Below, one piece after another: positions 1 to 64,000 of a stretch of 64,000 nucleotides of DNA (position 1 is its first letter; each line of letters begins with the position of its first letter). The notes beneath the pieces were generated by a model, which was not told the origin of the DNA, did no database searches, and saw only the letters and a program-made list of their open reading frames with translations. Made by a program: the position numbers and the translations under genes. The DNA is taken from positions 332,977 to 396,976 of the forward strand of contig NZ_JARNTW010000004.1 of assembly GCF_029433105.1 (NCBI RefSeq). Reading direction: 5' to 3'. The stretch is from Runella sp. MFBS21 (GTDB lineage: Bacteria > Bacteroidota > Bacteroidia > Cytophagales > Spirosomataceae).

Positions 1-1191
1 TGGCGCGATTAAAAAACGGCTAAAATCCTTGTTTGATTCGGCAGCAATTAGGTCTTCTTCTTTGAAAAGGGGCTGCATCCTGAGAGCTTCGTACAAGCCC
101 ACTACAATTTCGGGGAGAAGAATTCTATCTTTTGGAACTAGAATTTTGTTACGTTCTGTACTTGGAAAGGGATCTATCATCAACACCGTCCCCGTCATAT
201 CTTGGTGATTGCTATTAATGCGAATATTACGGTCGGTTAGAAGTTTTTTTGTGACGTCAAAAGGCTCATTGTTAAGCATTCCGCCGTCGGTATTTACGGT
301 TTCAATGATTGCGTCATCGTCAAAAGTTTTTTTGTTGGGTGGACCAATGAGCGGATTCTGATTAAGAAAAATGCCTTTCCTGCTCACTTTGCGCCAACGT
401 AAGCCAATAGGAAACGCACCCGTCGCCATCGCTGAGTCTCGCAGGGTTTTAAGATTGGGTGTATTAGGATTGTTTTTCTTAAAACTTACTGGAATGCGTC
501 CATCGTTTTTGTAAGCGTCGTCGGTGATTCTAAACAAGGCATAATCGCGATGGTTGTAAGAAATATAGGCGCTATCATTTTCTAAAAGGTTATTTTTATT
601 TATAAAATCAAGAGGAATGTTTTTGGCTTGACTATCAGTCCCTTGAAAGAATATTTTGCTTACCATTCCGGTCAAATTACTCAATGTAAGACATACTTCT
701 GGGTCAGGAGCGATGTAAGGTTTTTTAGCCAGTGACTGATAATGCTTTGAGGAGATATTGATAATCTTGTGGGCTATTTGGTCGATAAAATCCGAATTAA
801 AAATCGAGGTGGCACCGTGTTCGGCTAGGTCAGTATCTGAGAGCATGATGCGGAGCATATCGTCAGCGATGAGTTTGACCCACGCCTCGTAAAGTTTATT
901 TTCTGCCGTAAAATTTTGATAGCCTCCCGTTTTTTCGTTGACATGCACCGTCCGTTGGTCCGACAACGCTGCCAGAGCAATAGGTGCGGTCATTCCCCCA
1001 GCGGATGTACCTGCCAATACATCAATGACCACTGTATGTTGTGGAATATCTGGAAGGTTAGATATTTTTGCTTCCTCCCAACGGTCGAGAGCTTCTAGCA
1101 AATAATCCATGACACCAGCGGTGTAGGCTCCGGCCGAAATGGCACCCGCCATACAAAGACCGAGATGAAAGGTTTTATCTTGGGTTTTCAT
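1..1191 (-). CDS. Patatin-like phospholipase, 3' end beyond window
   Basis: Lipid acyl hydrolase of the patatin family, cut by the left edge after 397 residues. The frame is open from the ATG at 1191 to base 1. The nucleophile elbow GTSAGG lies at residues 61-66 (Ser63), and the catalytic Asp sits in TDGGMLNNEP near residue 302, giving the Ser-Asp dyad. The usual glycine-rich oxyanion loop (GGGxxG) is replaced by GLCMAGAISAGAYTAG near residues 11-26, which resembles the large bacterial patatin-like subgroup rather than the short RssA type. No signal peptide is seen, so it is probably cytoplasmic or peripheral to the membrane. A terminator for the upstream gene separates it from the DUF6624 gene, so it should have its own promoter. 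Substrate unknown. Confidence 0.85.
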   Translation of the reverse strand, partial: MKTQDKTFHLGLCMAGAISAGAYTAGVMDYLLEALDRWEEAKISNLPDIPQHTVVIDVLAGTSAGGMTAPIALAALSDQRTVHVNEKTGGYQNFTAENKLYEAWVKLIADDMLRIMLSDTDLAEHGATSIFNSDFIDQIAHKIINISSKHYQSLAKKPYIAPDPEVCLTLSNLTGMVSKIFFQGTDSQAKNIPLDFINKNNLLENDSAYISYNHRDYALFRITDDAYKNDGRIPVSFKKNNPNTPNLKTLRDSAMATGAFPIGLRWRKVSRKGIFLNQNPLIGPPNKKTFDDDAIIETVNTDGGMLNNEPFDVTKKLLTDRNIRINSNHQDMTGTVLMIDPFPSTERNKILVPKDRILLPEIVVGLYEALRMQPLFKEEDLIAAESNKDFSRFLIAP

Positions 1192-1254
1192 GAGATTTTG
1201 GGAAAAGGAGAGGATTAAAAAAGAAAGTTTTTTAATCAAATTTGCATAAAAAAA

Positions 1255-1287
1255 TACCACTTGATAAGAAATATTTATCAAGTGGTA
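1255..1287 (-). terminator. Intrinsic terminator after the DUF6624 gene
   Basis: A perfect 13-bp stem (arms 1255-1267 and 1275-1287, TACCACTTGATAA and its complement) with a 7-nt loop. On the minus strand it is followed by a run of seven T residues. It lies 44 bp past the DUF6624 stop codon. Confidence 0.85.
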
Positions 1288-1330
1288 GGAATAAAAATCA
1301 TTGCCTTAGGTGGTAATGAGTATTTGATTT

Positions 1331-2209
1331 TCATTTGTTTTGCTCAATAATTTTTTGAGCATTTTTGTTCTTAGGATTTAAGGCTAGAGATTTTTTATAT
1401 GCTTTTATTCCTTCTTCTTTTCGATGCAGCAGAAGCAAACATTCGCCAAGGCTATCGAAAGTATTGTATGCATCGGGATAAAATTGGGTGTTGAGTTCAA
1501 AAATCAGGAGTGCATCTTTTGGTTGGTTAGTTTTAAGGAGTTCGTACCCAAAAATGTTAATACCATTCTCATCTACTTTATAATCACTTAGCAAGCCTTT
1601 TTTATGTTCTTCTTTTATAAAATCAAGGGTTTGCTCAATAGATTTGGATTGCTGATAGAAACTGAGTATGCTCTTTAAATTCATTTCTCGTTCTTTGATT
1701 TTTTGCTCAGCAAGAGTTTCTACTCCGTAATAATCCCGGTCTTTATCAGTGACTTGGCTAGAGTCTATTTTATATCTTTCCCATTTGGCATCAGGTCCCA
1801 TTTTTATGTATTGAGTTCCATAAATTTGGGGTTTGTTGCGACTCATTAGTTCTCGGTCAATGGCGGCTGCCAAAAGCCACCGATTGATAGTGGTATCAAG
1901 GTTGATAGCTGTACGCATGTGCTTAACAGCCATGCCATAGGCTACAGAATCTTCCCCATGTTGAAAAATCATAGCAGAGTGATAATAATCTTTCCCAGTC
2001 TTGACAGCTCCAGCTTTAATCAATTCATATACTCTTTTTTCGCGCATACGGTCTTTCTTTACTAATTCATCCCAATTGATATTAGAGACCGTTCGTGCTT
2101 TTTGGTCTTCTTCATACATTTTTTTTAGCTCTTCATTATCACTAGTTTGGGCTTGGATATGAAGCACTGAAAAACAAAGTAAAATGAAATAATAGCCAAT
2201 AATTTTCAT
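1331..2209 (-). CDS. Secreted DUF6624/TPR protein of unknown function
   Basis: 292 residues from the ATG at 2209. The start is chosen because it puts a signal peptide (MKIIGYYFILLCFSVLHIQAQ) at the N-terminus; the frame stays open further upstream. The middle carries a DUF6624-like pattern: a conserved Trp/Asp start, an alanine-rich AAAIDRELMSRN helix, and the hallmark QIYGTQY about residue 140. The C-terminus (about residues 215-290) reads as tetratricopeptide helices (YNTFDSLGECLLLLHRKEEG, then AYKKSLALNPKN). It is probably periplasmic. No enzymatic motif is seen. It stands alone between the pntB terminator and the patatin gene. Confidence 0.8.
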   Translation of the reverse strand: MKIIGYYFILLCFSVLHIQAQTSDNEELKKMYEEDQKARTVSNINWDELVKKDRMREKRVYELIKAGAVKTGKDYYHSAMIFQHGEDSVAYGMAVKHMRTAINLDTTINRWLLAAAIDRELMSRNKPQIYGTQYIKMGPDAKWERYKIDSSQVTDKDRDYYGVETLAEQKIKEREMNLKSILSFYQQSKSIEQTLDFIKEEHKKGLLSDYKVDENGINIFGYELLKTNQPKDALLIFELNTQFYPDAYNTFDSLGECLLLLHRKEEGIKAYKKSLALNPKNKNAQKIIEQNK

Positions 2210-2251
2210 GCTGGTTAATTTAGTTGATGACTTTAGAATAGCCCCTAAAAT

Positions 2252-2280
2252 ACAAAGACCATTCAATAAATGGCCTTTGT
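2252..2280 (-). terminator. Probable terminator of the pnt operon
   Basis: Stem of 12 bp with one mismatch (arms 2252-2263 and 2269-2280) and a 5-nt loop, 32 bp beyond the pntB stop. On the minus strand it is followed by the T-rich run ATTTTAG. Confidence 0.6.
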
Positions 2281-2312
2281 GTAAAATAATTTATAGCTGT
2301 GAAATTAAATAT

Positions 2313-3716
2313 CTACATCCCTTTCAACTCATTGACAACCTTGGTGATAGAATCTTTGGCATCTCCAAAAAGCATAAGGCAGTTTGGATAATAGAAAAGC
2401 TCATTGTCAATCCCCGCATAGCCCGCTGCCATGGAGCGCTTGCTTACAATCACGGTACGCGCTTTGTCGGCGTTTAGGATAGGCATACCGTAGATGGGGC
2501 TTGCTGGATTGCTACGAGCGGCAGGGTTGACGACGTCGTTGGCACCTACTACAAATACCACATCGGTAGTAGCAAATTGGTCATTGATTTCTTCCATTTC
2601 TACTAGTTTGTCGTAGGCCACATTCGATTCAGCCAAGAGTACATTCATATGGCCGGGCATCCTACCTGCTACGGGATGAATAGCGTATTTGACTTCTACT
2701 CCACGGCCTTCAAGCAGGGCTTCCAGTTCGTGAATCACATGTTGGGCTTGTGCTACGGCTAGTCCATATCCAGGTACTACGATTACCTTTTGGGCATAAT
2801 TCATCAAAATGGCCACGTCCGAAGGGGTACTACTTTTAACTGCCCCTCCCGCAAAACTGCTTGTGTCGCCACCACCCTGGCTACTACCTCCACCGAATGA
2901 ACCAAAAATAACATTGGTAAGGGAGCGGTTCATGGCGTTACACATCAAAATCGTAAGCAGTGTCCCAGCCGAACCTACCAAAATCCCTCCCGTAAGCATG
3001 ACTTGGTTGTCGTACAAAAATCCTCCAAATGCCGCCGCTACTCCCGTAAAAGAGTTCAGCAAAGAAATCACAACAGGCATATCAGCTCCGCCGATGGGAA
3101 GTACAAACAAAATACCGTAAAGTAGAGACAATACAAATACGGTATAAAATAAAGCTGCTGAAGGATGTCCTATGGCAATATAAACGCTTAATCCTAAGAT
3201 ACTTAATAGTAGCACAATCGTCAATATGTTTTGAGCAGGAAGTTTGAAGGTTTTCTTCATGATTTCTTGCAGCTTGGCATACGCAATGATACTGCCCGAA
3301 AATGAAATACTTCCAATCACTAAACCTGCTACAATCGTGAGAATGGTAGCAGGAGAGGCCTCAGGATGCATATGGCCAAATTCAACCAATGAAATCAGAG
3401 CTGCACAAGCTCCTCCCATACCATTGAAAAGGCTCACCATTTGGGGCATGGCGGTCATTTTTACTTTTTTTGCTGAAATCCAGCCAATCACTGTACCTAT
3501 GGCAATGCCCCCGAAAATCCAACCATAATTGCCGATGGATTCTCCATCTTCGTTTTTGTGCATAAAAATAGTCCCCAAAATGGCGATTGTCATCCCTGCG
3601 GCGGCTAGAAAGTTGCCATTACGGGCTGTTTTGGGGCCAGAAAGCATTTTTAATCCAACGATGAAAAACACCGAACCTAAAAGGTAAATAAGATATAACC
3701 AATATTGTTGTAGCAT
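2313..3716 (-). CDS. pntB: NAD(P) transhydrogenase subunit beta
   Basis: Membrane subunit of proton-translocating transhydrogenase, which moves hydride between NADH and NADP+ using the proton gradient. 467 residues from the ATG at 3716; a GTG seven codons upstream (3737) is possible but less likely. The N-terminal two thirds are about nine hydrophobic helices (domain dII). The C-terminal dIII domain binds NADP(H): VVVPGYGLAVAQAQ near residue 312, VVGANDVVNPAARSNPASPI, and GIDNELFYYPNCLMLFGDAK at the end, all family signatures. A low-complexity Gly/Ser linker joins the two parts. It is the last gene of pntA1-pntA2-pntB and is followed by a terminator. Confidence 0.95.
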   Translation of the reverse strand: MLQQYWLYLIYLLGSVFFIVGLKMLSGPKTARNGNFLAAAGMTIAILGTIFMHKNEDGESIGNYGWIFGGIAIGTVIGWISAKKVKMTAMPQMVSLFNGMGGACAALISLVEFGHMHPEASPATILTIVAGLVIGSISFSGSIIAYAKLQEIMKKTFKLPAQNILTIVLLLSILGLSVYIAIGHPSAALFYTVFVLSLLYGILFVLPIGGADMPVVISLLNSFTGVAAAFGGFLYDNQVMLTGGILVGSAGTLLTILMCNAMNRSLTNVIFGSFGGGSSQGGGDTSSFAGGAVKSSTPSDVAILMNYAQKVIVVPGYGLAVAQAQHVIHELEALLEGRGVEVKYAIHPVAGRMPGHMNVLLAESNVAYDKLVEMEEINDQFATTDVVFVVGANDVVNPAARSNPASPIYGMPILNADKARTVIVSKRSMAAGYAGIDNELFYYPNCLMLFGDAKDSITKVVNELKGM

Positions 3717-3821
3717 TTCAGTTGTAGATTTGGCCACTATTGCCCTTTCTTCGCTATGTTTGAAAAAGAAGTAAAAAGTGGTTAGGTTTTAGGTTGATTT
3801 TGTGGAGAGAATGGCAAAAAG

Positions 3822-4130
3822 TTATTTCTTTTTCTTAAACATTTCCAACATTCTATCAGTGACTACGAAGCCACCAACTACATTGAGGGTGCCCAGAATA
3901 ACCGCCAAAAAGCCCAAAATAAGTGCTGGCCAATTTCCTTCTTCGGCATGACCCATGACTATAATAGCTCCAATGATTACCACCCCATGAATTGCATTTG
4001 CACCTGACATGAGAGGCGTGTGGAGGGCAGAAGGAACTTTTGAAATGACCTCAATTCCGACAAAAATGGAAAGAATAAGGATATAAATCAGTTGGATATT
4101 TTCTCCAATAAAAGTGATGATAGAATCCAT
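3822..4130 (-). CDS. pntA2: NAD(P) transhydrogenase subunit alpha part 2
   Basis: 102 residues forming the small membrane part of the alpha subunit, which in Escherichia coli is the C-terminal end of PntA. Three or four hydrophobic segments are visible (residues about 10-28, 42-62 and 68-92), with the family motif VPSALHTPLMSGANAIHGVV. It lies between pntA1 and pntB on the same strand. A pair of inverted REP-like repeats occupies the 121-bp gap to pntA1. The split alpha subunit is normal in many bacteria. Confidence 0.93.
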   Translation of the reverse strand: MDSIITFIGENIQLIYILILSIFVGIEVISKVPSALHTPLMSGANAIHGVVIIGAIIVMGHAEEGNWPALILGFLAVILGTLNVVGGFVVTDRMLEMFKKKK

Positions 4131-4136
4131 ATGTTT

Positions 4137-4158
4137 GTGGCACGGGCATCCTGCCCGT
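4137..4158 (+). repeat. REP-like palindrome, family 1, copy a
   Basis: GTGG head followed by an ACGGGCA-TCC-TGCCCGT hairpin (7-bp stem, 3-nt loop). It faces copy b at 4229-4250 on the other strand, giving a BIME-like inverted pair inside the pnt operon. The same consensus recurs at 11088-11219. Confidence 0.75.
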
Positions 4159-4228
4159 TTTTAAAAATGATTTGATGACTAATAAACTTGGCACTCAGGT
4201 AGTTTGATTAGTTTTTTATTTGGTGACG

Positions 4229-4250
4229 ACAGACAGGATGTCCGTACCAC
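4229..4250 (-). repeat. REP-like palindrome, family 1, copy b
   Basis: Read on the minus strand it has a GTGG head and an ACGGACA-TCC-TGTCTGT hairpin, with a G.T pair instead of one Watson-Crick pair. It ends 1 bp before the pntA1 stop codon and is inverted relative to copy a, 70 bp away. Confidence 0.7.
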
Positions 4251-4251
4251 A

Positions 4252-5430
4252 TTAACCCAAAATGCTTTTGGTGAAAGTGTGGATTAGTTCGCCTTTATGG
4301 GTAATGAGGCTTCCTTTGGTGATCTCTTCGTCAAGCTCCCATTTAAAACCGTCTTTATTAGCCAAGTGCAACAAAAGAGTACTGATGTTTTTGGCGTATA
4401 AATCACTGGCATTGGTAGCAAGTAAAGCGGGCAGATTGGATTCACCAATGATTGTAACGCCATTTTTGACGACAGTTTGGTTGGGTTCACTCAAGGCACA
4501 GTTACCGCCCGATTCTACCGCCATATCCACAATCACGCTTCCTGTTTTCATGGATTTTACCATTTCTTCTGACACCAAAATAGGAGCCTTTTTCCCCATT
4601 ACTAGCGCCGTGGTGATGACCAAGTCAGCATCTTTGATGCGTTGTTTGATGAGGTCTTGTTGTTTTTGTAAAAACTCCGCTGAAACTTCCTTCGCATAGC
4701 CTCCTTCCGATTTGTTGGCTTCCATGCCTTCTACACTCAAGAATTTTCCCCCAAGTGATTCAACTTGTTCTTTGGTTTCGGGGCGTACGTCTGTTACTTC
4801 TACCACAGCCCCCAATCGCTTAGCTGTTGCAATAGCTTGTAAACCAGCTACGCCGGCTCCAAAAATCAAAACCTTAGAGGGCTTGATAGTACCTGCAGCG
4901 GTCATCATCAAGGGAAAAATCTTACCCAAGGCATTGGCTCCTAGTAGTACCGCCTTATAGCCTGCTAGGTTGGCTTGAGAGCTAAGGGCATCCATACTCT
5001 GGGCCTTCGTAGTACGAGGTACGGCATCCATGCTAAAAGCCGAAATCTTTTTTTGATTCAAAACTTTTACCAAATCTGGCTGCGTATAAGCATACAAAAA
5101 TGAAATAGCAACTGCACCTTCGCGCATTTGTGCCACTTCGTCTTGGGTAGGTGCATTGACTTTGAGAACCACATCGGCATCGCTTAGCAGTTGGGAAATG
5201 TCTGCTATAACGGTAGCTCCTGCATTTTCATAATCAATATCTAAAAGAGAAGATTTTTCGCCAGCGCCGCTTTGAACGGCGCATGTAAAGCCAGCTTTGA
5301 GAAGAGACTTAACAACATCAGGTGTGACCGAAACCCGCCTTTCAAAGGCTTTTGTTTCTTTTAAAATCGCTATTTTCAAAATCAGGATGGTTTTTAGGAA
5401 TAAAATGCCAAAGTATAGGACTTTATCCAT
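4252..5430 (-). CDS. pntA1: NAD(P) transhydrogenase subunit alpha part 1
   Basis: Soluble NAD(H)-binding dI domain of transhydrogenase, related to alanine dehydrogenase. Family signatures run in order: KETKAFERRVSVTPDVV, AYTQPDLV, RTTKAQSMDALSSQANLAGY, the Rossmann turn VLIFGAGVAGLQAIATAKRL, and ESGGNCALSEP. The ATG at 5430 gives 392 residues with an odd hydrophobic N-terminus (MDKVLYFGILFLKTILI). The family normally begins at MKIAILKE, and here a TTG at 5379 stands exactly in front of KIAILKETK, so the true start may be that TTG (375 residues). First gene of the pnt operon. Confidence 0.93.
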   Translation of the reverse strand: MDKVLYFGILFLKTILILKIAILKETKAFERRVSVTPDVVKSLLKAGFTCAVQSGAGEKSSLLDIDYENAGATVIADISQLLSDADVVLKVNAPTQDEVAQMREGAVAISFLYAYTQPDLVKVLNQKKISAFSMDAVPRTTKAQSMDALSSQANLAGYKAVLLGANALGKIFPLMMTAAGTIKPSKVLIFGAGVAGLQAIATAKRLGAVVEVTDVRPETKEQVESLGGKFLSVEGMEANKSEGGYAKEVSAEFLQKQQDLIKQRIKDADLVITTALVMGKKAPILVSEEMVKSMKTGSVIVDMAVESGGNCALSEPNQTVVKNGVTIIGESNLPALLATNASDLYAKNISTLLLHLANKDGFKWELDEEITKGSLITHKGELIHTFTKSILG

Positions 5431-5578
5431 TTAAACAACATCTGTACGGGGTTTTTTGCAAATAAATGTAGTATTTTTTTTGCCTACTAAGCTTTCTTTT
5501 TCAGTTAAGAAAGCGTTTGGCGTTCTTGACATTTGTAAAATTAAATTCACAAATAATGGTGCGAGGCACTTTGTAAAT

Positions 5579-6766
5579 ATGGCATTAGAACAAACATGGC
5601 GATGGTTTGGCCCCAATGACCCCGTAAGCTTGTTGGATGTAAAACAAGCGGGTGCTACGGGAATCGTGACGGCCCTTCATCACATCCCTAACGGACAGGT
5701 ATGGACAACCGCCGAAATCCAGAAACGTAAAACAGAAATTGAAGAAATAGGCTTGACTTGGTCGGTGGTAGAGAGCGTACCAGTTCATGAAGACATCAAG
5801 AAAGCGTCGGGTAATTTTAAAGAGTACATCAATAACTATAAAGAGTCTTTGACCAATTTGGCGGCAAGTGGTGTCGACACGGTTTGTTATAATTTTATGC
5901 CTATTTTGGATTGGACTCGCACCGATTTGGAGGCTCCCATGCCAGATGGTTCTACGGGTTTGCGCTTTGATTTTAACGAATTTGCGGCTTTTGAATTATA
6001 CATTTTGCAGCGCCAAGGCGCAGAAAAACATTATACCGAAATCCAAAAACAAAAAGCTAAAAAGTGGATAGATAGTGCTGAGGAGGCTGACGTACAGCGC
6101 CTTGTTCGTAATATTATCGCTGGCTTGCCTGGTTCGGAAGAGAGCTATACTGTAGAGCAGTTTAGAGAGGTATTGGATACTTATAAAAAAGTAGGAGACA
6201 AAGAATTGCGTACCAACCTCTATGCTTTCTTGCGAGAGATAGTACCCGTAGCTCAAAATCTAGGAATTAGGCTTTCCATTCACCCTGATGATCCTCCATA
6301 TCCGATATTGGGTCTACCACGTGTGGTAAGTACTGAAGCCGATGCTAAACTTCTATTGGCGGCTGCCGATATGCCTGCTAATGGCCTTTGCTTTTGCACA
6401 GGTAGCTATGGAGTACGAGCCGACAATGACTTAGTAGGGATGATTGAACGGATGGGCGACCGAATCCATTTTATCCATTTGAGAGCTACACAACGCGACG
6501 ACGAAGGCAACTTCCACGAAGCCAATCACTTGGAAGGAAATGTGGATATGTATGGAGTCATGAAGGCGTTGGTATTTGAACAAAGACGAAGAAAAGAAGT
6601 AGGACGCAAAGATTTAAGGATGCCTTTCCGCCCTGACCATGGGCACCGAATGCTTGATGATCTCAATGCCTCCAAAAAAACAAATCCCGGATACACCGCG
6701 ATTGGTCGTTTGCGTGGCTTGGCCGAATTACGTGGCTTAGAGTTTGGAATAGAGCGCAGTTTGTAA
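5579..6766 (+). CDS. uxuA: Mannonate dehydratase
   Basis: Dehydrates D-mannonate to 2-keto-3-deoxygluconate in hexuronate catabolism. 395 residues from the ATG at 5579. The frame is open further upstream, but the family begins at [14 protein letters not shown] and is about 390 residues long. TIM-barrel metal-site motifs are visible: [35 protein letters not shown] and the C-terminal [14 protein letters not shown]. The fructuronate reductase partner (uxuB) is not adjacent. It is convergent with the S41 peptidase gene and shares a bidirectional terminator with it. The two sulfatases 6 kb away suggest an organism that breaks down uronate-containing polysaccharides, though no direct link is shown. 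Confidence 0.95.
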
Positions 6767-6769
6767 TTA

Positions 6770-6813
6770 AATCCCCCTGTGAAAGAACGTACTTCATCTA
6801 ACACAGGGGGATT
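6770..6813. terminator. Bidirectional terminator between uxuA and the S41 gene
   Basis: Perfect 12-bp GC-rich stem (AATCCCCCTGTG at 6770-6781 with its complement at 6802-6813). The flanking A and T residues serve both strands. It lies between two convergent stop codons. Confidence 0.85.
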
Positions 6814-6824
6814 CCCTGTTTACT

Positions 6825-8258
6825 TTAATTCGAGAGTGTCCAGTAATTCTGGACAAATTTGACCCAGTCTTTTTCATTGTCAGGAATGCGCACATCGGGC
6901 TGAAAGCCTACGTTGTCGATAGGGGCATAATCCACCCATCCTGTGCGGGTAGTAGGAAGTCGTAGTTCAAAAAGAGAACACGGAAGTGGCATGTTTCTTA
7001 CATTGCCATAATCCATCATTCCACCCGTATTTTTACCAAAAAGCGTTACTTTCTTACTTTGTTTGGCAAAATAAACGAAGTATTCGGCACTACTGTAGCA
7101 GTGTTCGTTCATAAGGACAGCCACTTTTTTAGGGTTGGGGAGTACCTCTTTAAATTTTATATTTTCGGGGGCGTATTTCACCATTTTCCCTATTTGTTTT
7201 TGATTTTTAGCCAATGTCTCTTGCCAAGGTTTTGCTTCTTTTTCTGAAATCCACTCCTCCTTAAGTGCCTTATCGATGATTGCCTTTTCGGCCAGTAGAT
7301 TGTCGGCTGTACTTCTAAAGTGAGAATGAATATCTTTAAAATTATGAGTGTTGAGGTATTTCAAAATCGCCGGAAAACTGCTGTTCATCCCTCCCCCATT
7401 TTCACGGATATCTATAATAAGATAAGGACTGCGACGAATGGTCAAATCATGAATTTTGAGTAGACTATCTACCATAGCATAAGAAACACCAAAGGAAGGA
7501 ATACGGATGTAGAAAGTTTGATTATCAAGAGATTTTAGGGAAAAATCTTCTTCGACTGCTTGGGATTTAGCAATCTCCAAAGGAGTAGCTTCTTGTGGAT
7601 AGCGGCGTATCCAATAACCCGAATTGGGGATATTTAGTAGGTTGTTGTCTAAGTAAAAGGTACGTTCTGAGGATGACAAATCACCGGCCCAATAGATACC
7701 TTTGTAAGGGCTGTTGCCTTGGGCTTGAGCTTCAAATTTAATCATGCCAAGTTGCCATTGTTTGTTTTGACTTGAGAGTACAACGGCCACGATTTTGGTA
7801 GGGTGCTGTGGGTGCCGCATCAAGACCACTTGATAGCTTCCATCTGCGATCTCCCAAATTCCTTCAAGGGGGTGAAGTTGGGAGGTATTTTTAGCTAGAT
7901 AAATCTTTGCAGAGCTTTCGTCGATATCGATTTTTTGGACAGCAATATTCACTTCTGGAGCATTGAAATAGAGCTGAAAGTGGCCATCACCAAAAAACTT
8001 CTTGTACTGTTTGAGGAGTTTAAAACAATTTTTATCTCCTTCTAATTGAGTTGCTGCTGTACGAAGGCTATCTACAAGGGCTTCATAATGAGGGCGAGTT
8101 TTGGGATTGACTTTGTCGTAAAAACCGGCGTAATTATCTTCCGTTTTTTTGATAATAGCATTTAAGGCCGTGGTACAATCGCAGGAGTTTTGGGCAAAAC
8201 TAATCAACGAACTAAAAAATAATATCCATAATAATAAAATGGGCTGAGGGGCTTTCAT
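6825..8258 (-). CDS. Secreted S41-family peptidase
   Basis: Serine protease of the C-terminal-processing/tricorn clan. 477 residues from the ATG at 8258, chosen because a signal peptide (MKAPQPILLLWILFFSSLIS) starts there. After a helical N-terminal part, the S41 core begins about residue 265: FYIRIPSFGVS, the strand YLIIDIRENGGGMNSSF, then the nucleophile region CYSSAEYFVYFAKQSKKV and LFGKNTGGMMDYGN. The Ser in YSSAEYF fits the catalytic serine. The general-base Lys seen in CtpA-type enzymes (in TxGKG) is not at its usual place, as in many Bacteroidota S41 paralogues. No PDZ domain is evident. Probably periplasmic or exported; substrate unknown. Convergent with uxuA. Confidence 0.82.
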   Translation of the reverse strand: MKAPQPILLLWILFFSSLISFAQNSCDCTTALNAIIKKTEDNYAGFYDKVNPKTRPHYEALVDSLRTAATQLEGDKNCFKLLKQYKKFFGDGHFQLYFNAPEVNIAVQKIDIDESSAKIYLAKNTSQLHPLEGIWEIADGSYQVVLMRHPQHPTKIVAVVLSSQNKQWQLGMIKFEAQAQGNSPYKGIYWAGDLSSSERTFYLDNNLLNIPNSGYWIRRYPQEATPLEIAKSQAVEEDFSLKSLDNQTFYIRIPSFGVSYAMVDSLLKIHDLTIRRSPYLIIDIRENGGGMNSSFPAILKYLNTHNFKDIHSHFRSTADNLLAEKAIIDKALKEEWISEKEAKPWQETLAKNQKQIGKMVKYAPENIKFKEVLPNPKKVAVLMNEHCYSSAEYFVYFAKQSKKVTLFGKNTGGMMDYGNVRNMPLPCSLFELRLPTTRTGWVDYAPIDNVGFQPDVRIPDNEKDWVKFVQNYWTLSN

Positions 8259-8398
8259 AGACCAAGGGTGTTTAAGGTTGAGTGCACAAAGCTGCTTTAC
8301 CAGCATGTTGTTATCAACTTTATTAGATAAACACCATTATTAGAGGGATGAAATAGCGGGTTTTATTATAAGAGAAAACCTGCTTAAATATCTATATC

Positions 8399-8446
8399 AA
8401 AATAGACTTACCAAGAAAATCTGTTAGAGCTTGGTAAGTCTATTTT
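8399..8446 (-). terminator. Intrinsic terminator of hslU
   Basis: Perfect 17-bp stem (arms 8399-8415 and 8430-8446) with a 14-nt loop, 5 bp past the hslU stop. The left arm begins with AAAA, giving a U-tail on the minus-strand transcript. Confidence 0.85.
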
Positions 8447-8451
8447 TTAGC

Positions 8452-9888
8452 CTACAAAATATACTGACTCAAATCGCGATTTTTGACTAAACCAGAGAGG
8501 CGCTCTTGGACGAGTTCTTTGGTAACTACTACGTGGGCATTGGCTCCAATAACATCCGGTATATCAAACATAAAGTCATTGAGCAAAGTACTCATTACGG
8601 TTTGTAAACGGCGCGCTCCGATGTTTTCAACGTCTGAGTTAATCGTAAAGGCCAGCTTAGCGATTTCGCGGAGGGCTTCGTCTTGAAAAGAAAGCTCTAC
8701 GCCTTCGGCCTCCATAAGAGCGTGATATTGACGCGTAAGAGAGTTGCGAGGTTCTTTCAGGATAAGATAAAAATCGTCTTCGGTGAGGCTTTGCAATTCT
8801 ACCCGAATCGGAAAACGGCCTTGTAGTTCAGGTATCAGGTCAGAAGGTTTGGAGACATGAAATGCTCCTGCCGCTACAAACAAAATATGGTCGGTTTTGA
8901 TAGGGCCGTATTTGGTATTGACATTGGAACCTTCCACAATCGGTAACAAATCGCGCTGTACACCTTCACGACTTACATCAGGCCCGCCACCTTTGCCGCC
9001 TGAATTGGCGATTTTATCAATTTCATCAATAAAAATAATTCCCAAATCTTCTGCCTTGCGAATAGCCTCTTCCTTTACTTCATCCATATCGATGAGCTTG
9101 GCGGCTTCTTCTTCAAGCAATATTTTGCGGGCATCGGCGATGGTCAGTTTTCGCTTTTTGCTGCGTTTGGGCATCATATTGCCAAGCATTTCTTGAAGAT
9201 TCATCATCGACACGTCATCAATCGGCCCCCCCATTACGCCAATGTTTGGAGAGGAAGAAGATTGCATATCGATTTCGATTTTTCGGTTTTCTAGCTCTCC
9301 TGCTTTTAATTTTTCACGAAAACGATTGCGTGTGCGTTCGTTGAGTTCATGGTCGGGCATGGAAGCGGCGGGAGGGGGCGGTTGTACTACGTCGTTGTCG
9401 TCTTTGATTTCAAAACCCACATTTGCCCGAGGAGTATTCTGGAATGAGGTATTGGGATACATGGGTGGAATCAACACATCCAAAATCATATCTTCTACAA
9501 TCTCTTGGGCTTTTTGCTTTACTTCTTCTTTCTTCGCGCTTTTTACCATATTGACAGCCTGCTCTACCAAGTCTCTCACCATGCTTTCGACATCGCGACC
9601 TACGTAGCCTACTTCGGTAAACTTAGAGGCTTCTACTTTTACAAAAGGTGCATTGGCAATTTTGGCCAAACGACGAGCTATTTCTGTTTTACCCACACCC
9701 GTAGCTCCAATCATCAGGATATTGTTGGGAATGATTTCTTTTTGCATTTCGGGAATACTATTCATGCGGCGCCAGCGATTTCGGAGGGCAATGGCTACAT
9801 TGCGCTTGGCGTCGTGTTGCCCGATGATATATTTGTCAAGTTCGGCGACTATCTCGCGGGGGGTCAGTTTGTCTAGTTGTGAGGACAT
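8452..9888 (-). CDS. hslU: ATP-dependent protease ATPase subunit HslU
   Basis: AAA+ unfoldase that feeds substrates to the HslV peptidase. 478 residues from the ATG at 9888 (MSSQLDKLTPREIVAELDKY, the family N-terminus). Walker A GATGVGKTE lies at residues 61-69, with the family segment EVGYVGRDVESMVRDL after it and Walker B IIFIDEIDKIA about residue 290. Between them is the long I-domain, here rich in Pro and acidic residues. The sensor and arginine-finger region follows (PELQGRFPIRVEL). The C-terminus DLSQYIL is the tail that docks into HslV, so a peptidase partner should exist, but hslV is not adjacent. Divergent from the lipoprotein gene, with overlapping promoters. Confidence 0.96.
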   Translation of the reverse strand: MSSQLDKLTPREIVAELDKYIIGQHDAKRNVAIALRNRWRRMNSIPEMQKEIIPNNILMIGATGVGKTEIARRLAKIANAPFVKVEASKFTEVGYVGRDVESMVRDLVEQAVNMVKSAKKEEVKQKAQEIVEDMILDVLIPPMYPNTSFQNTPRANVGFEIKDDNDVVQPPPPAASMPDHELNERTRNRFREKLKAGELENRKIEIDMQSSSSPNIGVMGGPIDDVSMMNLQEMLGNMMPKRSKKRKLTIADARKILLEEEAAKLIDMDEVKEEAIRKAEDLGIIFIDEIDKIANSGGKGGGPDVSREGVQRDLLPIVEGSNVNTKYGPIKTDHILFVAAGAFHVSKPSDLIPELQGRFPIRVELQSLTEDDFYLILKEPRNSLTRQYHALMEAEGVELSFQDEALREIAKLAFTINSDVENIGARRLQTVMSTLLNDFMFDIPDVIGANAHVVVTKELVQERLSGLVKNRDLSQYIL

Positions 9889-9912
9889 AAATGCAATGAA
9901 ATTTTTACAAAA

Positions 9913-9920
9913 CAAACGTA
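9913..9920 (-). promoter_or_regulatory. Putative -7 box of hslU
   Basis: On the minus strand TACGTTTG matches the Bacteroidota TAnnTTTG box, 25 bp before the hslU ATG. A TTTG lies only 16 nt upstream of it, shorter than the usual spacing. Confidence 0.4.
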
Positions 9921-9926
9921 GAAACG

Positions 9927-9957
9927 TTGGCAATTTCAAATTTGACCTCTATTTTTG
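9927..9957 (+). promoter_or_regulatory. Putative promoter of the lipoprotein gene
   Basis: TTG at 9927-9929, a 20-nt spacer and TATTTTTG at 9950-9957 match the Bacteroidota -33/-7 pattern. The box ends 27 bp before the lipoprotein ATG, back to back with the hslU promoter. Confidence 0.55.
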
Positions 9958-9984
9958 TACAAATTTGATAAACGAATCTTGAAG

Positions 9985-10275
9985 ATGAAACGTAACTTTC
10001 TGAAAATAAGTGCTTTAATGTTGGCTATTTCTTTAGCCTCGTGTAAGTATCAAAAGAACAATACCATTGACCAACCAGATGTGCGTGCGGGCGATGAGTA
10101 TGTTTATGGCGTGCACCCTGATTCGGCCGCTCGTCAGACTAAGATTAAATACACCGCAAAACCTGAGTTAGAGCAGCGTACTAATGCCATCCGTGAGAAA
10201 TTGTTTGGCGGCGCTACTCCTGAAGCTAGCGCTCCTGTAGCTGCGGTAGCTGACTCTGCGGCTAAAACCAACTAA
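9985..10275 (+). CDS. Small predicted lipoprotein
   Basis: 96 residues from the ATG at 9985, which places a lipoprotein signal at the start: KRNFLK, a hydrophobic core, and the lipobox SLASC with Cys20 as the lipidated residue. The mature part is hydrophilic (KYQKNNTIDQPDVRAGDEYV) and ends in an Ala-rich, probably disordered tail. I do not recognise a family or function. It has its own promoter-like site, and a terminator follows 25 bp later, so it appears monocistronic. Confidence 0.75.
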   Translation: MKRNFLKISALMLAISLASCKYQKNNTIDQPDVRAGDEYVYGVHPDSAARQTKIKYTAKPELEQRTNAIREKLFGGATPEASAPVAAVADSAAKTN

Positions 10276-10299
10276 GCATTTTCTATTTTAATATAATCT

Positions 10300-10334
10300 A
10301 AGAAGCGACGTTCATTAAAGCGTCGCTTCTTTTG
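10300..10334 (+). terminator. Intrinsic terminator after the lipoprotein gene
   Basis: Perfect 11-bp GC-rich stem (AAGAAGCGACG at 10300-10310 with its complement at 10321-10331), a 10-nt loop and a trailing TTT. Confidence 0.85.
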
Positions 10335-10362
10335 TTTCTGCTACCAACAAACTTTTACTCTC

Positions 10363-10821
10363 ATGAAAAAAAAGCTACTTTTTAGTATGGTACTAATGGC
10401 AGTAGGTAGCCTAGCCTATGCCCAAAATGCGGAAGAAAACGCGGCTAAGTTGCCAATTCAACAACTTTTTGAAGGGATGAAAAAAAGTGACTCTTCGCTG
10501 GTACGCCAAACGCTAATGGTAGGCGCAAAGCTCGAAGGAATCACTAAAACGCCAAGCGGTGAAATGTCGGTTCGCTCAGATTCTTTTGAAGGCTTCTTGA
10601 AAAGTATTGGTAAAGCCACTCCGGGCGATTTGGACGAACGCCTTTCGTCGATTGAGATTAGAATTGATGGTGACTTAGCAACCGCTTGGACTCCCTATCA
10701 GTTTTATTACAAAGGAAATTTTAGTCATTGTGGGGTAAATGCTTTTCAGTTGATAAAAACAGCAAAAGGCTGGAAAATCTGGAGCATCATCGATACGCGA
10801 CGCAAAGACAATTGTAAATAA
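10363..10821 (+). CDS. Secreted NTF2/SnoaL-like protein
   Basis: 152 residues with a clear signal peptide (KKKLLFSMVLMAVGSLAYAQ). The rest resembles nuclear-transport-factor-2-like proteins of the DUF4440/lumazine-binding type found in Bacteroidota: an N-terminal helix pair (PIQQLFEGMKKSDSSLVRQT), a central LSSIEIRIDGDLATAWTPYQ strand pair, and the closing FQLIKTAKGWKIWSIIDTRR strand. These small cone-shaped domains often bind ligands, but no catalytic residues can be assigned. It lies between two terminator-like sites and has no obvious partner. Confidence 0.75.
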   Translation: MKKKLLFSMVLMAVGSLAYAQNAEENAAKLPIQQLFEGMKKSDSSLVRQTLMVGAKLEGITKTPSGEMSVRSDSFEGFLKSIGKATPGDLDERLSSIEIRIDGDLATAWTPYQFYYKGNFSHCGVNAFQLIKTAKGWKIWSIIDTRRKDNCK

Positions 10822-10856
10822 AAAGTCAACTCATAACTCAAAAAAGTATAGACCTC

Positions 10857-11111
10857 ATGCGCTACGTAGGAGATATTACAAGTACTGATACTTATAAAAT
10901 TGGGCTTTATACTTGGAACGGTAAATACATCGTGAAAGTAGAAGCAGGTTTGTATGAGCAAACTTACAAAATCAGCGAACTAGATTTTTTGGGCGATGAA
11001 TCAGATATTCGAAAGATATTTACTGATGAATCCTTCTTGAAAACCATTTTTGCTCGTTTTCAACAAATGCACAATGATTTTCAAGCTGTAGTACAGGCAT
11101 CCTGCCTGTAA
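10857..11111 (+). CDS. Small hypothetical protein whose 3' end lies in a REP repeat
   Basis: 84 residues, no signal peptide and no recognised domain. It begins MRYVGDITSTDTYKIGLYTW and is acidic/aromatic through FQQMHNDFQ. The last residues (VVQASCL) and the TAA stop are encoded by the REP-like hairpin at 11088-11110, so the repeat has replaced or extended the original C-terminus. It starts 36 bp after the NTF2-like gene and may be co-transcribed with it. Base composition looks like the neighbours, which supports a real gene. Confidence 0.65.
   Translation: MRYVGDITSTDTYKIGLYTWNGKYIVKVEAGLYEQTYKISELDFLGDESDIRKIFTDESFLKTIFARFQQMHNDFQAVVQASCL
11088..11110 (+). repeat. REP-like palindrome, family 1, copy c
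   Basis: GTAG head followed by TACAGGCA-TCC-TGCCTGTA (8-bp perfect stem). It overlaps the end of the 84-residue gene and supplies its stop codon. Confidence 0.8.
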
Positions 11112-11138
11112 AAATCAGAAAGTATAGTTAGTTTTAGT

Positions 11139-11160
11139 GTACCACAGGCATCCTGCCTGT
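11139..11160 (+). repeat. REP-like palindrome, family 1, copy d
   Basis: Degenerate GTAC head and ACAGGCA-TCC-TGCCTGT hairpin, 51 bp after copy c in the same orientation. Confidence 0.75.
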
Positions 11161-11198
11161 AAATTTGTGAGGTATAACTGATTTCAAATTTTTATGTA

Positions 11199-11219
11199 TT
11201 ACAGGCAGGATGCCTGTAA
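11199..11219 (-). repeat. REP-like palindrome, family 1, copy e
   Basis: TTACAGGCA-GGA-TGCCTGTAA, a 9-bp perfect stem in the opposite orientation to copies c and d. No GTRG head is visible on this copy. Confidence 0.75.
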
Positions 11220-11234
11220 AAACTAATATCAAAT

Positions 11235-11278
11235 TTTTATGCAAGCTTCCCTGATTGAGGAGGGAAGCTTGCATAAAA
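11235..11278. terminator. Bidirectional terminator, 18-bp perfect stem
   Basis: Perfect 18-bp inverted repeat (11235-11252 and 11261-11278) with an 8-nt loop, ending in A and T runs on both sides. It separates the 84-residue gene and REP cluster from the convergent HtrA gene, whose stop is 7 bp away. Confidence 0.85.
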
Positions 11279-11284
11279 GTCTTC

Positions 11285-12295
11285 TTACTTCAATTCACCC
11301 GGAATCACCGTTATTTTTTTCGCTAAATTATTTCGCAATATCGTCACTTGGCTACGTCTTCCGATGGTGTCTTCGATCAGTAACTTATGAAGGTCATCGA
11401 CTGAGCTTACGGGTTTTCCTTCAAAACCCACAATAATATCACCCGTCTGAAACTCAGAATTGTAAGCTACGCCGTCGGCTTCTACACTGACAATGTAGAT
11501 GCCGGTTTTGGTTTGCAACTGATTGTATTGCATGATACGGTCGGTGAGATTGATGAGTTGACCACCTATCCCTAAGTAACCTCTACGTACCCGCCCTTTC
11601 ATGATAAGCTGCCCTGCCACTTGGGCCGCGATATTGGAAGAGACCGCAAAACAAAGCCCCTGAGCTGGCAAAATAACGGCGGTATTTACCCCAATCACCT
11701 CTCCATGAGAATTGACCAAAGGCCCTCCTGAATTGCCGGGATTCAAGGAGGCATCCGTTTGGATGACATCATCAATCAACCGCCCACCCTCTGAGCGCAA
11801 GGAGCGCCCCAAGGCACTAATTACACCCGCTGTTACGGTATATTGAAAACCGTAAGGATTTCCAATCGCAATGGCTATTTGTCCTACTTGTAAGTTTTTG
11901 GAGTCACCAAAAGAAACTGCTTTTAGAGCATCACCATAAATTTTCAAAACCGCAATATCGGTGGCTGGGTCGCGGCCAATGACTTGGGCTTCAAACTCGC
12001 GTCCGTCTTGGAGCAGGGCTGAGATTTTGGTAGCGCCTGCTACTACGTGATTGTTGGTAATGACAAATCCGTCTGATGAAATCACAAAACCCGAGCCCGA
12101 ACCTTGCCCTTCATTGGGCTGCCGATTGCGAGGGTCTTTTTTGCCACTGACCTTGATTTGAACTACCGAATTGCTGACTTTTTTTGCTACATTTACCACC
12201 GTTTGGGAGTATGCGTCGAGCAGAGGCGCATCATTTTGTAAAACCGACGCGCCACCCTGGGTGGTGCCGGTAGGAGAATCGATGAATGCAATCAT
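11285..12295 (-). CDS. HtrA/DegP-type serine protease with PDZ, no signal peptide
   Basis: 336 residues. Trypsin-like HtrA core with the triad in family motifs: His in VITNNHVV (about residue 92), Asp in ATDIAVLK (about 122), Ser in NPGNSGGP (about 198). QGSGSGFVISSDGFV precedes the His. One C-terminal PDZ domain follows (RRGYLGIGGQL to the end, with VEADGVAYNSEFQTGDIIVG). Unlike canonical DegP, the N-terminus (MIAFIDSPTGTTQGGASVL) has no signal peptide or membrane anchor, so the protein may be cytoplasmic. No in-frame ATG with a hydrophobic segment is evident upstream. It is transcribed divergently from a 60-residue gene. Confidence 0.9.
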   Translation of the reverse strand: MIAFIDSPTGTTQGGASVLQNDAPLLDAYSQTVVNVAKKVSNSVVQIKVSGKKDPRNRQPNEGQGSGSGFVISSDGFVITNNHVVAGATKISALLQDGREFEAQVIGRDPATDIAVLKIYGDALKAVSFGDSKNLQVGQIAIAIGNPYGFQYTVTAGVISALGRSLRSEGGRLIDDVIQTDASLNPGNSGGPLVNSHGEVIGVNTAVILPAQGLCFAVSSNIAAQVAGQLIMKGRVRRGYLGIGGQLINLTDRIMQYNQLQTKTGIYIVSVEADGVAYNSEFQTGDIIVGFEGKPVSSVDDLHKLLIEDTIGRRSQVTILRNNLAKKITVIPGELK

Positions 12296-12371
12296 GGTGT
12301 TTTAGAGAATGAGATTGTAGTAGAGTCTCAATCCCTGTACCATCCAAAAAAAGAAGACATTTTGACAGACA

Positions 12372-12554
12372 ATGACCTTTGAAGAATACCTTATCAGTAA
12401 AAAAATAGACATAAAGGCATTTCGGCAACACGAAGCCGAGCGTTTTAGTGAGTGGGAAAGACTTTTTGCCCAGCTTCATCCCGAGAGCTTCACAGCTCAA
12501 AAAAAATTCCTGATTAATGATACTCGAAGAAAGTATCGGATAAAATTGGACTAA
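12372..12554 (+). CDS. Small conserved hypothetical protein
   Basis: 60 residues, highly charged and predicted helical (MTFEEYLISKKIDIKAFRQH, then ERFSEWERLFAQLHPESF), ending basic (RRKYRIKLD). No signal peptide or known domain. The codon pattern and the clean start-to-terminator placement suggest a real gene. It is divergent from the HtrA gene, with 76 bp between the starts. Function unknown. Confidence 0.65.
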   Translation: MTFEEYLISKKIDIKAFRQHEAERFSEWERLFAQLHPESFTAQKKFLINDTRRKYRIKLD

Positions 12555-12571
12555 TCAAGTTAGAATCAATG

Positions 12572-12605
12572 ATTTTGAGGTTTTTAGTAATAATCACCTC
12601 AAAAT
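12572..12605 (+). terminator. Probable terminator before sulfatase 1
   Basis: Ten-bp stem (ATTTTGAGGT at 12572-12581 and its complement at 12596-12605) with a 14-nt loop. It ends just before the sulfatase ATG at 12609, so it may instead act as a leader hairpin. Confidence 0.5.
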
Positions 12606-12608
12606 ATT

Positions 12609-13952
12609 ATGACTTCCGTATTCATTTTTCTGCGTTACCTTTCCTATCTCTTACTTTTAACCAATTTTACTTTTGCTCAAAAAAAGCCAAACATCATCAT
12701 GATTTTGGTGGATGATATGGGCTGGGGCGAAGTGGGCGTATATGGGTCTAAATACTGCCAAACACCTCATTTGGATGCCTTTGCCAAACAAGGCCTAAAA
12801 TTTAATAGCTTCTATGCCAACTCCACCGTATGCTCTCCGACCCGCGCAGCTTTGCTATCGGGCAAATACCCTGATTTGATAGGAGTGCCGGGCGTCATCA
12901 GAGGAAATACCCTCAATAGTTGGGGGTATTTTAATCCTAAAGTAAAGACCTTACCACAATTGCTAAAATCGGGAGGGTATCATACAGCTATGGTCGGTAA
13001 ATGGCACCTTGGGCTCGAACCCGAAAACCATCCCAATGAACGTGGATTTATGCACTTTCATGGGTTTTTGGAAGATATGATGGATGACTATTATACGCAT
13101 TTGCGAGAAGGCAAAAATTGGATGAGGCTCAATAAACAGACAGTTGACCCTAAAGGACATGCTACTGATGTATTTACAGATTGGGCGATAGAATATCTTG
13201 ACAATCAAAAGAAAAGCACTCAGCCCTTTTTTCTGTATTTGGCTTACAATGCGCCGCATTTTCCGATGCAACCTCCTCGCGAATGGCTCGATAAAATCAA
13301 AAAGAGGAATCCAAATCTTACCGAAAAAAGAGCACTTTTGACAGCCCTCATCGAGCATCTTGATGATAATATCGGAAGGGTAATGGCCGCCCTCCAGAAA
13401 AACAACCAAGCAGAAAATACGCTCATTGTATTTAGTAGCGATAATGGCGGCCTTCTCTCTACCGAAGCCGACAATGGACCTTGGAGAGGAGGCAAACAAA
13501 CAATGTATGAGGGAGGTCTTCGAGTGCCTACTATGGCCGTGTGGAAAAACAAAATTGTGGCCAACTCTCAGACCAACACTCCTGGATTGATGATGGATTT
13601 GCTGCCTACTTTTTGCGAAGTGGCTGGTGTCACGCCTCCTATGGATATTGATGGGAAATCATTGTTGTCAACGATGTTGGGAAAAAGCGTCACTTCTTTT
13701 GACCGAAGGGTGTTTTGGATGCGGCGCGAAGGAGGGGCTGATTATGGAGGCCAAGATTACTATGGAATGCGCGAAGGGCAGTGGAAGTTAGTACAAAACA
13801 ATCCTTTTGAGCCTTTTCAACTTTTCGATATGTCGGTAGACTCGCTGGAGACCCACGACCTTAAGAAAACAAATAAAGAAATATATGAATCACTCAGTAG
13901 AAAAATGCGTGTTCATCTTCAAAAAGTAGGAAGCGTACAATGGCAAAAGTAG
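12609..13952 (+). CDS. Secreted sulfatase (arylsulfatase type)
   Basis: Hydrolyses sulfate esters, probably on polysaccharides. 447 residues with a signal peptide ending about residue 24 (TNFTFAQ). The alkaline-phosphatase-fold sulfatase core follows: metal-binding DD at 35-36 in MILVDDMGWG, and the formylglycine motif CSPTR at residues 75-79 with Cys75 as the residue converted. Then KWHLG (Lys/His), the metal-site SSDNGG and the C-terminal DLLPTFCEVAG. The CxPxR form needs a maturation enzyme (formylglycine-generating enzyme or anSME), which is not in this window. It is followed 60 bp later by a second sulfatase on the same strand. Confidence 0.93.
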   Translation: MTSVFIFLRYLSYLLLLTNFTFAQKKPNIIMILVDDMGWGEVGVYGSKYCQTPHLDAFAKQGLKFNSFYANSTVCSPTRAALLSGKYPDLIGVPGVIRGNTLNSWGYFNPKVKTLPQLLKSGGYHTAMVGKWHLGLEPENHPNERGFMHFHGFLEDMMDDYYTHLREGKNWMRLNKQTVDPKGHATDVFTDWAIEYLDNQKKSTQPFFLYLAYNAPHFPMQPPREWLDKIKKRNPNLTEKRALLTALIEHLDDNIGRVMAALQKNNQAENTLIVFSSDNGGLLSTEADNGPWRGGKQTMYEGGLRVPTMAVWKNKIVANSQTNTPGLMMDLLPTFCEVAGVTPPMDIDGKSLLSTMLGKSVTSFDRRVFWMRREGGADYGGQDYYGMREGQWKLVQNNPFEPFQLFDMSVDSLETHDLKKTNKEIYESLSRKMRVHLQKVGSVQWQK

Positions 13953-14012
13953 TTTGCTATGTAGTTGTTTAAATAGAAAAACACAACTCCTAATCTTAAA
14001 CTCTTTTCACAA

Positions 14013-15416
14013 ATGAAACTTGTATTTGTTGGTTTACTAGCTTTTTTTGTAAGTACTGTTTATGCCCAAAAAAGACCCAATATCCTTTTTTGTATCGCTG
14101 ACGACTGGGGAAAACATGCCGGTGTGTATGGTGATAAAGTAGTTCAAACCCCCAATTTCGACCGTTTGGCCAAAGAAGGAGTGCTATTTACCAATGCTTT
14201 TTGCGGCTCGCCCTCCTGTACTCCTTCGCGTGCTACTATTCTGACAGGACGCTATCCCCATCAAAATGAAGAAAGCGGGAATCTTTGGAGTACCCTTCAA
14301 ATTAAATTACCTAATTATGCTCAGCTTCTCACTCAGCATGGTTATCATGTGGGTTTAGAACGTAAAGGTTGGGGACCTGGCAATTTTAAAGTAGGAGGTT
14401 ATGAACAAAATCCTGCGGGAAAGAGCTACCAAAATTTTGAAGAATTTTTAGCAAAAAGGCCTCAAGGCCAACCCTTCTGCTATTGGTTTGGCAGTCAAGA
14501 CCCACATCGGGATTATGTAAAAGGTACTGGAAAAGCCGCAGGCCTCAATCCTCAGCAAGTACGCGTACCAGCTTATTGGCCTGACCACCTCGAAGTACGT
14601 GAAGATATTCTTGATTATTATTATGAAGTACAGCGATTTGATCAAGAAGTAGGGGAGTTGATAAAAAAACTAGAAGCAATAGGAGAATTGGAAAATACCT
14701 TCATCGTAATCACTTCCGACAATGGTATGCCTTTTCCTAGAGCTAAGGCCAATATTTATGACGCAGGGACTAATTTGCCTTTGGTGTTTTATTGGAAAAA
14801 TCAATTATCTCCTCGCACGACTGACACGTTCATGAGCTTTGTGGATTTTGCCCCTACTTTTTTAGAAGTTGCAGGAGTACCGATTCCTAACATGGTCACG
14901 GGCAAAAGTTTGTTGCCTTTGCTGCAAGGCAAAAGCCAAGTGCATCGGAAGGAAGTATTTTTGGAACGTGAACGTCACGCTAATGTACGTCGAGGTGATA
15001 GGAGTTATCCTATTCGCGCTATCCGAAATACCGATTATTTGTACATTCAAAATCTTTCGCCAGACCAATGGCCGGCGGGTGATCCACAATTGTATTTTGC
15101 AGTAGGGCCTTATGGAGATGTAGACCCTAGTCCTACTAAAAAATTGGTGTTGAGTGACACCGTCGCTTACGCTAAATATTATCAGTTAATTTTTGCCAAG
15201 CGTCCTCAGGAAGAATTGTACGATTTGAGAAAAGACCCAGAGCAGCTCAGAAATGTAGCCCAATCTTCCGCTTATCAGAAAGAAAAACGCAAACTGAAAG
15301 CTCAGCTGGAGCAATGGCGTAAAGATACCCAAGATCCCAGAATGGAAGGAAAACAGCCTTTTGAATCTTATCCTTACTATGGCAACAACGCCGCCACCGA
15401 AAAGATGAAAAATTAG
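14013..15416 (+). CDS. Secreted sulfatase, N-sulfoglucosamine sulfohydrolase-like
   Basis: 467 residues with signal peptide KLVFVGLLAFFVSTVYAQ. DD at 30-31, formylglycine motif CTPSR at 69-73, then ITSDNGMPFPRAKANIYDAG and VDFAPTFLEVAGV. The pattern DDWGKHAGVYGD plus RAKANIYDAG is that of the heparan N-sulfatase (SGSH) subgroup, so amino-sugar N-sulfate is a plausible but unproven substrate. No TonB/SusCD system lies nearby. Probably co-transcribed with sulfatase 1. The 3' end overlaps the convergent cdaA gene by 4 bp. Confidence 0.92.
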   Translation: MKLVFVGLLAFFVSTVYAQKRPNILFCIADDWGKHAGVYGDKVVQTPNFDRLAKEGVLFTNAFCGSPSCTPSRATILTGRYPHQNEESGNLWSTLQIKLPNYAQLLTQHGYHVGLERKGWGPGNFKVGGYEQNPAGKSYQNFEEFLAKRPQGQPFCYWFGSQDPHRDYVKGTGKAAGLNPQQVRVPAYWPDHLEVREDILDYYYEVQRFDQEVGELIKKLEAIGELENTFIVITSDNGMPFPRAKANIYDAGTNLPLVFYWKNQLSPRTTDTFMSFVDFAPTFLEVAGVPIPNMVTGKSLLPLLQGKSQVHRKEVFLERERHANVRRGDRSYPIRAIRNTDYLYIQNLSPDQWPAGDPQLYFAVGPYGDVDPSPTKKLVLSDTVAYAKYYQLIFAKRPQEELYDLRKDPEQLRNVAQSSAYQKEKRKLKAQLEQWRKDTQDPRMEGKQPFESYPYYGNNAATEKMKN

Positions 15417-16219
15417 GCTTTGGTTTTACTTACTTCAAATAAGTACTTTTTGAGGCGTTCTTCTACTTCAGAAGCGGGAATGTTGCTGTGCAAATCTCCC
15501 TCTACGGCTAGCGAGATACGTCCTGTTTCTTCCGAAACCACTATCACGGCAGCATCCGTCACTTCGCTCATTCCCAACGCAGCCCGATGACGAAAGCCCA
15601 GATTGCCGTAATCGTCGCTATCAGAGACCGGAAGAATGCAGCGCGCTGCTTTGATGCGACCGTCGGCCACGATGACGCCGCCGTCGTTCATGGGGCTATA
15701 TTGATTGAAAAGGGCCAAAAAAAGGCGTTTGGAAAGTACGCTATCTACTTCTTCGCCTGTTTGGAGGTATTTGTCAAGCTCATCGTTTTTCTTAATCACA
15801 AGCAGCCCGCCCGTAAACTCTGACGACATGGCACGGATAGCTTCAATGATAGGTTTGATTTCGTTGATTTTATCAGCGGGAGTAGGCTGACGCAAAAAAC
15901 GCCCGATGAGGCGGTTGTTGGCAAAAGCGGTAGACTTACCTACAAAAAGTAAAAAGCGACGAATTTCTTGTTGAAAAATAACAATCAAAGCCACCGCACC
16001 TACTCCCATAAAGTATTCAAGGATTTTGGTAAGTAGCTCTAAACCAATGGCTCGTACAATTAAGTAAAAAAGATAAATCAGAAAATATCCTAAAAATACC
16101 CTGCTGGCCAAACTGCCTCTTACTAGATAATAAATTTGGAATAGCAGAAAGGCGACTAGGAAAATATCTAATACATCTACCCACTCAATATTTAAAAAAC
16201 CTATTTCAAACAAAAACAT
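15413..16219 (-). CDS. cdaA: Diadenylate cyclase CdaA
   Basis: Makes the second messenger c-di-AMP from two ATP. 268 residues: three N-terminal membrane helices (about 14-32, 42-60, 66-84), then the DAC (DisA_N) domain. The catalytic DGA motif appears as NDGG at residues 178-181 and the phosphate-binding RHR at 210-212 (GFRHRAALG). A C-terminal acidic/basic helix follows. In other Bacteroidota it often sits beside folP; here its downstream-strand neighbour is a DedA gene, 33 bp upstream and probably in the same operon. The 4-bp overlap with the convergent sulfatase is unusual but minor. Confidence 0.95.
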   Translation of the reverse strand: MFLFEIGFLNIEWVDVLDIFLVAFLLFQIYYLVRGSLASRVFLGYFLIYLFYLIVRAIGLELLTKILEYFMGVGAVALIVIFQQEIRRFLLFVGKSTAFANNRLIGRFLRQPTPADKINEIKPIIEAIRAMSSEFTGGLLVIKKNDELDKYLQTGEEVDSVLSKRLFLALFNQYSPMNDGGVIVADGRIKAARCILPVSDSDDYGNLGFRHRAALGMSEVTDAAVIVVSEETGRISLAVEGDLHSNIPASEVEERLKKYLFEVSKTKA

Positions 16220-16252
16220 TATAATCAGCAGTTTGCAGTTAAGACAATCGGA

Positions 16253-16897
16253 TTAGGCTTCATCTTGGCTCTTTACTTCTTTGCGTGCATTAAAATAACC
16301 CCTTACAACCGTAAATGTTGTAATAGCCAAGAAGAAAATCACTACGTAATGAACATAGTTGATAATCCACGGGAATTTTTCTCCAAAATAGTAACCGCCG
16401 CCCGTTAATCCAAAAATCCACAAAGCGGCTCCGAGTATATTGTAAAGCATAAATCCGCCCCATTGCATTTTGACAAGACCCGCCAACAAGGGCGCAAAAG
16501 TACGCACTACGGGTAAAAAGCGGCTAATGACCAATGTACGGCTTCCATATTTGCCAAAATACTGACGAGTGGTTTCGATGTGCTGTTTCTTAAAGAAAAG
16601 CGAATCGGGGCGGTTTTGGATACGATCTCCAAAAAAACGGCCCGTCAGATAGCCTGTTAAGGAGCCTAAAATAGCAGCTCCAAAAAGACATCCTAACAAG
16701 AGAAATATAGGAACATCAAGGATTTTGAGAGCACAAAATACTCCCGCTAAAAATACCAGATAATCGCCTGGTAAAAAGAAAGCAAAGAAGAGACCATTCT
16801 CGGCAAAAATAATGAGTGTGATAAGTATTAATCCGCCCGTTCGGATGATTTCTTCGGAGTCTAATAAATACTGAAAAAAACCTGAAATTGAATCCAT
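16253..16897 (-). CDS. DedA/VTT-family membrane protein
   Basis: 214 residues with about five hydrophobic segments. DedA family signatures: an N-terminal amphipathic helix, FAENGLFFAFFLPGDYLVF (the E and PG.. motif), GSLTGYLTGRFFGD, and the conserved FLPVVRTFAPLLAG arginine loop. DedA proteins are inner-membrane lipid scramblase/flippase-like proteins, with undecaprenyl phosphate recycling shown for some members. It precedes cdaA on the same strand, probably as an operon. Confidence 0.9.
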   Translation of the reverse strand: MDSISGFFQYLLDSEEIIRTGGLILITLIIFAENGLFFAFFLPGDYLVFLAGVFCALKILDVPIFLLLGCLFGAAILGSLTGYLTGRFFGDRIQNRPDSLFFKKQHIETTRQYFGKYGSRTLVISRFLPVVRTFAPLLAGLVKMQWGGFMLYNILGAALWIFGLTGGGYYFGEKFPWIINYVHYVVIFFLAITTFTVVRGYFNARKEVKSQDEA

Positions 16898-16960
16898 GTG
16901 AGTATCGTAAGATATTACCTTAGCAGGGGTTTGCTACTACCAAGGAAAAGAAAAAATAAG

Positions 16961-16989
16961 GGTAGTTAAGGTAAATACGCCTAACTACC
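16961..16989. promoter_or_regulatory. Inverted repeat in the dedA/receiver divergent region
   Basis: GGTAGTTA at 16961-16968 and its exact complement at 16982-16989, 13 bp apart. It lies between two divergent genes, so an operator is more likely than a terminator. No regulator is known. Confidence 0.3.
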
Positions 16990-17058
16990 TTCAAAATTAC
17001 ACAAAATCAGACAAGTGCCATCTTTTAATAATTTCTTAAAGAATAAGTAGAGGCTAGA

Positions 17059-17090
17059 TTGTTATTTAAAGGCAGAAAATGTTACTTTTG
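17059..17090 (+). promoter_or_regulatory. Putative promoter of the receiver gene
   Basis: TTG at 17059-17061, a 21-nt spacer and TACTTTTG at 17083-17090 match the Bacteroidota consensus. The box lies inside the longest open frame, which argues that translation starts at the downstream ATG (17115). Confidence 0.55.
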
Positions 17091-17114
17091 ATAAAACCAG
17101 ATTATCATGGCTTT

Positions 17115-17522
17115 ATGAGTAATACTTCTATCCATATCCTCCTTGTAGATGATTATCCACAATCACTTGAAGAATTAAAAGAAAAAACGGCTTCAATCAA
17201 AGGAGTCAAAATAGTCGATTCGCTTATCGATAGCAGAAAAGTAATTCCCCTTTTAGCGCATACTTCCAAACTAGATATTATACTCTTGGATGTACATATG
17301 CCCTACCTTACCGGAGTAGATGTGGCGTATCAAGTGAGGGCTTTATATCCTTCTACGAAAATTTTGTTTCTTACCACGACCGAAGACGAAACCAATATTC
17401 ATGAAGCTCTCAAAGCCGGTGTGCAGGGGCATATCCTCAAAAGTGCACCGCAAGAAGAGTTTGAAAAGGCACTCTCGGCGTTAAAACAAAATAAATCTTA
17501 TTTCAACGGCGAGAGCGTTTAG
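17115..17522 (+). CDS. Stand-alone response-regulator receiver (NarL-like)
   Basis: 135 residues from the ATG at 17115. The start is chosen because a promoter box overlaps the longer alternative. A complete receiver domain: acidic pair Asp12-Asp13 in LLVDDYP, phosphoacceptor Asp59 in IILLDVHMP, the Thr switch in LFLTTTED and Lys in HILKSAP. The sequence resembles NarL/FixJ regulators through SYFNGESV, the point where the linker to a LuxR-type HTH would begin, but the frame stops there. The convergent ABC-F gene ends 4 bp later, so there is no room for an output domain. It could act by protein-protein contact or be a truncated regulator. No kinase is adjacent on the same strand. Confidence 0.85.
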   Translation: MSNTSIHILLVDDYPQSLEELKEKTASIKGVKIVDSLIDSRKVIPLLAHTSKLDIILLDVHMPYLTGVDVAYQVRALYPSTKILFLTTTEDETNIHEALKAGVQGHILKSAPQEEFEKALSALKQNKSYFNGESV

Positions 17523-17526
17523 AATG

Positions 17527-19395
17527 CTACATCAATTCGCTTAGTTCTAGCCAACGCATTTCTTTTTCTTCAAGTAAGTTGTTGATGCGTTCGATTTGCT
17601 GCGCCCATTGCGTAATCTCTTGGTGATTGTGGCTGCCACCATTAAGCTTTTGTATATAATCGGCCTTTTCTTGCTCTAGTTTTGCCATTTCGATTTCCAA
17701 ACTTTCAAATTCCTTTTGCTCTTTATAAGAAGCCTTGCGTTTGGTGGTAGAGGCAGCTGTTGAGGGAGTTGTGGTAGAGCGCTCGACGGTATTTTTACTT
17801 TCTACTTTGCTGACGGTATTTTCGGCTAAAAAATTACGATAGTCGGTATAATTGCCCGGAAAATCGCGGATGTTACCACCTTCTTCAAATACAAAAAGAT
17901 GGTCAACCAGACGGTCGAGAAAATAACGGTCGTGTGAAACGATAATCAAACAGCCTGGAAAATTCATCAAAAACTCTTCTAGAACGTTGAGAGTCGTGAT
18001 GTCGAGGTCGTTGGTAGGTTCGTCAAGGATGAGGAAGTTGGGTTCGGCCATCAAAACACGAAGGAGCTGAAGTCGGCGTTTTTCGCCCCCGCTGAGTTTT
18101 TCGATGAGCGTCCCTTGCTTATTAGGCGGAAACAAAAAAGCTTGTAAATATTGGGAGGCTGTCACGGTTTGGCCAGTACCAAGCCTAATCACTTCTGCTA
18201 CTTCTTTTACCCAATCTACGACTCGTTGACCGTCTTTGTACTCAAGGTCGGTTTGTTGATAATACCCAAACTGTACCGTATCTCCTTTCACCACCTGCCC
18301 ATTGTCGGGGCGAAGCGCACCTGTTATCATATTGAGTAGGGTAGATTTTCCAGCCCCATTTTTACCAACGATTCCGATACGATCCCCTTTCTTGAAAGTA
18401 TAAAGAAAATTGTGAACGACTGTTTTATCGCCAAATCGTTTACCAATACTATGCAATTCCACAATTTTACTTCCTAGCCGTGTCGATTTTACATTGAGTT
18501 CAATCTGATTGTCATATCTGCGTTGGCTGGCTTTTTCTTTGGTATCTTCAAAAGCATCTACGCGGTATTTCGCTTTAGTGCCTCTTGCTTTGGGCTGGCG
18601 CCGAATCCAGTCCAACTCTTTGCGATAAAGATTTCGGGCTTTATCGATTTCGGCAGCTTCTACAGATTCTCGTTCGGCTTTTTTCTCCAAAAAGTAAGCA
18701 TAATTTCCCCGATAAGTATAGAGATTCCCATTGTCGAGTTCGACGATAGTATTGCAGACTGTATCCAGAAAATACCTATCGTGAGTTACCAACAAAAGCG
18801 TGGTATTCTGGGTGTTGAGATAATTTTCGAGCCACTCTACCATGCTCAAATCAAGATGGTTGGTAGGCTCATCTAGGATAAGTAAGTCGGGACTTTCGAT
18901 GAGAACCTTGGCCAAAGCGACACGTTTGCGTTGGCCACCCGAAAGAGTTCCGATTTTTGCTTTGACGTCTGGTACGCCCAGTTTGCCCAAAATTTCTTTG
19001 ACGCGTGCCTCAAAGTCCCAGCCTTGGAGGGAGTCTACGCGTTCGATAGCTTTTGTCAATCTTTTTTCGTCGTCCAAGAGTAATGCTTGTTCGTATTCTT
19101 TGACAGCCAAGGCTACGGGATTGTTGCCCGAAAACAGCACCTCCATGACGGGGAGCTGAGGGTCAAAATCAGGTGCTTGATCAAGGTAGCCTACTCTAAT
19201 ATCTTTCCGAATACTCACTACACCTTGGTCTAAGGGTGTAATGCCCGCTAAGATAGTCATGAGGGTGGTTTTGCCAGTTCCGTTGGCTCCGATGAGTGCT
19301 ACTTTGTCGCCTCGATTAAGGCCTATTGTCAAATCTTTAAACAACCACTTGTCGCCAAAAGACTTGGAGATATTTTCTGCGGAGAGATAATTCAT
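17527..19395 (-). CDS. ABC-F family ATPase, Uup-like
   Basis: 622 residues, two ABC domains and no membrane segment. Domain 1: Walker A GANGTGKTT at 36-44, signature LSGGQRKR, Walker B LLILDEPTNHLDL. A charged linker with the family RRQPKARGTKAKYR segment follows. Domain 2: Walker A GKNGAGKST, LSGGEKRR, FLILDEPTNDLD. The C-terminal 80 residues after a Ser/Thr-rich spacer form a coiled coil (KEQKEFESLEIEMAKLEQEK), as in Uup. ABC-F proteins act on the ribosome, or in Uup's case on DNA/ribosome processes; exact role uncertain. A TACCTTTG box lies immediately upstream. Confidence 0.92.
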   Translation of the reverse strand: MNYLSAENISKSFGDKWLFKDLTIGLNRGDKVALIGANGTGKTTLMTILAGITPLDQGVVSIRKDIRVGYLDQAPDFDPQLPVMEVLFSGNNPVALAVKEYEQALLLDDEKRLTKAIERVDSLQGWDFEARVKEILGKLGVPDVKAKIGTLSGGQRKRVALAKVLIESPDLLILDEPTNHLDLSMVEWLENYLNTQNTTLLLVTHDRYFLDTVCNTIVELDNGNLYTYRGNYAYFLEKKAERESVEAAEIDKARNLYRKELDWIRRQPKARGTKAKYRVDAFEDTKEKASQRRYDNQIELNVKSTRLGSKIVELHSIGKRFGDKTVVHNFLYTFKKGDRIGIVGKNGAGKSTLLNMITGALRPDNGQVVKGDTVQFGYYQQTDLEYKDGQRVVDWVKEVAEVIRLGTGQTVTASQYLQAFLFPPNKQGTLIEKLSGGEKRRLQLLRVLMAEPNFLILDEPTNDLDITTLNVLEEFLMNFPGCLIIVSHDRYFLDRLVDHLFVFEEGGNIRDFPGNYTDYRNFLAENTVSKVESKNTVERSTTTPSTAASTTKRKASYKEQKEFESLEIEMAKLEQEKADYIQKLNGGSHNHQEITQWAQQIERINNLLEEKEMRWLELSELM

Positions 19396-19399
19396 ACCA

Positions 19400-19407
19400 C
19401 AAAGGTA
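19400..19407 (-). promoter_or_regulatory. Putative -7 box of the ABC-F gene
   Basis: TACCTTTG on the minus strand, with its 3' edge only 4 bp from the ATG at 19395. If used, the transcript would be leaderless or nearly so. No matching -33 element was found. Confidence 0.4.
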
Positions 19408-19468
19408 GCATGAAGAAAGTTTTGCTTGTATTTTTTCTTACAAAACGACCTTATAAAACCGATAAATA

Positions 19469-21481
19469 CTACAGGGAGACACGGTCGGATTTGGTAGTTG
19501 GAAATGTGAGTTCGAGGATAGTTCCTCCCTCAGTTGGGTTGGGATAAGCTTTGACAGTTCCTTTGTTTAGTTTTACTAGCTCTGCGCATACCAGTAGTCC
19601 TAAACCTGTGCCTTTTTCATTGCTTGTACCCATAGAAGAGGTGGTATTGAAAGAAGAGGCTATTTCTCCATCCCATTCAAAGCGCTGTCCTGTATTGTGG
19701 ATAGTGCACAAAACATGGGAGGTTTCGTCAGTGATTGTTACTTGAATATCCCCACCTGGCAGTGAAAATTTGGTAGCATTATGAATGAGATTGGAGAGGA
19801 TGATTGTCAAGTGGTTTTCGTCTACATAGATTAGGTTTTGGGAGGAGTCAAAAAGGAGTACTTTCAATTCTTTTTCTTTAATCATACCTTCTAAGTGGGT
19901 AAGTACATCGTTGATGCTATCTAACAAAACCAAAGGTCGGGGATTCATACGTAAAGCGCTTTGTTGAGAAAGAGCCCAGTAGAGGAGGTTTGTGAGCAAG
20001 TTGTCGAGCAATGTTAGTTTTTTGCGTAGGAGTGGTATCAAAAGATGCGTGGACATCAGGTTGTGCTCGGCCAGTTGCAGTGTATTGTTCATATCTGCTA
20101 GAGGGCGCCGCAGGTCATGTCCCAAAATTCCGAAGAGTTTATCTTTGGTATCGTTCAATGATTGCAGTTGTTTGCTACGCTCAGACAAAGCACGATTGAG
20201 GCGATTGACTTGATAATAAGACCCAAGCATAACAAACAACAAAAACAATCCTACTCCTACAATTCCCCAATAGAGACTATTTTCTCTTTTTTCTTTTTCT
20301 AGTTCAAGTTCTTTTATTTCTAGTGTCTTACGAAACAGCTCTTTTTCTTTCTCTTTCTTGTCTATCTGAAATTTTGCTTCGACGGTTTTGATGGTGGCTA
20401 AATCATTCTCTTTCTTTAGGAGACTGTCAGTCTTATGCATTTCCTCATACACCTCTAAAGCTTCTTTGTACTGTCCTGTAGCTTTAAGGGTATGGGTAAG
20501 TATCCTTAGTACATCGAGGAATTGCTGGCGAGGAGGAAGGCCTACCAAAAGATGACGAGACTGTTTTGCGCTTAGCAGCGCTTTTTGAGGTTGTTTAAGA
20601 GCCAGTAATATTTCTGCTTTTACTTGGTAAAGTTTTGATATATCAAAGTTGCGATTAGGAGTAGGGGATTTTTGGAGGAAAGTTTTTCCTGCGAGGTTTA
20701 TGGTTTCTAGGGCTTTTTGATATTTTTTCATACCCACAAGGTGTTGAGCCATGTAAGTCAAAATTTCCCCTTCTATTTCGGCATTTTTCTGAGCCTTCTC
20801 TTTTCGAACAAGCTTAAGCGCTTTCATATGCAAGTCATAAGCACGTTGGAATTGCTTTTTTTTATTTAAGACAATAGCCGACAGTCCATAAGCGTATATT
20901 TTATCCTGATCTACATTTTTCTTTTCTGCAAATTCAACAAACTTAAGTAGATAATATTCTTGGTTCTTGTAGTCTCCTAAGTCTTGAAAATCAAGGGATA
21001 ATAAATTGTAGGTATGACCCATGTACTTATCTATTTGGTGTAGTTCGAGGTAGCGCAGGGTACTTAAGTATTGGTTAATTGAAGTTTTAAGGTTATATAA
21101 TTTTGAATGCAGGGTACCGATGCGATACATCACAAAAGAAGCTTCTTCCCAATTTTTATTTTGATTAAGAATCTCAAACGCTTGATTTAGATAAGCAAAA
21201 GAAGAATCAAATTGGGTTTGTGTAGTATGAAATTGGGCTAGTTGTATCAACAAACGACCGTGATACTGTTGTTGTGTTTTGAGTTGATTGTTGGTCTTTA
21301 TTTCTTGTTTTAGTAAACCCGCTAGTGTGCTCCATTGCTTTGGCGTGAGGGTATCATAAAACTCTAGCAGTTGGGAATTAGTGCGGTCGGTAAGAATGAG
21401 TGATTGGAGAGTTTGAGCCCTCAAAGGTAATCCGTAAAATTTTAATAATATCCCTAAAAGCAAAAGACGTATCCATTTCAT
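19469..21481 (-). CDS. TPR-containing sensor histidine kinase
   Basis: 670 residues. Signal peptide (KWIRLLLLGILLKFYGLPLR), a periplasmic array of tetratricopeptide-like helices (about residues 60-370, such as KQPQKALLSAKQSRHLL), one transmembrane helix about 402-422 (LYWGIVGVGLFLLFVMLG), then the kinase. The H-box is GHDLRRPL with His455. The N-box is LIHNATKFS and the G-box GTGLGLLVCAELV, so the catalytic domain is complete. It lies 57 bp downstream of the LytTR regulator on the same strand; the pair forms a two-component system. The LytTR partner is unusual for a HisKA-type kinase in other phyla but common in Bacteroidota. Signal unknown. Confidence 0.92.
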   Translation of the reverse strand: MKWIRLLLLGILLKFYGLPLRAQTLQSLILTDRTNSQLLEFYDTLTPKQWSTLAGLLKQEIKTNNQLKTQQQYHGRLLIQLAQFHTTQTQFDSSFAYLNQAFEILNQNKNWEEASFVMYRIGTLHSKLYNLKTSINQYLSTLRYLELHQIDKYMGHTYNLLSLDFQDLGDYKNQEYYLLKFVEFAEKKNVDQDKIYAYGLSAIVLNKKKQFQRAYDLHMKALKLVRKEKAQKNAEIEGEILTYMAQHLVGMKKYQKALETINLAGKTFLQKSPTPNRNFDISKLYQVKAEILLALKQPQKALLSAKQSRHLLVGLPPRQQFLDVLRILTHTLKATGQYKEALEVYEEMHKTDSLLKKENDLATIKTVEAKFQIDKKEKEKELFRKTLEIKELELEKEKRENSLYWGIVGVGLFLLFVMLGSYYQVNRLNRALSERSKQLQSLNDTKDKLFGILGHDLRRPLADMNNTLQLAEHNLMSTHLLIPLLRKKLTLLDNLLTNLLYWALSQQSALRMNPRPLVLLDSINDVLTHLEGMIKEKELKVLLFDSSQNLIYVDENHLTIILSNLIHNATKFSLPGGDIQVTITDETSHVLCTIHNTGQRFEWDGEIASSFNTTSSMGTSNEKGTGLGLLVCAELVKLNKGTVKAYPNPTEGGTILELTFPTTKSDRVSL

Positions 21482-21538
21482 GTCTTGCGGTTAGCTAAGG
21501 TTTAATGTATTGGGGTAAGTCTATTGATTTGTAGGGGA

Positions 21539-22240
21539 TTATCGAGCTTCGCCAAACCACCAAAAATTTTTTAAAGTCTCTCGATAGGCGGAACCAATCG
21601 GGATTTTGGTAGAGCCTACAAAAAGCGATTTAGAATCAAAACCATTTACTTTATCTAAATTAACAATAAAAGATTTTTGTACACGAGCAAAAGAACGTTT
21701 AGGTAAACGCTCTTCTAACGTTGAAATAGGCTCGTTTACTACCAATGTCCCTTGGTGGCCTATGAGCTTGGAATAGATCCCAAATGCTTCAATATAGTCG
21801 ATTTCTTCAAATAAAAACCGGCGCAATTGGCGGCCAGCTTTAAGGAATATGCTATTCTGACTGGTAATACTATTGGCTGTTATCTTGATAGATAAAGCAC
21901 GATTGATAGCCCTGACAGTGCGGGGAAAAGTCAGAGGCTTAAGTAAATAATCTGCCACATCGTAGTCAAAGCTCTGAACCGCCAAATTGGGGTCTGCGGT
22001 TGTAATCACCACTGGAGGGGGAGTTACGATCATATTTAGTAAATCCAACCCCATAAAGTCTGGTAAGTGGATGTCCAAAAAAAGAAGATCAATCGGTGAA
22101 GACTGAAGAATACCAAGCGCATCCATCGCTGATGTACAGATGATAGGCTTCTCAAAAAGAGGAAGTTGCTGCAAAAATGACTCTAATAGCAACGCCGAAG
22201 TTGCATCGTCTTCAAGAATAAGGGGCAAATAGTTTCTCAC
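21539..22240 (-). CDS. LytTR-family response regulator
   Basis: 233 residues with a GTG start at 22240; no ATG is available upstream in frame. Receiver domain: LILEDDA at 8-13, phosphoacceptor Asp56 in LLFLDIHLP, ITTAD, and DYLLKPL. The C-terminal LytTR DNA-binding domain (about 135-233) has the family elements FEEIDYIEAFGIYSKL, RSFARVQKSFIVNLDKV and IPIGSAYRETL. It is first in the operon with the TPR histidine kinase. Its own upstream region carries nested inverted and direct repeats (22319-22368) that could be its binding site. It may also control the giant surface-protein gene divergent from it. Confidence 0.93.
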   Translation of the reverse strand: MRNYLPLILEDDATSALLLESFLQQLPLFEKPIICTSAMDALGILQSSPIDLLFLDIHLPDFMGLDLLNMIVTPPPVVITTADPNLAVQSFDYDVADYLLKPLTFPRTVRAINRALSIKITANSITSQNSIFLKAGRQLRRFLFEEIDYIEAFGIYSKLIGHQGTLVVNEPISTLEERLPKRSFARVQKSFIVNLDKVNGFDSKSLFVGSTKIPIGSAYRETLKNFWWFGEAR

Positions 22241-22782
22241 AGGGTAAATAGTATGTAGTGGTATACCTTTTATGCAAAAATAAGTATATATCCTTCATAA
22301 TGTGTGCCAATTTATACTATGAAACCATATACTAAATTGGTTTATATGGTATAAATGAAAGGTTTCATCCCTTAAATAAAAGTTTTCGTTGTGTTTTTTT
22401 GAGGATTTTGTTTTGAGAAAGTTTTTTTTAAAAATATCTAATTGGGCTATTAATAATGACTTTCATAGGGCGGAATGGGTGTTTTTGTGGTATAAATATT
22501 CCAAGTAGGCTAAAAAAAATTCCAATCGAATAAATTTGGCAGGGTAGTTGTTACTTTTTTAGGCAATACTATCTAAAATCTTATCCATGCCATATCCCTT
22601 ACTAAAAACCCGGACCGAATAGGTGCAGTGCTTCTGAGCTTGAAAAGGCTGCTTTGCATCTCCTGATTTATTAGTGAAAATCAGATTTTTTACTTCCTCT
22701 TGAAAGGGGGAAGCTGGGATGTTTATGTCCTGTTTTTTTTAATCGTACACGCATTATCAATTTGTTTAAATCTATCAATCAT
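22241..22782. other. 542-bp divergent intergenic region
   Basis: AT-rich region between the LytTR regulator and the giant surface-protein gene. It contains the nested repeats at 22319-22368, a minus-strand TATTTTTG box at 22275-22282 (about 35 bp before the regulator's GTG), and a plus-strand TAAATTTG near 22530 without a good -33 partner. A weak hairpin (CTTCC...GGAAG, 22692-22712) lies in the presumed leader. No convincing small gene or RNA was found. Confidence 0.6.
22319..22368. promoter_or_regulatory. Nested repeats, candidate LytTR operator
   Basis: Outer arms ATGAAACC (22319-22326) and GGTTTCAT (22361-22368) are exact complements. Inner arms ACCATATA (22324-22331) and TATATGGT (22343-22350) are also exact complements. 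GGTTTATAT at 22339 and GGTTTCATC at 22361 form a near direct repeat 22 bp apart, about two helical turns, as LytTR dimers usually need. The block lies just upstream of the regulator's promoter-like box. Confidence 0.4.
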
Positions 22783-25700
22783 ATGATTAAACACTTTATT
22801 TTGAGTCTTTTATGGCGCTTTTGTAATACCATTGGAAGTAAAGTTTTATACTTCCGAGGTGCGCTGGTAACTCTTGTGGGAGTATTAGGGTGGCTCTATC
22901 CTTCTTGGACTCAAGCTCAAATAGTAACTCCTACTATTTCTGCTTTAGAGTCTCGTTGTCAAGCCTCGGGAAAGGTAGTAGTCACTGGTGAAGCTACTTA
23001 TCTATACTCGCTCACTGGAGGAAATATCCCAGGGCAACTTGGGCCTTTTGATGGTCCTAATGTGACATTTGAACTTCTTGCGCCTGGTAATTATACCCTG
23101 ACGGTCATCGATCCTGCCACTAATGATGAGGAGAACTTTCCTGTATCAGTGACTAGCAACTATCAGCAAAACTGGACGTTTACCGCAGCGGTGTCGTATT
23201 TGCCCTGCACGGGTACTGCTCCTACTGTAAGTATCGGTAGTCTGGCCATTACTGGAGCTACTGCTTCTCAACAGCGTCCTGATTATTTCTTTAGAATTTC
23301 GACTAAAAATGGGACACTTCCCGCTGACGGTACAGTACCGCCTCCTTACGATACTACTTTAGCTGGGTCGTTTCCGATTGTATATCCTGCTGGAATGGGT
23401 GGTACTTACGAGATACAAGGGAGAGACTCTTGCGGAAATTACAAAACTATCAAGGTGACGGTTCCGTCTTCAGTACCTGCTCCTACGGCTTCGTCTTCTT
23501 TTGTGAAGTTTAACAATTGCGATGGTGATGCAGAATACAAAATAACCGCCAGTGGTGGTAACGCACCCTATATTTTTAAAGTCAAATCAGGCCCTGATCA
23601 GGTAGGGAATGAGATTACAGATCCTACATCTGCTACCTTTACCTTAACAGCGGGAGGCACTTACGTGATTTCTGTAACAGATCAGTGCGGAGGCACTCGG
23701 GATGTGACTGTCACACCCAAAGCCTATACTTCGCCTACTACGTCGGTGGGGACTTCAGTAGGGATATGTGGTGCGCCTGGTGACGATGGAACCGGTTCTA
23801 TTCGCCTGACTACTACTGCAAGTTCTGTAGGTATTGGCCCCTTAACGTATACTCTGACAAGTGTTAGTTGTGGTGTAAACATTAGTGTTGTATCGTCCAA
23901 TTTTGATACCACTTTTATCAATCTACCTCGCCCTTGTACTTATACCGTAGAAGTAAAAGATGGATGTGATAAGGTCAATACTCGTACCGTAGAATTGACA
24001 GGGCCTGGGCCTCATTCAATGGGTTGTAGTAAGTCTATCCAATGTCCTAATGGTGCTTCAGAACAATATCGCCTCCAAATGTCAGTGTCTGTAAGACCTC
24101 CCTACAATCCTACTCCCAACTATACTTTTGTCATAAAAGACAGTACTACCAATACCGTTGTTTATACCTCTACCCAAAGTAATGCTTCTTATACTTCGGC
24201 GGGATTAGCACCGGGCAAATACTATTTGAGCATTACGGATGCCTGTGGTGCTATGTGTACAGATTCAATCGTAATAGGTACTTATGCCAACCCTACGGTA
24301 TCCGTAGATGCTACAAACCAATGTTTTGGCTCAGGACAAGCCAATGTAATCGGGATCAACAACCGCGGCCCCGAAAATGGATGGAACAATATCTATACTT
24401 ACCGAATCATCGCGCCTTCGGCATCACGTGTCAATGAAGGTCCAGAATCGGATTCGCCCACTCACACTGGACAGTTTTCAAGTCTAGTGTCAGGTGGTAG
24501 CTATACTTTTTCTTTCAATGATGGTTGTAAAACCGTAACTACCCAAGTGACAATTCCGACCTATACCCAGCCAACATGGGAAGTAGGATTTGGAGCACTT
24601 TGTGGAAATGCAACGGTAGCCAACCTACAAATCATGAATTTGCAACCTGAAGGCCAAGTAGTAGGACCATACAAATGGCGTATCATTGGTACTGATTCGC
24701 AATTGTATGGTAGCACTGCGCCTTACAATGGTACCCTTCCTTATCCAAATTCTATGGGTCAAGAAGATTCGGTATTTGTAGGGCTTCCTGCCAAAAACTT
24801 GGCTGGAGAAGCAGCAACTTATCAAATACTCGGTAATGATGGTTGTAAAAACTCTTATCAAGGTTCAGGTAAAATCGGCGCTCTTCCTGACGAAACTTTG
24901 CTTTTAAATACCACTACTGTATGCGCCGACGGATCCACTTTGTTGAGAGCGCGTGTGTCTACTCCTATTGTGGGTGGGACGTATCGCTACTATCGTAATG
25001 GGGTTAAAGTGGCAGAAAGTAATAAACTTTTTACCAATATTGTTCCAGCATTACCAGGTACATACACGGTTAAAGTAGTAGCTAGTACTTTGCCCGATAG
25101 CTCTTGTGTACAGGAAGCGTCAGAGGTAGTGGTTCAAGCGTCTGCTACTTTGGTAACTACCGACCCCGCACCTGTGTGTCCAGGAGTAGCCGTGAATTTA
25201 ACTACTACTACGGCTGGTAGCTCAAGCGGTACGATTACCTTCTATAGAGACAAGAATTTGACCCAAGAAGAAACAAATCCAACTGCCGTTACGACCGCCC
25301 AAACTTACTACGTAAAACTCGTACCTACTGGAATCAATGACTGTGAGGTGATTGACAGCGTAGTGGTGACCAACAAGATATGTGTGGGTTCTATCGGGGA
25401 TTATGTATGGAAAGATGCCAACGATAATGGGATACAGGATAACAACGAGCAAGGAGTTTCGGGAGTTATCGTTCAACTTTTGAATGCTTCTAACAGCAAC
25501 GTATTGGCTACGGATACTACCGATGCCAGTGGACTCTATGGTTTCTCTAATCTCCAAAGCGGTACTTACAAAGTCAAAATTTTGGTGAGTAGCTTGCCAG
25601 ATACTTGTCAAATTACGCCAAAGTCAAATGTCAATACTGGTGGAGGAGATGATACAAATGACTCTGATTTTGATCCAATTAGCGGCGAAAGTCCCACGAT

Positions 25701-28671
25701 TACAATTGATGTTACGGGGTCGGGGTTAACCAAAGACAATCCCACTATTGATGCAGGCTTGTATGTACCTTGTGTAAAACCTTCCGCAGGAGCAAATCAA
25801 ACTTTGTGTGTAGGTACGACTACCATCGACCTAAAAGATGCTTCGGCACTAGAAGCTTGGAGTAAAGGCACTCAGCCCGCAAGCACCAACGCTACCATCA
25901 ACGCTAGTTCTGGAGTAGTAACTGGGCTTACGATAGCAGGAGACTATTATTTTATTTTGACTTACAAAGGTCAAGCAGCATGTAGTGATACTGTCAAAGT
26001 GACTGTCAATCCTCGCCCTGTGGCGCAAGTAGCCGCCAAAATACAAGCGATTTGCCTTGGGGATACTCCCGCAGCCTATACTGCTAGCCCAAGTACAGGT
26101 GTAGGCTATGCTTGGTATGGACCTTTGGCTGATACTACTAGTGCATTAGGAACAGCAATCGCTGGTCAAACCACCGCTTCTTTCACTCCTAGTGGAGCCG
26201 CAATCAATACCGTTGGTACAAAATACTATGCAGTGATTGTAACTGATGCCACTACCTCATGTCAAGACACTGCTTTTGCAACCTTGACTGTTAAAGCATT
26301 GCCAGTGGCTAAGGTGACTGCCAAACAGCAAAGTATTTGTTTGGACGAAACCCCCACAGCATACGTAGCTATGCCAAGTACAGGTGTAGGCTATGCTTGG
26401 TATGGACCTTTGGCTGATACTACTAGTGCATTAGGAACAGCAATCGCTGGTCAAACCACCGCTTCTTTCACTCCTAGTGGTGTAGCTCTTGAAGATGTAG
26501 GTACTAAATACTATGCAGTGGTTATTACAGACAATAGTACTTCTTGCCAAGATACGGCTTATGTGAGTCTGACTATTTTTGACAAACCAGCGGTAGAAAA
26601 CTCTGAACTCTCAGCTTGTGAAAATGAATCAGGGGCAGGAGTAGGTACTTTTAATCTCAGTAGTTTAAACAACACCGTTGGCGGAAGCAACAAAGTAGAG
26701 TGGTTTAGTAATGTACAGCGCACCACACCTATTGCTAATCCCGCAGCTTACCTTAGTACTTCGGGCAATGTCTACGTACTAGTTACCAATGAAACTACCG
26801 GCTGCTCCGATACTACTTTTGTCACGCTTACTGTAAACACCAAGCCCAACGCTGGCGCCGATAGCATTGGAGTAAAGGCAATATGCAATGATATTGCTAC
26901 CGTGAATTTGCCCGATGCTGCCGCTGGTGAGAGCTGGACACAGCTGGGTTCTTCTCCCAAAGCCGTAACAATAAACGCTACTACGGGTGTAGTGACGGGT
27001 ATGGACGCTATTGGTACTTATCGTTTTGTCTTAACAAATTCAAACACCAACTGTGCTGATACTGTAAATATAGAAGTGAAAAACTGTCTCAAAGGTAGTT
27101 TGGGAGACTATGTTTGGAAAGATACCAACGACAATGGTATTCAGGATGCTAACGAAAATGGAGTAGCGGGAGTAATTGTACAACTACTCAATGGAGATAC
27201 AAATGCACTCATTAGTACTGATACTACTGATGCAAACGGAATCTATGGTTTTACGGGGCTCGACAGTGGTAACTATAAAGTGAAAATTGTGCTTAGTAGC
27301 ATTCCGGCAGCGTGCCAAATCAGTACTAAAAAAGACGCAGGTTCTCCTAACGATGATGCCAAAGACTCTGATTTTGATTCGATTACTGGCGAAAGCCCTG
27401 TGATTGTCATCAATACCTTGAGTAATGGAATCGACAAAGACAATCCTACCATTGACGCGGCTTTGATCACACCTTGTGTTAAGCCCACTTTTACTTTGAC
27501 GAGCACACCGGCCTGTTCGCCTGATGTACAAACCTACAGTATAACATTTAGTGTAGCGAATAAAAACGGAACATTGAAAGTAGATAAAGGTATCATAAGT
27601 GGTAATAACCCTTATACCGTGACAGATATTCCGTCGGGTGCTACAATCAAAATCACCGATAGTCTTAGCGCTATTTGTAAATTTGATACCCTGATTGTAG
27701 GGCCTAACTGTAACTGTAACCCTAATGTTCCGACCATTATTACGCCTAATTTGACCGCTTGTGAAGGAGATACCTTCCCTACGCTCAAAGCAACTGTGTT
27801 TGGCTTGGCTACAGTAGAATGGTATGCTACTCCTACTGGTGGCTCACTTCTTCACACAGGTCTTTCGTTCAAACCTGGAGGAATCGTTTTGGGAGATACC
27901 ATCTTCTATGCGCAGGCTCGTAGTACTGATCCAGCTTGTTTGACTGACATCAGTTCGAGCAGGGTTGCGGTTACGATTGATGTCAACTGCCTTAAAGAAG
28001 TGGATTTGGCTTTGAAAAAATTGATAAGCAAAAAAATCGCTTCCATTGGCGATACCATTGAATACAAGCTTAAAGTTTGGAATGAAGCAAATTTCGATGC
28101 TACAGGAGTAGTCGTGACTGATAGTCTCAATGCTGGTATTCAATACATAAGCAGTAGTGCTGTACGAGTAGCGGGAGGAAGTGCAGGTAGCTATAATCCA
28201 AGTACATATCAATGGAATATTGGCAACATGGCTGCTAATGGTGATACAGTAGTCTTGACAATTCGCGTAAAAGTATTGGCGCATGGGGTATGGTTTAATA
28301 CCGCCGAAATCACCGCTACTAACGAAAAAGACCGCGACTCTACGCCGGGCAATGGCGTCGAAGACGAAGACGATTTGGATCGTCAGTGCTTTACGGTGCC
28401 CTTTAAACTATGTGCAGGTGAAAAAGTACAGGTAAGTGTGCCTGCTCAATACACAAATGTACAGTGGTTTAAACAAGGCTCAGGGGCAGTTGTCGGAACA
28501 GGTAACCTGATTTTATTAGAAGAGCCAGGTAGCTATACTTATACGGCGTCTAATTCAACTTGCCCCGCCGAGGGATGTTGCCCGGTGATTATTGAGCCTG
28601 GTGATAATTGTTGCCCCGCCGAAATTTGTATACCTTTTTCTATCAAAAAGACTAAAAAGACTTCTCTCTAA
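22783..28671 (+). CDS. Giant secreted surface protein with SdrD_B and DUF11 domains
   Basis: 1,962 residues from the ATG at 22783 (a TTG seven codons earlier is possible). An extended signal peptide ends near PSWTQAQ (about residue 46). The N-terminal half is a string of beta-rich, Cys-containing SprB/Ig-like repeats with GNYTLTVIDP-type strands. Two SdrD_B domains start about residues 868 and 1437 (GDYVWKDxNDNGIQD, then GESPxIxI). Ig-like AWYGPL repeats lie at about 1100-1240, and a DUF11 domain at about 1739-1835 (IGDTIEYKLKVWNEANF). The protein ends in a Cys-rich tail, ICIPFSIKKTKKTSL. It is probably exported and surface-bound. It lacks a recognisable T9SS type A (Por) or type B (CHU_C) tail and any LPXTG anchor. 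Monocistronic, with a terminator after it. Confidence 0.9.
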   Translation: MIKHFILSLLWRFCNTIGSKVLYFRGALVTLVGVLGWLYPSWTQAQIVTPTISALESRCQASGKVVVTGEATYLYSLTGGNIPGQLGPFDGPNVTFELLAPGNYTLTVIDPATNDEENFPVSVTSNYQQNWTFTAAVSYLPCTGTAPTVSIGSLAITGATASQQRPDYFFRISTKNGTLPADGTVPPPYDTTLAGSFPIVYPAGMGGTYEIQGRDSCGNYKTIKVTVPSSVPAPTASSSFVKFNNCDGDAEYKITASGGNAPYIFKVKSGPDQVGNEITDPTSATFTLTAGGTYVISVTDQCGGTRDVTVTPKAYTSPTTSVGTSVGICGAPGDDGTGSIRLTTTASSVGIGPLTYTLTSVSCGVNISVVSSNFDTTFINLPRPCTYTVEVKDGCDKVNTRTVELTGPGPHSMGCSKSIQCPNGASEQYRLQMSVSVRPPYNPTPNYTFVIKDSTTNTVVYTSTQSNASYTSAGLAPGKYYLSITDACGAMCTDSIVIGTYANPTVSVDATNQCFGSGQANVIGINNRGPENGWNNIYTYRIIAPSASRVNEGPESDSPTHTGQFSSLVSGGSYTFSFNDGCKTVTTQVTIPTYTQPTWEVGFGALCGNATVANLQIMNLQPEGQVVGPYKWRIIGTDSQLYGSTAPYNGTLPYPNSMGQEDSVFVGLPAKNLAGEAATYQILGNDGCKNSYQGSGKIGALPDETLLLNTTTVCADGSTLLRARVSTPIVGGTYRYYRNGVKVAESNKLFTNIVPALPGTYTVKVVASTLPDSSCVQEASEVVVQASATLVTTDPAPVCPGVAVNLTTTTAGSSSGTITFYRDKNLTQEETNPTAVTTAQTYYVKLVPTGINDCEVIDSVVVTNKICVGSIGDYVWKDANDNGIQDNNEQGVSGVIVQLLNASNSNVLATDTTDASGLYGFSNLQSGTYKVKILVSSLPDTCQITPKSNVNTGGGDDTNDSDFDPISGESPTITIDVTGSGLTKDNPTIDAGLYVPCVKPSAGANQTLCVGTTTIDLKDASALEAWSKGTQPASTNATINASSGVVTGLTIAGDYYFILTYKGQAACSDTVKVTVNPRPVAQVAAKIQAICLGDTPAAYTASPSTGVGYAWYGPLADTTSALGTAIAGQTTASFTPSGAAINTVGTKYYAVIVTDATTSCQDTAFATLTVKALPVAKVTAKQQSICLDETPTAYVAMPSTGVGYAWYGPLADTTSALGTAIAGQTTASFTPSGVALEDVGTKYYAVVITDNSTSCQDTAYVSLTIFDKPAVENSELSACENESGAGVGTFNLSSLNNTVGGSNKVEWFSNVQRTTPIANPAAYLSTSGNVYVLVTNETTGCSDTTFVTLTVNTKPNAGADSIGVKAICNDIATVNLPDAAAGESWTQLGSSPKAVTINATTGVVTGMDAIGTYRFVLTNSNTNCADTVNIEVKNCLKGSLGDYVWKDTNDNGIQDANENGVAGVIVQLLNGDTNALISTDTTDANGIYGFTGLDSGNYKVKIVLSSIPAACQISTKKDAGSPNDDAKDSDFDSITGESPVIVINTLSNGIDKDNPTIDAALITPCVKPTFTLTSTPACSPDVQTYSITFSVANKNGTLKVDKGIISGNNPYTVTDIPSGATIKITDSLSAICKFDTLIVGPNCNCNPNVPTIITPNLTACEGDTFPTLKATVFGLATVEWYATPTGGSLLHTGLSFKPGGIVLGDTIFYAQARSTDPACLTDISSSRVAVTIDVNCLKEVDLALKKLISKKIASIGDTIEYKLKVWNEANFDATGVVVTDSLNAGIQYISSSAVRVAGGSAGSYNPSTYQWNIGNMAANGDTVVLTIRVKVLAHGVWFNTAEITATNEKDRDSTPGNGVEDEDDLDRQCFTVPFKLCAGEKVQVSVPAQYTNVQWFKQGSGAVVGTGNLILLEEPGSYTYTASNSTCPAEGCCPVIIEPGDNCCPAEICIPFSIKKTKKTSL
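26089..26195 (+). repeat. 107-bp exact direct repeat, copy 1
   Basis: Identical to 26374-26480 at all 107 positions, offset 285 bp and in frame. It encodes the STGVGYAWYGPLADTTSALG module of the surface protein. Confidence 0.95.
26374..26480 (+). repeat. 107-bp exact direct repeat, copy 2
   Basis: Second copy of the same in-frame module. Flanking sequence has diverged while this block has not, which suggests recent duplication or gene conversion. Confidence 0.95.
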
Positions 28672-28733
28672 GAGCTTAGGAGTTAATAGTTTATTGTGGG
28701 GCTTGTGCTGAAATAAGTTGACCTTCATAAATA

Positions 28734-28778
28734 AACCGCTCGGCAATTAATCACGATTCGCCGGGCGGTTATTTTTTT
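28734..28778 (+). terminator. Intrinsic terminator of the giant surface-protein gene
   Basis: Eleven-bp GC-rich stem with one G.T pair (28734-28744 and 28760-28770), followed by ATTTTTTTA. It lies 63 bp past the stop. Confidence 0.8.
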
Positions 28779-28909
28779 ATTAGTAATATCAAGTTTATTA
28801 CTATATTTCTTGAAATCGTAGCGGGGGGCGTTCCTAGGGTTCTGTGATTCTTTTTTTGTTTAACGTATTGAGTTATAGATGGATAGTTTTATATTCAAGT
28901 TGGATAAAA

Positions 28910-30265
28910 TCAACTGGCCTCACCCATAAACTTCTCTTTCAAATGTTCATAAAAAGATTTACGGTCAACATAAAAACCTACTAAATTGGCGGTCATAGCA
29001 GCAAGCAATAAATAAAATATAGCCGAGTGGCGGTCGGTCATTTCTAGTACCAAAATAGCAGAAGTAAACGGAGAGCGGGTGACCCCCGTCAGGTACCCTA
29101 CCATACTTACTAAAATGACTAAGTTGTAATTGGCTTGTGCGACTTGCAACACCTGAGCAATAAGTGCTCCTAAGGTGGCGCCAGCACTTAGAGAGGTTGC
29201 AAAAACGCCGCCAGCACCTCCGCTAAGATAGCTCAACACCGGTCCCAAAAAACGCCCTGCAAATTCGTACCATTTGGCCTGTTTGTGGTCGGTAAAAAGT
29301 AGACGATTCATAAGATCTTTACCGCTACCACCCGTCTGAGGGCCAGTGAGATAAAGCAATGTAGCGAAAAGTAATCCTAAACCTAGCACAAAAAGCACTT
29401 GTCGGGGTATGGATTTAAAATGCTTGTTTTTCCAATCACTCAAAAACAAAAGTAGTTTGGCCAGATAAGCACCCGCCAAGCCCGATATCATCCCTGCAAC
29501 GATGATTACCCACACAAAAGAAAATCCGACAGGAGTGATTTTGGGGAAACCCAAATATAGATATGGGCCGAGTAAGGCTTGGGCGGTCATCCCAGCTATG
29601 ATAACAGAGGCAAAAACCGCAGTGCGAAACTGAGTGATGTGGGTTTTGGTAAGTTCTTCTACCACAAATACGATTCCGCCTAAAGGAGTGTTAAAAGCGG
29701 CCGCCAATCCCGACGCCCCTCCCGTCACAAGCATGATGCGCTTCGATACAGGAGGCCAAAAAGAAGGTAGCAGACGATTGACAAACCGAAAAATGGAAGC
29801 CGAAATCTGTAAAGTAGGACCTTCTCTACCAATCGCCCCATGCCCCAGCAGCATACTTAAACTACTCGCAATTTTGACAATCGCAATTCGTACTCCAAGA
29901 AGCTTATCAACGCGGGTGTCGTGGCGAGGATTGGCAAGTTCGATAGATGCCATGAGTTGAGGAATCCCACTGCCTCGGGCTGTAGGTGCAAACTGCCACA
30001 CCAGCCACCATGAGAGCAAGAAAAAAACAGGAATGAAAACAAAACTCCATAAAGGATATTGAATCACTAACAAAGCACCCAAATGCTCAAAAATAGAAAA
30101 AAGCTTCTCGTAAGCTACTGCTACAAAGCCTGTTAAGATAGACGCAATCCAAAAAGGAAGCGCTTGAAGCGTAAGCGTCCGTACTTCTTTATTGACAATT
30201 TTGTATTGTAGCCATTCAAGGCTATCTCTTAGTTTTTGGGTGAGCCAAGTGATTTTGTGATGCAT
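28910..30265 (-). CDS. ClC-family chloride channel/antiporter
   Basis: 451 residues, about ten membrane helices. Selectivity-filter motifs of the ClC family: ARGSGIPQLMAS (GSGIP), GREGPTLQIS with the gating glutamate, and GGAGGVFATSLSAGA at the third site, where the usual GxFxP Pro is Thr. The external glutamate fits the Cl-/H+ antiporter or gated-channel mechanism. No C-terminal CBS domains, so it is the short ClcA-like form. Monocistronic, divergent from the beta-barrel-like gene. Confidence 0.93.
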   Translation of the reverse strand: MHHKITWLTQKLRDSLEWLQYKIVNKEVRTLTLQALPFWIASILTGFVAVAYEKLFSIFEHLGALLVIQYPLWSFVFIPVFFLLSWWLVWQFAPTARGSGIPQLMASIELANPRHDTRVDKLLGVRIAIVKIASSLSMLLGHGAIGREGPTLQISASIFRFVNRLLPSFWPPVSKRIMLVTGGASGLAAAFNTPLGGIVFVVEELTKTHITQFRTAVFASVIIAGMTAQALLGPYLYLGFPKITPVGFSFVWVIIVAGMISGLAGAYLAKLLLFLSDWKNKHFKSIPRQVLFVLGLGLLFATLLYLTGPQTGGSGKDLMNRLLFTDHKQAKWYEFAGRFLGPVLSYLSGGAGGVFATSLSAGATLGALIAQVLQVAQANYNLVILVSMVGYLTGVTRSPFTSAILVLEMTDRHSAIFYLLLAAMTANLVGFYVDRKSFYEHLKEKFMGEAS

Positions 30266-30426
30266 AGCAATGAAGCGTGGAGGCAGTGTTGGAATTCAAA
30301 TAACAAAAAAAAACCTTAGCAAACGCAATCAGTGTTAAGAGATTTGTAAAATTTATGTTTTCAAAAAAAGTAAGTATGTTTGACATCAGTAGATGCTGCT
30401 ACACCATATTTTTACGTTAAAAGCTT

Positions 30427-31659
30427 ATGTATTCCACTACCAGAAGTACGATATTGATATTTTTTTTGTTGAAAGCTTGTTTCGGTTTTTCTCAAGCTAA
30501 TTTTATGAAAGGGGAAATTTATACTCCTTCAAAAGATACCATCTCAGGGTATATTGATTATCAAGAATGGACCCAAAGCCCGCTTAAAATTTCTTTTAAG
30601 AAGTCTTTAGATAAAGAAGTAGAGACTTTTACGACTTCTGATTTGTTGGGGTTTGAGATAATTGATACAAAAGAAAAATATGTATCGATGGATATCACAC
30701 TCGAAAAACTCGTACGCGATATGGATCTAACGAAGTTTGGAACGATTGCTAAATATGCCAATCGAAAAAAAGATTTGAGGCTCAAATCTGCGTTTGTAAG
30801 GGTGCTATCGAGTGGCAAAATTACGCTCTATCATTTTGCCGATAATGAAATGGGGGAGCACTTCATCGTCAACAAAGACAAAAAAATTGAACCCTTGATT
30901 TATCATGTTGCTATGATTGACGAGGGGGCTTTGCACATTACAACCTATCAAGACCAACTTCGATTACTGACTGCTGATGGTTGTAAGTCTTTGCCTATCA
31001 AGAATCTGTCTTATAAAATAGTGCAACTGAGTAAGGTGATTGATAGTTATAATGCTTGCTTTAGTGAGTCGCCCGTAATGGAGACCAAAACAAGAGAAAA
31101 AGGAAAATTAGAATGGAGAATCATGGCAGGTATCAACGTCAATGCATTAAACCATACCATTTACAAAGACATTTCGGATGATGTTTATCGTGACGAATGG
31201 CGTGCTTTACCTACACCAGGAGTATTTTTAAATTATCAAGCCCCTCGCCTTAGAGGGAGATTGGCCCTACAAAATGAGGTTTATTTTTACCGTTATCAGA
31301 AAACTTTTACGACTAGGAATGGCGATAGAAGCTTTCATCATCTATTGAGCTATATCGGTATCAACAATTTGATTAGATATAGTTTCAAAATCTCAAATCC
31401 TACTTTTTATATGTTAGCTGGAATTTCAAACGGCATTATGATTAAAAATGAAAGTTATATGGAGTTACTAGGTAGTAAAAGAAAATTAGGGGAAGATTTT
31501 CGGAAACATGAAGTAGCAGTCGTAGCAGGGGTAGGATCTCGTTTCAAAAAAATGGCTTTTGAAGTGCGCTTTACGCTAGGAAATGGGTTTACTCCTTATC
31601 CCGATCATCGAAGTATCAGTAAATCCCTCTCTTTTATGGGGAGATATTACATAAAATAA
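30427..31659 (+). CDS. Secreted protein, probable outer-membrane beta-barrel
   Basis: 410 residues with a signal peptide ending about GFSQA. The N-terminal half (GEIYTPSKDTISGYIDYQEW and following) is a beta-rich domain seen in Bacteroidota proteins of unknown function. The second half, from about residue 235, has alternating amphipathic strands (GVFLNYQAPRLRGRLALQNE) and ends in an aromatic strand (LSFMGRYYIK), consistent with an 8-strand or larger outer-membrane barrel of the PorT type. No enzyme motif. Function unknown. Confidence 0.7.
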   Translation: MYSTTRSTILIFFLLKACFGFSQANFMKGEIYTPSKDTISGYIDYQEWTQSPLKISFKKSLDKEVETFTTSDLLGFEIIDTKEKYVSMDITLEKLVRDMDLTKFGTIAKYANRKKDLRLKSAFVRVLSSGKITLYHFADNEMGEHFIVNKDKKIEPLIYHVAMIDEGALHITTYQDQLRLLTADGCKSLPIKNLSYKIVQLSKVIDSYNACFSESPVMETKTREKGKLEWRIMAGINVNALNHTIYKDISDDVYRDEWRALPTPGVFLNYQAPRLRGRLALQNEVYFYRYQKTFTTRNGDRSFHHLLSYIGINNLIRYSFKISNPTFYMLAGISNGIMIKNESYMELLGSKRKLGEDFRKHEVAVVAGVGSRFKKMAFEVRFTLGNGFTPYPDHRSISKSLSFMGRYYIK

Positions 31660-31663
31660 AATG

Positions 31664-31695
31664 CTATGAGTAATCCAAAGCCGTTGAACTCATAG
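31664..31695 (+). terminator. Possible weak terminator hairpin
   Basis: CTATGAGT at 31664-31671 and its complement at 31688-31695 with a 16-nt loop, directly after the barrel gene. No U-tract, so weak. Confidence 0.3.
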
Positions 31696-31755
31696 TCGAA
31701 AACAAAGTCAAAAATCGCAGTTTAGTTAATATGTATTTTCAAATTGTTTAATTTA

Positions 31756-32040
31756 ATGGAAAACATTCAACACCAACAAAATGACAAGGGAGGTTCGTTT
31801 GATTATATTTTGAATGGACAAAAATTGGCCGAAATGGCTTATATCAAGGCAGGAGATACCAAAATTATTATTGACCATACCCATGTAGATGAAAGTCTAA
31901 AGGGACAAGGTATAGGAAAACGCTTGCAAACAGAGCTTGTCGCTTATGTAAGAGCCAATGATATCAAAGTGATTCCGCTATGTCCCTTTGCCAAAGCTAC
32001 TTTTCAGAAAACGCCCGAATGGCAAGATGTGTTAGCCTAA
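31756..32040 (+). CDS. Small GNAT-fold N-acetyltransferase
   Basis: 94 residues from the ATG at 31756 (a TTG four codons earlier is less likely). It belongs to the short YjdJ/Gtn1-like GNAT group: substrate-side strands AEMAYIKAGDTKIIIDHTHV, the acetyl-CoA loop LKGQGIGKRLQTELV and the terminal VIPLCPFAKATFQKTPEW with the conserved Cys-Pro-Phe. Substrate unknown. It sits 15 bp upstream of the pirin gene and is probably co-transcribed. Confidence 0.9.
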   Translation: MENIQHQQNDKGGSFDYILNGQKLAEMAYIKAGDTKIIIDHTHVDESLKGQGIGKRLQTELVAYVRANDIKVIPLCPFAKATFQKTPEWQDVLA

Positions 32041-32055
32041 AAATCAATCAATGAT

Positions 32056-32955
32056 ATGTCAAACGTTCAGATGATTATTGAAGAGCGCCCTGCTGATATT
32101 GGGAATTTTTTGGTAGGACGATTATTGCCTTTTCGTGGTAAGAGAATGGTAGGGCCTTTTATTTTTATCGACCACATGGGGCCGGCTTATCTCAAAGAAT
32201 ATCAGAATATTGACGTAGGGCCACATCCGCATATTGGGCTATCTACGTTGACGTATTTGTTTGAAGGCAACATCATGCACCGCGATACCCTCGGAACGGT
32301 GGTAGAGGTAGCCCCTGGCGAAGTCAATTGGATGACCGCAGGGAAAGGCATTGTGCATTCTGAAAGAACCCCCGAATATCTGCGTCATTCCGACAAGTAC
32401 CTGCATGGCTTACAGATTTGGGTGGCTTTGCCCAAAGAACTCGAACAAATGGAGCCTTCTTTTCATCATGTAGGGGCAGAAGAACTACCCACTTGGGAAG
32501 AAAATGGGGTTATGTATAAATTGATTGCAGGTGAGGCTTTTGGTCATAGCTCTCCCGTGCCTGTATATAGCCAACTATATTTGTTGGAAATCAAAAGCGC
32601 CACTCGCCAAACCGTCCAAATTAGTCATGGACTGTATGGCGAAGCGGGTATGTATATTCTGGAAGGCAGTATCGAAGACGGAGGCATTAGTTATGAACCA
32701 AAGAGAATACTGGTAGCCAAAAATCCACAGCTTTGTGAATTTACTCTTGAGGCCAATACCACCGTATATGTGTTTGGGGGAGAGCCTTTTCCGGAAGAAA
32801 GGTTTATTTTTTGGAATTTTGTTGCTACGAGTCAAGACCTTATCGAAAAGGCGAAAGAAGATTGGCAAAACGACTTGTTCCCAAGGATTGAAGGAGAAGG
32901 CGACCTTGTACCTTTGCCTTCCCCTATTCCAAATTTAAAACCAAAAAAAACATAG
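32056..32955 (+). CDS. Pirin family protein
   Basis: 299 residues, two cupin domains. The N-terminal cupin has the pirin metal site: His-x-His in GPHPHIGLSTLTYLFEG, His in IMHRDTLG, and the His/Glu pair in GKGIVHSE. Pirins bind Fe2+; some show quercetin 2,3-dioxygenase activity, others act as redox-sensing regulators, so the function here is open. It is downstream of a small GNAT gene. The stop lies 4 bp from that of the convergent NTT/HEAT gene. Confidence 0.93.
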   Translation: MSNVQMIIEERPADIGNFLVGRLLPFRGKRMVGPFIFIDHMGPAYLKEYQNIDVGPHPHIGLSTLTYLFEGNIMHRDTLGTVVEVAPGEVNWMTAGKGIVHSERTPEYLRHSDKYLHGLQIWVALPKELEQMEPSFHHVGAEELPTWEENGVMYKLIAGEAFGHSSPVPVYSQLYLLEIKSATRQTVQISHGLYGEAGMYILEGSIEDGGISYEPKRILVAKNPQLCEFTLEANTTVYVFGGEPFPEERFIFWNFVATSQDLIEKAKEDWQNDLFPRIEGEGDLVPLPSPIPNLKPKKT

Positions 32956-32959
32956 ACTC

Positions 32960-35900
32960 CTAACGGCTCGCAAGCGTACGTAGTTTGGTGTTTTGGTTGC
33001 GTATGCGCTGACACAGAATCTTAATGATATTTTTGAGTACTTCGCCTCGTTCATCCATAAGGTCATAAAAATCAGTTTGATCGATGCGGAAAAGGTGTAC
33101 ATCACTGAGGGCAGAAACCGTTGCTGAGCGGGGTTCTGCATCGAGCAGGGCTAGTTCGCCAAATACATCACCACGACCAAAGGTAGCCAATTGGACATGC
33201 CCGTCATAGATGCCTACTTCTCCGTCATAAATGACAAACATACTTGTTCCTAAGTCACCTTTCTGAAAAATCGTTTCTGCTTCTATGTAGCTTATTTCGC
33301 GCATGATAGGAGCAATACTACTTAGCACGTTTTCGGGAGTTTCGGCAAAAAGATCCGTGTTTTTCAGAACCATGACGCGTTCTGTAATCGAAACAGTAGC
33401 AGTGCTAGAAGAGTGACTCATGAGTTGTAAATCAGGATAATTAAACAATTGGTCGAGCGGCATTCCCCGTAAAGTGAGACGAATCGTCCAGTCGGTAAAA
33501 ACATGGGAGCCTTGTTGGAGAATATAATTTTTAATGGATTCTTTGGCCGTGAAACTACCCATTTGCGCATCAATGAGGCGGATTTTGTCGGCATCGGAGG
33601 CATTGTCGAGCAGCGCATACAAGCTGCCGTATACTTGGCGGGGTACGATATTTTCTAGTAATTCAAGCGAATTGGCACGTCGCTCACGTGAGCTATGCAG
33701 AATACTCGTTTGAGTACTTGAAATCGCTTCTGGGTCGTAGAGTTGTTTCAAAAATCCAAAGATACGCTGTACTATAAGGTCTTGCTCGTAGGTAAGACTA
33801 TTTTTGAGGTCTTGTTCGAGCGGTTCTATTTGGGCATGTAGAAGTCTTTGAGCTAAGATTAGTTCTTCGTGCAGGAGTTTTTTAAATAATTTTTCTTCCT
33901 TTTTGAAGGAATCAAAATGATGTAACGCTTGTAAGGCCGCCGTACGAACCGATACATTGGGGCGCTGCAACAATTCGATAAGTAACCCAAAAGCTTCGGG
34001 CGTTTTCATTTGGGAGCAGGCAGCTACCGCACGGCGGGCTGTAAGAGCATCTGCATCGCTAGAGACGCGTTTTTGGAGCAAAGGGAGAGATTCTTTTTCG
34101 AGCAAAGCTAGACTTCTAGAAGCAGCTCGCCAGTGGCGCTTTTCGGCTAAAAAGTCAATCAGTTTTTGTATCAACTCGGTATCCGGAAAAACACCTGCGG
34201 TATGAATAGCGGCATCAACCACTTCTTCATCGGAATGCTCAAAGGATAGCTTTACGAAGTCTTGAAAGGAATTTAGTTGCAGCGTTTTTACAATTTCAAG
34301 TACCGCCAACTGACTACTACTGTTGGGGTTTTGGCGCATTGCTTCAAGCGCGGTAAGGGCAAATTTATGGTTTGGATTAGGCTTGAGCAATCCCAAAATT
34401 GCTCCTTTGCGTACCATCAAATCGGGTTTATAGAGAAGTTCGATTCCATTTTTTTCGGATTCTTTACTCACAATACGCGCCGCTGTTTGTCGAATCGCTG
34501 GCGAAACATCCTCCAACGCCATTTGTTGTAATTGGCTATTTTTAATCACCAATCCCAACTTATCAATTGCTTCCAATGCACTCAATCTCACTTGGTCGTG
34601 AGGATACGTAAGTAGTTCACCGATAGAGGTCTGTAGTTTGTCGGAGGAGACTCCATGCATGCGATTGTGAGCGAGCCATTCGATAGCGTTTACTATTTCT
34701 TTGGGTTTGGTACTTTTGAGATTACGTAAAATAGCGTGAGTTGCTTCTTCAGGAATCGCCAAGTCTTCTACCGCTACAAAACGTTTGCTGAGAGCATCTT
34801 GGAGAGTGGAGACGTATTGGCGATAAGTACGGTACAAAAACCACAATGAGAATATAGCTCCCACGATGATTTCTTCTACCAAAAACCACTCGCTACCCTG
34901 CCACAAATGATGACTCAAATAAAGCATCAGTCCGCCGATACCAAGTCCTAAAGGTTCATAAAAGCCTTTGGCTAGAGTATGGCCTCTGAGGCGTTGGTGG
35001 GTAGAAAGAGGCTGAAACAATACCAAAAATACGGGATCAAACAATGCCCTACGTACTACTTCAAACCCCAAATACACAAAACAGTAAGCAATGAGTTGAA
35101 TAGACTGGTCGAAGTCTCCCAAAAACACCACCGTCAATCCCAAAGCCGCTCCTAGACCTCCGATGGGTAGTAAAGCGAGCACGCGGTTGATACCAAAATG
35201 CTCGATGGTCTGGCGCGACACTACAAGTTTCACAAACGTGGCGAGTAAGTAGGTAATTGCCAAAACACCGCCAAGGTATTTCATCACATCGGCTTGGCTG
35301 TGGAGCTTGTATTTGACATTAATAAAAAAGGCATATTCAACCCCTGTGGCCATAATAGCTACTGCCGTCAGACTCAGACACATCGCAAATATCAGTTCGC
35401 TACCTCCAAACAACTGCGTAATAAGTCGCGGCAGATGTTTGCGATGAAGAGGCTCAGAACCGTGTCCTGTAGACACATGGTGTGAACGAAAAGTCAGAAC
35501 CGCTGTGTACATCGCTGCCCAAAAGAACCCAAACGCCAAAAACAACAGTACTATTAGTTCAGTATGGCCATGAATGAGTACCGCAAGCATACCCCCGAGG
35601 GCTTTGGCGGGCATGTCTCCGGCACTGATTACGCCAAAAAGTCGTTTACTTTGGCGTACATCAAATACCACGGCCGATACACCCCAAAATTCGAGATTGG
35701 TCAGAAGATAAATGGCACGGTAGCCCACCATAATCGTCACCGCTGCCGCTATGGAATGTCCTACGTTGACCAGTATCAAAATGATAGCCGTGAGAACAAT
35801 CACCGACCAAAGTACCCTGATGACCAGTTTGTCGAGACGTAGATGATGCTCAAAATAAGTGTAAAGCTTCCCAATCAGCATCATTCCCGCTGCCGAAGCC

Positions 35901-36076
35901 ATGTAGGCAATAGGAAGGCTCGTTTCGGGGTGATTTTCGAGCAAAATAACATTGGCCGACACATAAATAAGCATGGTGCCGAACCCCAAGAAAAAATGAT
36001 GTAAAAAAAACAGTCCGACGGTTTTGACTTCATCGGCTCTGATTCCTAAGGAACGATACAGTGGGTGAGGCAACAT
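32960..36076 (-). CDS. NTT-type carrier fused to HEAT repeats and cNMP domain
   Basis: 1,038 residues in three parts. Residues about 1-430 form roughly 11-12 membrane helices resembling the nucleotide transporter/ADP-ATP carrier (NTT) family (FFLHHFFLGFGTMLIYVSAN at the start; a later VVRRALFDPVFLVLFQPL segment is typical of that family). About 450-790 are alpha-helical HEAT-like repeats (LLTYPHDQVRLSALEAIDKL). About 905-1030 is a cyclic-nucleotide-binding domain (TIFQKGDLGTSMFVIYDGEV, FGELALLDAEPRSATV with the phosphate-binding Arg). Such fusions are known in a few phyla. The adenylate cyclase at 47.1 kb could supply its ligand. Substrate unknown. Confidence 0.88.
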   Translation of the reverse strand: MLPHPLYRSLGIRADEVKTVGLFFLHHFFLGFGTMLIYVSANVILLENHPETSLPIAYMASAAGMMLIGKLYTYFEHHLRLDKLVIRVLWSVIVLTAIILILVNVGHSIAAAVTIMVGYRAIYLLTNLEFWGVSAVVFDVRQSKRLFGVISAGDMPAKALGGMLAVLIHGHTELIVLLFLAFGFFWAAMYTAVLTFRSHHVSTGHGSEPLHRKHLPRLITQLFGGSELIFAMCLSLTAVAIMATGVEYAFFINVKYKLHSQADVMKYLGGVLAITYLLATFVKLVVSRQTIEHFGINRVLALLPIGGLGAALGLTVVFLGDFDQSIQLIAYCFVYLGFEVVRRALFDPVFLVLFQPLSTHQRLRGHTLAKGFYEPLGLGIGGLMLYLSHHLWQGSEWFLVEEIIVGAIFSLWFLYRTYRQYVSTLQDALSKRFVAVEDLAIPEEATHAILRNLKSTKPKEIVNAIEWLAHNRMHGVSSDKLQTSIGELLTYPHDQVRLSALEAIDKLGLVIKNSQLQQMALEDVSPAIRQTAARIVSKESEKNGIELLYKPDLMVRKGAILGLLKPNPNHKFALTALEAMRQNPNSSSQLAVLEIVKTLQLNSFQDFVKLSFEHSDEEVVDAAIHTAGVFPDTELIQKLIDFLAEKRHWRAASRSLALLEKESLPLLQKRVSSDADALTARRAVAACSQMKTPEAFGLLIELLQRPNVSVRTAALQALHHFDSFKKEEKLFKKLLHEELILAQRLLHAQIEPLEQDLKNSLTYEQDLIVQRIFGFLKQLYDPEAISSTQTSILHSSRERRANSLELLENIVPRQVYGSLYALLDNASDADKIRLIDAQMGSFTAKESIKNYILQQGSHVFTDWTIRLTLRGMPLDQLFNYPDLQLMSHSSSTATVSITERVMVLKNTDLFAETPENVLSSIAPIMREISYIEAETIFQKGDLGTSMFVIYDGEVGIYDGHVQLATFGRGDVFGELALLDAEPRSATVSALSDVHLFRIDQTDFYDLMDERGEVLKNIIKILCQRIRNQNTKLRTLASR

Positions 36077-36159
36077 AAAAGACTCTCTAGCCGAATACAG
36101 TCGGCGGGTTAAGTAAGCTAGTGTTTATGAAAAGACCGTTTAGCTTTTTCAGTTTTTGA

Positions 36160-36167
36160 CAAAAATA
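36160..36167 (-). promoter_or_regulatory. Putative -7 box of the NTT/HEAT/cNMP gene
   Basis: TATTTTTG on the minus strand, 83 bp before the ATG, with a TTG 18 nt upstream. Approximate Bacteroidota promoter. Confidence 0.4.
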
Positions 36168-36244
36168 CGGATATTGGAGAAAAAACAACGGTAAGTGAGG
36201 TGTATCGCCAACGATTCATCATAAATCCTTAATATTTTTCGGCT

Positions 36245-37633
36245 ATGAACTTTGTGTATCCTTTCTTGGTGGCGTTTTTTCTTCTGCCATTTGAGCAAAA
36301 ATTTCTGAGGCTCAAAGAAACTCTTCCACACTGGGATGAACGATTAAAATATGCTCGACTTATTGCATTTGGGTTGCTAGGTCTCCAAGTTGCTTTTAGT
36401 ATCAAATGGTTGGTTCCACCCATTTTTTTTGGATTATTGGCGATGGCGGCTGTACCAGCCTATTTGCTTCGCTATCACACTCCCAACGCCCGTTTGTTAC
36501 TTTGGATGATTGGCCCTTTTGGGATTGTATACTTGATTGATAATCTTTTCAAATATTGGACACCCAAATTTTACAAATCGCACGAAGAAATCTTTGACTC
36601 CGCTACAGGTATGGCGCTACTTTCGATGTTTGTGTTTGCATTGATGGCGCGCAACCAACAAAAAAGCTTTGATAAAGCCCTCAATGAAGAACGCCTCAAA
36701 AGAGAACAGGAAGAAGAGGCTAATCGTATTTTGGAAGCTAAAAAGCTAGATTTGGAGTCGCAGGTGGCTGAGCGAACGGCTGAAATTTTAAAACAAAAGG
36801 AAGAACTCCAACATGCCCTCGACAATCTGAAAGCGACCCAAGAACAGTTGATTCAATCAGAAAAACTGGCCTCTCTGGGCGAACTTACGGCGGGAATTGC
36901 CCACGAAATCCAGAATCCGTTGAATTTTGTTAACAATTTTTCTGATGTATCAGTTGAGTTGTTAGAAGAGCTAGAAGAAGAAAGAAAAAAAGACGCCACG
37001 GAGCGAGATAGTGAGCTGGAGGAAGAAATTTTAAATGATTTGATTCAAAATTTACAAAAAATCAACCATCATGGACGCCGAGCCGCAAGTATTGTATCGG
37101 GGATGCTGCAACATTCGAGAGCAAGTACGGGCAAAAAAGAAATCATAGATATCAATGCTTTGGCAGACGAATATATGCGGCTTAGTTATCATGGATTAAG
37201 AGCGAAGGACAAGTCTTTCAACGCCAACATGGTCACGGAGTTTGATGCTACCCTGCCAAAACTAGAAGTAATCCCGCAAGATTTGGGACGTGTTTTCTTG
37301 AATTTAATCAACAATGCTTTTTATGCAGTATATCAGCATTCGCTTCGGCCCGAGATAGCAGGTAGCGGCTATCAACCTACGGTGTGGGTCAAAACAAAAT
37401 GGACGGGTGAGGCCGCCGAAATTTGTATTGAAGACAATGGCATGGGTATACCTGACGAAGTAAAATCTAAAATTTTTCAACCTTTCTTTACAACCAAGCC
37501 TACCGGGCAAGGGACAGGCCTTGGGTTATCGCTGGCGTATGATATTGTTACGAAAGGTCATGGCGGTACTATTGAATTGGAAAGTGAGGAAGGAAAAGGT
37601 ACTAAATTTATTATTAATTTACCGATCAATTAG
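36245..37633 (+). CDS. Membrane sensor histidine kinase (tandem copy 1)
   Basis: 462 residues. About five membrane helices in residues 1-135 with no large extracellular domain, then a charged coiled coil (about 135-205), then HisKA and HATPase domains. H-box [17 protein letters not shown] with His220; N-box LINNAFYAVYQH; G-boxes DNGMGIPDEVK and [15 protein letters not shown]. First of three tandem paralogues whose kinase halves are nearly alike but whose sensors differ. No receiver domain is fused or adjacent. Divergent from the NTT/HEAT gene. Confidence 0.93.
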   Translation: MNFVYPFLVAFFLLPFEQKFLRLKETLPHWDERLKYARLIAFGLLGLQVAFSIKWLVPPIFFGLLAMAAVPAYLLRYHTPNARLLLWMIGPFGIVYLIDNLFKYWTPKFYKSHEEIFDSATGMALLSMFVFALMARNQQKSFDKALNEERLKREQEEEANRILEAKKLDLESQVAERTAEILKQKEELQHALDNLKATQEQLIQSEKLASLGELTAGIAHEIQNPLNFVNNFSDVSVELLEELEEERKKDATERDSELEEEILNDLIQNLQKINHHGRRAASIVSGMLQHSRASTGKKEIIDINALADEYMRLSYHGLRAKDKSFNANMVTEFDATLPKLEVIPQDLGRVFLNLINNAFYAVYQHSLRPEIAGSGYQPTVWVKTKWTGEAAEICIEDNGMGIPDEVKSKIFQPFFTTKPTGQGTGLGLSLAYDIVTKGHGGTIELESEEGKGTKFIINLPIN

Positions 37634-37651
37634 TTTTCAAAACCTTATTGC

Positions 37652-39856
37652 ATGAAGTATTTTATTTTACTTTTAGTGGTTTTGTGCAGCTTTGGTGGCT
37701 GGGCACAAAAAAAGTTAGAACCATTGGATGAATCAGAGCAATCCGGTACCACTTTAGCAAAACATTGGAAGTGGCACCGTGGCGACAATCCTGCTTGGGC
37801 AAACCCCACCTTGGTTGATTCTACTTGGGAGGCTTTTTCGCCTACCACATCTATTCACAAATTGCTCTCACTTAGAGAGGCCCAAATCGCCTGGTTTAGG
37901 CGTCCTATCAAGATTACGCAGGCGCTGGTTAATAAGCCTTTAGCGCTGAGTATCGATCAAGTAGGAGCGTCGGAGATTTATATAGATGGCAAACTCCTGA
38001 AAAAGCTAGGAGTAGTCAGTATCGACTCCAAAAAAGAAGTGACACATTCGGTAGAGAGATTTATCCCTTTTAGCCTGCCCGATACCAATCTTCACGTGAT
38101 TGCGGTGAGGTTTTCTTACACCAAATCTAACTTCTACTATCCTGGTACCAATCAAGATACGTTCGAGCTTAAGTTTGACCAAGTAAGCAATATTGGGGAT
38201 ATTGTGTACAACAGTGGTATACGTAAGTCAGAGATATTTTATTTGGCGATGGGGATTTTCTTGGTGTTTGCCGTTCTCCATTTTTCTTTTTACGCCTCTA
38301 ATCGTGCCCGCAAGGTAAGCCTTAGCTTGGGTTTTACGATGTTGACTTTTGCCCTGGCGTTTTTGCTGGAGAATCTCGAACATCATCAATCAAACTCCTC
38401 TTTAAGACAAGTTTATCAACTTGTGGAGTTGATAGCATTCTATGCTGGATTTATACTGATTAATACATCGCTTTATTTGTACCTAAGCCAGCCTTTTAGG
38501 GTATTTTTCTATCTTCAACTAGGGCTCATAGTAGGGAGTGTGATATGCTTAATATTTGGTTATGGGATGCCGATTGCCGTGGAAGTATGGCTTGCCCCTT
38601 TACTGATTTTTGTGGATTTTATAAGGGTTAGTATCCTAGCCGACAGGCGTAGAGATCCCAATGCAAAAGTACCTATTTATTCACTAATAATAGGGGCTGC
38701 CTTTTTTGCATTGGCTATTATGATTGTGATAGCTGGTAGCATGATGGTCGATAATTATAACTACACCAAAAGCTCAGGTTTTCAAATGATAATGATCATA
38801 GCAATCGTACTTTGGGTACTCATGTTTTTTAGTATTCCAGTCGGGTTGTCATTTTCATTGGTAAAGGAGTACTCTCGCACACATCAAGCACTACGCAAAA
38901 AACTTCAAGAAGTAGAAAAACTCTCCGCCCAAAACCTTGCTCATGAGCAAGAAAAACAGCAAATGTTAGCGGCTCAAAACGAAATACTTGAACGACAAGT
39001 AGCAGAGCGTACCGCCGAACTACATGAGTCGTTGGAAGAGCTAAAAGCGGCGCAGGCACAATTGATACAGTCAGAAAAATTGGCTTCTTTGGGTGAACTG
39101 ACAGCGGGGATTGCGCACGAAATTCAGAATCCTTTGAATTTTGTTAATAACTTCTCTGAGCTTAGTATAGAGCTGCTAGATGAGTTGCAGGAAGAAAAAC
39201 GTAGAAGCACCCTTGCTATAGAAGAAGATTCTCTGGAAGAAGAAATTTTTGGTGACTTGGTGCAAAATTTGAGTAAAATCAGTCATCACGGCAAACGGGC
39301 AAGTAGTATTGTCAAAGGAATGCTCGAACACTCTCGGAATCATTCTGGCACCAAAGAAATGACCGATTTGAACAACTTGACTGATGAATATCTTCGACTG
39401 GCTTATCATGGAATGAGAGCCAAAGACAAAGCTTTTAATGCTGACTTTAAAGCTAATTTAGACCCTTTGATTCCCAAAATAGAAGTAGTAGGGCAAGATA
39501 TAGGGCGGGTGATATTGAATCTAACCAACAACGCTTTTTATGCTGTACATCAGAAAGCCCTGCAAAATTTGCCTTCTTATAAGCCATTGGTTCAAGTATC
39601 TACGCAGCTGGTGAGAGATTCGGACGAAGAGCAGTGGATAGAAGTTCGGGTCAAAGACAACGGGACGGGAATTCCTGACGCCGTAAAGAGTAAAATCTTC
39701 CAGCCATTCTTCACCACCAAACCTACCGGCCAAGGCACCGGGCTGGGCTTGAGCCTTGCCTATGATATTATAACCAAAGGGCATGGGGGAGAAATGACGG
39801 TAGAATCTCAAGCAGGAGAAGGTACTGAATTTATCTTTAGGTTACCAGTATCATAA
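37652..39856 (+). CDS. 7TM sensor histidine kinase (tandem copy 2)
   Basis: 734 residues. Signal peptide ([18 protein letters not shown]), an extracellular beta-sandwich resembling galactose-binding jelly rolls ([28 protein letters not shown]; about residues 25-185), seven membrane helices (about 195-420, 7TMR-DISM type), a coiled coil, then the kinase. His489 in [50 protein letters not shown]. It begins 18 bp after copy 1 and is followed 32 bp later by copy 3, so the three are probably one operon. Extracellular ligand unknown; the fold suggests a sugar or other small molecule. Confidence 0.94.
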
Positions 39857-39888
39857 TGGACTAAAATACGCGAAAACAGCCTTCTACA

Positions 39889-42078
39889 ATGAAAAAATAC
39901 GGTCTATTCATCGTTTTGCTTTTGTACGTCAGTCAGGTTTTGGGGCAGAGTATTATTAGTATTGACTCTATTCCATTGAAAGGATTAGTCCTTGAAAAAA
40001 ACTGGCGATGGAGCGCAGGCGATAGTCCCGAATGGGCCAATCCCGAATTTGACGATAGCGCATGGAAAGAAGTGAATCCTACCCAAGACCTAGCCAATAT
40101 TCCTAATCTTACTACCAAGGGAATAGGATGGTTTAGGGCTACTTTGGAGTTTTCGCCAGTGGTAGCGCAGCAGCTCAGTACCTTACAAATCAGTCAAAGC
40201 GTAGCTTCGGAGATATACATAAATGGACTTTTGGCGCGTAAAATCGGTGTGGTCAGCACTAATCCAGAGCAAGTGAAAGCAGTCAATTTGTTTAACCACT
40301 ACAACATTGGCTTGCCTTATTCTGTAAGTTATCCTTATGTTCAGATTTCAATTCGGGTGGCTTACGAACAAAACCCCTTTTACAATCGCGTAGGTTTCAA
40401 CCAAAGCCACTGTTTTAAAGCTACCGTCGTTGCTACCGAACATGCCAGTACCATTAGCCGAGCCATACGTCAGCAGACTTATTACGGGTGGTTTCAAGTA
40501 GGGGTGTTTTTTATTCTTACCTTTCTGCATTTGTCGTTTTTCTCGCTTTATCGCACGCAGCGTGCCAATCTCTATTTTTCACTGACTACCTTGTGGTTGG
40601 GAATTGCGTTTTTGTGTATACCGCTTACGTTAGATTATTTCGAAAACTTGACGGAGTATTTTCTGGCCGAATTTGTGCAGACAATTGCATTCCCTATTGC
40701 GTACTTGTTTTTGATACGGGCTATATATGAAATCTATCATCAACCTACGGGAGTACTTTATTGGATGATAGTGGTGTTCGGTATATTGGTTGTTATTTCA
40801 CTCTTCACCCCCTATTCGTTAGGATCGGTATGGGCTGAGCTAGGTACCGAACTCCTCATGACTGCCGAAGTAATCAGAGTCACGGCTTTGGCTTTGCGGC
40901 GGCATTTGCCAGGCGCAAGGCTTATCATGATTGGGATGGGGGTGTCTTTGGTAATGTTTCTGTTTTTTTACGTAGATATTTTGCTCAAAAACTATGGGTT
41001 TAGCCCCATTATTGAGAGTGGATTGGGGGGCGTAATTACTTATCAAATTGCGGTATTGTGTGTGCCTTTGTCGATTTCGCTGTATTTGGCGATTAGTTTT
41101 TCTAAAACCAATAAAGAACTCATCGAAAAACTCCAAGAAAACAATGAACTCAGTAAGCAAAACCTGCGGCAAGAGCAAGAAAAACAACAGCTTTTGGCAG
41201 CTCAAAACGAAACTTTAGAGCGCCAAGTAAAAGAGCGAACGGCGCAGCTGGAGCAATCTTTAGAAGAACTAAAAGCGACTCAAAATCAGCTCATTCAGAA
41301 AGAAAAAATGGCAAGTTTAGGGGAGCTTACGGCTGGGATTGCGCACGAAATCCAGAATCCACTCAATTTTGTGAATAATTTCTCGGAGGTAAGCATGGAA
41401 CTCGCCCAAGAACTCGCCGAGGAACTCGACCGCGACCCCATAGACAAAGAATTGCTGAAAGAATTGGCGGGTGATTTGACCCAAAACCAACAAAAAATTA
41501 ACCATCACGGAAAGCGTGCGAGTAGTATCGTGAAAGGAATGTTGGAGCACTCGCGCAACAATACCGGAGAGATGCAGCTTACAGACCTCAACGCGCTCGC
41601 CGACGAGTACCTCCGCCTGAGCTATCATGGACTACGAGCCAAAGACAAAACCTTCAATGCAGATTTTAAGGGGGAGTTTGACGAGAAGCTACCCAAATTG
41701 AAAGTCATGCCACAAGAACTTGGGCGAGTACTACTGAATCTTCTCAACAATGCCTTCTATGCTGTTCATGAAAAAGAACGCCTAAGAATCCCTAATTATC
41801 AGCCTTTAGTGACAGTTTCGACGCATTATCGAGAAGATGATAAGCAGGGAGCTTGGGCCGAAATCAGAGTCAAAGACAACGGAACTGGGATTCCTGAAGC
41901 AATAAGAACGAAGATTTTTCAACCCTTTTTTACCACTAAACCCACTGGCGAAGGTACGGGGTTGGGACTATCTTTGAGTTATGATATTGTTACAAAAGGT
42001 CATGCTGGAACCTTCGTGATAGAAAGTGAAGAAGGAGAAGGCACCGAATTTTTTATTTCATTGCCTTATCGTGGATAA
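39889..42078 (+). CDS. 7TM sensor histidine kinase (tandem copy 3)
   Basis: 729 residues, same architecture as copy 2: signal peptide (about 1-19), jelly-roll domain (WRWSAGDSPEWANPEFDDSA, ASEIYINGLLARKIG), seven helices, coiled coil with the shared QEQEKQQLLAAQNETLERQV, and kinase with His486 ([18 protein letters not shown]), [23 protein letters not shown] and [15 protein letters not shown]. The sensor halves of copies 2 and 3 are related but well diverged. The kinase halves are more conserved, suggesting shared downstream partners. No response regulator is present within several kb. Confidence 0.94.
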   Translation: MKKYGLFIVLLLYVSQVLGQSIISIDSIPLKGLVLEKNWRWSAGDSPEWANPEFDDSAWKEVNPTQDLANIPNLTTKGIGWFRATLEFSPVVAQQLSTLQISQSVASEIYINGLLARKIGVVSTNPEQVKAVNLFNHYNIGLPYSVSYPYVQISIRVAYEQNPFYNRVGFNQSHCFKATVVATEHASTISRAIRQQTYYGWFQVGVFFILTFLHLSFFSLYRTQRANLYFSLTTLWLGIAFLCIPLTLDYFENLTEYFLAEFVQTIAFPIAYLFLIRAIYEIYHQPTGVLYWMIVVFGILVVISLFTPYSLGSVWAELGTELLMTAEVIRVTALALRRHLPGARLIMIGMGVSLVMFLFFYVDILLKNYGFSPIIESGLGGVITYQIAVLCVPLSISLYLAISFSKTNKELIEKLQENNELSKQNLRQEQEKQQLLAAQNETLERQVKERTAQLEQSLEELKATQNQLIQKEKMASLGELTAGIAHEIQNPLNFVNNFSEVSMELAQELAEELDRDPIDKELLKELAGDLTQNQQKINHHGKRASSIVKGMLEHSRNNTGEMQLTDLNALADEYLRLSYHGLRAKDKTFNADFKGEFDEKLPKLKVMPQELGRVLLNLLNNAFYAVHEKERLRIPNYQPLVTVSTHYREDDKQGAWAEIRVKDNGTGIPEAIRTKIFQPFFTTKPTGEGTGLGLSLSYDIVTKGHAGTFVIESEEGEGTEFFISLPYRG

Positions 42079-42203
42079 AAATTTAAGAATAGTAATAATC
42101 TAGCAATAAATAAGTGCGTTTCTGAAGCCTTAATAGTGATTTTTAGTAATTTATTGTAGATTTACTACGACTAAACCAGAATCCCTACTAATCTCAATTT
42201 GTT

Positions 42204-43457
42204 ATGTTATTACTCTTCTTGGCATTGTTGGTGGGGGCATCAATAATTTTTGCCATATGGTATTATTTCATACTTAAAAAGGCTACTTCTAAAGCCGTTT
42301 TGATTGCCCAAGCCCCACCCCAAAGTTGGTCTGACGAATTCTTGGAAAATAAACGCCTACATACTGATCTTGTTGCTGACGAAGTGGTCAAGAGTATCAT
42401 GAAGCAAGGGGAGAAAAATCATGTCAACAGGTTGTTTGGGATGATTGTGAACGATAATGATACGCTTCCTGAGGAGCTTCCACACCAACTCAAAAAATAC
42501 TTTGAAGATACGGCTCAACTTCCTCCTTGGGCTGATGAAGATATGATCAAACTCGGACAGCAAATTTATATTCGTCATGGAGTTTTGATTAGTTTGTTGT
42601 TGTCATTTAAGTCTCTTCCAGAATGTTATGCTTGTGCCAAGGGTGCAATGGTTCTTTTTCATACGGCTCGTCTCAATGAGCAGCATGGCTCAATGGATAC
42701 TTACTCACGCCGGATTGCCGAAACTGCCCAATTTGTCTTGTATGCCATGTCGCCAGGGGGCTTATCGCCTGAGGGACGGGGCATGCGAGCTATTCAAAAA
42801 GTAAGATTGATTCATGCCGTCATTCGATTTTATTTACATCAAAAAGATTGGGACGTGGCTCAGTTTGGAGAGCCTATCAACCAAGAAGATATGGCGGGGA
42901 CATTGATGTCATTTTCGGCTCTTGTCCTAGAAGGGCTTGAACTGATAAACGTCGAACTGACTACTACAGAAAAAGAGGCATACATTCATTGCTGGCGAGT
43001 GATTGGGCATTTGATGGGTCTTGATGATGATTTGATTCCTATCAATGCTGCCGATGCATTGGCGCTCGGTCATCGGATTTTAGATCGCCAGATTGCTCCT
43101 AGCGAGCAAGGGAGATCTTTGATGGAGGCTTTGTTGAGATTTCAGGAAAAAACATCACCTGTAGCGATAGACGCTGATACTACCCAACAAATGATGCGAT
43201 TTATGATGGGGGATAAAATTGCAGATATGTTAGGAGTACCTCCCGCAGATAAACAATCAGTGGAGCAGCTAGCCAATAAGGTCCGTTTTTTTGTGGATGT
43301 AGAAGAGGTATTAGATCGTACTATACTGTTAGCGATATTGGTTCAAGCTGTCAGTAAAATCATGCTTCAACGAATGATAGACTTGATGGATAAAAACCAA
43401 ATTATCAATTTTTATATTCCAGAATCTTTGCAGCGAGATTGGGGAGTTTCTGCTTAA
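42204..43457 (+). CDS. MpaB/rubber-oxygenase family protein (DUF2236)
   Basis: 417 residues with an N-terminal membrane anchor (about 3-24). The rest is the mostly helical Lcp/MpaB catalytic domain: ADEDMIKLGQQIYIRHGVLI, AETAQFVLYAMSPGG, the core KVRLIHAVIRFYLHQ (His ligand region) and EPINQEDMAGTLMSFSALVL, then CWRVIGHLMGLDDDLIP. Characterised relatives bind haem and cleave isoprenoid double bonds: Lcp acts on rubber, and fungal MpaB on the farnesyl chain of a mycophenolic-acid precursor. Substrate here unknown. It lies 0.8 kb from a terpene-cyclase-like gene, with an HD gene on the other strand between them. Confidence 0.87.
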   Translation: MLLLFLALLVGASIIFAIWYYFILKKATSKAVLIAQAPPQSWSDEFLENKRLHTDLVADEVVKSIMKQGEKNHVNRLFGMIVNDNDTLPEELPHQLKKYFEDTAQLPPWADEDMIKLGQQIYIRHGVLISLLLSFKSLPECYACAKGAMVLFHTARLNEQHGSMDTYSRRIAETAQFVLYAMSPGGLSPEGRGMRAIQKVRLIHAVIRFYLHQKDWDVAQFGEPINQEDMAGTLMSFSALVLEGLELINVELTTTEKEAYIHCWRVIGHLMGLDDDLIPINAADALALGHRILDRQIAPSEQGRSLMEALLRFQEKTSPVAIDADTTQQMMRFMMGDKIADMLGVPPADKQSVEQLANKVRFFVDVEEVLDRTILLAILVQAVSKIMLQRMIDLMDKNQIINFYIPESLQRDWGVSA

Positions 43458-43522
43458 ACAAATGCGCTAATTTGTAAACGAGCACAGTTGTTTAAGCTTG
43501 CTAAAAGTAAGAGTGAATGTGG

Positions 43523-44110
43523 CTAATAATGTTTAGTAATTTCACATAACTCGTCAAGATATTGTTGCTTTTTGGCTTTACGCCAATATTGAGCAGATGC
43601 AGTCCAGTACTGGTGAGACGACAAAAACTTGACCTGAATTTGGTTCCAAGTTTCGATGTTTGGTACCATCTCTCTTTCTCGAAGCTCTTCGTAAAGACTA
43701 TGAGCGATAGGCCAAAAATCATCCCGGCCCAGATAGTCAAGGTCAGCATCTGCGATGATTTGTTCGAGATGAGTTAAGGGCGTCTGAGGAATTTTGGTAG
43801 CCATAATCATCCCACAAATTTTTTCGATTTGTGGATTTGAATAACCAAATGAAGGCAAGGTGAGATTGGCGATTCGGCAGCTTTCCTCTTCATGACCTCT
43901 ATAAGTAGTAATAAAACCTAAGTCATGATAAAAAGCAGCAGTTTTGAGCAAAATAAGTGGCTCTTCTTCTTCAATACCTTCGGACGAAGCAATCTTCAAA
44001 ACCGCTTCAGCTACATCAATAGTGTGGTGATACCCATGATAGGTAAGTGTAGGAGAGAGGTTTTTTTTTAGTTTTTCGAGTATGTAATTTTCGACAGCTA
44101 GAATATCCAT
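43523..44110 (-). CDS. HD-domain metal-dependent phosphohydrolase
   Basis: 195 residues, all helical. HD-superfamily residues: YHGYHHTIDV (His28/29), AAFYHDLGF (His62-Asp63), GHEEES and IIADADLDYLG (Asp near 140). Relatives include nucleotide phosphohydrolases and c-di-nucleotide or pyrophosphate hydrolases; the substrate cannot be told. It is convergent with the MpaB-like gene and divergent from the terpene-cyclase-like gene, sharing their intergenic region. Confidence 0.9.
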   Translation of the reverse strand: MDILAVENYILEKLKKNLSPTLTYHGYHHTIDVAEAVLKIASSEGIEEEEPLILLKTAAFYHDLGFITTYRGHEEESCRIANLTLPSFGYSNPQIEKICGMIMATKIPQTPLTHLEQIIADADLDYLGRDDFWPIAHSLYEELREREMVPNIETWNQIQVKFLSSHQYWTASAQYWRKAKKQQYLDELCEITKHY

Positions 44111-44234
44111 TTGGATAGATTAATTATGGTACAAATTTTAAGAAAAATTTGATATTACCAATCATAGTTTCAAAGTTGGCAATCAGAGGAGCACTGCAAC
44201 TAATCAAACGCACTTATGACCTAAACCTATACAG

Positions 44235-44921
44235 ATGAATACCATCAATTATTTTTTGGAACATGTACTCCACATCAATTTAGGGGATTATCCGCCTATT
44301 CAAGTTTTTTTTCTCACATTGGGTACCTTTTTTTGGATAGTTGTTTATAGAGATACCATCCTAAACATGAGACGGTATAAACTCGTTGAGATTCCCATGA
44401 TTGTGGCTGCGTTGGATCTTTCTTGGGAGTTTTGTTGGGGGTTTTTACTCGAAAATGACTACGCTCCCTTTTTTAAATGGGCTTGTATAGTTTGGTTTTT
44501 TATGGATGCCTACATCAATTACTATACTCTCAAACATGGCACCAAACTAGTCACTAATTCTTGGATTAAGAAAAATTATCTTCTGATTTATCTATTTATT
44601 CTGATTGGTGGGGGTTTTATTACTTATTTTATGAGATATACACACCAAGATGATGGTATCGGCGCTATTTCAGCTTTCTTTATCAACCTCGTCATCTCTA
44701 GTACCTATATTTATCAATTACTCACCTACCCTCACTACCGTTATCAAGAATTTAGTTATCGTATTGCATGGGCAAAGTTTCTCGGAACTGGGTTTATTGC
44801 GTTAGGTTGTGCCCTACATTACCCCGACAATCATTTTTTGCATACTATGTCGGGCATGGTTTTCATCATGGACATGGTGTATATTTATTTGTTTAAAACC
44901 TACGTCCCAGAAAATCAATGA
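44235..44921 (+). CDS. Seven-helix protein, candidate Pyr4/PaxB-type terpene cyclase
   Basis: 228 residues with seven predicted membrane helices (about 22-45, 50-71, 78-98, 114-133, 142-163, 176-196, 202-221). Length and topology match the membrane-bound terpene cyclases of fungal meroterpenoid pathways (Pyr4, PaxB) and their bacterial relatives. The two acidic residues known to be essential in Pyr4 (Glu63 and Asp218) have counterparts at the expected places: Glu65 in helix 2 (LDLSWEFCWGF) and Asp213 in helix 7 (FIMDMVYIY). A further Asp91 lies in helix 3 (FFMDAYINYY). The stop overlaps the following FAD oxidoreductase gene by 4 bp, so the two are translationally coupled. The family call rests on topology and motif position only; it could be another small 7TM family. 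Confidence 0.6.
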   Translation: MNTINYFLEHVLHINLGDYPPIQVFFLTLGTFFWIVVYRDTILNMRRYKLVEIPMIVAALDLSWEFCWGFLLENDYAPFFKWACIVWFFMDAYINYYTLKHGTKLVTNSWIKKNYLLIYLFILIGGGFITYFMRYTHQDDGIGAISAFFINLVISSTYIYQLLTYPHYRYQEFSYRIAWAKFLGTGFIALGCALHYPDNHFLHTMSGMVFIMDMVYIYLFKTYVPENQ

Positions 44922-47098
44922 AAAAGAAAAAAGTTGCCGTTGTTGGAGGAGGATTAGGTTCTCTATCAACGGTCTATCATCTCATGATGCAGCCTGAGGC
45001 TAAAGATTTGTACGAAATCACGGTGTATCAAGCAGGCTGGCGATTGGGAGGTAAAGGAGCAAGCGGTGTCAATCCAGAAATGGGATTTAGGGTAGAAGAG
45101 CATGGGGTTCATTTTTGGTTTGGATTTTATGAAAATGCTTTTCGAATGATAAAAAATGTGTACGCAAAATTGGCACGTCCCAAAGATGCTCCATTGGCTA
45201 CCTTCGAAGAAGCTTTTAAACCGCAGCCTAACGTTGACTTGTCTCAAAAAATCAACAATCAGTGGGTAGATTGGGTTTTGGATTTGCCCCCTATATCGGG
45301 TACTTTGGGAGATGGAAAATTCCCAAACCCTGTGGAGTTAATATTTGAAATTATATTTCATAAACTTGCCGACGAATTTAAGGAAGGTATCGTAAAAGTA
45401 GAATTAGGATTTTGGGATTCTATTATCAGTTTTTTTCGAAAACTATTTAAACAAAAAAGAGAGCATCCTCGCCTTCAAAACTCCTTGGATGGATATATTC
45501 AGAAAGTGGAGGAAGGTCTTCTTACTAAAACTTTTAGCCATGCCGTTGAAAAACATTTAAGAGTGATAGGGACGGTACTGAGCAATAAGCAAACGCATCA
45601 TGCAGAGCATGTAGAGGCGCATATTGAGCATTTAGAATCAGTACACCACTGGATTTGGGATTCGATAGGGCATTTGATTGAAAAATTTCCTCATCTGTTG
45701 CGTATTTGGTGCATTATTGACTTTGCCATTGTGGCTACCAAAGGCATCTTCAAAGATGGAGTAATAAAGATGGAGCACGGTAAAATGACCTTAGACTTCA
45801 GTGTGATTAATGATTATGACCTCAAAGAATGGCTGATTATACACGGGGCTGACAAACATTTTATTTATGAATTTCCCGCTATCAAATTGATGTACGATGG
45901 GCCATTTGCTTTTTATAAAGGGGCTGTTTCGGCTCCCAACGTAGAAGCGGGGACTGCCCTCAACATCCTTTTTAGGTGGGTACTTACAAGCAAAGAAAAT
46001 TTTATATGGCGAATGCAGGCAGGAATGGGAGATACCATCTTTGCCCCTTTATATCTATGGCTCAAAAAAGAGTTTCCTGAAAATGTTCGCTTTCAGTTTT
46101 TTGAGAAAATTTCAAATCTGGTATTGTCAGAAGATAAAAGGTATGTAGCTGAAATTGAGGTAGAAAAGCAAGTGAAGTTGCAGGAAGGTTTAACCGAATA
46201 CAACCCTTTGATAGAGGTAAAAGGGCTACCAAGTTGGCCTTCTCGACCACTGTATGAGCAATTGGACCCATCACAAGCACAGATATTACAAAAGCAGAAT
46301 ATTGACCTAAGTAGCGATTGGACAGGCTGGAAAGGTGAAAAAATTATCAAAAAATGGGGTGAAGATTTTGACGAAGTGGTGATTGGAGCGTCGGTAGCAT
46401 CGCTTCCGTATTTTTGTAGTGAGCTTATTGAAGCCAACAAAGCTTGGGCTAATATGCTTGATAAAGTGGGTACGGTACAAACGCAAGCGTTTCAGATTTG
46501 GCTCACCAAAAGCCCTGAACAACTGGGGGCGCATCCCCAAAAAGTGTTATCAACTTATGTAGAGCCACTTGATACTTTTGCAGAAATGAATCAAGTATTG
46601 AGTCGAGAGGTTTGGGAGGGTGCCTATGTTCCTAAGTATTTGTTTTATGTGTGTGGCGCATTTGCAGAGTCTGAATTGATACCTCCGTTGGATTTAAGTT
46701 ATTTTCCTGAAAGTCAACGCCAAAAAGTTTATGACAGTATGAAGAGTTTTATTGAAAAAGACTTACGTCATATCCTACCCGGGGCTTTTGATGAAGCAGG
46801 ACAATTTGATTGGAATATTTTATTCGACCCCTACAATGGGATAGGAGAGGAGCGTCTTAGGAATCAGTATTGGAGGGTCAATATTGATTCCTCAGAGCGC
46901 TATGTATATTCCTTAAAAGGCTCTTCTAAGCACCGTTTGCAGGCTCATGAAAGTGGCTTTACCAATGTAGTGCTTACAGGAGACTGGATTCAGAATGGCC
47001 TTAATACTGGATTTGTAGAAGGAGCCGTGGTGTCAGGGATTTTGGCAGCGAGAGCCGTTTCAAAAAATGATACAATAGACCTATTTTTACCGTGGTAG
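44918..47098 (+). CDS. FAD-dependent amine-oxidase/desaturase-like oxidoreductase
   Basis: 726 residues, no signal peptide. N-terminal Rossmann dinucleotide site VAVVGGGLGSLSTVYHLM, followed by the GWRLGGKGAS second glycine motif and EEHGVHFWFGFY. The C-terminal FAD motif is VVLTGDWIQNGLNTGFVEGA with SGILAAR. This is the architecture of phytoene desaturase, squalene-dehydroxylase and amine oxidase relatives (NAD_binding_8/Amino_oxidase). A long central insertion rich in His (about 150-290) is not explained. Start codon overlaps the stop of the terpene-cyclase-like gene. It could oxidise or desaturate an isoprenoid, but the substrate is unknown. Confidence 0.85.
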   Translation: MKKKKVAVVGGGLGSLSTVYHLMMQPEAKDLYEITVYQAGWRLGGKGASGVNPEMGFRVEEHGVHFWFGFYENAFRMIKNVYAKLARPKDAPLATFEEAFKPQPNVDLSQKINNQWVDWVLDLPPISGTLGDGKFPNPVELIFEIIFHKLADEFKEGIVKVELGFWDSIISFFRKLFKQKREHPRLQNSLDGYIQKVEEGLLTKTFSHAVEKHLRVIGTVLSNKQTHHAEHVEAHIEHLESVHHWIWDSIGHLIEKFPHLLRIWCIIDFAIVATKGIFKDGVIKMEHGKMTLDFSVINDYDLKEWLIIHGADKHFIYEFPAIKLMYDGPFAFYKGAVSAPNVEAGTALNILFRWVLTSKENFIWRMQAGMGDTIFAPLYLWLKKEFPENVRFQFFEKISNLVLSEDKRYVAEIEVEKQVKLQEGLTEYNPLIEVKGLPSWPSRPLYEQLDPSQAQILQKQNIDLSSDWTGWKGEKIIKKWGEDFDEVVIGASVASLPYFCSELIEANKAWANMLDKVGTVQTQAFQIWLTKSPEQLGAHPQKVLSTYVEPLDTFAEMNQVLSREVWEGAYVPKYLFYVCGAFAESELIPPLDLSYFPESQRQKVYDSMKSFIEKDLRHILPGAFDEAGQFDWNILFDPYNGIGEERLRNQYWRVNIDSSERYVYSLKGSSKHRLQAHESGFTNVVLTGDWIQNGLNTGFVEGAVVSGILAARAVSKNDTIDLFLPW

Positions 47099-47106
47099 TC
47101 GGAGAT

Positions 47107-49002
47107 ATGAAAAAACGAATTCTACTTTTATTGGCATTTCTTCTTATAAAAACGCTGTCTTGGGTAGAGGCGCAAGTGGTGGTTGACAACCAGTGGAAGT
47201 ATCGTGTGGTAGAAGCAGATATGCAAGTATTACCAATGAAAAACGAGTTTGTTTATAAGGATAGTATGGTGGTTAGGGGGATATATGATGCACAATTTTT
47301 ACCTTTTGAAAGTGCTTTTATTAAAGGACAAGAAACCTACAATTGGCTAAAACTAAAAGTCACCAATCAGACTACTATTGCTTCGCCTTTCTATATCGGA
47401 ACCAATCGATTCGAATTCCTGACATGTTGGGTTAAGACCGATTCTACCTTGATAGGGCCTCTTAAAAGTGGTATTAAAATAGCGGATGATGAGAAAGCCC
47501 TACCTGTATCAGGTCTTGCTTTTTTTGAATTTGAGTGTAAACCCAACCAAACGGTGACGATTTATCTCAAAGCTGTGAACAAAGACATGCCTATCACGCC
47601 GCAGATGAGGGTTCCGCTGATTGTGACCACTAAAAAATACTTTCAGAACAACTATGAAGGCCCAAGCGACTTTACTTTTATGTATTTAGGCGCTACGATT
47701 ATCATGTTGATTTCTAATATCCTGCTATTCTTTTTTACCCGAATAAAAGCCTATTTTTATTATTGTGGAGAGGTCATAAGTGGGATTTTTTTTATCATAG
47801 GTATTACTCCTCAATTTGCGTATCCACTATATGGACATAGCGATGTAAATCGCGCTCCTATTTCTATTTTTGGGACTTTTGTAGCTATATTTTATATTTT
47901 ACTTGCCCAAAATATTCTAGAAATTAAAATATATTACCCCAGAGTAAACAGGTTCTTGAATTATGTTTTGGGGGCGTATTTGTTTTCGGTTGTTTCCAAT
48001 TTTTTTCCAAGTTTAGAACTCATCAGGGCAACAATCAATTACTTGGCGTTTTTTATAGCTTATCCTACCATTTTTGTGGTCTGTGTGTTGATGTCTTTTC
48101 GAAAACATTTGCCCAGCATTTTGTTTTTTGTAGCTACCTTTTTTTATGTAACAGGTACGATATTGATGGTGTTGCAAATTTTGGAAATCATCCCGCTGTT
48201 TTTGTTTGGTATTACGGCGACTACCATGTCTCAGATTGCAACTATTCTTGAAAACTCGCTCTATTCTTTAAGTTTGGGGGCGCGTATCAATGAAGTACGT
48301 CATCTTCGTACTCAAGAGGCTATCGAGCGACTGAAAGCGCAGCAACTATTGGCCGAAAAAGAGCAAACTAGAAAATTATTGTTAAATACGCTGCCAGAAA
48401 GTACAGTAGATGAACTCATCAAAAACGGAGCGGTAAAACCTCGATTGTATGATGCTACTACGATTCTTTTTATGGATATAGTAGATTTTACGAAGCATAC
48501 AGAGCAGATGTCGCCAGAAGATTTAATCAAGGAGCTGGATTACTATTATAAAAATTACGACGAAATAGTAGTAAAATATAAACTTGAGAAAATAAAGACG
48601 ATTGGCGATGCCTATCTCGCTATCTGTGGCATTCCCGAGCCCAATGAGCGCCATGCTCATCAAGTGGTGGAAGCTGCCCATGAAATATTACGTTTTGTGA
48701 ACCAAGAAAAAGAGCAAAGATTATTACAAAATAGGCGAGCATTTGAGGTGCGAGTCGGGATTCATAGCGGGCCTACTATTGCTGGGGTAGTAGGTAAGTC
48801 TAAGTTTGCGTATGATATTTGGGGTGATACTGTCAATACCGCTGCAAGAATGGAGCAAAATGGTAAGGCAAATCGAATTAATGTTTCGGAAGCAACTTAT
48901 GCCCTGTTAAAAGACGATTTTAAGTTTGAATACCGTGGTAAAATCGAAGCTAAAAACAAGGGAAAAATTGATATGTATTTTGTTGAAATTCAAACAGTAT
49001 GA
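47107..49002 (+). CDS. Membrane class III adenylate cyclase with 7TM receptor domain
   Basis: 631 residues from the ATG at 47107, which starts a signal peptide (KKRILLLLAFLLIKTLSW). Next come an extracellular 7TMR-DISM-type beta domain (about 20-190), seven helices (about 195-390), a coiled coil, and the class III catalytic domain from about 440. Metal-binding Asp457 (LFMDIVDF) and Asp501 (KTIGDAYL), ATP-selecting Lys497, and YDIWGDTVNTAARME with Asp plus the transition-state Asn/Arg are all present, so it should make cAMP. It starts 8 bp after the FAD gene, so the three genes form one operon. It overlaps the convergent MocR gene by 13 bp. Confidence 0.92.
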   Translation: MKKRILLLLAFLLIKTLSWVEAQVVVDNQWKYRVVEADMQVLPMKNEFVYKDSMVVRGIYDAQFLPFESAFIKGQETYNWLKLKVTNQTTIASPFYIGTNRFEFLTCWVKTDSTLIGPLKSGIKIADDEKALPVSGLAFFEFECKPNQTVTIYLKAVNKDMPITPQMRVPLIVTTKKYFQNNYEGPSDFTFMYLGATIIMLISNILLFFFTRIKAYFYYCGEVISGIFFIIGITPQFAYPLYGHSDVNRAPISIFGTFVAIFYILLAQNILEIKIYYPRVNRFLNYVLGAYLFSVVSNFFPSLELIRATINYLAFFIAYPTIFVVCVLMSFRKHLPSILFFVATFFYVTGTILMVLQILEIIPLFLFGITATTMSQIATILENSLYSLSLGARINEVRHLRTQEAIERLKAQQLLAEKEQTRKLLLNTLPESTVDELIKNGAVKPRLYDATTILFMDIVDFTKHTEQMSPEDLIKELDYYYKNYDEIVVKYKLEKIKTIGDAYLAICGIPEPNERHAHQVVEAAHEILRFVNQEKEQRLLQNRRAFEVRVGIHSGPTIAGVVGKSKFAYDIWGDTVNTAARMEQNGKANRINVSEATYALLKDDFKFEYRGKIEAKNKGKIDMYFVEIQTV

Positions 49003-50456
49003 AGTATCTGACGTAATATCTCCACGCATTGCTCCAGCTCAGTAATCGTAGAAGAGGCAAACCCCAAACGTGTATGATGAGTCAAAGGAGCGTGAAATTT
49101 ACCGTCTGCAAAAAACAAACCTTTTTTGAGGGCTTCAGTAGCGAGCATTTCTAGGTCGATACTTGGGTCGAAATGTGTCCAGACGGCCATACCTCCATCG
49201 GGAATTTGAAATTGGAGATAGGAGCTTAAATAAGTCGAAAGTAACTCACAAAATGCGTCGCGCCGGATGCGGTATTCGCGTAGGGATTTGCGGATATGTC
49301 GCTGAATGACCCCGTTTTGGAGTAGTTCGGCGAAGGAATTTTCGAGCATCAAATCGCCTTGTCGGTCGATGATGCGTCTCAGTTGGGATAAATGATGAAT
49401 TACGTTTTCGGAACCTACCAGGTAGCCTACTCGAAACGCGGGCGAAATCGCTTTTGTAAAAGAACCACAGTACAAGACCATCCCTTGGCGGTCGGCACTT
49501 GCCAAGGGGAGGAGTGGTTGACTTAAATAATGAAAATCGTAGTCATAATCATCCTCAAACACGATAAATTTGTAGGCTTCTGCCAAGTGAAGCAGCTGAA
49601 GTCGGCGATCGGCGCGTAGCGCCACAGTGGTAGGGTAATGGTGATGTGAAGTCACATATACCATCCGAATCGGCTGCTGTTGGCATAGTTTTTCAAGGGC
49701 TTCGATGACCAATCCGTGGGCATCTACGGGGATTTTGATGAGTTCGGCTCCTGCTTGTAAAAAACTCATGTTGGCGCCTCCCCAGCTCAATTCGCCTACT
49801 ACGACTTTGTCGCCTTTTTTGAGTAAACCTGTACTTGCTAGATAAAGCCCCATCACCGTTCCACGAGTGATAAGGATATTGTCGGCGGTGGTTTTGAGGC
49901 CACGGGTTTCGTTGAGATAAGCCGACAGCTCTCGTCGCAGCCATGCCGAGCCTTTGGTATCGTTGTAGCCTAGTTTCACATAAGGGTTGCCCTGTAGAAG
50001 TTGTGAACGATACGCCCTCGACAGTTCGGCTAAGGGTGCTAGACGCGGGTCTGGAAAGCCATCGTCGAGGTGGAGAGAAGCCGATGCCCCTAATACGCCG
50101 CGAGCTAAGTGAGGGGCTGCTTCTATCCTAAAACCAGCCGTTTTGACGGGATTGGCGTTTGAATTTTGGTTTTTATCTAAAGGTGTGGGGTGGATTTCTG
50201 GTAAATTTTCTACTACATAGGTGCCGCTTCCAGTGCGAGTTTCGAGCCATCCTTGTACTAGCAGTTCGTCGTAAGCCTGAACAACAGTCTGTCGGTGGAT
50301 ATTCAATAGCGCGGCCATTTGTCGCGAACCTAGTAGCTTTTGGCCTGCTCGTAATTCTCCTCCTCTGATGAGAACCATGAGCTGATTGGCGAGCTGTAAA
50401 TAGGCAGCTTGCTTGGCGGTTTTGTCAAGGTGAAGGAGGGATTGATAAGCTACCAT
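48990..50456 (-). CDS. MocR/PdxR-like GntR regulator with aminotransferase domain
   Basis: 488 residues. N-terminal winged-helix GntR domain (LLGSRQMAALLNIHRQTVVQ, then ETRTGSGTYVVENLP; about 10-80), a linker, then a fold-type I aminotransferase domain with the PLP lysine Lys335 in CGSFTKAISPAFRVGYL. MocR proteins sense PLP or amino-compound adducts. This one is divergent from a Pyridox_ox_2-family gene, and the shared intergenic region has AAAGTGGAC direct repeats, the motif described for PdxR. So it probably controls vitamin-B6-related genes. The 3' end overlaps the adenylate cyclase gene. Confidence 0.9.
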   Translation of the reverse strand: MVAYQSLLHLDKTAKQAAYLQLANQLMVLIRGGELRAGQKLLGSRQMAALLNIHRQTVVQAYDELLVQGWLETRTGSGTYVVENLPEIHPTPLDKNQNSNANPVKTAGFRIEAAPHLARGVLGASASLHLDDGFPDPRLAPLAELSRAYRSQLLQGNPYVKLGYNDTKGSAWLRRELSAYLNETRGLKTTADNILITRGTVMGLYLASTGLLKKGDKVVVGELSWGGANMSFLQAGAELIKIPVDAHGLVIEALEKLCQQQPIRMVYVTSHHHYPTTVALRADRRLQLLHLAEAYKFIVFEDDYDYDFHYLSQPLLPLASADRQGMVLYCGSFTKAISPAFRVGYLVGSENVIHHLSQLRRIIDRQGDLMLENSFAELLQNGVIQRHIRKSLREYRIRRDAFCELLSTYLSSYLQFQIPDGGMAVWTHFDPSIDLEMLATEALKKGLFFADGKFHAPLTHHTRLGFASSTITELEQCVEILRQILHTV

Positions 50457-50463
50457 TGGTGAT

Positions 50464-50508
50464 AAAGTGGACTACTGATTTTGTGAAAAGTGGACACTTA
50501 AAGTGAGC
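50464..50508. promoter_or_regulatory. AAAGTGGAC direct repeats, candidate MocR/PdxR operator
   Basis: AAAGTGGAC at 50464-50472 and 50487-50495 (23 bp apart), with a degenerate AAAGTGAGC at 50500-50508. The first reads AAAGTGGACTA, matching the PdxR motif AAAGTGGWCTA that I recall from Corynebacterium. It lies between the regulator's ATG and the -7 box of the divergent gene. Confidence 0.65.
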
Positions 50509-50519
50509 CAGTAAAGGTA

Positions 50520-50527
50520 TAATTTTG
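50520..50527 (+). promoter_or_regulatory. Putative -7 box of the FMN-oxidase-family gene
   Basis: TAATTTTG matches TAnnTTTG, 33 bp before the ATG at 50561. The operator repeats cover its -33 region, where no TTG is seen, consistent with activator dependence. Confidence 0.5.
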
Positions 50528-50560
50528 TATCAAAATCAACAACATTCAATTTTTCAACCC

Positions 50561-51205
50561 ATGCAGCCCACTTCCAAAACTACTCCTAGCCGCTTGGCCA
50601 AACGCACACGGCACGACGACGAAGCCATTTACGCGATTTTAGACGAAGCTTTGTTTTGTACCGTAAGTTGTGTCATTGACGGTCAACCTTTTGCGATTCC
50701 GACGGCCTTTGCGCGTTATGGCAATTATGTGTATATCCACGGTTCGGTAGGTAGTCATTTTATACGTGCTATCGAAAATGGTGCACCGGTGTGTATCTCA
50801 GTAATGCTTACCGATGCGCTTGTGGTAGCCAAGTCTGCTTTTTCTCATTCGGTCAATTATCGCTCTGTGATTATGTTTTCGAGTGCCGAAAAAGTAGAAG
50901 CCTATCATCCCAAAGCAGAGGCTTTGAAATGGATTACGGAAAAAATAGTACCCAATAGTTGGGATTATTTGCGACCTATGACCGAAAGCGAAGTAAGAAA
51001 AACAACCGTTTTGGCTTTTAAAATCGAAGAGGCATCGGCCAAGTATCGCACAGGTATGCCCAACGACGAAGTCGAAGACAAAGCACTGCCGATATGGTCG
51101 GGATTGATTCCGTTGCGAACTATTCGGGAAGCTCCCCTTGCCGATGATAGCAGTCAGTCGTTATCTTTGCCAGCGCATTTGATTCCCTCTGACATTTCAA
51201 TTTAA
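50561..51205 (+). CDS. Pyridoxamine 5'-phosphate oxidase family (FMN-binding) protein
   Basis: 214 residues from the ATG at 50561; the -7 box overlaps the longer open frame. Split-barrel flavin-binding fold of the Pyridox_ox_2/Nim-like group: RTRHDDEAIYAILDEALFCT, VIDGQPFAIPTAFARYGNYV, YIHGSVGSHF, and FSHSVNYRSVIMFSSAEKVE. Members bind FMN, and some reduce nitro compounds or oxidise B6 vitamers; the precise substrate is unclear. Divergent from the MocR/PdxR-like regulator, its likely controller, and followed by DinB 13 bp later. Confidence 0.9.
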   Translation: MQPTSKTTPSRLAKRTRHDDEAIYAILDEALFCTVSCVIDGQPFAIPTAFARYGNYVYIHGSVGSHFIRAIENGAPVCISVMLTDALVVAKSAFSHSVNYRSVIMFSSAEKVEAYHPKAEALKWITEKIVPNSWDYLRPMTESEVRKTTVLAFKIEEASAKYRTGMPNDEVEDKALPIWSGLIPLRTIREAPLADDSSQSLSLPAHLIPSDISI

Positions 51206-51217
51206 CCCACTATTCCC

Positions 51218-51745
51218 ATGAAACGCTCCGATATTCGGCATATGCCGCAGTTTTTTGACCGTTATATTTTGCTCGTAGATGATATTGATGTCATAGAAGG
51301 GCTAGAACAAACGGCCTCGCTTTTTGAGACGCCCTCGGTCAAGCAGGTACTTATTACTCTTGGCGACCAAGTGTATGCACCGGGCAAATGGACTGTTAAG
51401 GATATTTTGCAACATTTAATTGATAATGAGCGCATTATGTCGTATAGAGCGATGCGTTTTGCGCGTAACGACAAAACCGCTCTCCCGGGTTATGATGAAG
51501 ACCTTTTTGGGGCTAATACCACCGCATCTCAGCGTAACCTCGACGATTTGTTGGACGAATTTGCGATAGTGCGCCGCTCCACTATTGCCCTTTTTAAGAG
51601 TTTTAATGATGAAATGTTTCTTCGAGAAGGCATTAGTTTTAACCAGCAAATCTCTCCTTTGGCTTTGGGGTTTGTGCTGATAGGGCATCCGATTCATCAT
51701 CTTAGGGTACTTCGCGAACGTTATTTCCCGTTGGTGCAGGGTTGA
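51218..51745 (+). CDS. DinB-family protein
   Basis: 175 residues, a four-helix DinB/YfiT-type bundle. Metal-ligand histidines are at the expected places: KDILQHLIDNERIM in helix 2 and LIGHPIHHLRVLRERYF in the last helix. WTVKDILQHLIDNE is the typical family start. DinB-fold proteins are often thiol-dependent metal enzymes, but the activity here is unknown. Lies 13 bp after the FMN-oxidase-family gene and just before a cupin gene, probably one transcript. Confidence 0.88.
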   Translation: MKRSDIRHMPQFFDRYILLVDDIDVIEGLEQTASLFETPSVKQVLITLGDQVYAPGKWTVKDILQHLIDNERIMSYRAMRFARNDKTALPGYDEDLFGANTTASQRNLDDLLDEFAIVRRSTIALFKSFNDEMFLREGISFNQQISPLALGFVLIGHPIHHLRVLRERYFPLVQG

Positions 51746-51756
51746 GACAAATTGAT

Positions 51757-52107
51757 ATGATGTTTCCAAACAAAGTATGTTTAGCCGAGGCGCACCAAAA
51801 ACTTGGAGAAGTTTCGGCGGTATTTCTGGAAGTATTTCGGCATGGTACACTTTCGGTGGAGCTATATCAGCCCGAAGGAGAAGACAAACAAACGCCTCAC
51901 TCGCGCGATGAAGTGTATATTATTGCAGCGGGTGAGGCGGTATTTGAGCTAGAAGGCCAAAAGACGCCGGTCAAAACGGGTGATTTTTTGTTTGTACCCG
52001 CGAGAGCGGTTCACAGGTTTGTCGAGTTTAGCGAAAATTTCTTGACCTGGGTACTTTTTTATGGTCCCGAAGGGGGAGAAAGTCCTCTCAACGAGAACCA
52101 AAAATAG
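51757..52107 (+). CDS. Small cupin-domain protein
   Basis: 116 residues from the ATG at 51757. A second ATG follows at once, and a TTG overlapping the DinB stop at 51742 is also possible. Single cupin barrel: motif 1 HSRDEVYIIAAGEAVFELEG (His-x-x-Asp/Glu) and motif 2 PVKTGDFLFVPARAVHRFVE with the last His ligand, so it probably binds a metal. Function unknown. It is the last gene of the PPOX-DinB-cupin run. Its 3' end overlaps the convergent YggS gene by 20 bp. Confidence 0.88.
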   Translation: MMFPNKVCLAEAHQKLGEVSAVFLEVFRHGTLSVELYQPEGEDKQTPHSRDEVYIIAAGEAVFELEGQKTPVKTGDFLFVPARAVHRFVEFSENFLTWVLFYGPEGGESPLNENQK

Positions 52108-52744
52108 CACTTCCTACTCTGACGAGTGTACTGCCCTCTTCGACCGCAATCGAATAGTCGCTACTCATACCTATCGATAGTTCGGCGAGGGAGTTGGCGC
52201 AAATTGTGGCATTGAGTTCGTCAAAAAATTGCTTCAATCTTCTGAATTCTTCACGGATTTGGGCGGTATTGTCGGTATTGGATGCCATGCCCATCAATCC
52301 TACGATGCGTACATTTTTCAACGCTTTGAAACCCTCGGAGGTCAGTAGTTCCTTTGCTTCGCTTTCCGAAAGTCCAAATTTGGTTTCTTCTTGGGCAATA
52401 AAAATCTGTAACAAGCAGTCAATAACGCGCTCATTTTTGGCCGCCTGTTTATTGATTTCTTGTAGCAGTTTGAGGCTATCTACGGAGTGAATCATGGCCA
52501 CAAACGAAGCCATGTATTTGACTTTATTGGTTTGTAAATGACCAATCAAATGCCATTCGATGTCTTTGGGCATTTGTTCATATTTGGTCACCATTTCTTG
52601 TACTTTGTTTTCGCCGTATCGTTTAAAACCCGCTTCGTAAGCCTCCATGAGCATAGCTACGGGCTTGGTTTTGGTAACGGCGATGAGTTTGGCGTTGGGG
52701 CCAAGACTATTTTGGATTTGTTGGATATTTTGAGCAATAGACAT
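52088..52744 (-). CDS. YggS-family PLP homeostasis protein
   Basis: 218 residues, fold-type III PLP-binding TIM barrel. PLP lysine Lys25 in LIAVTKTKP; family motifs GENKVQEMVTKYE, WHLIGHLQTNKVKYM, and the C-terminal ELSIGMSSDYSIAVEEGST with VRVGSAIFG. Members (PLPBP/YggS) bind PLP without enzymatic turnover and keep free PLP low. The PdxR-like regulator and FMN-oxidase gene 2 kb away make this a vitamin-B6-themed neighbourhood. It lies 3 bp downstream of the GNAT gene on the same strand, likely an operon. Confidence 0.95.
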   Translation of the reverse strand: MSIAQNIQQIQNSLGPNAKLIAVTKTKPVAMLMEAYEAGFKRYGENKVQEMVTKYEQMPKDIEWHLIGHLQTNKVKYMASFVAMIHSVDSLKLLQEINKQAAKNERVIDCLLQIFIAQEETKFGLSESEAKELLTSEGFKALKNVRIVGLMGMASNTDNTAQIREEFRRLKQFFDELNATICANSLAELSIGMSSDYSIAVEEGSTLVRVGSAIFGSR

Positions 52745-52747
52745 ACT

Positions 52748-53197
52748 TTAAAAATCAAGGTGGCAATTAATCCATTCGCCGTCGAAGCGAGTGCCGTATT
52801 TTTCATAAAAATCAATGGCAGGTTTGTTCCAGTCGAGCACTTGCCACATCATGCCAGTGCAGTGGGTAGCTTTGGCTTCTTCTACGGTAGCGTCAAATAG
52901 TTTTTTGCCGAGGCCATAGCCACGCATTGTCTCGGTCACTACGATGTCTTCGAGGTAGAGGCGTTTGCCTTTCCAAGTAGAGTATCGAAAATAATAGAGC
53001 GAAATCCCAACGACTTTGTCATCTACTTCGGCCACAAAAAGTCCAAAAATAGGGTCTGGCCCGAAACCATCTTTGAGCATCATTTCGGGGGTATTGGTGA
53101 CTTGCTCGGGGGCTTTTTCGTATAGAGCAAGTTCTTTTACAAGTTCAAATACGGAGGGTACATCTTCGGGCAAGCCCTTTCTAATTTTGATGTTCAT
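52748..53197 (-). CDS. GNAT-family N-acetyltransferase
   Basis: 149 residues from the ATG at 53197; ten upstream codons are open but do not fit the fold start MNIKIRKGLPEDVPSVFELV. It resembles the spermidine/spermine or diamine acetyltransferase group: RLYLEDIVVTETMRGYGLGK (acetyl-CoA loop), GMMWQVLDWNKPAIDFYEKY, and the terminal GTRFDGEWINCHLDF. An amine or small-molecule substrate is likely. Overlapping-style spacing (3 bp) with yggS indicates co-transcription. Confidence 0.92.
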   Translation of the reverse strand: MNIKIRKGLPEDVPSVFELVKELALYEKAPEQVTNTPEMMLKDGFGPDPIFGLFVAEVDDKVVGISLYYFRYSTWKGKRLYLEDIVVTETMRGYGLGKKLFDATVEEAKATHCTGMMWQVLDWNKPAIDFYEKYGTRFDGEWINCHLDF

Positions 53198-53246
53198 AGT
53201 TGAGAAAAAATACTTTAGAATAGTCATTTATTGTAATATGCGGCCA

Positions 53247-53765
53247 CTAGAACTTTATCTTTAATCCAAGCTCCTTTTTCATTGTCAGTAGGGCTTCTGC
53301 ATTTCCTTTGGCATCATCTACTGGATTGTGTGTATGTTTTGTTTTTCGTAAATGTTTGAATGTTTTGAAAGTGTCTTTTTCAATTCCTTTATAAAGACTA
53401 CCTAAGTTTTGAGAACTAAATCCAAATGGATTTGTCCCTGTAAAATGATGAAAATACCAACAAATAAACATCCAATCAAAACCATTGTTATCGCTAATGA
53501 ATATGGGTCTATCTTTGCAAGTTTCTTTAATCCAGTTTGCAAAGTTTGTCATTACGAGTTTTGGTTCTTCAAAAGCTAAAGTTTCTTCTCTTGAATATCC
53601 TGACACATTGAGCGCTTCAGGAATAAATTTTTCGGAAATGGGTTTAAGTTTTCCATAAAATGTTTTGTCAAGTTGCTCGTCCACTAAAACGGCTCCAAAA
53701 CAAATCATAGAAAAGTCTCCCGGAATGGGTCCATCACTTTCTATGTCGACCATTACATATGCCAT
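53247..53765 (-). CDS. DEDDh-type 3'-5' exonuclease
   Basis: 172 residues, single exonuclease domain. Acidic motifs: Exo I MVDIESDG (Asp7, Glu9), Exo II SDNNGFDWMF (Asp), Exo III HNPVDDAKGNAEALL (His and Asp), the DEDDh set. The sequence (DGPIPGDFSMICFGAVLVDE) resembles the Rv2179c-like exoribonucleases. It is noticeably AT-richer than both neighbours, which suggests recent acquisition. Alone on its transcript. Confidence 0.88.
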   Translation of the reverse strand: MAYVMVDIESDGPIPGDFSMICFGAVLVDEQLDKTFYGKLKPISEKFIPEALNVSGYSREETLAFEEPKLVMTNFANWIKETCKDRPIFISDNNGFDWMFICWYFHHFTGTNPFGFSSQNLGSLYKGIEKDTFKTFKHLRKTKHTHNPVDDAKGNAEALLTMKKELGLKIKF

Positions 53766-53827
53766 TATTTTGAGTCTGTTTACGATCTCTAGTAAAAAAC
53801 TACGCCTAACTTCTCATAGCTATTCTC

Positions 53828-54796
53828 TTATTCAAACCCACTACTGTCTTCTGAAGTAGGTACTGCAGAACTTGTTTTGGTGGGCAGAGAAGGTAATCCA
53901 TGCGCTTGGAGGTATTCGTAGCCAGTTTGGTAACCTTGCACGATGAGCCTGACAATGTCGTCGGAGTTGAATTTGAGCATATCAAGATGCAGAGGCTCAT
54001 GTGGCCGAATCACCGTTAAGTTGAGTTGGCGGCCTTTCAATCCTTCTTTTTCGACATAAGCCTGCGCCCAAGCGATATCACTATTAACGATTTGGTTGAC
54101 GTTGATGTCTTTGACGCGGTCTAGGAGTTTGAATAAATTGCGATAATTGACGGGTTCGTTATAAATATGCTCGGCATGGCAAGCCACACACACGATTTCG
54201 GTGGCTCCGTCTTCAAGGGCTGCTTTGAGGGGCGCTACTACACGCATACCGCCGTCGAGGTAGGCAGATTTGCGTTGACCTGCAATAGTGACGGCAGGCA
54301 TAAGAGTAGGCAACGAACTACTCGCAATCACGTATTCTACAAAATGCTCATCTTGAGGGCAAGCATATACCATTTTCCCACTGATGACATCCACTGCCCC
54401 TACTTTGATTTTGATTGGGCTGTTTCGTAAAATAAATGCATCGATATTGTTACGGACTAGGTTGTGGAGGGGAGTAGTATCAAGCAGCCCATCAAAACGA
54501 CTCATCAGGGTATCAACACCCAAGCTAAAGCGTGAGCGCATCAAAGCAATGTCTTCGGGCTTGGTGATGTTTTTGACCCAAAATTCAATCAATTGGCGGC
54601 TAATGGTTGGCCAGTCTACTTTCTTAGATTCTATTGATTTTTTACCTGCCTCATTGACCATATAACTCGCGTTCAGACTTCCTACTGAAACGCCATATAC
54701 CATCTCTGGCTCAAAGCCTTTTTCTAAAATTGCCTGAATTACTCCTACTTGAAAAGCTCCTTTAAGGGAGCCACCTCCTAATACTAATGCCTTCAT
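53828..54796 (-). CDS. Patatin-like phospholipase family protein
   Basis: 322 residues from the ATG at 54796, chosen because the patatin oxyanion loop begins right after it (MKALVLGGGSLKGAFQVGVI). Nucleophile Ser37 in YGVSVGSLNA; catalytic Asp181 in AYLDGGMRVV. No signal peptide; RssA-like cytoplasmic type. It is unlike the large patatin at the left edge, so the two are not a recent duplication. Divergent from the polyprenyl synthase. The last 30 residues are a Ser/Thr-rich tail. Confidence 0.92.
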   Translation of the reverse strand: MKALVLGGGSLKGAFQVGVIQAILEKGFEPEMVYGVSVGSLNASYMVNEAGKKSIESKKVDWPTISRQLIEFWVKNITKPEDIALMRSRFSLGVDTLMSRFDGLLDTTPLHNLVRNNIDAFILRNSPIKIKVGAVDVISGKMVYACPQDEHFVEYVIASSSLPTLMPAVTIAGQRKSAYLDGGMRVVAPLKAALEDGATEIVCVACHAEHIYNEPVNYRNLFKLLDRVKDINVNQIVNSDIAWAQAYVEKEGLKGRQLNLTVIRPHEPLHLDMLKFNSDDIVRLIVQGYQTGYEYLQAHGLPSLPTKTSSAVPTSEDSSGFE

Positions 54797-55017
54797 ATTG
54801 TTGTACTGTTGATGTGAACGAGCGGCGAAATTTATCAAATTCGATGAATAAATGACGCTCGGACGAAACAAATTATTGAAGTTTGGTGTAATGTTAACAG
54901 ATTTGTACCAAATTTGGCGTTTGTCCGAAAACAAACCCAAAAAAGATTTAAATACAATAATTTGCTCTTCGGGTGACAGTGACCCTCCAAGAGGGTTTAT
55001 TGTAAGCTACCAACGAA

Positions 55018-55995
55018 ATGATGCCCCTCTCATTAAAAGACATACAAGCCCCTATTGCTTCTGAAATGGAAGCCTTTGAGCGAAAGTTTCGGCAGTTTAT
55101 GAAAAGTGAAGTAATGCTGCTCGACCAAATCATGAACTACATTGTACGTAGAAAAGGCAAGCAATTGCGACCGATGTTTGTGTTTTTGACGGCAGGTGTG
55201 AGTGGTACCATTGGCGAAAGTACCTACCGAGGTGCTGCCCTGATTGAATTGCTACATACGGCTACGCTTGTGCACGATGATGTGGTGGATGAGTCCAATT
55301 ATCGGCGCGGATTTTTCTCGGTCAATGCCCTCTGGAAAAACAAAATCGCCGTTTTGGTAGGAGATTATCTTTTGTCGAGAGGTTTATTGCTTTCAGTTGA
55401 TAATAAGGATTTTACACTTTTGCAAATCGTCTCCAATGCAGTACGAGAGATGAGCGAAGGGGAGCTGCTTCAGTTGGCTAAAGCACGGCGTTTGGACATT
55501 ACAGAAGAGGTGTATTTTGAAATCATTCGCCAAAAAACAGCCTCTTTGATTGCTTCTTGTTGTGGGGTAGGGGCGAGTTCGGCGGGGGCTTCTAGCGATT
55601 TGGTAGAAAAAATGCGCCAATTTGGGGAGAAGGTAGGGCTTGCATTTCAAATCAAAGATGACTTATTTGATTTTGGCGAAGCCGAAGTGGGCAAGCCTTT
55701 GGGCATTGATATTAAAGAAAAGAAAATGACTCTTCCGTTGATTTATGCTTTGAAACAAACGACATGGAGCAATCGGCGACATATCATCAACCTCATCAAA
55801 AATCACAGCGATAAACCCCAAAAAGTAGCTGAGGTGATTAAGTTTGTGCGGGAATCGGGAGGGATTCAGTATGCGACTCAGCAGATGCAGAAGCTAGTGG
55901 AGGAAGCTCGCATTATTCTACATTCTTTTCCCGAGTCAGTATATCGAACCTCCTTGGAAGGTCTGGTGCAATATACGATTGATAGAAATAAATAG
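55018..55995 (+). CDS. Polyprenyl synthetase (all-trans prenyl diphosphate synthase)
   Basis: 325 residues. First Asp-rich motif HDDVVDES (DDVVD at 87-91) and second DDLFDF (214-218), the two metal/diphosphate sites; GKQLRPMFVFLTAG and VGDYLLSRG are family-typical. The chain-length region just before the first motif (ALIELLHTATLVHD) has small residues, consistent with a long-chain product such as the octaprenyl-type tail of menaquinone (IspB-like). It could feed the isoprenoid chemistry suggested at 42-47 kb, but it is not in that operon. Followed by a cluster of REP-like palindromes. Confidence 0.94.
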   Translation: MMPLSLKDIQAPIASEMEAFERKFRQFMKSEVMLLDQIMNYIVRRKGKQLRPMFVFLTAGVSGTIGESTYRGAALIELLHTATLVHDDVVDESNYRRGFFSVNALWKNKIAVLVGDYLLSRGLLLSVDNKDFTLLQIVSNAVREMSEGELLQLAKARRLDITEEVYFEIIRQKTASLIASCCGVGASSAGASSDLVEKMRQFGEKVGLAFQIKDDLFDFGEAEVGKPLGIDIKEKKMTLPLIYALKQTTWSNRRHIINLIKNHSDKPQKVAEVIKFVRESGGIQYATQQMQKLVEEARIILHSFPESVYRTSLEGLVQYTIDRNK

Positions 55996-56006
55996 GATTG
56001 GGTATT

Positions 56007-56030
56007 GTAGAGACGTAACATGTTACGTCT
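56007..56030 (+). repeat. REP-like palindrome, family 2, copy a
   Basis: GTAG head followed by the perfect 20-bp palindrome AGACGTAACATGTTACGTCT. Lies 12 bp after the polyprenyl synthase stop. Confidence 0.8.
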
Positions 56031-56035
56031 TTATT

Positions 56036-56059
56036 GTGGGATGTAACAATGTTACGTCT
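56036..56059 (+). repeat. REP-like palindrome, family 2, copy b
   Basis: Degenerate copy with a GTGG head and GATGTAACA-ATG-TTACGTCT core. Confidence 0.65.
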
Positions 56060-56075
56060 TTGATTGTCGAATATT

Positions 56076-56110
56076 GTAGAGACGAGAGACGTAACATGTT
56101 ACGTCTCTAC
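56076..56110 (+). repeat. REP-like palindrome, family 2, copy c
   Basis: GTAG head and the palindrome at 56085-56108, extended by a 7-bp duplication of AGAGACG. On the minus strand it also starts GTAG. It overlaps and supplies the stop codon of the TMEM220 gene. Confidence 0.8.
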
Positions 56111-56461
56111 GACCAATTTGTTACGTAAAAAAAACATCACCAACATTCCAATTCCTGAAATCACCAAACCAAGCGATTCGCGGGCTAGTTCGATATTGAT
56201 ACTACGCATTTGCATTTCTCCCCAAAATACGCCTTCATATTGGGGAGGCCACTGTTGATAAGCTGCAAAAAAATACGCTAACGCCATAATCACAAATACA
56301 TAACTACGCGGAGCTTTTGCAAAAAAGATGCTCAAACAAGCCGCTACCGCAATCCCATAAATAGGCATCCATATTTCGGGGTCGGGGTCGTTGTATTGCA
56401 CTACCACAAAATAGGTAAACAAAAGGGCGAAAAAGAGAGAAACGATTTTGGTCAGATTCAT
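56099..56461 (-). CDS. TMEM220-family membrane protein
   Basis: 120 residues from the ATG at 56461. Four hydrophobic segments; the TMEM220 hallmark VVQYNDPDPEIWMPIYG lies after helix 1. Function of the family is unknown. The last residues (LVVET) and the TAA stop come from REP-like copy c, so the native C-terminus has been changed by the repeat. A terminator separates it from the upstream pyrophosphatase gene. Confidence 0.88.
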   Translation of the reverse strand: MNLTKIVSLFFALLFTYFVVVQYNDPDPEIWMPIYGIAVAACLSIFFAKAPRSYVFVIMALAYFFAAYQQWPPQYEGVFWGEMQMRSINIELARESLGLVISGIGMLVMFFLRNKLVVET

Positions 56462-56547
56462 GATGCTTGAGGAAATAACAGATTTTTGGGTATTGTGTTT
56501 GTGGTTAGAAGGAGATACAAAGGTAGGATGAACAAAAGTCCAAAACA

Positions 56548-56584
56548 AAAAGCCTTATCTCTTCTATTTTGAGATAAGGCTTTT
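56548..56584 (-). terminator. Intrinsic terminator of the pyrophosphatase gene
   Basis: Perfect 14-bp stem (AAAAGCCTTATCTC at 56548-56561 and its complement at 56571-56584) with a 9-nt loop and a U-tail on the minus transcript, 22 bp past the hppA stop. Confidence 0.85.
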
Positions 56585-56606
56585 AATGTGGGTAAGCGTT
56601 CGAAAA

Positions 56607-58844
56607 TTATTTTGATAAAGAAGTCAAAGTGGGTTTATCAAGTTTGAGGGCAGTAGCTTTGGTAAGAGAAGCTGACTGGTTTTCAACTTTGATTTCGACA
56701 GGTGCTTTGGTAGCATGGCTGTGACCACCTTTTACGGCAATGTACGGAGCAATCACCAACGATACGATAGACATCAATTTAATCAAGATGTTCATCGAGG
56801 GACCCGAAGTATCTTTGAAAGGGTCACCTACGGTATCTCCTGTCACGGATGCTTTGTGTGGCTCTGACTTTTTATAATACATCTGCCCGTCGATATTTAC
56901 CCCTTTTTCAAATGATTTTTTTGCGTTGTCCCAAGCACCACCAGCGTTTGACTGAAAAATTCCCATCAATACACCTGATACAGTTACGCCTGCAAGTACT
57001 CCACCCAATACTTCAGGTCCCATAGTAAAGCCTACTAACACGGGTACAATCAGTGCAATAGCACCAGGTAAAATCATTTGCTTGATAGATGCCTCCGTAG
57101 AAATAGCCACGCATTTTTCGTATTCTGGTTCGGCTTTGTATTCCATAATGCCCGGAATCTCACGGAACTGACGACGTACTTCGTTTACCATTTCCATGGC
57201 CGCTTTTCCTACGGCTGAAATACACAATGCGCTGAAAATAAACGGAATCATGCCGCCTACAAACAAGCCCGCCAAAACGTCAGCTTTGTAAATATCAATT
57301 TGAGTAATGCCCGCAATTCCTACAAAAGCTGCAAACAATGCCAACGAAGTCAAGGCTGCCGACGCAATCGCAAATCCTTTACCAGTGGCAGCGGTAGTGT
57401 TACCTACGGCATCCAAATTGTCGGTACGGCCACGTACTTCAGAAGGCAATTGTGACATTTCGGCGATACCACCTGCGTTGTCGGCAATTGGACCGAAAGC
57501 ATCAATCGCCAATTGCATCGCCGTAGTAGCCATCATACCCGCCGCTGCAATAGAAACACCATACAATCCAGCAAATTTGTAAGAAAGGATAATGCCCGCG
57601 GCCAAAGTAATAATAGGTAATACGGTCGACTCCATCCCTACAGCTAACCCACCGATGATATTGGTAGCGTGTCCAGTACCTGATTTTTCGATGATAGAAA
57701 GCACAGGACGCTTGCCCATGGCAGTATAGTATTCGGTGATATAAGACATAAGCGCACCTACTACCAACCCAACCACGATTGCTAAGAAAACCCCATTGGA
57801 AGTAAACGCAAAGCCACGGAGGTTGAGGGTTTCAGGTAAAATATTTTTTACCAAAAAATAAGACGCTATGAAAGTAATGATGATAGAAGCCCAGTTTCCG
57901 ATATTCAAGGCATTTTGTACGGATGAAGTTTCGCTTTTGATACGCACAAAGAAAGTAGAAACCAGCGAAGCCAACAAACCAACACCAGCAATCAGCATAG
58001 GAAGTAACACAGGAGAAAAACCGCCGTAGTTGTCGGTTACGTCAATTTCTTGACCCAATACCATCGTTGCCAAAATGGTGGCTACATATGAGCCAAATAA
58101 GTCGGCGCCCATCCCCGCTACGTCGCCTACATTGTCGCCTACGTTGTCGGCGATAGTGGCAGGGTTGCGGACGTCATCTTCAGGAATACCTGCTTCTACT
58201 TTACCTACAAGGTCGGCTCCCACGTCGGCAGCTTTGGTGTAGATACCACCACCTACGCGCGCAAAAAGTGCGATGGACTCGGCTCCCAACGAAAATCCAG
58301 CCAAGACTTCGATAGCTGTTTTCATTTCGTCAGAAGTGAGGGGCTGGCCCGCAGCAAAAAGATTATAAAATAAAATGAACAAGCCACCCAAGCCCAAAAC
58401 GGCCAAGCCAGCTACGCCCATGCCCATTACGGAGCCACCTGTAAATGATACTTCTAAAGCTTTGGAAAGAGACGTCCGTGCTGCTTGTGCCGTGCGAACA
58501 TTGGCTTTGGTAGCGACTTTCATACCAATATATCCAGCCGTAGCCGACAGCAACGCCCCAATCAAAAAGGCGACGGCAATAAGAGGTGAGGAGTGGATGG
58601 GGTTTTCGGGCGTTCCTTCTTGGGTTCCCAAATACCCTAAAACAAGGGCGGTTGGAATGGCAAAATAGGCCAAGATTTTCCATTCAGCCTTCAAAAATGC
58701 GATGGCACCATCGGCAATATAGCCCGAAAGTTTTTGCATGTTGGCATCACCAGCAGGCTGGCTCGAAACCCAGTTGAAGCGCCAAGCGGTGTACAAAAGC
58801 CCAATAGCCCCAAAAGCCGGGACAAGGTAAACGATACTATTCAT
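56607..58844 (-). CDS. hppA: Membrane-bound ion-translocating pyrophosphatase
   Basis: Hydrolyses PPi to pump H+ or Na+ across the inner membrane. 745 residues from the ATG at 58844 ([20 protein letters not shown]), about 16 helices. Substrate-site motifs: [38 protein letters not shown], and a C-terminal region with DNAKKSFE and [17 protein letters not shown]. The segment [14 protein letters not shown] carries Ala and Gly where K+-independent enzymes carry Lys and Thr, so a K+-dependent enzyme is predicted. Whether it pumps Na+, H+ or both cannot be decided by eye. Own promoter and terminator. Confidence 0.96.
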
Positions 58845-58891
58845 GCGAAGAGTTAAAAAGTTTAGTTGAATATTTATACAATAAAGTCGGG

Positions 58892-58923
58892 CAAATATAG
58901 CAGAACGTCCCACATTTCCACAA
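58892..58923 (-). promoter_or_regulatory. Putative promoter of hppA
   Basis: On the minus strand TTG (58923-58921), a 21-nt spacer and TATATTTG (58899-58892) match the Bacteroidota consensus, 47 bp before the ATG. Confidence 0.6.
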
Positions 58924-59043
58924 TCCTAATCTTAGTTAATTGCTGATTTTGTATCGCTATTGTGCAATTTTAGGTTATGCCCTCTTTGCTAAACATAACT
59001 CTTATATAAGTTTTTCGTGATTTTTACCTTCATAGAAGCAAGA

Positions 59044-59072
59044 TTGACATGGCGGCTAAGCCCTCGTGTCAA
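59044..59072. repeat. Imperfect 29-bp palindrome upstream of xisH
   Basis: Outer arms TTGACA and TGTCAA are exact complements and the core GGCTAAGCC is palindromic, with mismatches between. It may be a third REP-like family, an operator for xisHI or a remnant site. Confidence 0.5.
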
Positions 59073-59127
59073 CACACTACATCGCAATTTTAGCGCCTAT
59101 CCTCTTCCGCTTTCTAGCAGAAAACCG

Positions 59128-59135
59128 TAACTTTG
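59128..59135 (+). promoter_or_regulatory. Putative -7 box of xisH
   Basis: TAACTTTG matches TAnnTTTG, 49 bp before the xisH ATG. No clear -33 partner. Confidence 0.4.
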
Positions 59136-59184
59136 GATAGGAACTTGTATCATATGGAGTTATCGCAGAAGCTACCTATACTTT

Positions 59185-59598
59185 ATGGCTAAAGACAAAT
59201 ACCATCAACTTGTAAAAAAGGCACTCATAACAGAAGGTTGGACTATCACTCATGACCCACTTTTCATACCTACTTTGAAAAGAACTATTCAAGTGGATTT
59301 AGGAGCAGAAAGATTAATTGGAGCAGAAAAAGGAAATCAACAAATTGCAATTGAAATAAAGAGCTTTATTGGCTTATCTGAAATTCATGAGTTTTATAAA
59401 GCCCTTGGGCAATTCAATTATTATCAACTCGCTATTGAAGAGACTCAACCACAACGGATATTGTTTCTAGCCGTCCCCTTGGATATTTATGATACTCTTT
59501 TTGAAGAGCCCCTAACTCTCAAGGTAATAGAGCGGTATCATCTGAAGATTATTGTTTATAACGTTAAAGAAGAAAAAATAGAAAAATGGATAAGCTAA
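59185..59598 (+). CDS. xisH: XisH-family protein (fdxN excision controlling factor-like)
   Basis: 137 residues. It matches the XisH family first described as a controlling factor for fdxN-element excision in Anabaena. The fold looks like an endonuclease-type (PD-(D/E)xK) core: IQVDLGAER followed by QQIAIEIKSFIG (Asp ... Glu-x-Lys) and the YKALGQFNYYQLAIE helix. No recombinase (XisF) is present, so it is not part of an excision module here. It overlaps xisI by 13 bp, as the pair does elsewhere. Confidence 0.93.
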   Translation: MAKDKYHQLVKKALITEGWTITHDPLFIPTLKRTIQVDLGAERLIGAEKGNQQIAIEIKSFIGLSEIHEFYKALGQFNYYQLAIEETQPQRILFLAVPLDIYDTLFEEPLTLKVIERYHLKIIVYNVKEEKIEKWIS

Positions 59599-59927
59599 CT
59601 ATTTATAAATCAGTCGTTCAGGGTATTATGGATACCATAGTAGAAGACTTCCAATCAGCGACTCAGCCCTTCCATATGCAAATGATTAAGGATGATGTCC
59701 ATGGACAATACCTGCTTTTTCAAAATGACTGGCACAATGAACGCCGATTGTACGGGCCAATTTTACACATGGAAGTCGCATCCTCTGGCAAAGTTTGGAT
59801 TCATTATGATGGTACCGACCTAGTGGTAGCAGAGCAATTGCTCGAAGCAGGTATTCCAAAAGAAGACATCGTACTGGGTTTTCGTTCACCTGTGGTTCGG
59901 CCCGATACGGGATTTGCGGTGGCATAG
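59586..59927 (+). CDS. xisI: XisI-family protein
   Basis: 113 residues, the usual partner of XisH. Family motifs: VQGIMDTI, HGQYLLFQNDWHNERRLYGP, HMEVASSGKVWIHYDGTD and the terminal EDIVLGFRSPVVRPDTGFAV. No known catalytic residues. Coupled to xisH by overlapping reading frames. Outside cyanobacteria the pair is patchily distributed, which points to horizontal transfer; what it does there is unknown. Confidence 0.93.
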   Translation: MDKLTIYKSVVQGIMDTIVEDFQSATQPFHMQMIKDDVHGQYLLFQNDWHNERRLYGPILHMEVASSGKVWIHYDGTDLVVAEQLLEAGIPKEDIVLGFRSPVVRPDTGFAVA

Positions 59928-59951
59928 ATTAAAAATTAATAGGCAGATTTT

Positions 59952-60878
59952 ATGATATTTTTATTTGACATCATTTTTCAATCTGGTGAATTTTCAGGTG
60001 ATGACAACTCTTTTTGGACAGATTTGTTGGTTGGTATCTTAGGTGCAGGTGTCGGAGCCTACACTACTATTTGGGTTTATCTTCAATCACTGAAAAAAGA
60101 GAAACTAAAAGAAGAAATTAAGAAAAAAGAATTTGAGAAAGACAAACTTAGATATTTGCAACATTTGATAAATAAATCCTTATCTACCATAGAGCATTTA
60201 ATTACTGGTTTGGACAAGTTCATTCAAACTATTGAAGAAGATAATATTACTTTTCCGGAACTAATATCAGCCTCTCTACATGATTTAGAACGCATCGTTC
60301 ATCGTATAAATCAAGAAGAACATTATCATTCTTATTTAAATCAGTTAAAAAATGATGATATAGCTGTCATCTTCGGGATTATAGATTATTTTTATGACTC
60401 TTATAATGAGATAAGAAAATCTTTAGAAAAATCTCAGAAATTTGATTTCGACCGCAAACAGGAATATACAAAACTAGTATATGAAGTTAGAAAAATGGTG
60501 GCGTCTAAGTTAGGAGAGCTAAAAAAGGACAAGAATCCCTATTTGGATTTCTACGAAACATTAAATCGCCTTCTTGTAAAACATATTAATGAGACAAAAC
60601 AAAATCCAACAAATCTTGAGTTGATTCAAAAAAACTTAATTCAGCCACTTCTTGAGTTATGGAAAGATAACAAAGAAATGAGCCAAGAAATAGACTTTGA
60701 TGAAATTGTAAATAATGTAAGTAATGCCAATAAAATGTTATTCCCAATAAAAGAAAATAATAAAAGTGTGGCTATTGACTTACAAGATTACTCAAATGAT
60801 TTTAAGAAAAATCTTGAAATACTAAAAGAAAAATATAAACCCCTTAACAGTTTTATAGAAAATTTGTCTCAGAAATAA
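59952..60878 (+). CDS. AT-rich membrane-anchored coiled-coil protein, unknown
   Basis: 308 residues. A single membrane helix (about 24-46, TDLLVGILGAGVGAYTTIWV), then a Lys/Glu-rich coiled coil (SLKKEKLKEEIKKKEFEKDK) and a long helical cytoplasmic domain with no recognised motif. No homologue comes to mind. Its base composition is clearly AT-richer than hppA and dnaE on either side, so it is probably imported. The topology (N-terminal anchor plus coiled coil) is seen in several phage-defence effectors, but no specific family can be named. It lies 24 bp after xisI on the same strand. Confidence 0.7.
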   Translation: MIFLFDIIFQSGEFSGDDNSFWTDLLVGILGAGVGAYTTIWVYLQSLKKEKLKEEIKKKEFEKDKLRYLQHLINKSLSTIEHLITGLDKFIQTIEEDNITFPELISASLHDLERIVHRINQEEHYHSYLNQLKNDDIAVIFGIIDYFYDSYNEIRKSLEKSQKFDFDRKQEYTKLVYEVRKMVASKLGELKKDKNPYLDFYETLNRLLVKHINETKQNPTNLELIQKNLIQPLLELWKDNKEMSQEIDFDEIVNNVSNANKMLFPIKENNKSVAIDLQDYSNDFKKNLEILKEKYKPLNSFIENLSQK

Positions 60879-60917
60879 ACTTCTGAAGTTTCCACTTGTA
60901 TCACAAGCTCTAAAAAT

Positions 60918-60934
60918 GTGCGTTGATAACGCAC
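60918..60934 (+). terminator. Short hairpin before dnaE
   Basis: GTGCGTT and AACGCAC (7-bp perfect arms, loop GAT), 39 bp past the previous stop, followed by TAAAAT. A weak terminator or a leader hairpin. Confidence 0.35.
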
Positions 60935-60973
60935 TAAAATCCAATCTAAGGTACAGACTTTAACGTAGTTGAT

Positions 60974-63900
60974 ATGCAATTCTCCCACCTCCACTGCCAC
61001 ACCCAATACTCGCTACTCGACGGGGCGGCAGATATTAAGAAACTGTTTAAAAAGGCCAAAGCCGACGACATGCCCGCTATCGCCATTACCGATCACGGCA
61101 ATATGTTTGGTGTATTTGAGTTTGTGGCCGAGGGACACAAACAAGGTATCAAGCCCATCGTGGGCTGTGAGTTTTATTTGGTAGAAGACCGCCATAAAAA
61201 ACAGTTTACCAAAGAACAAAAAGACGTTCGCCGTCACCAATTGCTGTTGGCCAAAAACGCCGAAGGTTATCGCAACTTGGCCAAACTCTGCTCGCTGGGT
61301 TTTATTGAAGGTATGTACGGTAAATACCCGCGTATCGACAAAGAACTGCTCGTGAAATACCACAAAGGGCTTATTGCTACGACTTGCTGCATCGGGGCGA
61401 GTGTGCCGCAAGCCATCATAAAGAAAGGCGAAGAAGCTGGTCGCCAAGAGTTTAAGTGGTGGCTCGATTTGTTTGGGGATGATTATTACGTCGAAATCCA
61501 ACGCCACGGTATCCGTGACCAAATCATTGCCAACGAAGCCTTGCTTAAATACGCCAAAGAGTTTAATGTCAAGGTGATATGTTCCAATGATAGTCACTAC
61601 GTAGAACAAGACGACGCCAACGCCCACGATATTTTGTTGTGTGTCAATACGGGTGATAAGCAATCAACGCCTACCAACAAGGACTTTGACGACGAAAATC
61701 CGATGCCTAAGGGCACACGTTTTGCGTTTTTCAACGATGAGTTTTATTTCAAAACCAAAGACGAAATGCTCAAAACGTTCAGTGATTTGCCCGAATCGCT
61801 GGACAATACGCAAGAAATCGTTGACAAAGTAGAATTGTTAAAGCTCAATCGGGATATTTTGTTGCCCAATTTCCCGATTCCTGAAGAGTTTAAAAAGCAC
61901 AGTATTTCGCAAATGATTGAGTTCAACGGCAGAATGAAAGAACTCACCGCCGATGTACTTAATCAGTGGGAATACCTCAAACACTGGACATTTGAAGGCG
62001 CACGCCAGAAATACAAAGAAATTACGCCAGAGGTAGAAGACCGCCTCAACTTTGAGCTGAATACCATCAAAAACATGGGTTTCCCTGGCTACTTCCTTAT
62101 CGTTGCCGACTTTATCCAAGCGGGGCGCGACATGGGCGTACTCATTGGGCCAGGGCGGGGTTCGGCGGCAGGAAGTGCCGTAGCGTATGCCATCGGAATT
62201 ACCAACATTGACCCCATCAAGTACGACCTGCTTTTTGAGCGTTTCTTGAATCCCGACCGTATCTCCATGCCCGATATTGATACTGACTTTGACGACGAAG
62301 GCCGCCAACGGGTGATTGATTATGTAGTGCAGAAATACGGTAAAAACCAGGTAGCTCAAATCATTACTTACGGTACAATGGCCGCCAAATCGTCGATTAA
62401 AGACGTGGCGCGTGTGATGGATTTGCCGCTACAAGAAGCCAATGCTGTGGTAAAACTTGTGCCTGATAAGCCAACCTATGGCATGAACCTCGACAAGGTT
62501 TTCAAAGTGCCTCTCGAAAAAATGGCGGAAGTTGTAACACCCGACGAGGTAGAAAACTTGAAGAAGTTGCGTGAAATGCTGAAAGGCAACGACTTGACAG
62601 CCAAGGTTCTTAAAGAAGCTCAAAAACTAGAAGGAACCGTCCGCAACGTAGGTATTCACGCCGCCGGGATTATCATTGCGCCTTCTGATTTAACAGATTT
62701 GATTCCTGTTAGTACCTCCAAAGAATCTGACTTACTGATTACCCAATACGAAGGAAAAATCATTGAAGATGCGGGGGTCATCAAGATGGACTTCTTGGGG
62801 TTAAGAAACTTGACCATCATCAAGGAAGCCCTTCGGATGATTGAGGCCAACCACGGGGTTAAAATAGAGATTGATTATATTCCGTTGGATGATGTCAAGG
62901 TTTTTGAATTGTTCCAAAGAGGTGATACCAACGCCGTTTTCCAGTTTGAATCCGACGGGATGAAAAAGTACATGCGCGAACTCAAACCTGACCGTTTTGA
63001 AGACCTTATCGCCATGAACGCACTCTATCGCCCAGGGCCGATTGCCTACATTCCTAACTATATCAACCGAAAGCATGGACGCGAAAAAATAGAATATGAC
63101 CTTCCTGAAATGGAAGAGTATCTGTCTGATACTTACGGGATTAACGTTTATCAAGAGCAGGTGATGCTGCTTTCTCAAAAGTTGGCAGGTTTTACCAAAG
63201 GTGATGCCGACGTGCTTAGAAAAGCAATGGGTAAGAAACAGATCGAAACCCTGAATAAGCTTAAAAGTAAGTTTTTGGAAGGGGGACGAAAAAACAACCT
63301 CGACGAGAAAAAACTCGATAAAGTCTGGACAGACTGGGAAGCTTTTGCGTCTTATGCCTTCAACAAATCGCACTCTACCTGCTACGCCTTTGTAGCCTAC
63401 CAAACGGCCTATCTCAAAGCCCATTATCCTGCCGAATACATGGCGGCGGTCTTGACAAGCTCATTGGGCAACATCGAAAAAATTACGTTCTTCCTCGAAG
63501 AATGTAAAGCTCTCGGAATTCCTGTGTTGGGACCCGACGTCAACGAATCGGAACGTCGTTTTGGTGTAAACAAAAGAGGCGAAATTCGTTTCGGATTGGG
63601 CGGAATCAAAGGAACAGGCGACGCCGCCGTAGAGAGTATCATTGAAGAACGAACCAAAAACGGCCCTTACAAAGACCTTTTTGATTTCATTACTCGGGTG
63701 AACTTACGAACTGTTAATAAGAAAACCATCGAATCGTTGGCCTATGCGGGAGCGTTTGACTTGTTTGAAGAATACCACCGCGCGCAGTACTTTACAGCTG
63801 CTGACGGCGAACAGCAAAACTTAATTGAAAAACTCATCAAATACGCTAATGCTGTTCAAGCTGATAAATCCAATGCACAGGCGTCGTTGTTTGGTGGTTT

Positions 63901-64000
63901 TGGTGGAAGTGGTGCCGACATTGCCAAACCCAAAGCACCTAATGTCGAACGGTGGAGTGACATTGAGCGGTTGCGTTTTGAAAAAGATGTGGTTGGTTTC
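60974..64000 (+). CDS. dnaE: DNA polymerase III alpha subunit, 3' end beyond window
   Basis: Replicative polymerase catalytic subunit; 1,009 residues to the window edge with no stop. N-terminal PHP domain (HLHCHTQYSLLDG, ITDHGNMFG, SNDSHY) with the metal-binding His/Asp set largely intact. Then the C-family polymerase core: the catalytic acidic motif MPDIDTDFDDEG (two Asp), LIGPGRGSAAGSAVAYAIG, NVGIHAAGIIIAP, and FQFESDGMKKYMRELKPDRF. NALYRPGPIAYIP and SYAFNKSHSTCYAFVAYQTA follow, then the HhH region (LGGIKGTGDAAVESI). The C-terminal OB-fold would lie outside the window. Housekeeping gene at the end of the accessory patch. Confidence 0.97.
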   Translation, partial: MQFSHLHCHTQYSLLDGAADIKKLFKKAKADDMPAIAITDHGNMFGVFEFVAEGHKQGIKPIVGCEFYLVEDRHKKQFTKEQKDVRRHQLLLAKNAEGYRNLAKLCSLGFIEGMYGKYPRIDKELLVKYHKGLIATTCCIGASVPQAIIKKGEEAGRQEFKWWLDLFGDDYYVEIQRHGIRDQIIANEALLKYAKEFNVKVICSNDSHYVEQDDANAHDILLCVNTGDKQSTPTNKDFDDENPMPKGTRFAFFNDEFYFKTKDEMLKTFSDLPESLDNTQEIVDKVELLKLNRDILLPNFPIPEEFKKHSISQMIEFNGRMKELTADVLNQWEYLKHWTFEGARQKYKEITPEVEDRLNFELNTIKNMGFPGYFLIVADFIQAGRDMGVLIGPGRGSAAGSAVAYAIGITNIDPIKYDLLFERFLNPDRISMPDIDTDFDDEGRQRVIDYVVQKYGKNQVAQIITYGTMAAKSSIKDVARVMDLPLQEANAVVKLVPDKPTYGMNLDKVFKVPLEKMAEVVTPDEVENLKKLREMLKGNDLTAKVLKEAQKLEGTVRNVGIHAAGIIIAPSDLTDLIPVSTSKESDLLITQYEGKIIEDAGVIKMDFLGLRNLTIIKEALRMIEANHGVKIEIDYIPLDDVKVFELFQRGDTNAVFQFESDGMKKYMRELKPDRFEDLIAMNALYRPGPIAYIPNYINRKHGREKIEYDLPEMEEYLSDTYGINVYQEQVMLLSQKLAGFTKGDADVLRKAMGKKQIETLNKLKSKFLEGGRKNNLDEKKLDKVWTDWEAFASYAFNKSHSTCYAFVAYQTAYLKAHYPAEYMAAVLTSSLGNIEKITFFLEECKALGIPVLGPDVNESERRFGVNKRGEIRFGLGGIKGTGDAAVESIIEERTKNGPYKDLFDFITRVNLRTVNKKTIESLAYAGAFDLFEEYHRAQYFTAADGEQQNLIEKLIKYANAVQADKSNAQASLFGGFGGSGADIAKPKAPNVERWSDIERLRFEKDVVGF

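Follow-up and report, generated by a model that had tools for sequence, protein, structure and literature searches.

A locus in the DNA of Runella sp. MFBS21, within a stretch of 64,000 nucleotides (hereafter the window), is somewhat more likely than not to represent a variant of a signalling module found in Bacteroidota, in which an oxidase and a Pyr4-type enzyme would convert an isoprenoid that a neighbouring protein then reads. The case is built from the families of the encoded proteins, their conserved residues, the linkage of their genes, the swapping of output domains among related loci, and the occurrence of Pyr4-kinase fusions. The initial annotation had described a cluster of three genes, encoding a Pyr4-type protein, a FAD oxidoreductase and an MpaB-like oxygenase, acting together on a prenyl chain. 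All three genes are present, but the cluster was drawn too small: a 7TMR-DISM adenylyl cyclase, three histidine kinases and a protein that binds cNMP are encoded on its flanks. That interpretation is supported in part; the role would more likely be in signalling than in an ordinary meroterpenoid cluster, because signal-transduction proteins are neighbours or fusion partners of most relatives in the same clade. The meroterpenoid cluster alone was dropped as the main reading after the conserved signalling neighbours emerged.

The Pyr4-like proteins of the Bacteroidota form two deep clades, A and B, and the window protein belongs to clade B. In 60 of 73 clade-B rows, and in 31 of the 39 that are under 70% identity, the gene run includes a signalling gene (for a histidine kinase, SpoIIE phosphatase, class III cyclase or Ser/Thr kinase) or Pyr4 is fused to one, compared with 4/104 control genes and 1/22 in clade A. 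The signalling HMMs were built from the Pyr4 loci and applied equally to the control genes. Comparing the 31/39 diverse relatives with the 4/104 controls gives a Fisher p of 1e-19, with rows treated as independent. The linkage envisaged earlier between Pyr4-like genes and those of the MpaB-like and FAD families is also conserved across Bacteroidota: an MpaB or FAD/P450 oxidase accompanies 63 of the 73 clade-B rows and none of the 104 control genes. The linkage of clade-B Pyr4-like genes to signalling genes is strongly supported.

These counts come from a locus sample holding 40 of the 43 non-window places from a first search (G566:C160, G566:C39 and G627 were left out), to which a later search that gave 25 places, 5 of them already sampled, added 18 (G682:C175 and G677 were left out); one of the added places, L152, has no Pyr4 ORF. 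Two later searches covered the same 123 genomes. The tree omits L120 and L150-L167, and those 17 later rows were placed in clade B by profile score. The 73-row count omits five identical duplicates (L119, L121, L127, L129 and L139) and a fragment (L048). It also omits L097, a row lost to the ORF filter that has a 580-type FAD gene upstream and a 6TM-kinase gene downstream and would count as linked.

The Pyr4-like protein of the window (228 aa, 44235..44921, plus strand) was assigned to its family correctly, scoring 48.8 bits against PF25129 (Pyr4-TMTC; E 9.4e-13, cut-off 27). Its AF2 model contains seven long helices (mean pLDDT 84.7), and its candidate functional residues are E65, D91, D213, Y38 and Y216. 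The two acids singled out at the start, Glu65 and Asp213, occupy the positions given for them and persist in relatives: E65 and D91 are conserved in 74/74 clade-B rows and D213 in 73/74, the sole exception being L097, with Asn. Y38 is likewise present in all 74. In the bacterial cyclase DmtA1, E60, D214 and Y33 are reported as essential or important (PMC6173783), and these correspond, by spacing alone, to E65, D213 and Y38 of the window protein. The N56A variant of DmtA1 is reported to be poorly active, in passages that do not present this Asn as defining the family (PMC6173783); at this position, four residues before the Glu, the window protein has D61, while the clade-B rows have Asn in 72/74 and Asp in 2/74. 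Searching the PDB by sequence gave no match to a solved structure of any Pyr4-family protein, and hhalign found no homology between DUF6989 and Pyr4 (probability 0.4%). A genome scan with the window protein alone as query returned zero relatives, and no relative was matched on plasmids.

Upstream lies an oxygenase of the MpaB/rubber-oxygenase type, probably a haem protein (417 aa, 42204..43457, plus strand), whose membership of the MpaB/Lcp family held up in Pfam (PF09995, MPAB_Lcp_cat; E 7.6e-25, 88.7 bits against a cut-off of 23). Positions 22-321 of the 388 in the family profile align to the rubber oxygenase structures 5o1m (E 6e-40) and 5o1l (E 8e-40). R170, T174 and H204 fall opposite R164, T168 and H198 of 5o1l, which we take to be haem-site residues of Lcp, and this set is invariant in 17/17 MpaB sequences. 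At the positions of Lcp Glu148 and Lys167, presumably residues with a role in the rubber oxygenase, the window protein has Gly and Glu, unlike Lcp proper. The MpaB gene ends 777 bp before the Pyr4 start, in agreement with the 0.8 kb reported earlier; that reading had overlooked an opposite-strand gene in the interval, which encodes an HD-domain phosphohydrolase (195 aa, 43523..44110, minus strand; Pfam HD 9.8e-08) of a family that recurs in the Pyr4 loci L080, L081, L132 and L166.

The FAD-dependent oxidoreductase (726 aa, 44918..47098, plus strand) overlaps the Pyr4 ORF by 4 bp, as had been described. Only NAD_binding_8 and Amino_oxidase pass in Pfam, the protein lies below every NCBIfam cut-off shown, and a PDB sequence search with the protein and its family gave no match. 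Its suggested kinship with CrtI/HpnE is not supported, the HpnE score of 34.0 bits being far under the NCBIfam cut-off of 283.05. Matches to this window-type protein occur in 15 of 291 genomes; the five places scoring at least 1228 bits all adjoin Pyr4, and the next best reaches 661 bits, gene context having been read for places above that value. The FAD partner at other loci is a protein of about 580 aa that stands nearer to HpnE and the desaturases (92.4 bits for L088), and the two types align in their N-terminal FAD region alone. MpaB and FAD genes mostly alternate among loci; the gene runs of the other four loci that encode a window-type FAD protein contain no recognised MpaB, and at L094 a P450 gene lies between Pyr4 and SpoIIE.

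Immediately downstream, a 7TMR-DISM receptor is fused to a class III adenylyl cyclase (636 aa, 47092..49002, plus strand; start at GTG 47092 or ATG 47107) in an ORF that overlaps the end of the FAD gene. Both parts are recognised by Pfam (Guanylate_cyc 8.5e-56, 188.9 bits against 21.9; 7TMR-DISM_7TM 3.8e-17), and the catalytic stretches FMDIVDF, IKTIGDAY and WGDTVNTAAR are present, with residues that we take to specify ATP rather than GTP. A gene for a GntR/aminotransferase-type regulator (48990-50456) converges on that of the cyclase. On the other side three plus-strand genes encode histidine kinases: one of 729 aa (39889..42078; Pfam HisKA and HATPase_c), which ends 125 bp upstream of MpaB and whose 7TMR-DISM-like N-terminus scores 25.7 bits, under the cut-off of 29; one of 734 aa (37652..39856; HisKA and HATPase_c), with gaps of 18 and 32 bp to its neighbours; and one of 462 aa (36245..37633; HATPase_c 4.7e-24), in which HisKA reaches 23.8 bits, under its cut-off of 26.9. 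Beyond them, a HEAT-repeat protein with a cNMP-binding domain (1038 aa, 32960..36076, minus strand; cNMP_binding 7.3e-20, HEAT_2 6.1e-16) is a possible cAMP-responsive effector. It has a nearly full-length homologue at 25% identity in the Pyr4 locus L084, and is matched in its C-terminal half in L130 and around the cNMP domain alone in L131. Among the window genes scanned, no prenyltransferase was recognised, in line with the initial annotation.

Among the related loci the outputs swap between histidine kinases, SpoIIE, class III cyclases and multidomain Ser/Thr-kinase proteins. The gene directly after Pyr4 carries its own membrane sensor domain in 40/73 rows (6TM in 33, DISM in 7). Proteins of one 6TM subgroup share a homologous N-terminal domain whichever of three outputs they carry (cyclase-histidine kinase E 4e-18, histidine kinase-SpoIIE 7e-12, cyclase-SpoIIE 8e-10), and in a second it joins SpoIIE to histidine kinases (E 1e-30), all E-values being against 16 sequences only; BLAST did not join the subgroups to one another at useful E-values. 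Rv1625c and human adenylyl cyclases have membrane domains that the 6TM part resembles. The structure model of the 6TM-cyclase is weak overall (mean pLDDT 59.2) and usable over its first ~200 residues only. A 6TM search found 52 places, spread over 42 genomes, and the top seven all adjoin Pyr4; among the weaker places context was read for G654 alone. The same search gave no 6TM match in the window (G000), where a 7TMR-DISM receptor is found instead.

Two single-protein fusions of Pyr4 to a histidine kinase (L150, 829 aa; L151, 818 aa; both parts by Pfam) raise the alternative that the Pyr4-like protein is the receptor itself, a one-time cyclase that would bind a membrane isoprenoid in its prenyl pocket and signal to the attached output, while MpaB and FAD proteins supply or clear the ligand. 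The kinase after Pyr4 in L162, 41% identical to the fusion partner, is also without a hydrophobic segment in a simple hydropathy scan, an insensitive one that found 4/7 helices in L151; the Ser/Thr-kinase outputs have no membrane sensor domain recognised by Pfam; the Pyr4-like protein shows a fold match to the KDEL receptor; and Asn replaces Asp213 in L097. We nevertheless regard this alternative as unlikely, since the near-complete retention of E65, D91 and D213 is what a functioning active site would show, the gene directly after Pyr4 brings a membrane sensor domain in 40 of the 73 rows, and an L042 homologue of the fusion-partner kinase has two hydrophobic segments of its own.

Slightly less probable again is a conventional cluster for terpenoid or lipid biosynthesis, with the signalling genes beside it controlling its expression or activity. 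Biosynthesis clusters often carry local regulators, and the regulator converging on the window's cyclase would fit, as would the UbiA and FMO genes adjoining the Pyr4-like gene in clade A (L036 and L038) and the TPP enzyme adjoining it in clade B (L092). The partners, however, are receptors and output enzymes of four kinds, Pyr4 is fused to a kinase in L150 and L151, and the gene sets appear too few in number to make up a complete pathway. Sensing of redox state or oxygen, with the membrane protein relaying electrons or oxygen status from haem (MpaB) and FAD proteins to the output, would suit the haem or flavin families of the oxidases in this slot but is quite improbable, as it leaves unexplained the conserved cyclase acids and the choice of isoprenoid-acting families. 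Although prenyl chains are substrates of Pyr4-family cyclases and flavin oxidases in other systems (PMC13307353), a stand-alone meroterpenoid-type cluster with signalling neighbours by chance is very unlikely given the conserved linkage and the fusions.

In the preferred reading, that of an isoprenoid-based signalling module, the oxidase (of MpaB type, FAD desaturase-like, or both as in the window) would act on a membrane isoprenoid, perhaps a quinone side chain, a carotenoid or a squalene-like chain. The Pyr4-type protein would then protonate and rearrange it, with Glu65 as the acid and Asp213 assisting, and either the product, as a putative ligand, or the occupied enzyme would be sensed, within the membrane, by the product of the adjacent gene. 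In the window the sensor would be the 7TMR-DISM adenylyl cyclase, with the kinases upstream, and cAMP may act on the HEAT/cNMP-binding protein. The clade-B arrangement points to a bacterial signalling system, undescribed among the literature matches listed, that would use a compound derived from an isoprenoid. More tentatively, we envisage a terpenoid signal of the Bacteroidota: an oxygen-dependent, ring-closed membrane isoprenoid made by the Pyr4-type cyclase and a haem or flavin oxidase, and passed by a dedicated receptor (6TM, 7TMR-DISM or cyclase-kinase fusion) to a phosphorelay, SpoIIE or cAMP. This would amount to a hormone-like system in bacteria, in which a single protein can serve as both enzyme and receptor.

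The cited literature treats bacterial Pyr4-like proteins as enzymes of natural-product formation, whereas the present clade as a whole is tied to signal transduction and includes fusions to kinases. Among the matches listed in a literature search, judged by titles and abstract openings, there was no description of such a Pyr4-oxidase-signalling module. A JACS 2026 survey retained bacterial homologues only if they lay near terpenoid genes (264/1107), so signalling-linked Pyr4 loci could have been filtered out. If the product is a ligand, it would define an isoprenoid signalling class without description among those literature matches, and would supply candidates for the natural ligands of adenylyl-cyclase-type 6TM receptor domains, including that of Rv1625c, which has been termed an orphan receptor (PMC4821796). 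The same source reports that the CqsS membrane domain, placed on Rv1625c, responds to the lipophilic signal CAI-1 (PMC4821796).

The handling of that lipophilic signal by CqsA/CqsS may serve as an analogy for an enzyme and receptor pair: in many relatives, too, the gene of a small-molecule enzyme adjoins one that encodes a 6TM sensor joined to an output domain. Unlike those pairs, the enzymes here are of isoprenoid-acting families and not CqsA, the outputs include SpoIIE and cyclases, and the window has a 7TMR-DISM receptor rather than a 6TM sensor. The receptors of the window and its relatives belong to the 7TMR-DISM and 6TM membrane adenylyl cyclase kinds, for which no terpene-cyclase partner appeared among the literature matches listed. 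With the MpaB/Lcp family the window oxygenase shares PF09995 and the Arg/Thr/His residues, and it departs from Lcp in its Gly/Glu pair and in adjoining Pyr4 and receptors. The FAD protein shares the N-terminal FAD fold of HpnE and the phytoene and zeta-carotene desaturase-like flavoproteins but falls far below the HpnE cut-off. Finally, the Pyr4-like protein shares with Pyr4, XiaE/XiaH, DmtA1 and ZigF the Pfam family, the seven helices and the catalytic Glu/Asp positions, together with the DmtA1-like Tyr and oxidase partners; at the window locus no prenyltransferase was recognised among the genes scanned and no aromatic-core gene is adjacent, and its kind is linked and fused to signalling outputs instead.

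The existence and placement of the three genes proposed in the initial annotation (MpaB, Pyr4 and FAD) were both correct. The 228-aa protein (44235-44921, plus strand) cleared the Pfam threshold of the Pyr4-like transmembrane terpene cyclases and the 417-aa protein that of the MpaB/rubber-oxygenase domain; the 726-aa protein (44918-47098, plus strand) is a flavin oxidoreductase that matches general FAD families only. An opposite-strand HD-domain gene separates MpaB from Pyr4, three histidine kinases are encoded at 36245-42078, and a HEAT/cNMP-binding protein is encoded upstream on the other strand. The FAD gene is overlapped by a 7TMR-DISM adenylyl cyclase gene (47092-49002), which converges with a GntR/aminotransferase-type (MocR-like) regulator gene (48990-50456). 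The genome, of the order Cytophagales and family Spirosomataceae, is 7.9 Mb in size and carries a second, shorter MpaB relative (contig C12, 616222-617178), near which no Pyr4 or signalling gene was recognised; this shorter type is widespread across the order.

A fully supported branch of a 77-protein maximum-likelihood tree, rooted at its midpoint, parts the Pyr4-like proteins into clade A (22 proteins) and clade B (55, including that of the window). Seventeen further loci brought clade B to 73 counted proteins, and genes were scored as linked when fused to Pyr4 or in a same-strand run with gaps of at most 300 bp and at most four genes on each side. By this measure a signalling gene (histidine kinase, SpoIIE phosphatase, class III cyclase or Ser/Thr kinase) is linked in 60 of 73 cases and missing in 13, an oxidase (MpaB, either of two FAD types, or P450) in 63, and both together in 53; the window's own MpaB is uncounted because the HD gene interrupts the run. 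Among 39 representatives below 70% identity the figures are 31, 30 and 24, respectively, and 104 control genes from the same loci, at least six genes distant, gave 4 signalling and 0 oxidase linkages. Clade A has a signalling neighbour in 1/22 cases and some neighbours typical of meroterpenoid clusters (UbiA beside Pyr4 in loci L036 and L038, FMO in L038). Clade B is the signalling clade.

Two further features of clade A were seen. The catalytic Glu is replaced by Ala in 5 of its 22 proteins (L033, L037, L040, L041 and L043), whose function is probably lost or new. In five loci of small genomes (L028, L029, L031, L032 and L034), a DUF2499/DUF3593 protein, assigned by a Pfam scan in L029, is encoded beside an FMO-like gene near Pyr4.

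Of 395 genomes sampled from the phylum, 24 have a match to PF25129, the window's own among them. A profile built from six window-like proteins found matches in 39/291 genomes of the window's order and 18/123 of another order, and a scan of named genomes yielded 21 loci, including some from Algoriphagus, Jiulongibacter, Lacihabitans, Saprospiraceae, Flavobacteriales and Candidatus Kapaibacterium. One genome of the window's family (G655) encodes a Pyr4 protein identical to that of Jiulongibacter sediminis. The distribution is patchy, since the profile search of the 291 genomes found no window-like Pyr4 in any of the three sampled same-genus relatives.

Gene order follows a pattern in which MpaB or a FAD protein of about 580 aa lies 5' of Pyr4. 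On the 3' side there may be the 726-aa FAD type (window, L093, L095, L099 and L103) or a P450 (L094), and the output comes next. The outputs differ in their catalytic domains, yet their 6TM front ends are homologous: in BLAST against 16 sequences only, one subgroup joined cyclase to kinase (E 4e-18), kinase to SpoIIE (7e-12) and cyclase to SpoIIE (8e-10), and a second joined SpoIIE to kinase (1e-30); the two subgroups were not connected to each other in this comparison. A 6TM profile hit 52 places in the 291 genomes, and the best seven all adjoin Pyr4. Two other kinds of protein fill the slot in loci without 6TM: 7TMR-DISM receptors (window, L093, L095, L100, L104 and L110-L112) and multidomain Ser/Thr kinases (L039, L046, L083, L106, L108, L138, L157-L159 and L161).

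At L092 (9719-13101), which may be a conventional biosynthetic cluster, the genes after a clade-B Pyr4 encode a TPP enzyme, identified by Pfam, and a membrane-like protein of 304 aa with no Pfam match. Four loci of one genus (L101, L102, L105 and L107) have Pyr4 and FAD genes adjoining an opposite-strand gene of 485-486 aa, photolyase-related (DPRP) by Pfam in L102, and a 296-aa histidine kinase comes next. Near the Pyr4-FAD pair of two sister loci lies a gene of about 255 aa (L099 8704-9480; L103 6778-7539), with a weak, below-cut-off match to acetoacetate decarboxylase in L099.

A profile of the Pyr4-linked MpaB type found 22 places of at least 390 bits in the 291 genomes, below which scores drop to 335 bits and a shorter type. 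Thirteen adjoin Pyr4 (with one intervening gene in the window and G633), three occur with DUF6989, two lie within fusion proteins, and in four no partner was seen. The fusions, of 1692-1696 aa (L140 4087-9165; L141 6070-11160), have a 7TMR-DISM histidine kinase after them, and in that of L140 Pfam identifies caspase C14, GDSL lipase, MpaB and DUF5995. DUF6989, a membrane protein of about 220 aa unrelated to Pyr4, fills the Pyr4 position between MpaB and output in L142 (6565-7224), L144 (8135-8803) and L145 (6238-6915), and L083 carries both it (8922-9584) and Pyr4. It is possibly another membrane isoprenoid enzyme, and is not named in the open-access literature searched.

Residues E60, D214, Y33, N56 and Y217 matter in the bacterial cyclase DmtA1 (PMC6173783), and by spacing they match E65, D213, Y38, D61 and Y216 of the window protein. 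Across 74 clade-B proteins (the 73 plus that of L097), E65, Y38 and D91 are invariant and 73 retain D213; at position 61, 72 proteins have Asn and 2 have Asp, and at position 216, 57 have Tyr and 17 have Phe. The sole exception at D213 is the linked Pyr4 of L097 (9671-10348), where the helix-7 Asp is Asn. The MpaB residues aligned with R164, T168 and H198 of a solved rubber oxygenase are present in 17/17 sequences, whereas its E148 and K167 are not kept in the window MpaB. Such conservation of active sites favors working enzymes, without thereby proving turnover.

Pyr4 and kinase are joined in single proteins in two loci of one genus: an 829-aa protein in L150 (by Pfam, Pyr4-TMTC 67-248, HisKA 590-655, HATPase_c 710-820) and an 818-aa protein in L151 (24-209, 598-662 and 708-817). 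L162 has the order MpaB, Pyr4 and a kinase that shares 41% identity with the fusion partner and in which a simple scan found no hydrophobic segment; a homolog in L042 (45%) has two. The fusions and the L162 kinase are compatible with a rival, less likely reading in which Pyr4 itself is the receptor.

No description of a Pyr4-signalling module was found among the matches listed in the open-access literature, which takes in neither preprints nor most subscription papers. A 2026 survey of bacterial Pyr4-like cyclases retained 264 of 1107 candidates because terpenoid genes lay nearby, and its available portion does not mention signalling neighbors (PMC13307353). Fungal genome mining describes Pyr4 clusters without a prenyltransferase that might take a ubiquitous polyprenyl molecule (PMC11109268), which fits the absence of a prenyltransferase in the window locus. 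For the receptor, there is a parallel in the quorum receptor CqsS, whose 6TM domain makes an adenylyl cyclase answer lipophilic CAI-1 in a chimera; the CqsS-type cluster takes in Bacteroidetes (PMC4821796; also PMC12414865). By analogy with CqsS and CAI-1, the oxidase and Pyr4 would most likely make an isoprenoid that serves the neighboring receptor as ligand, and the output in the window would be cAMP.
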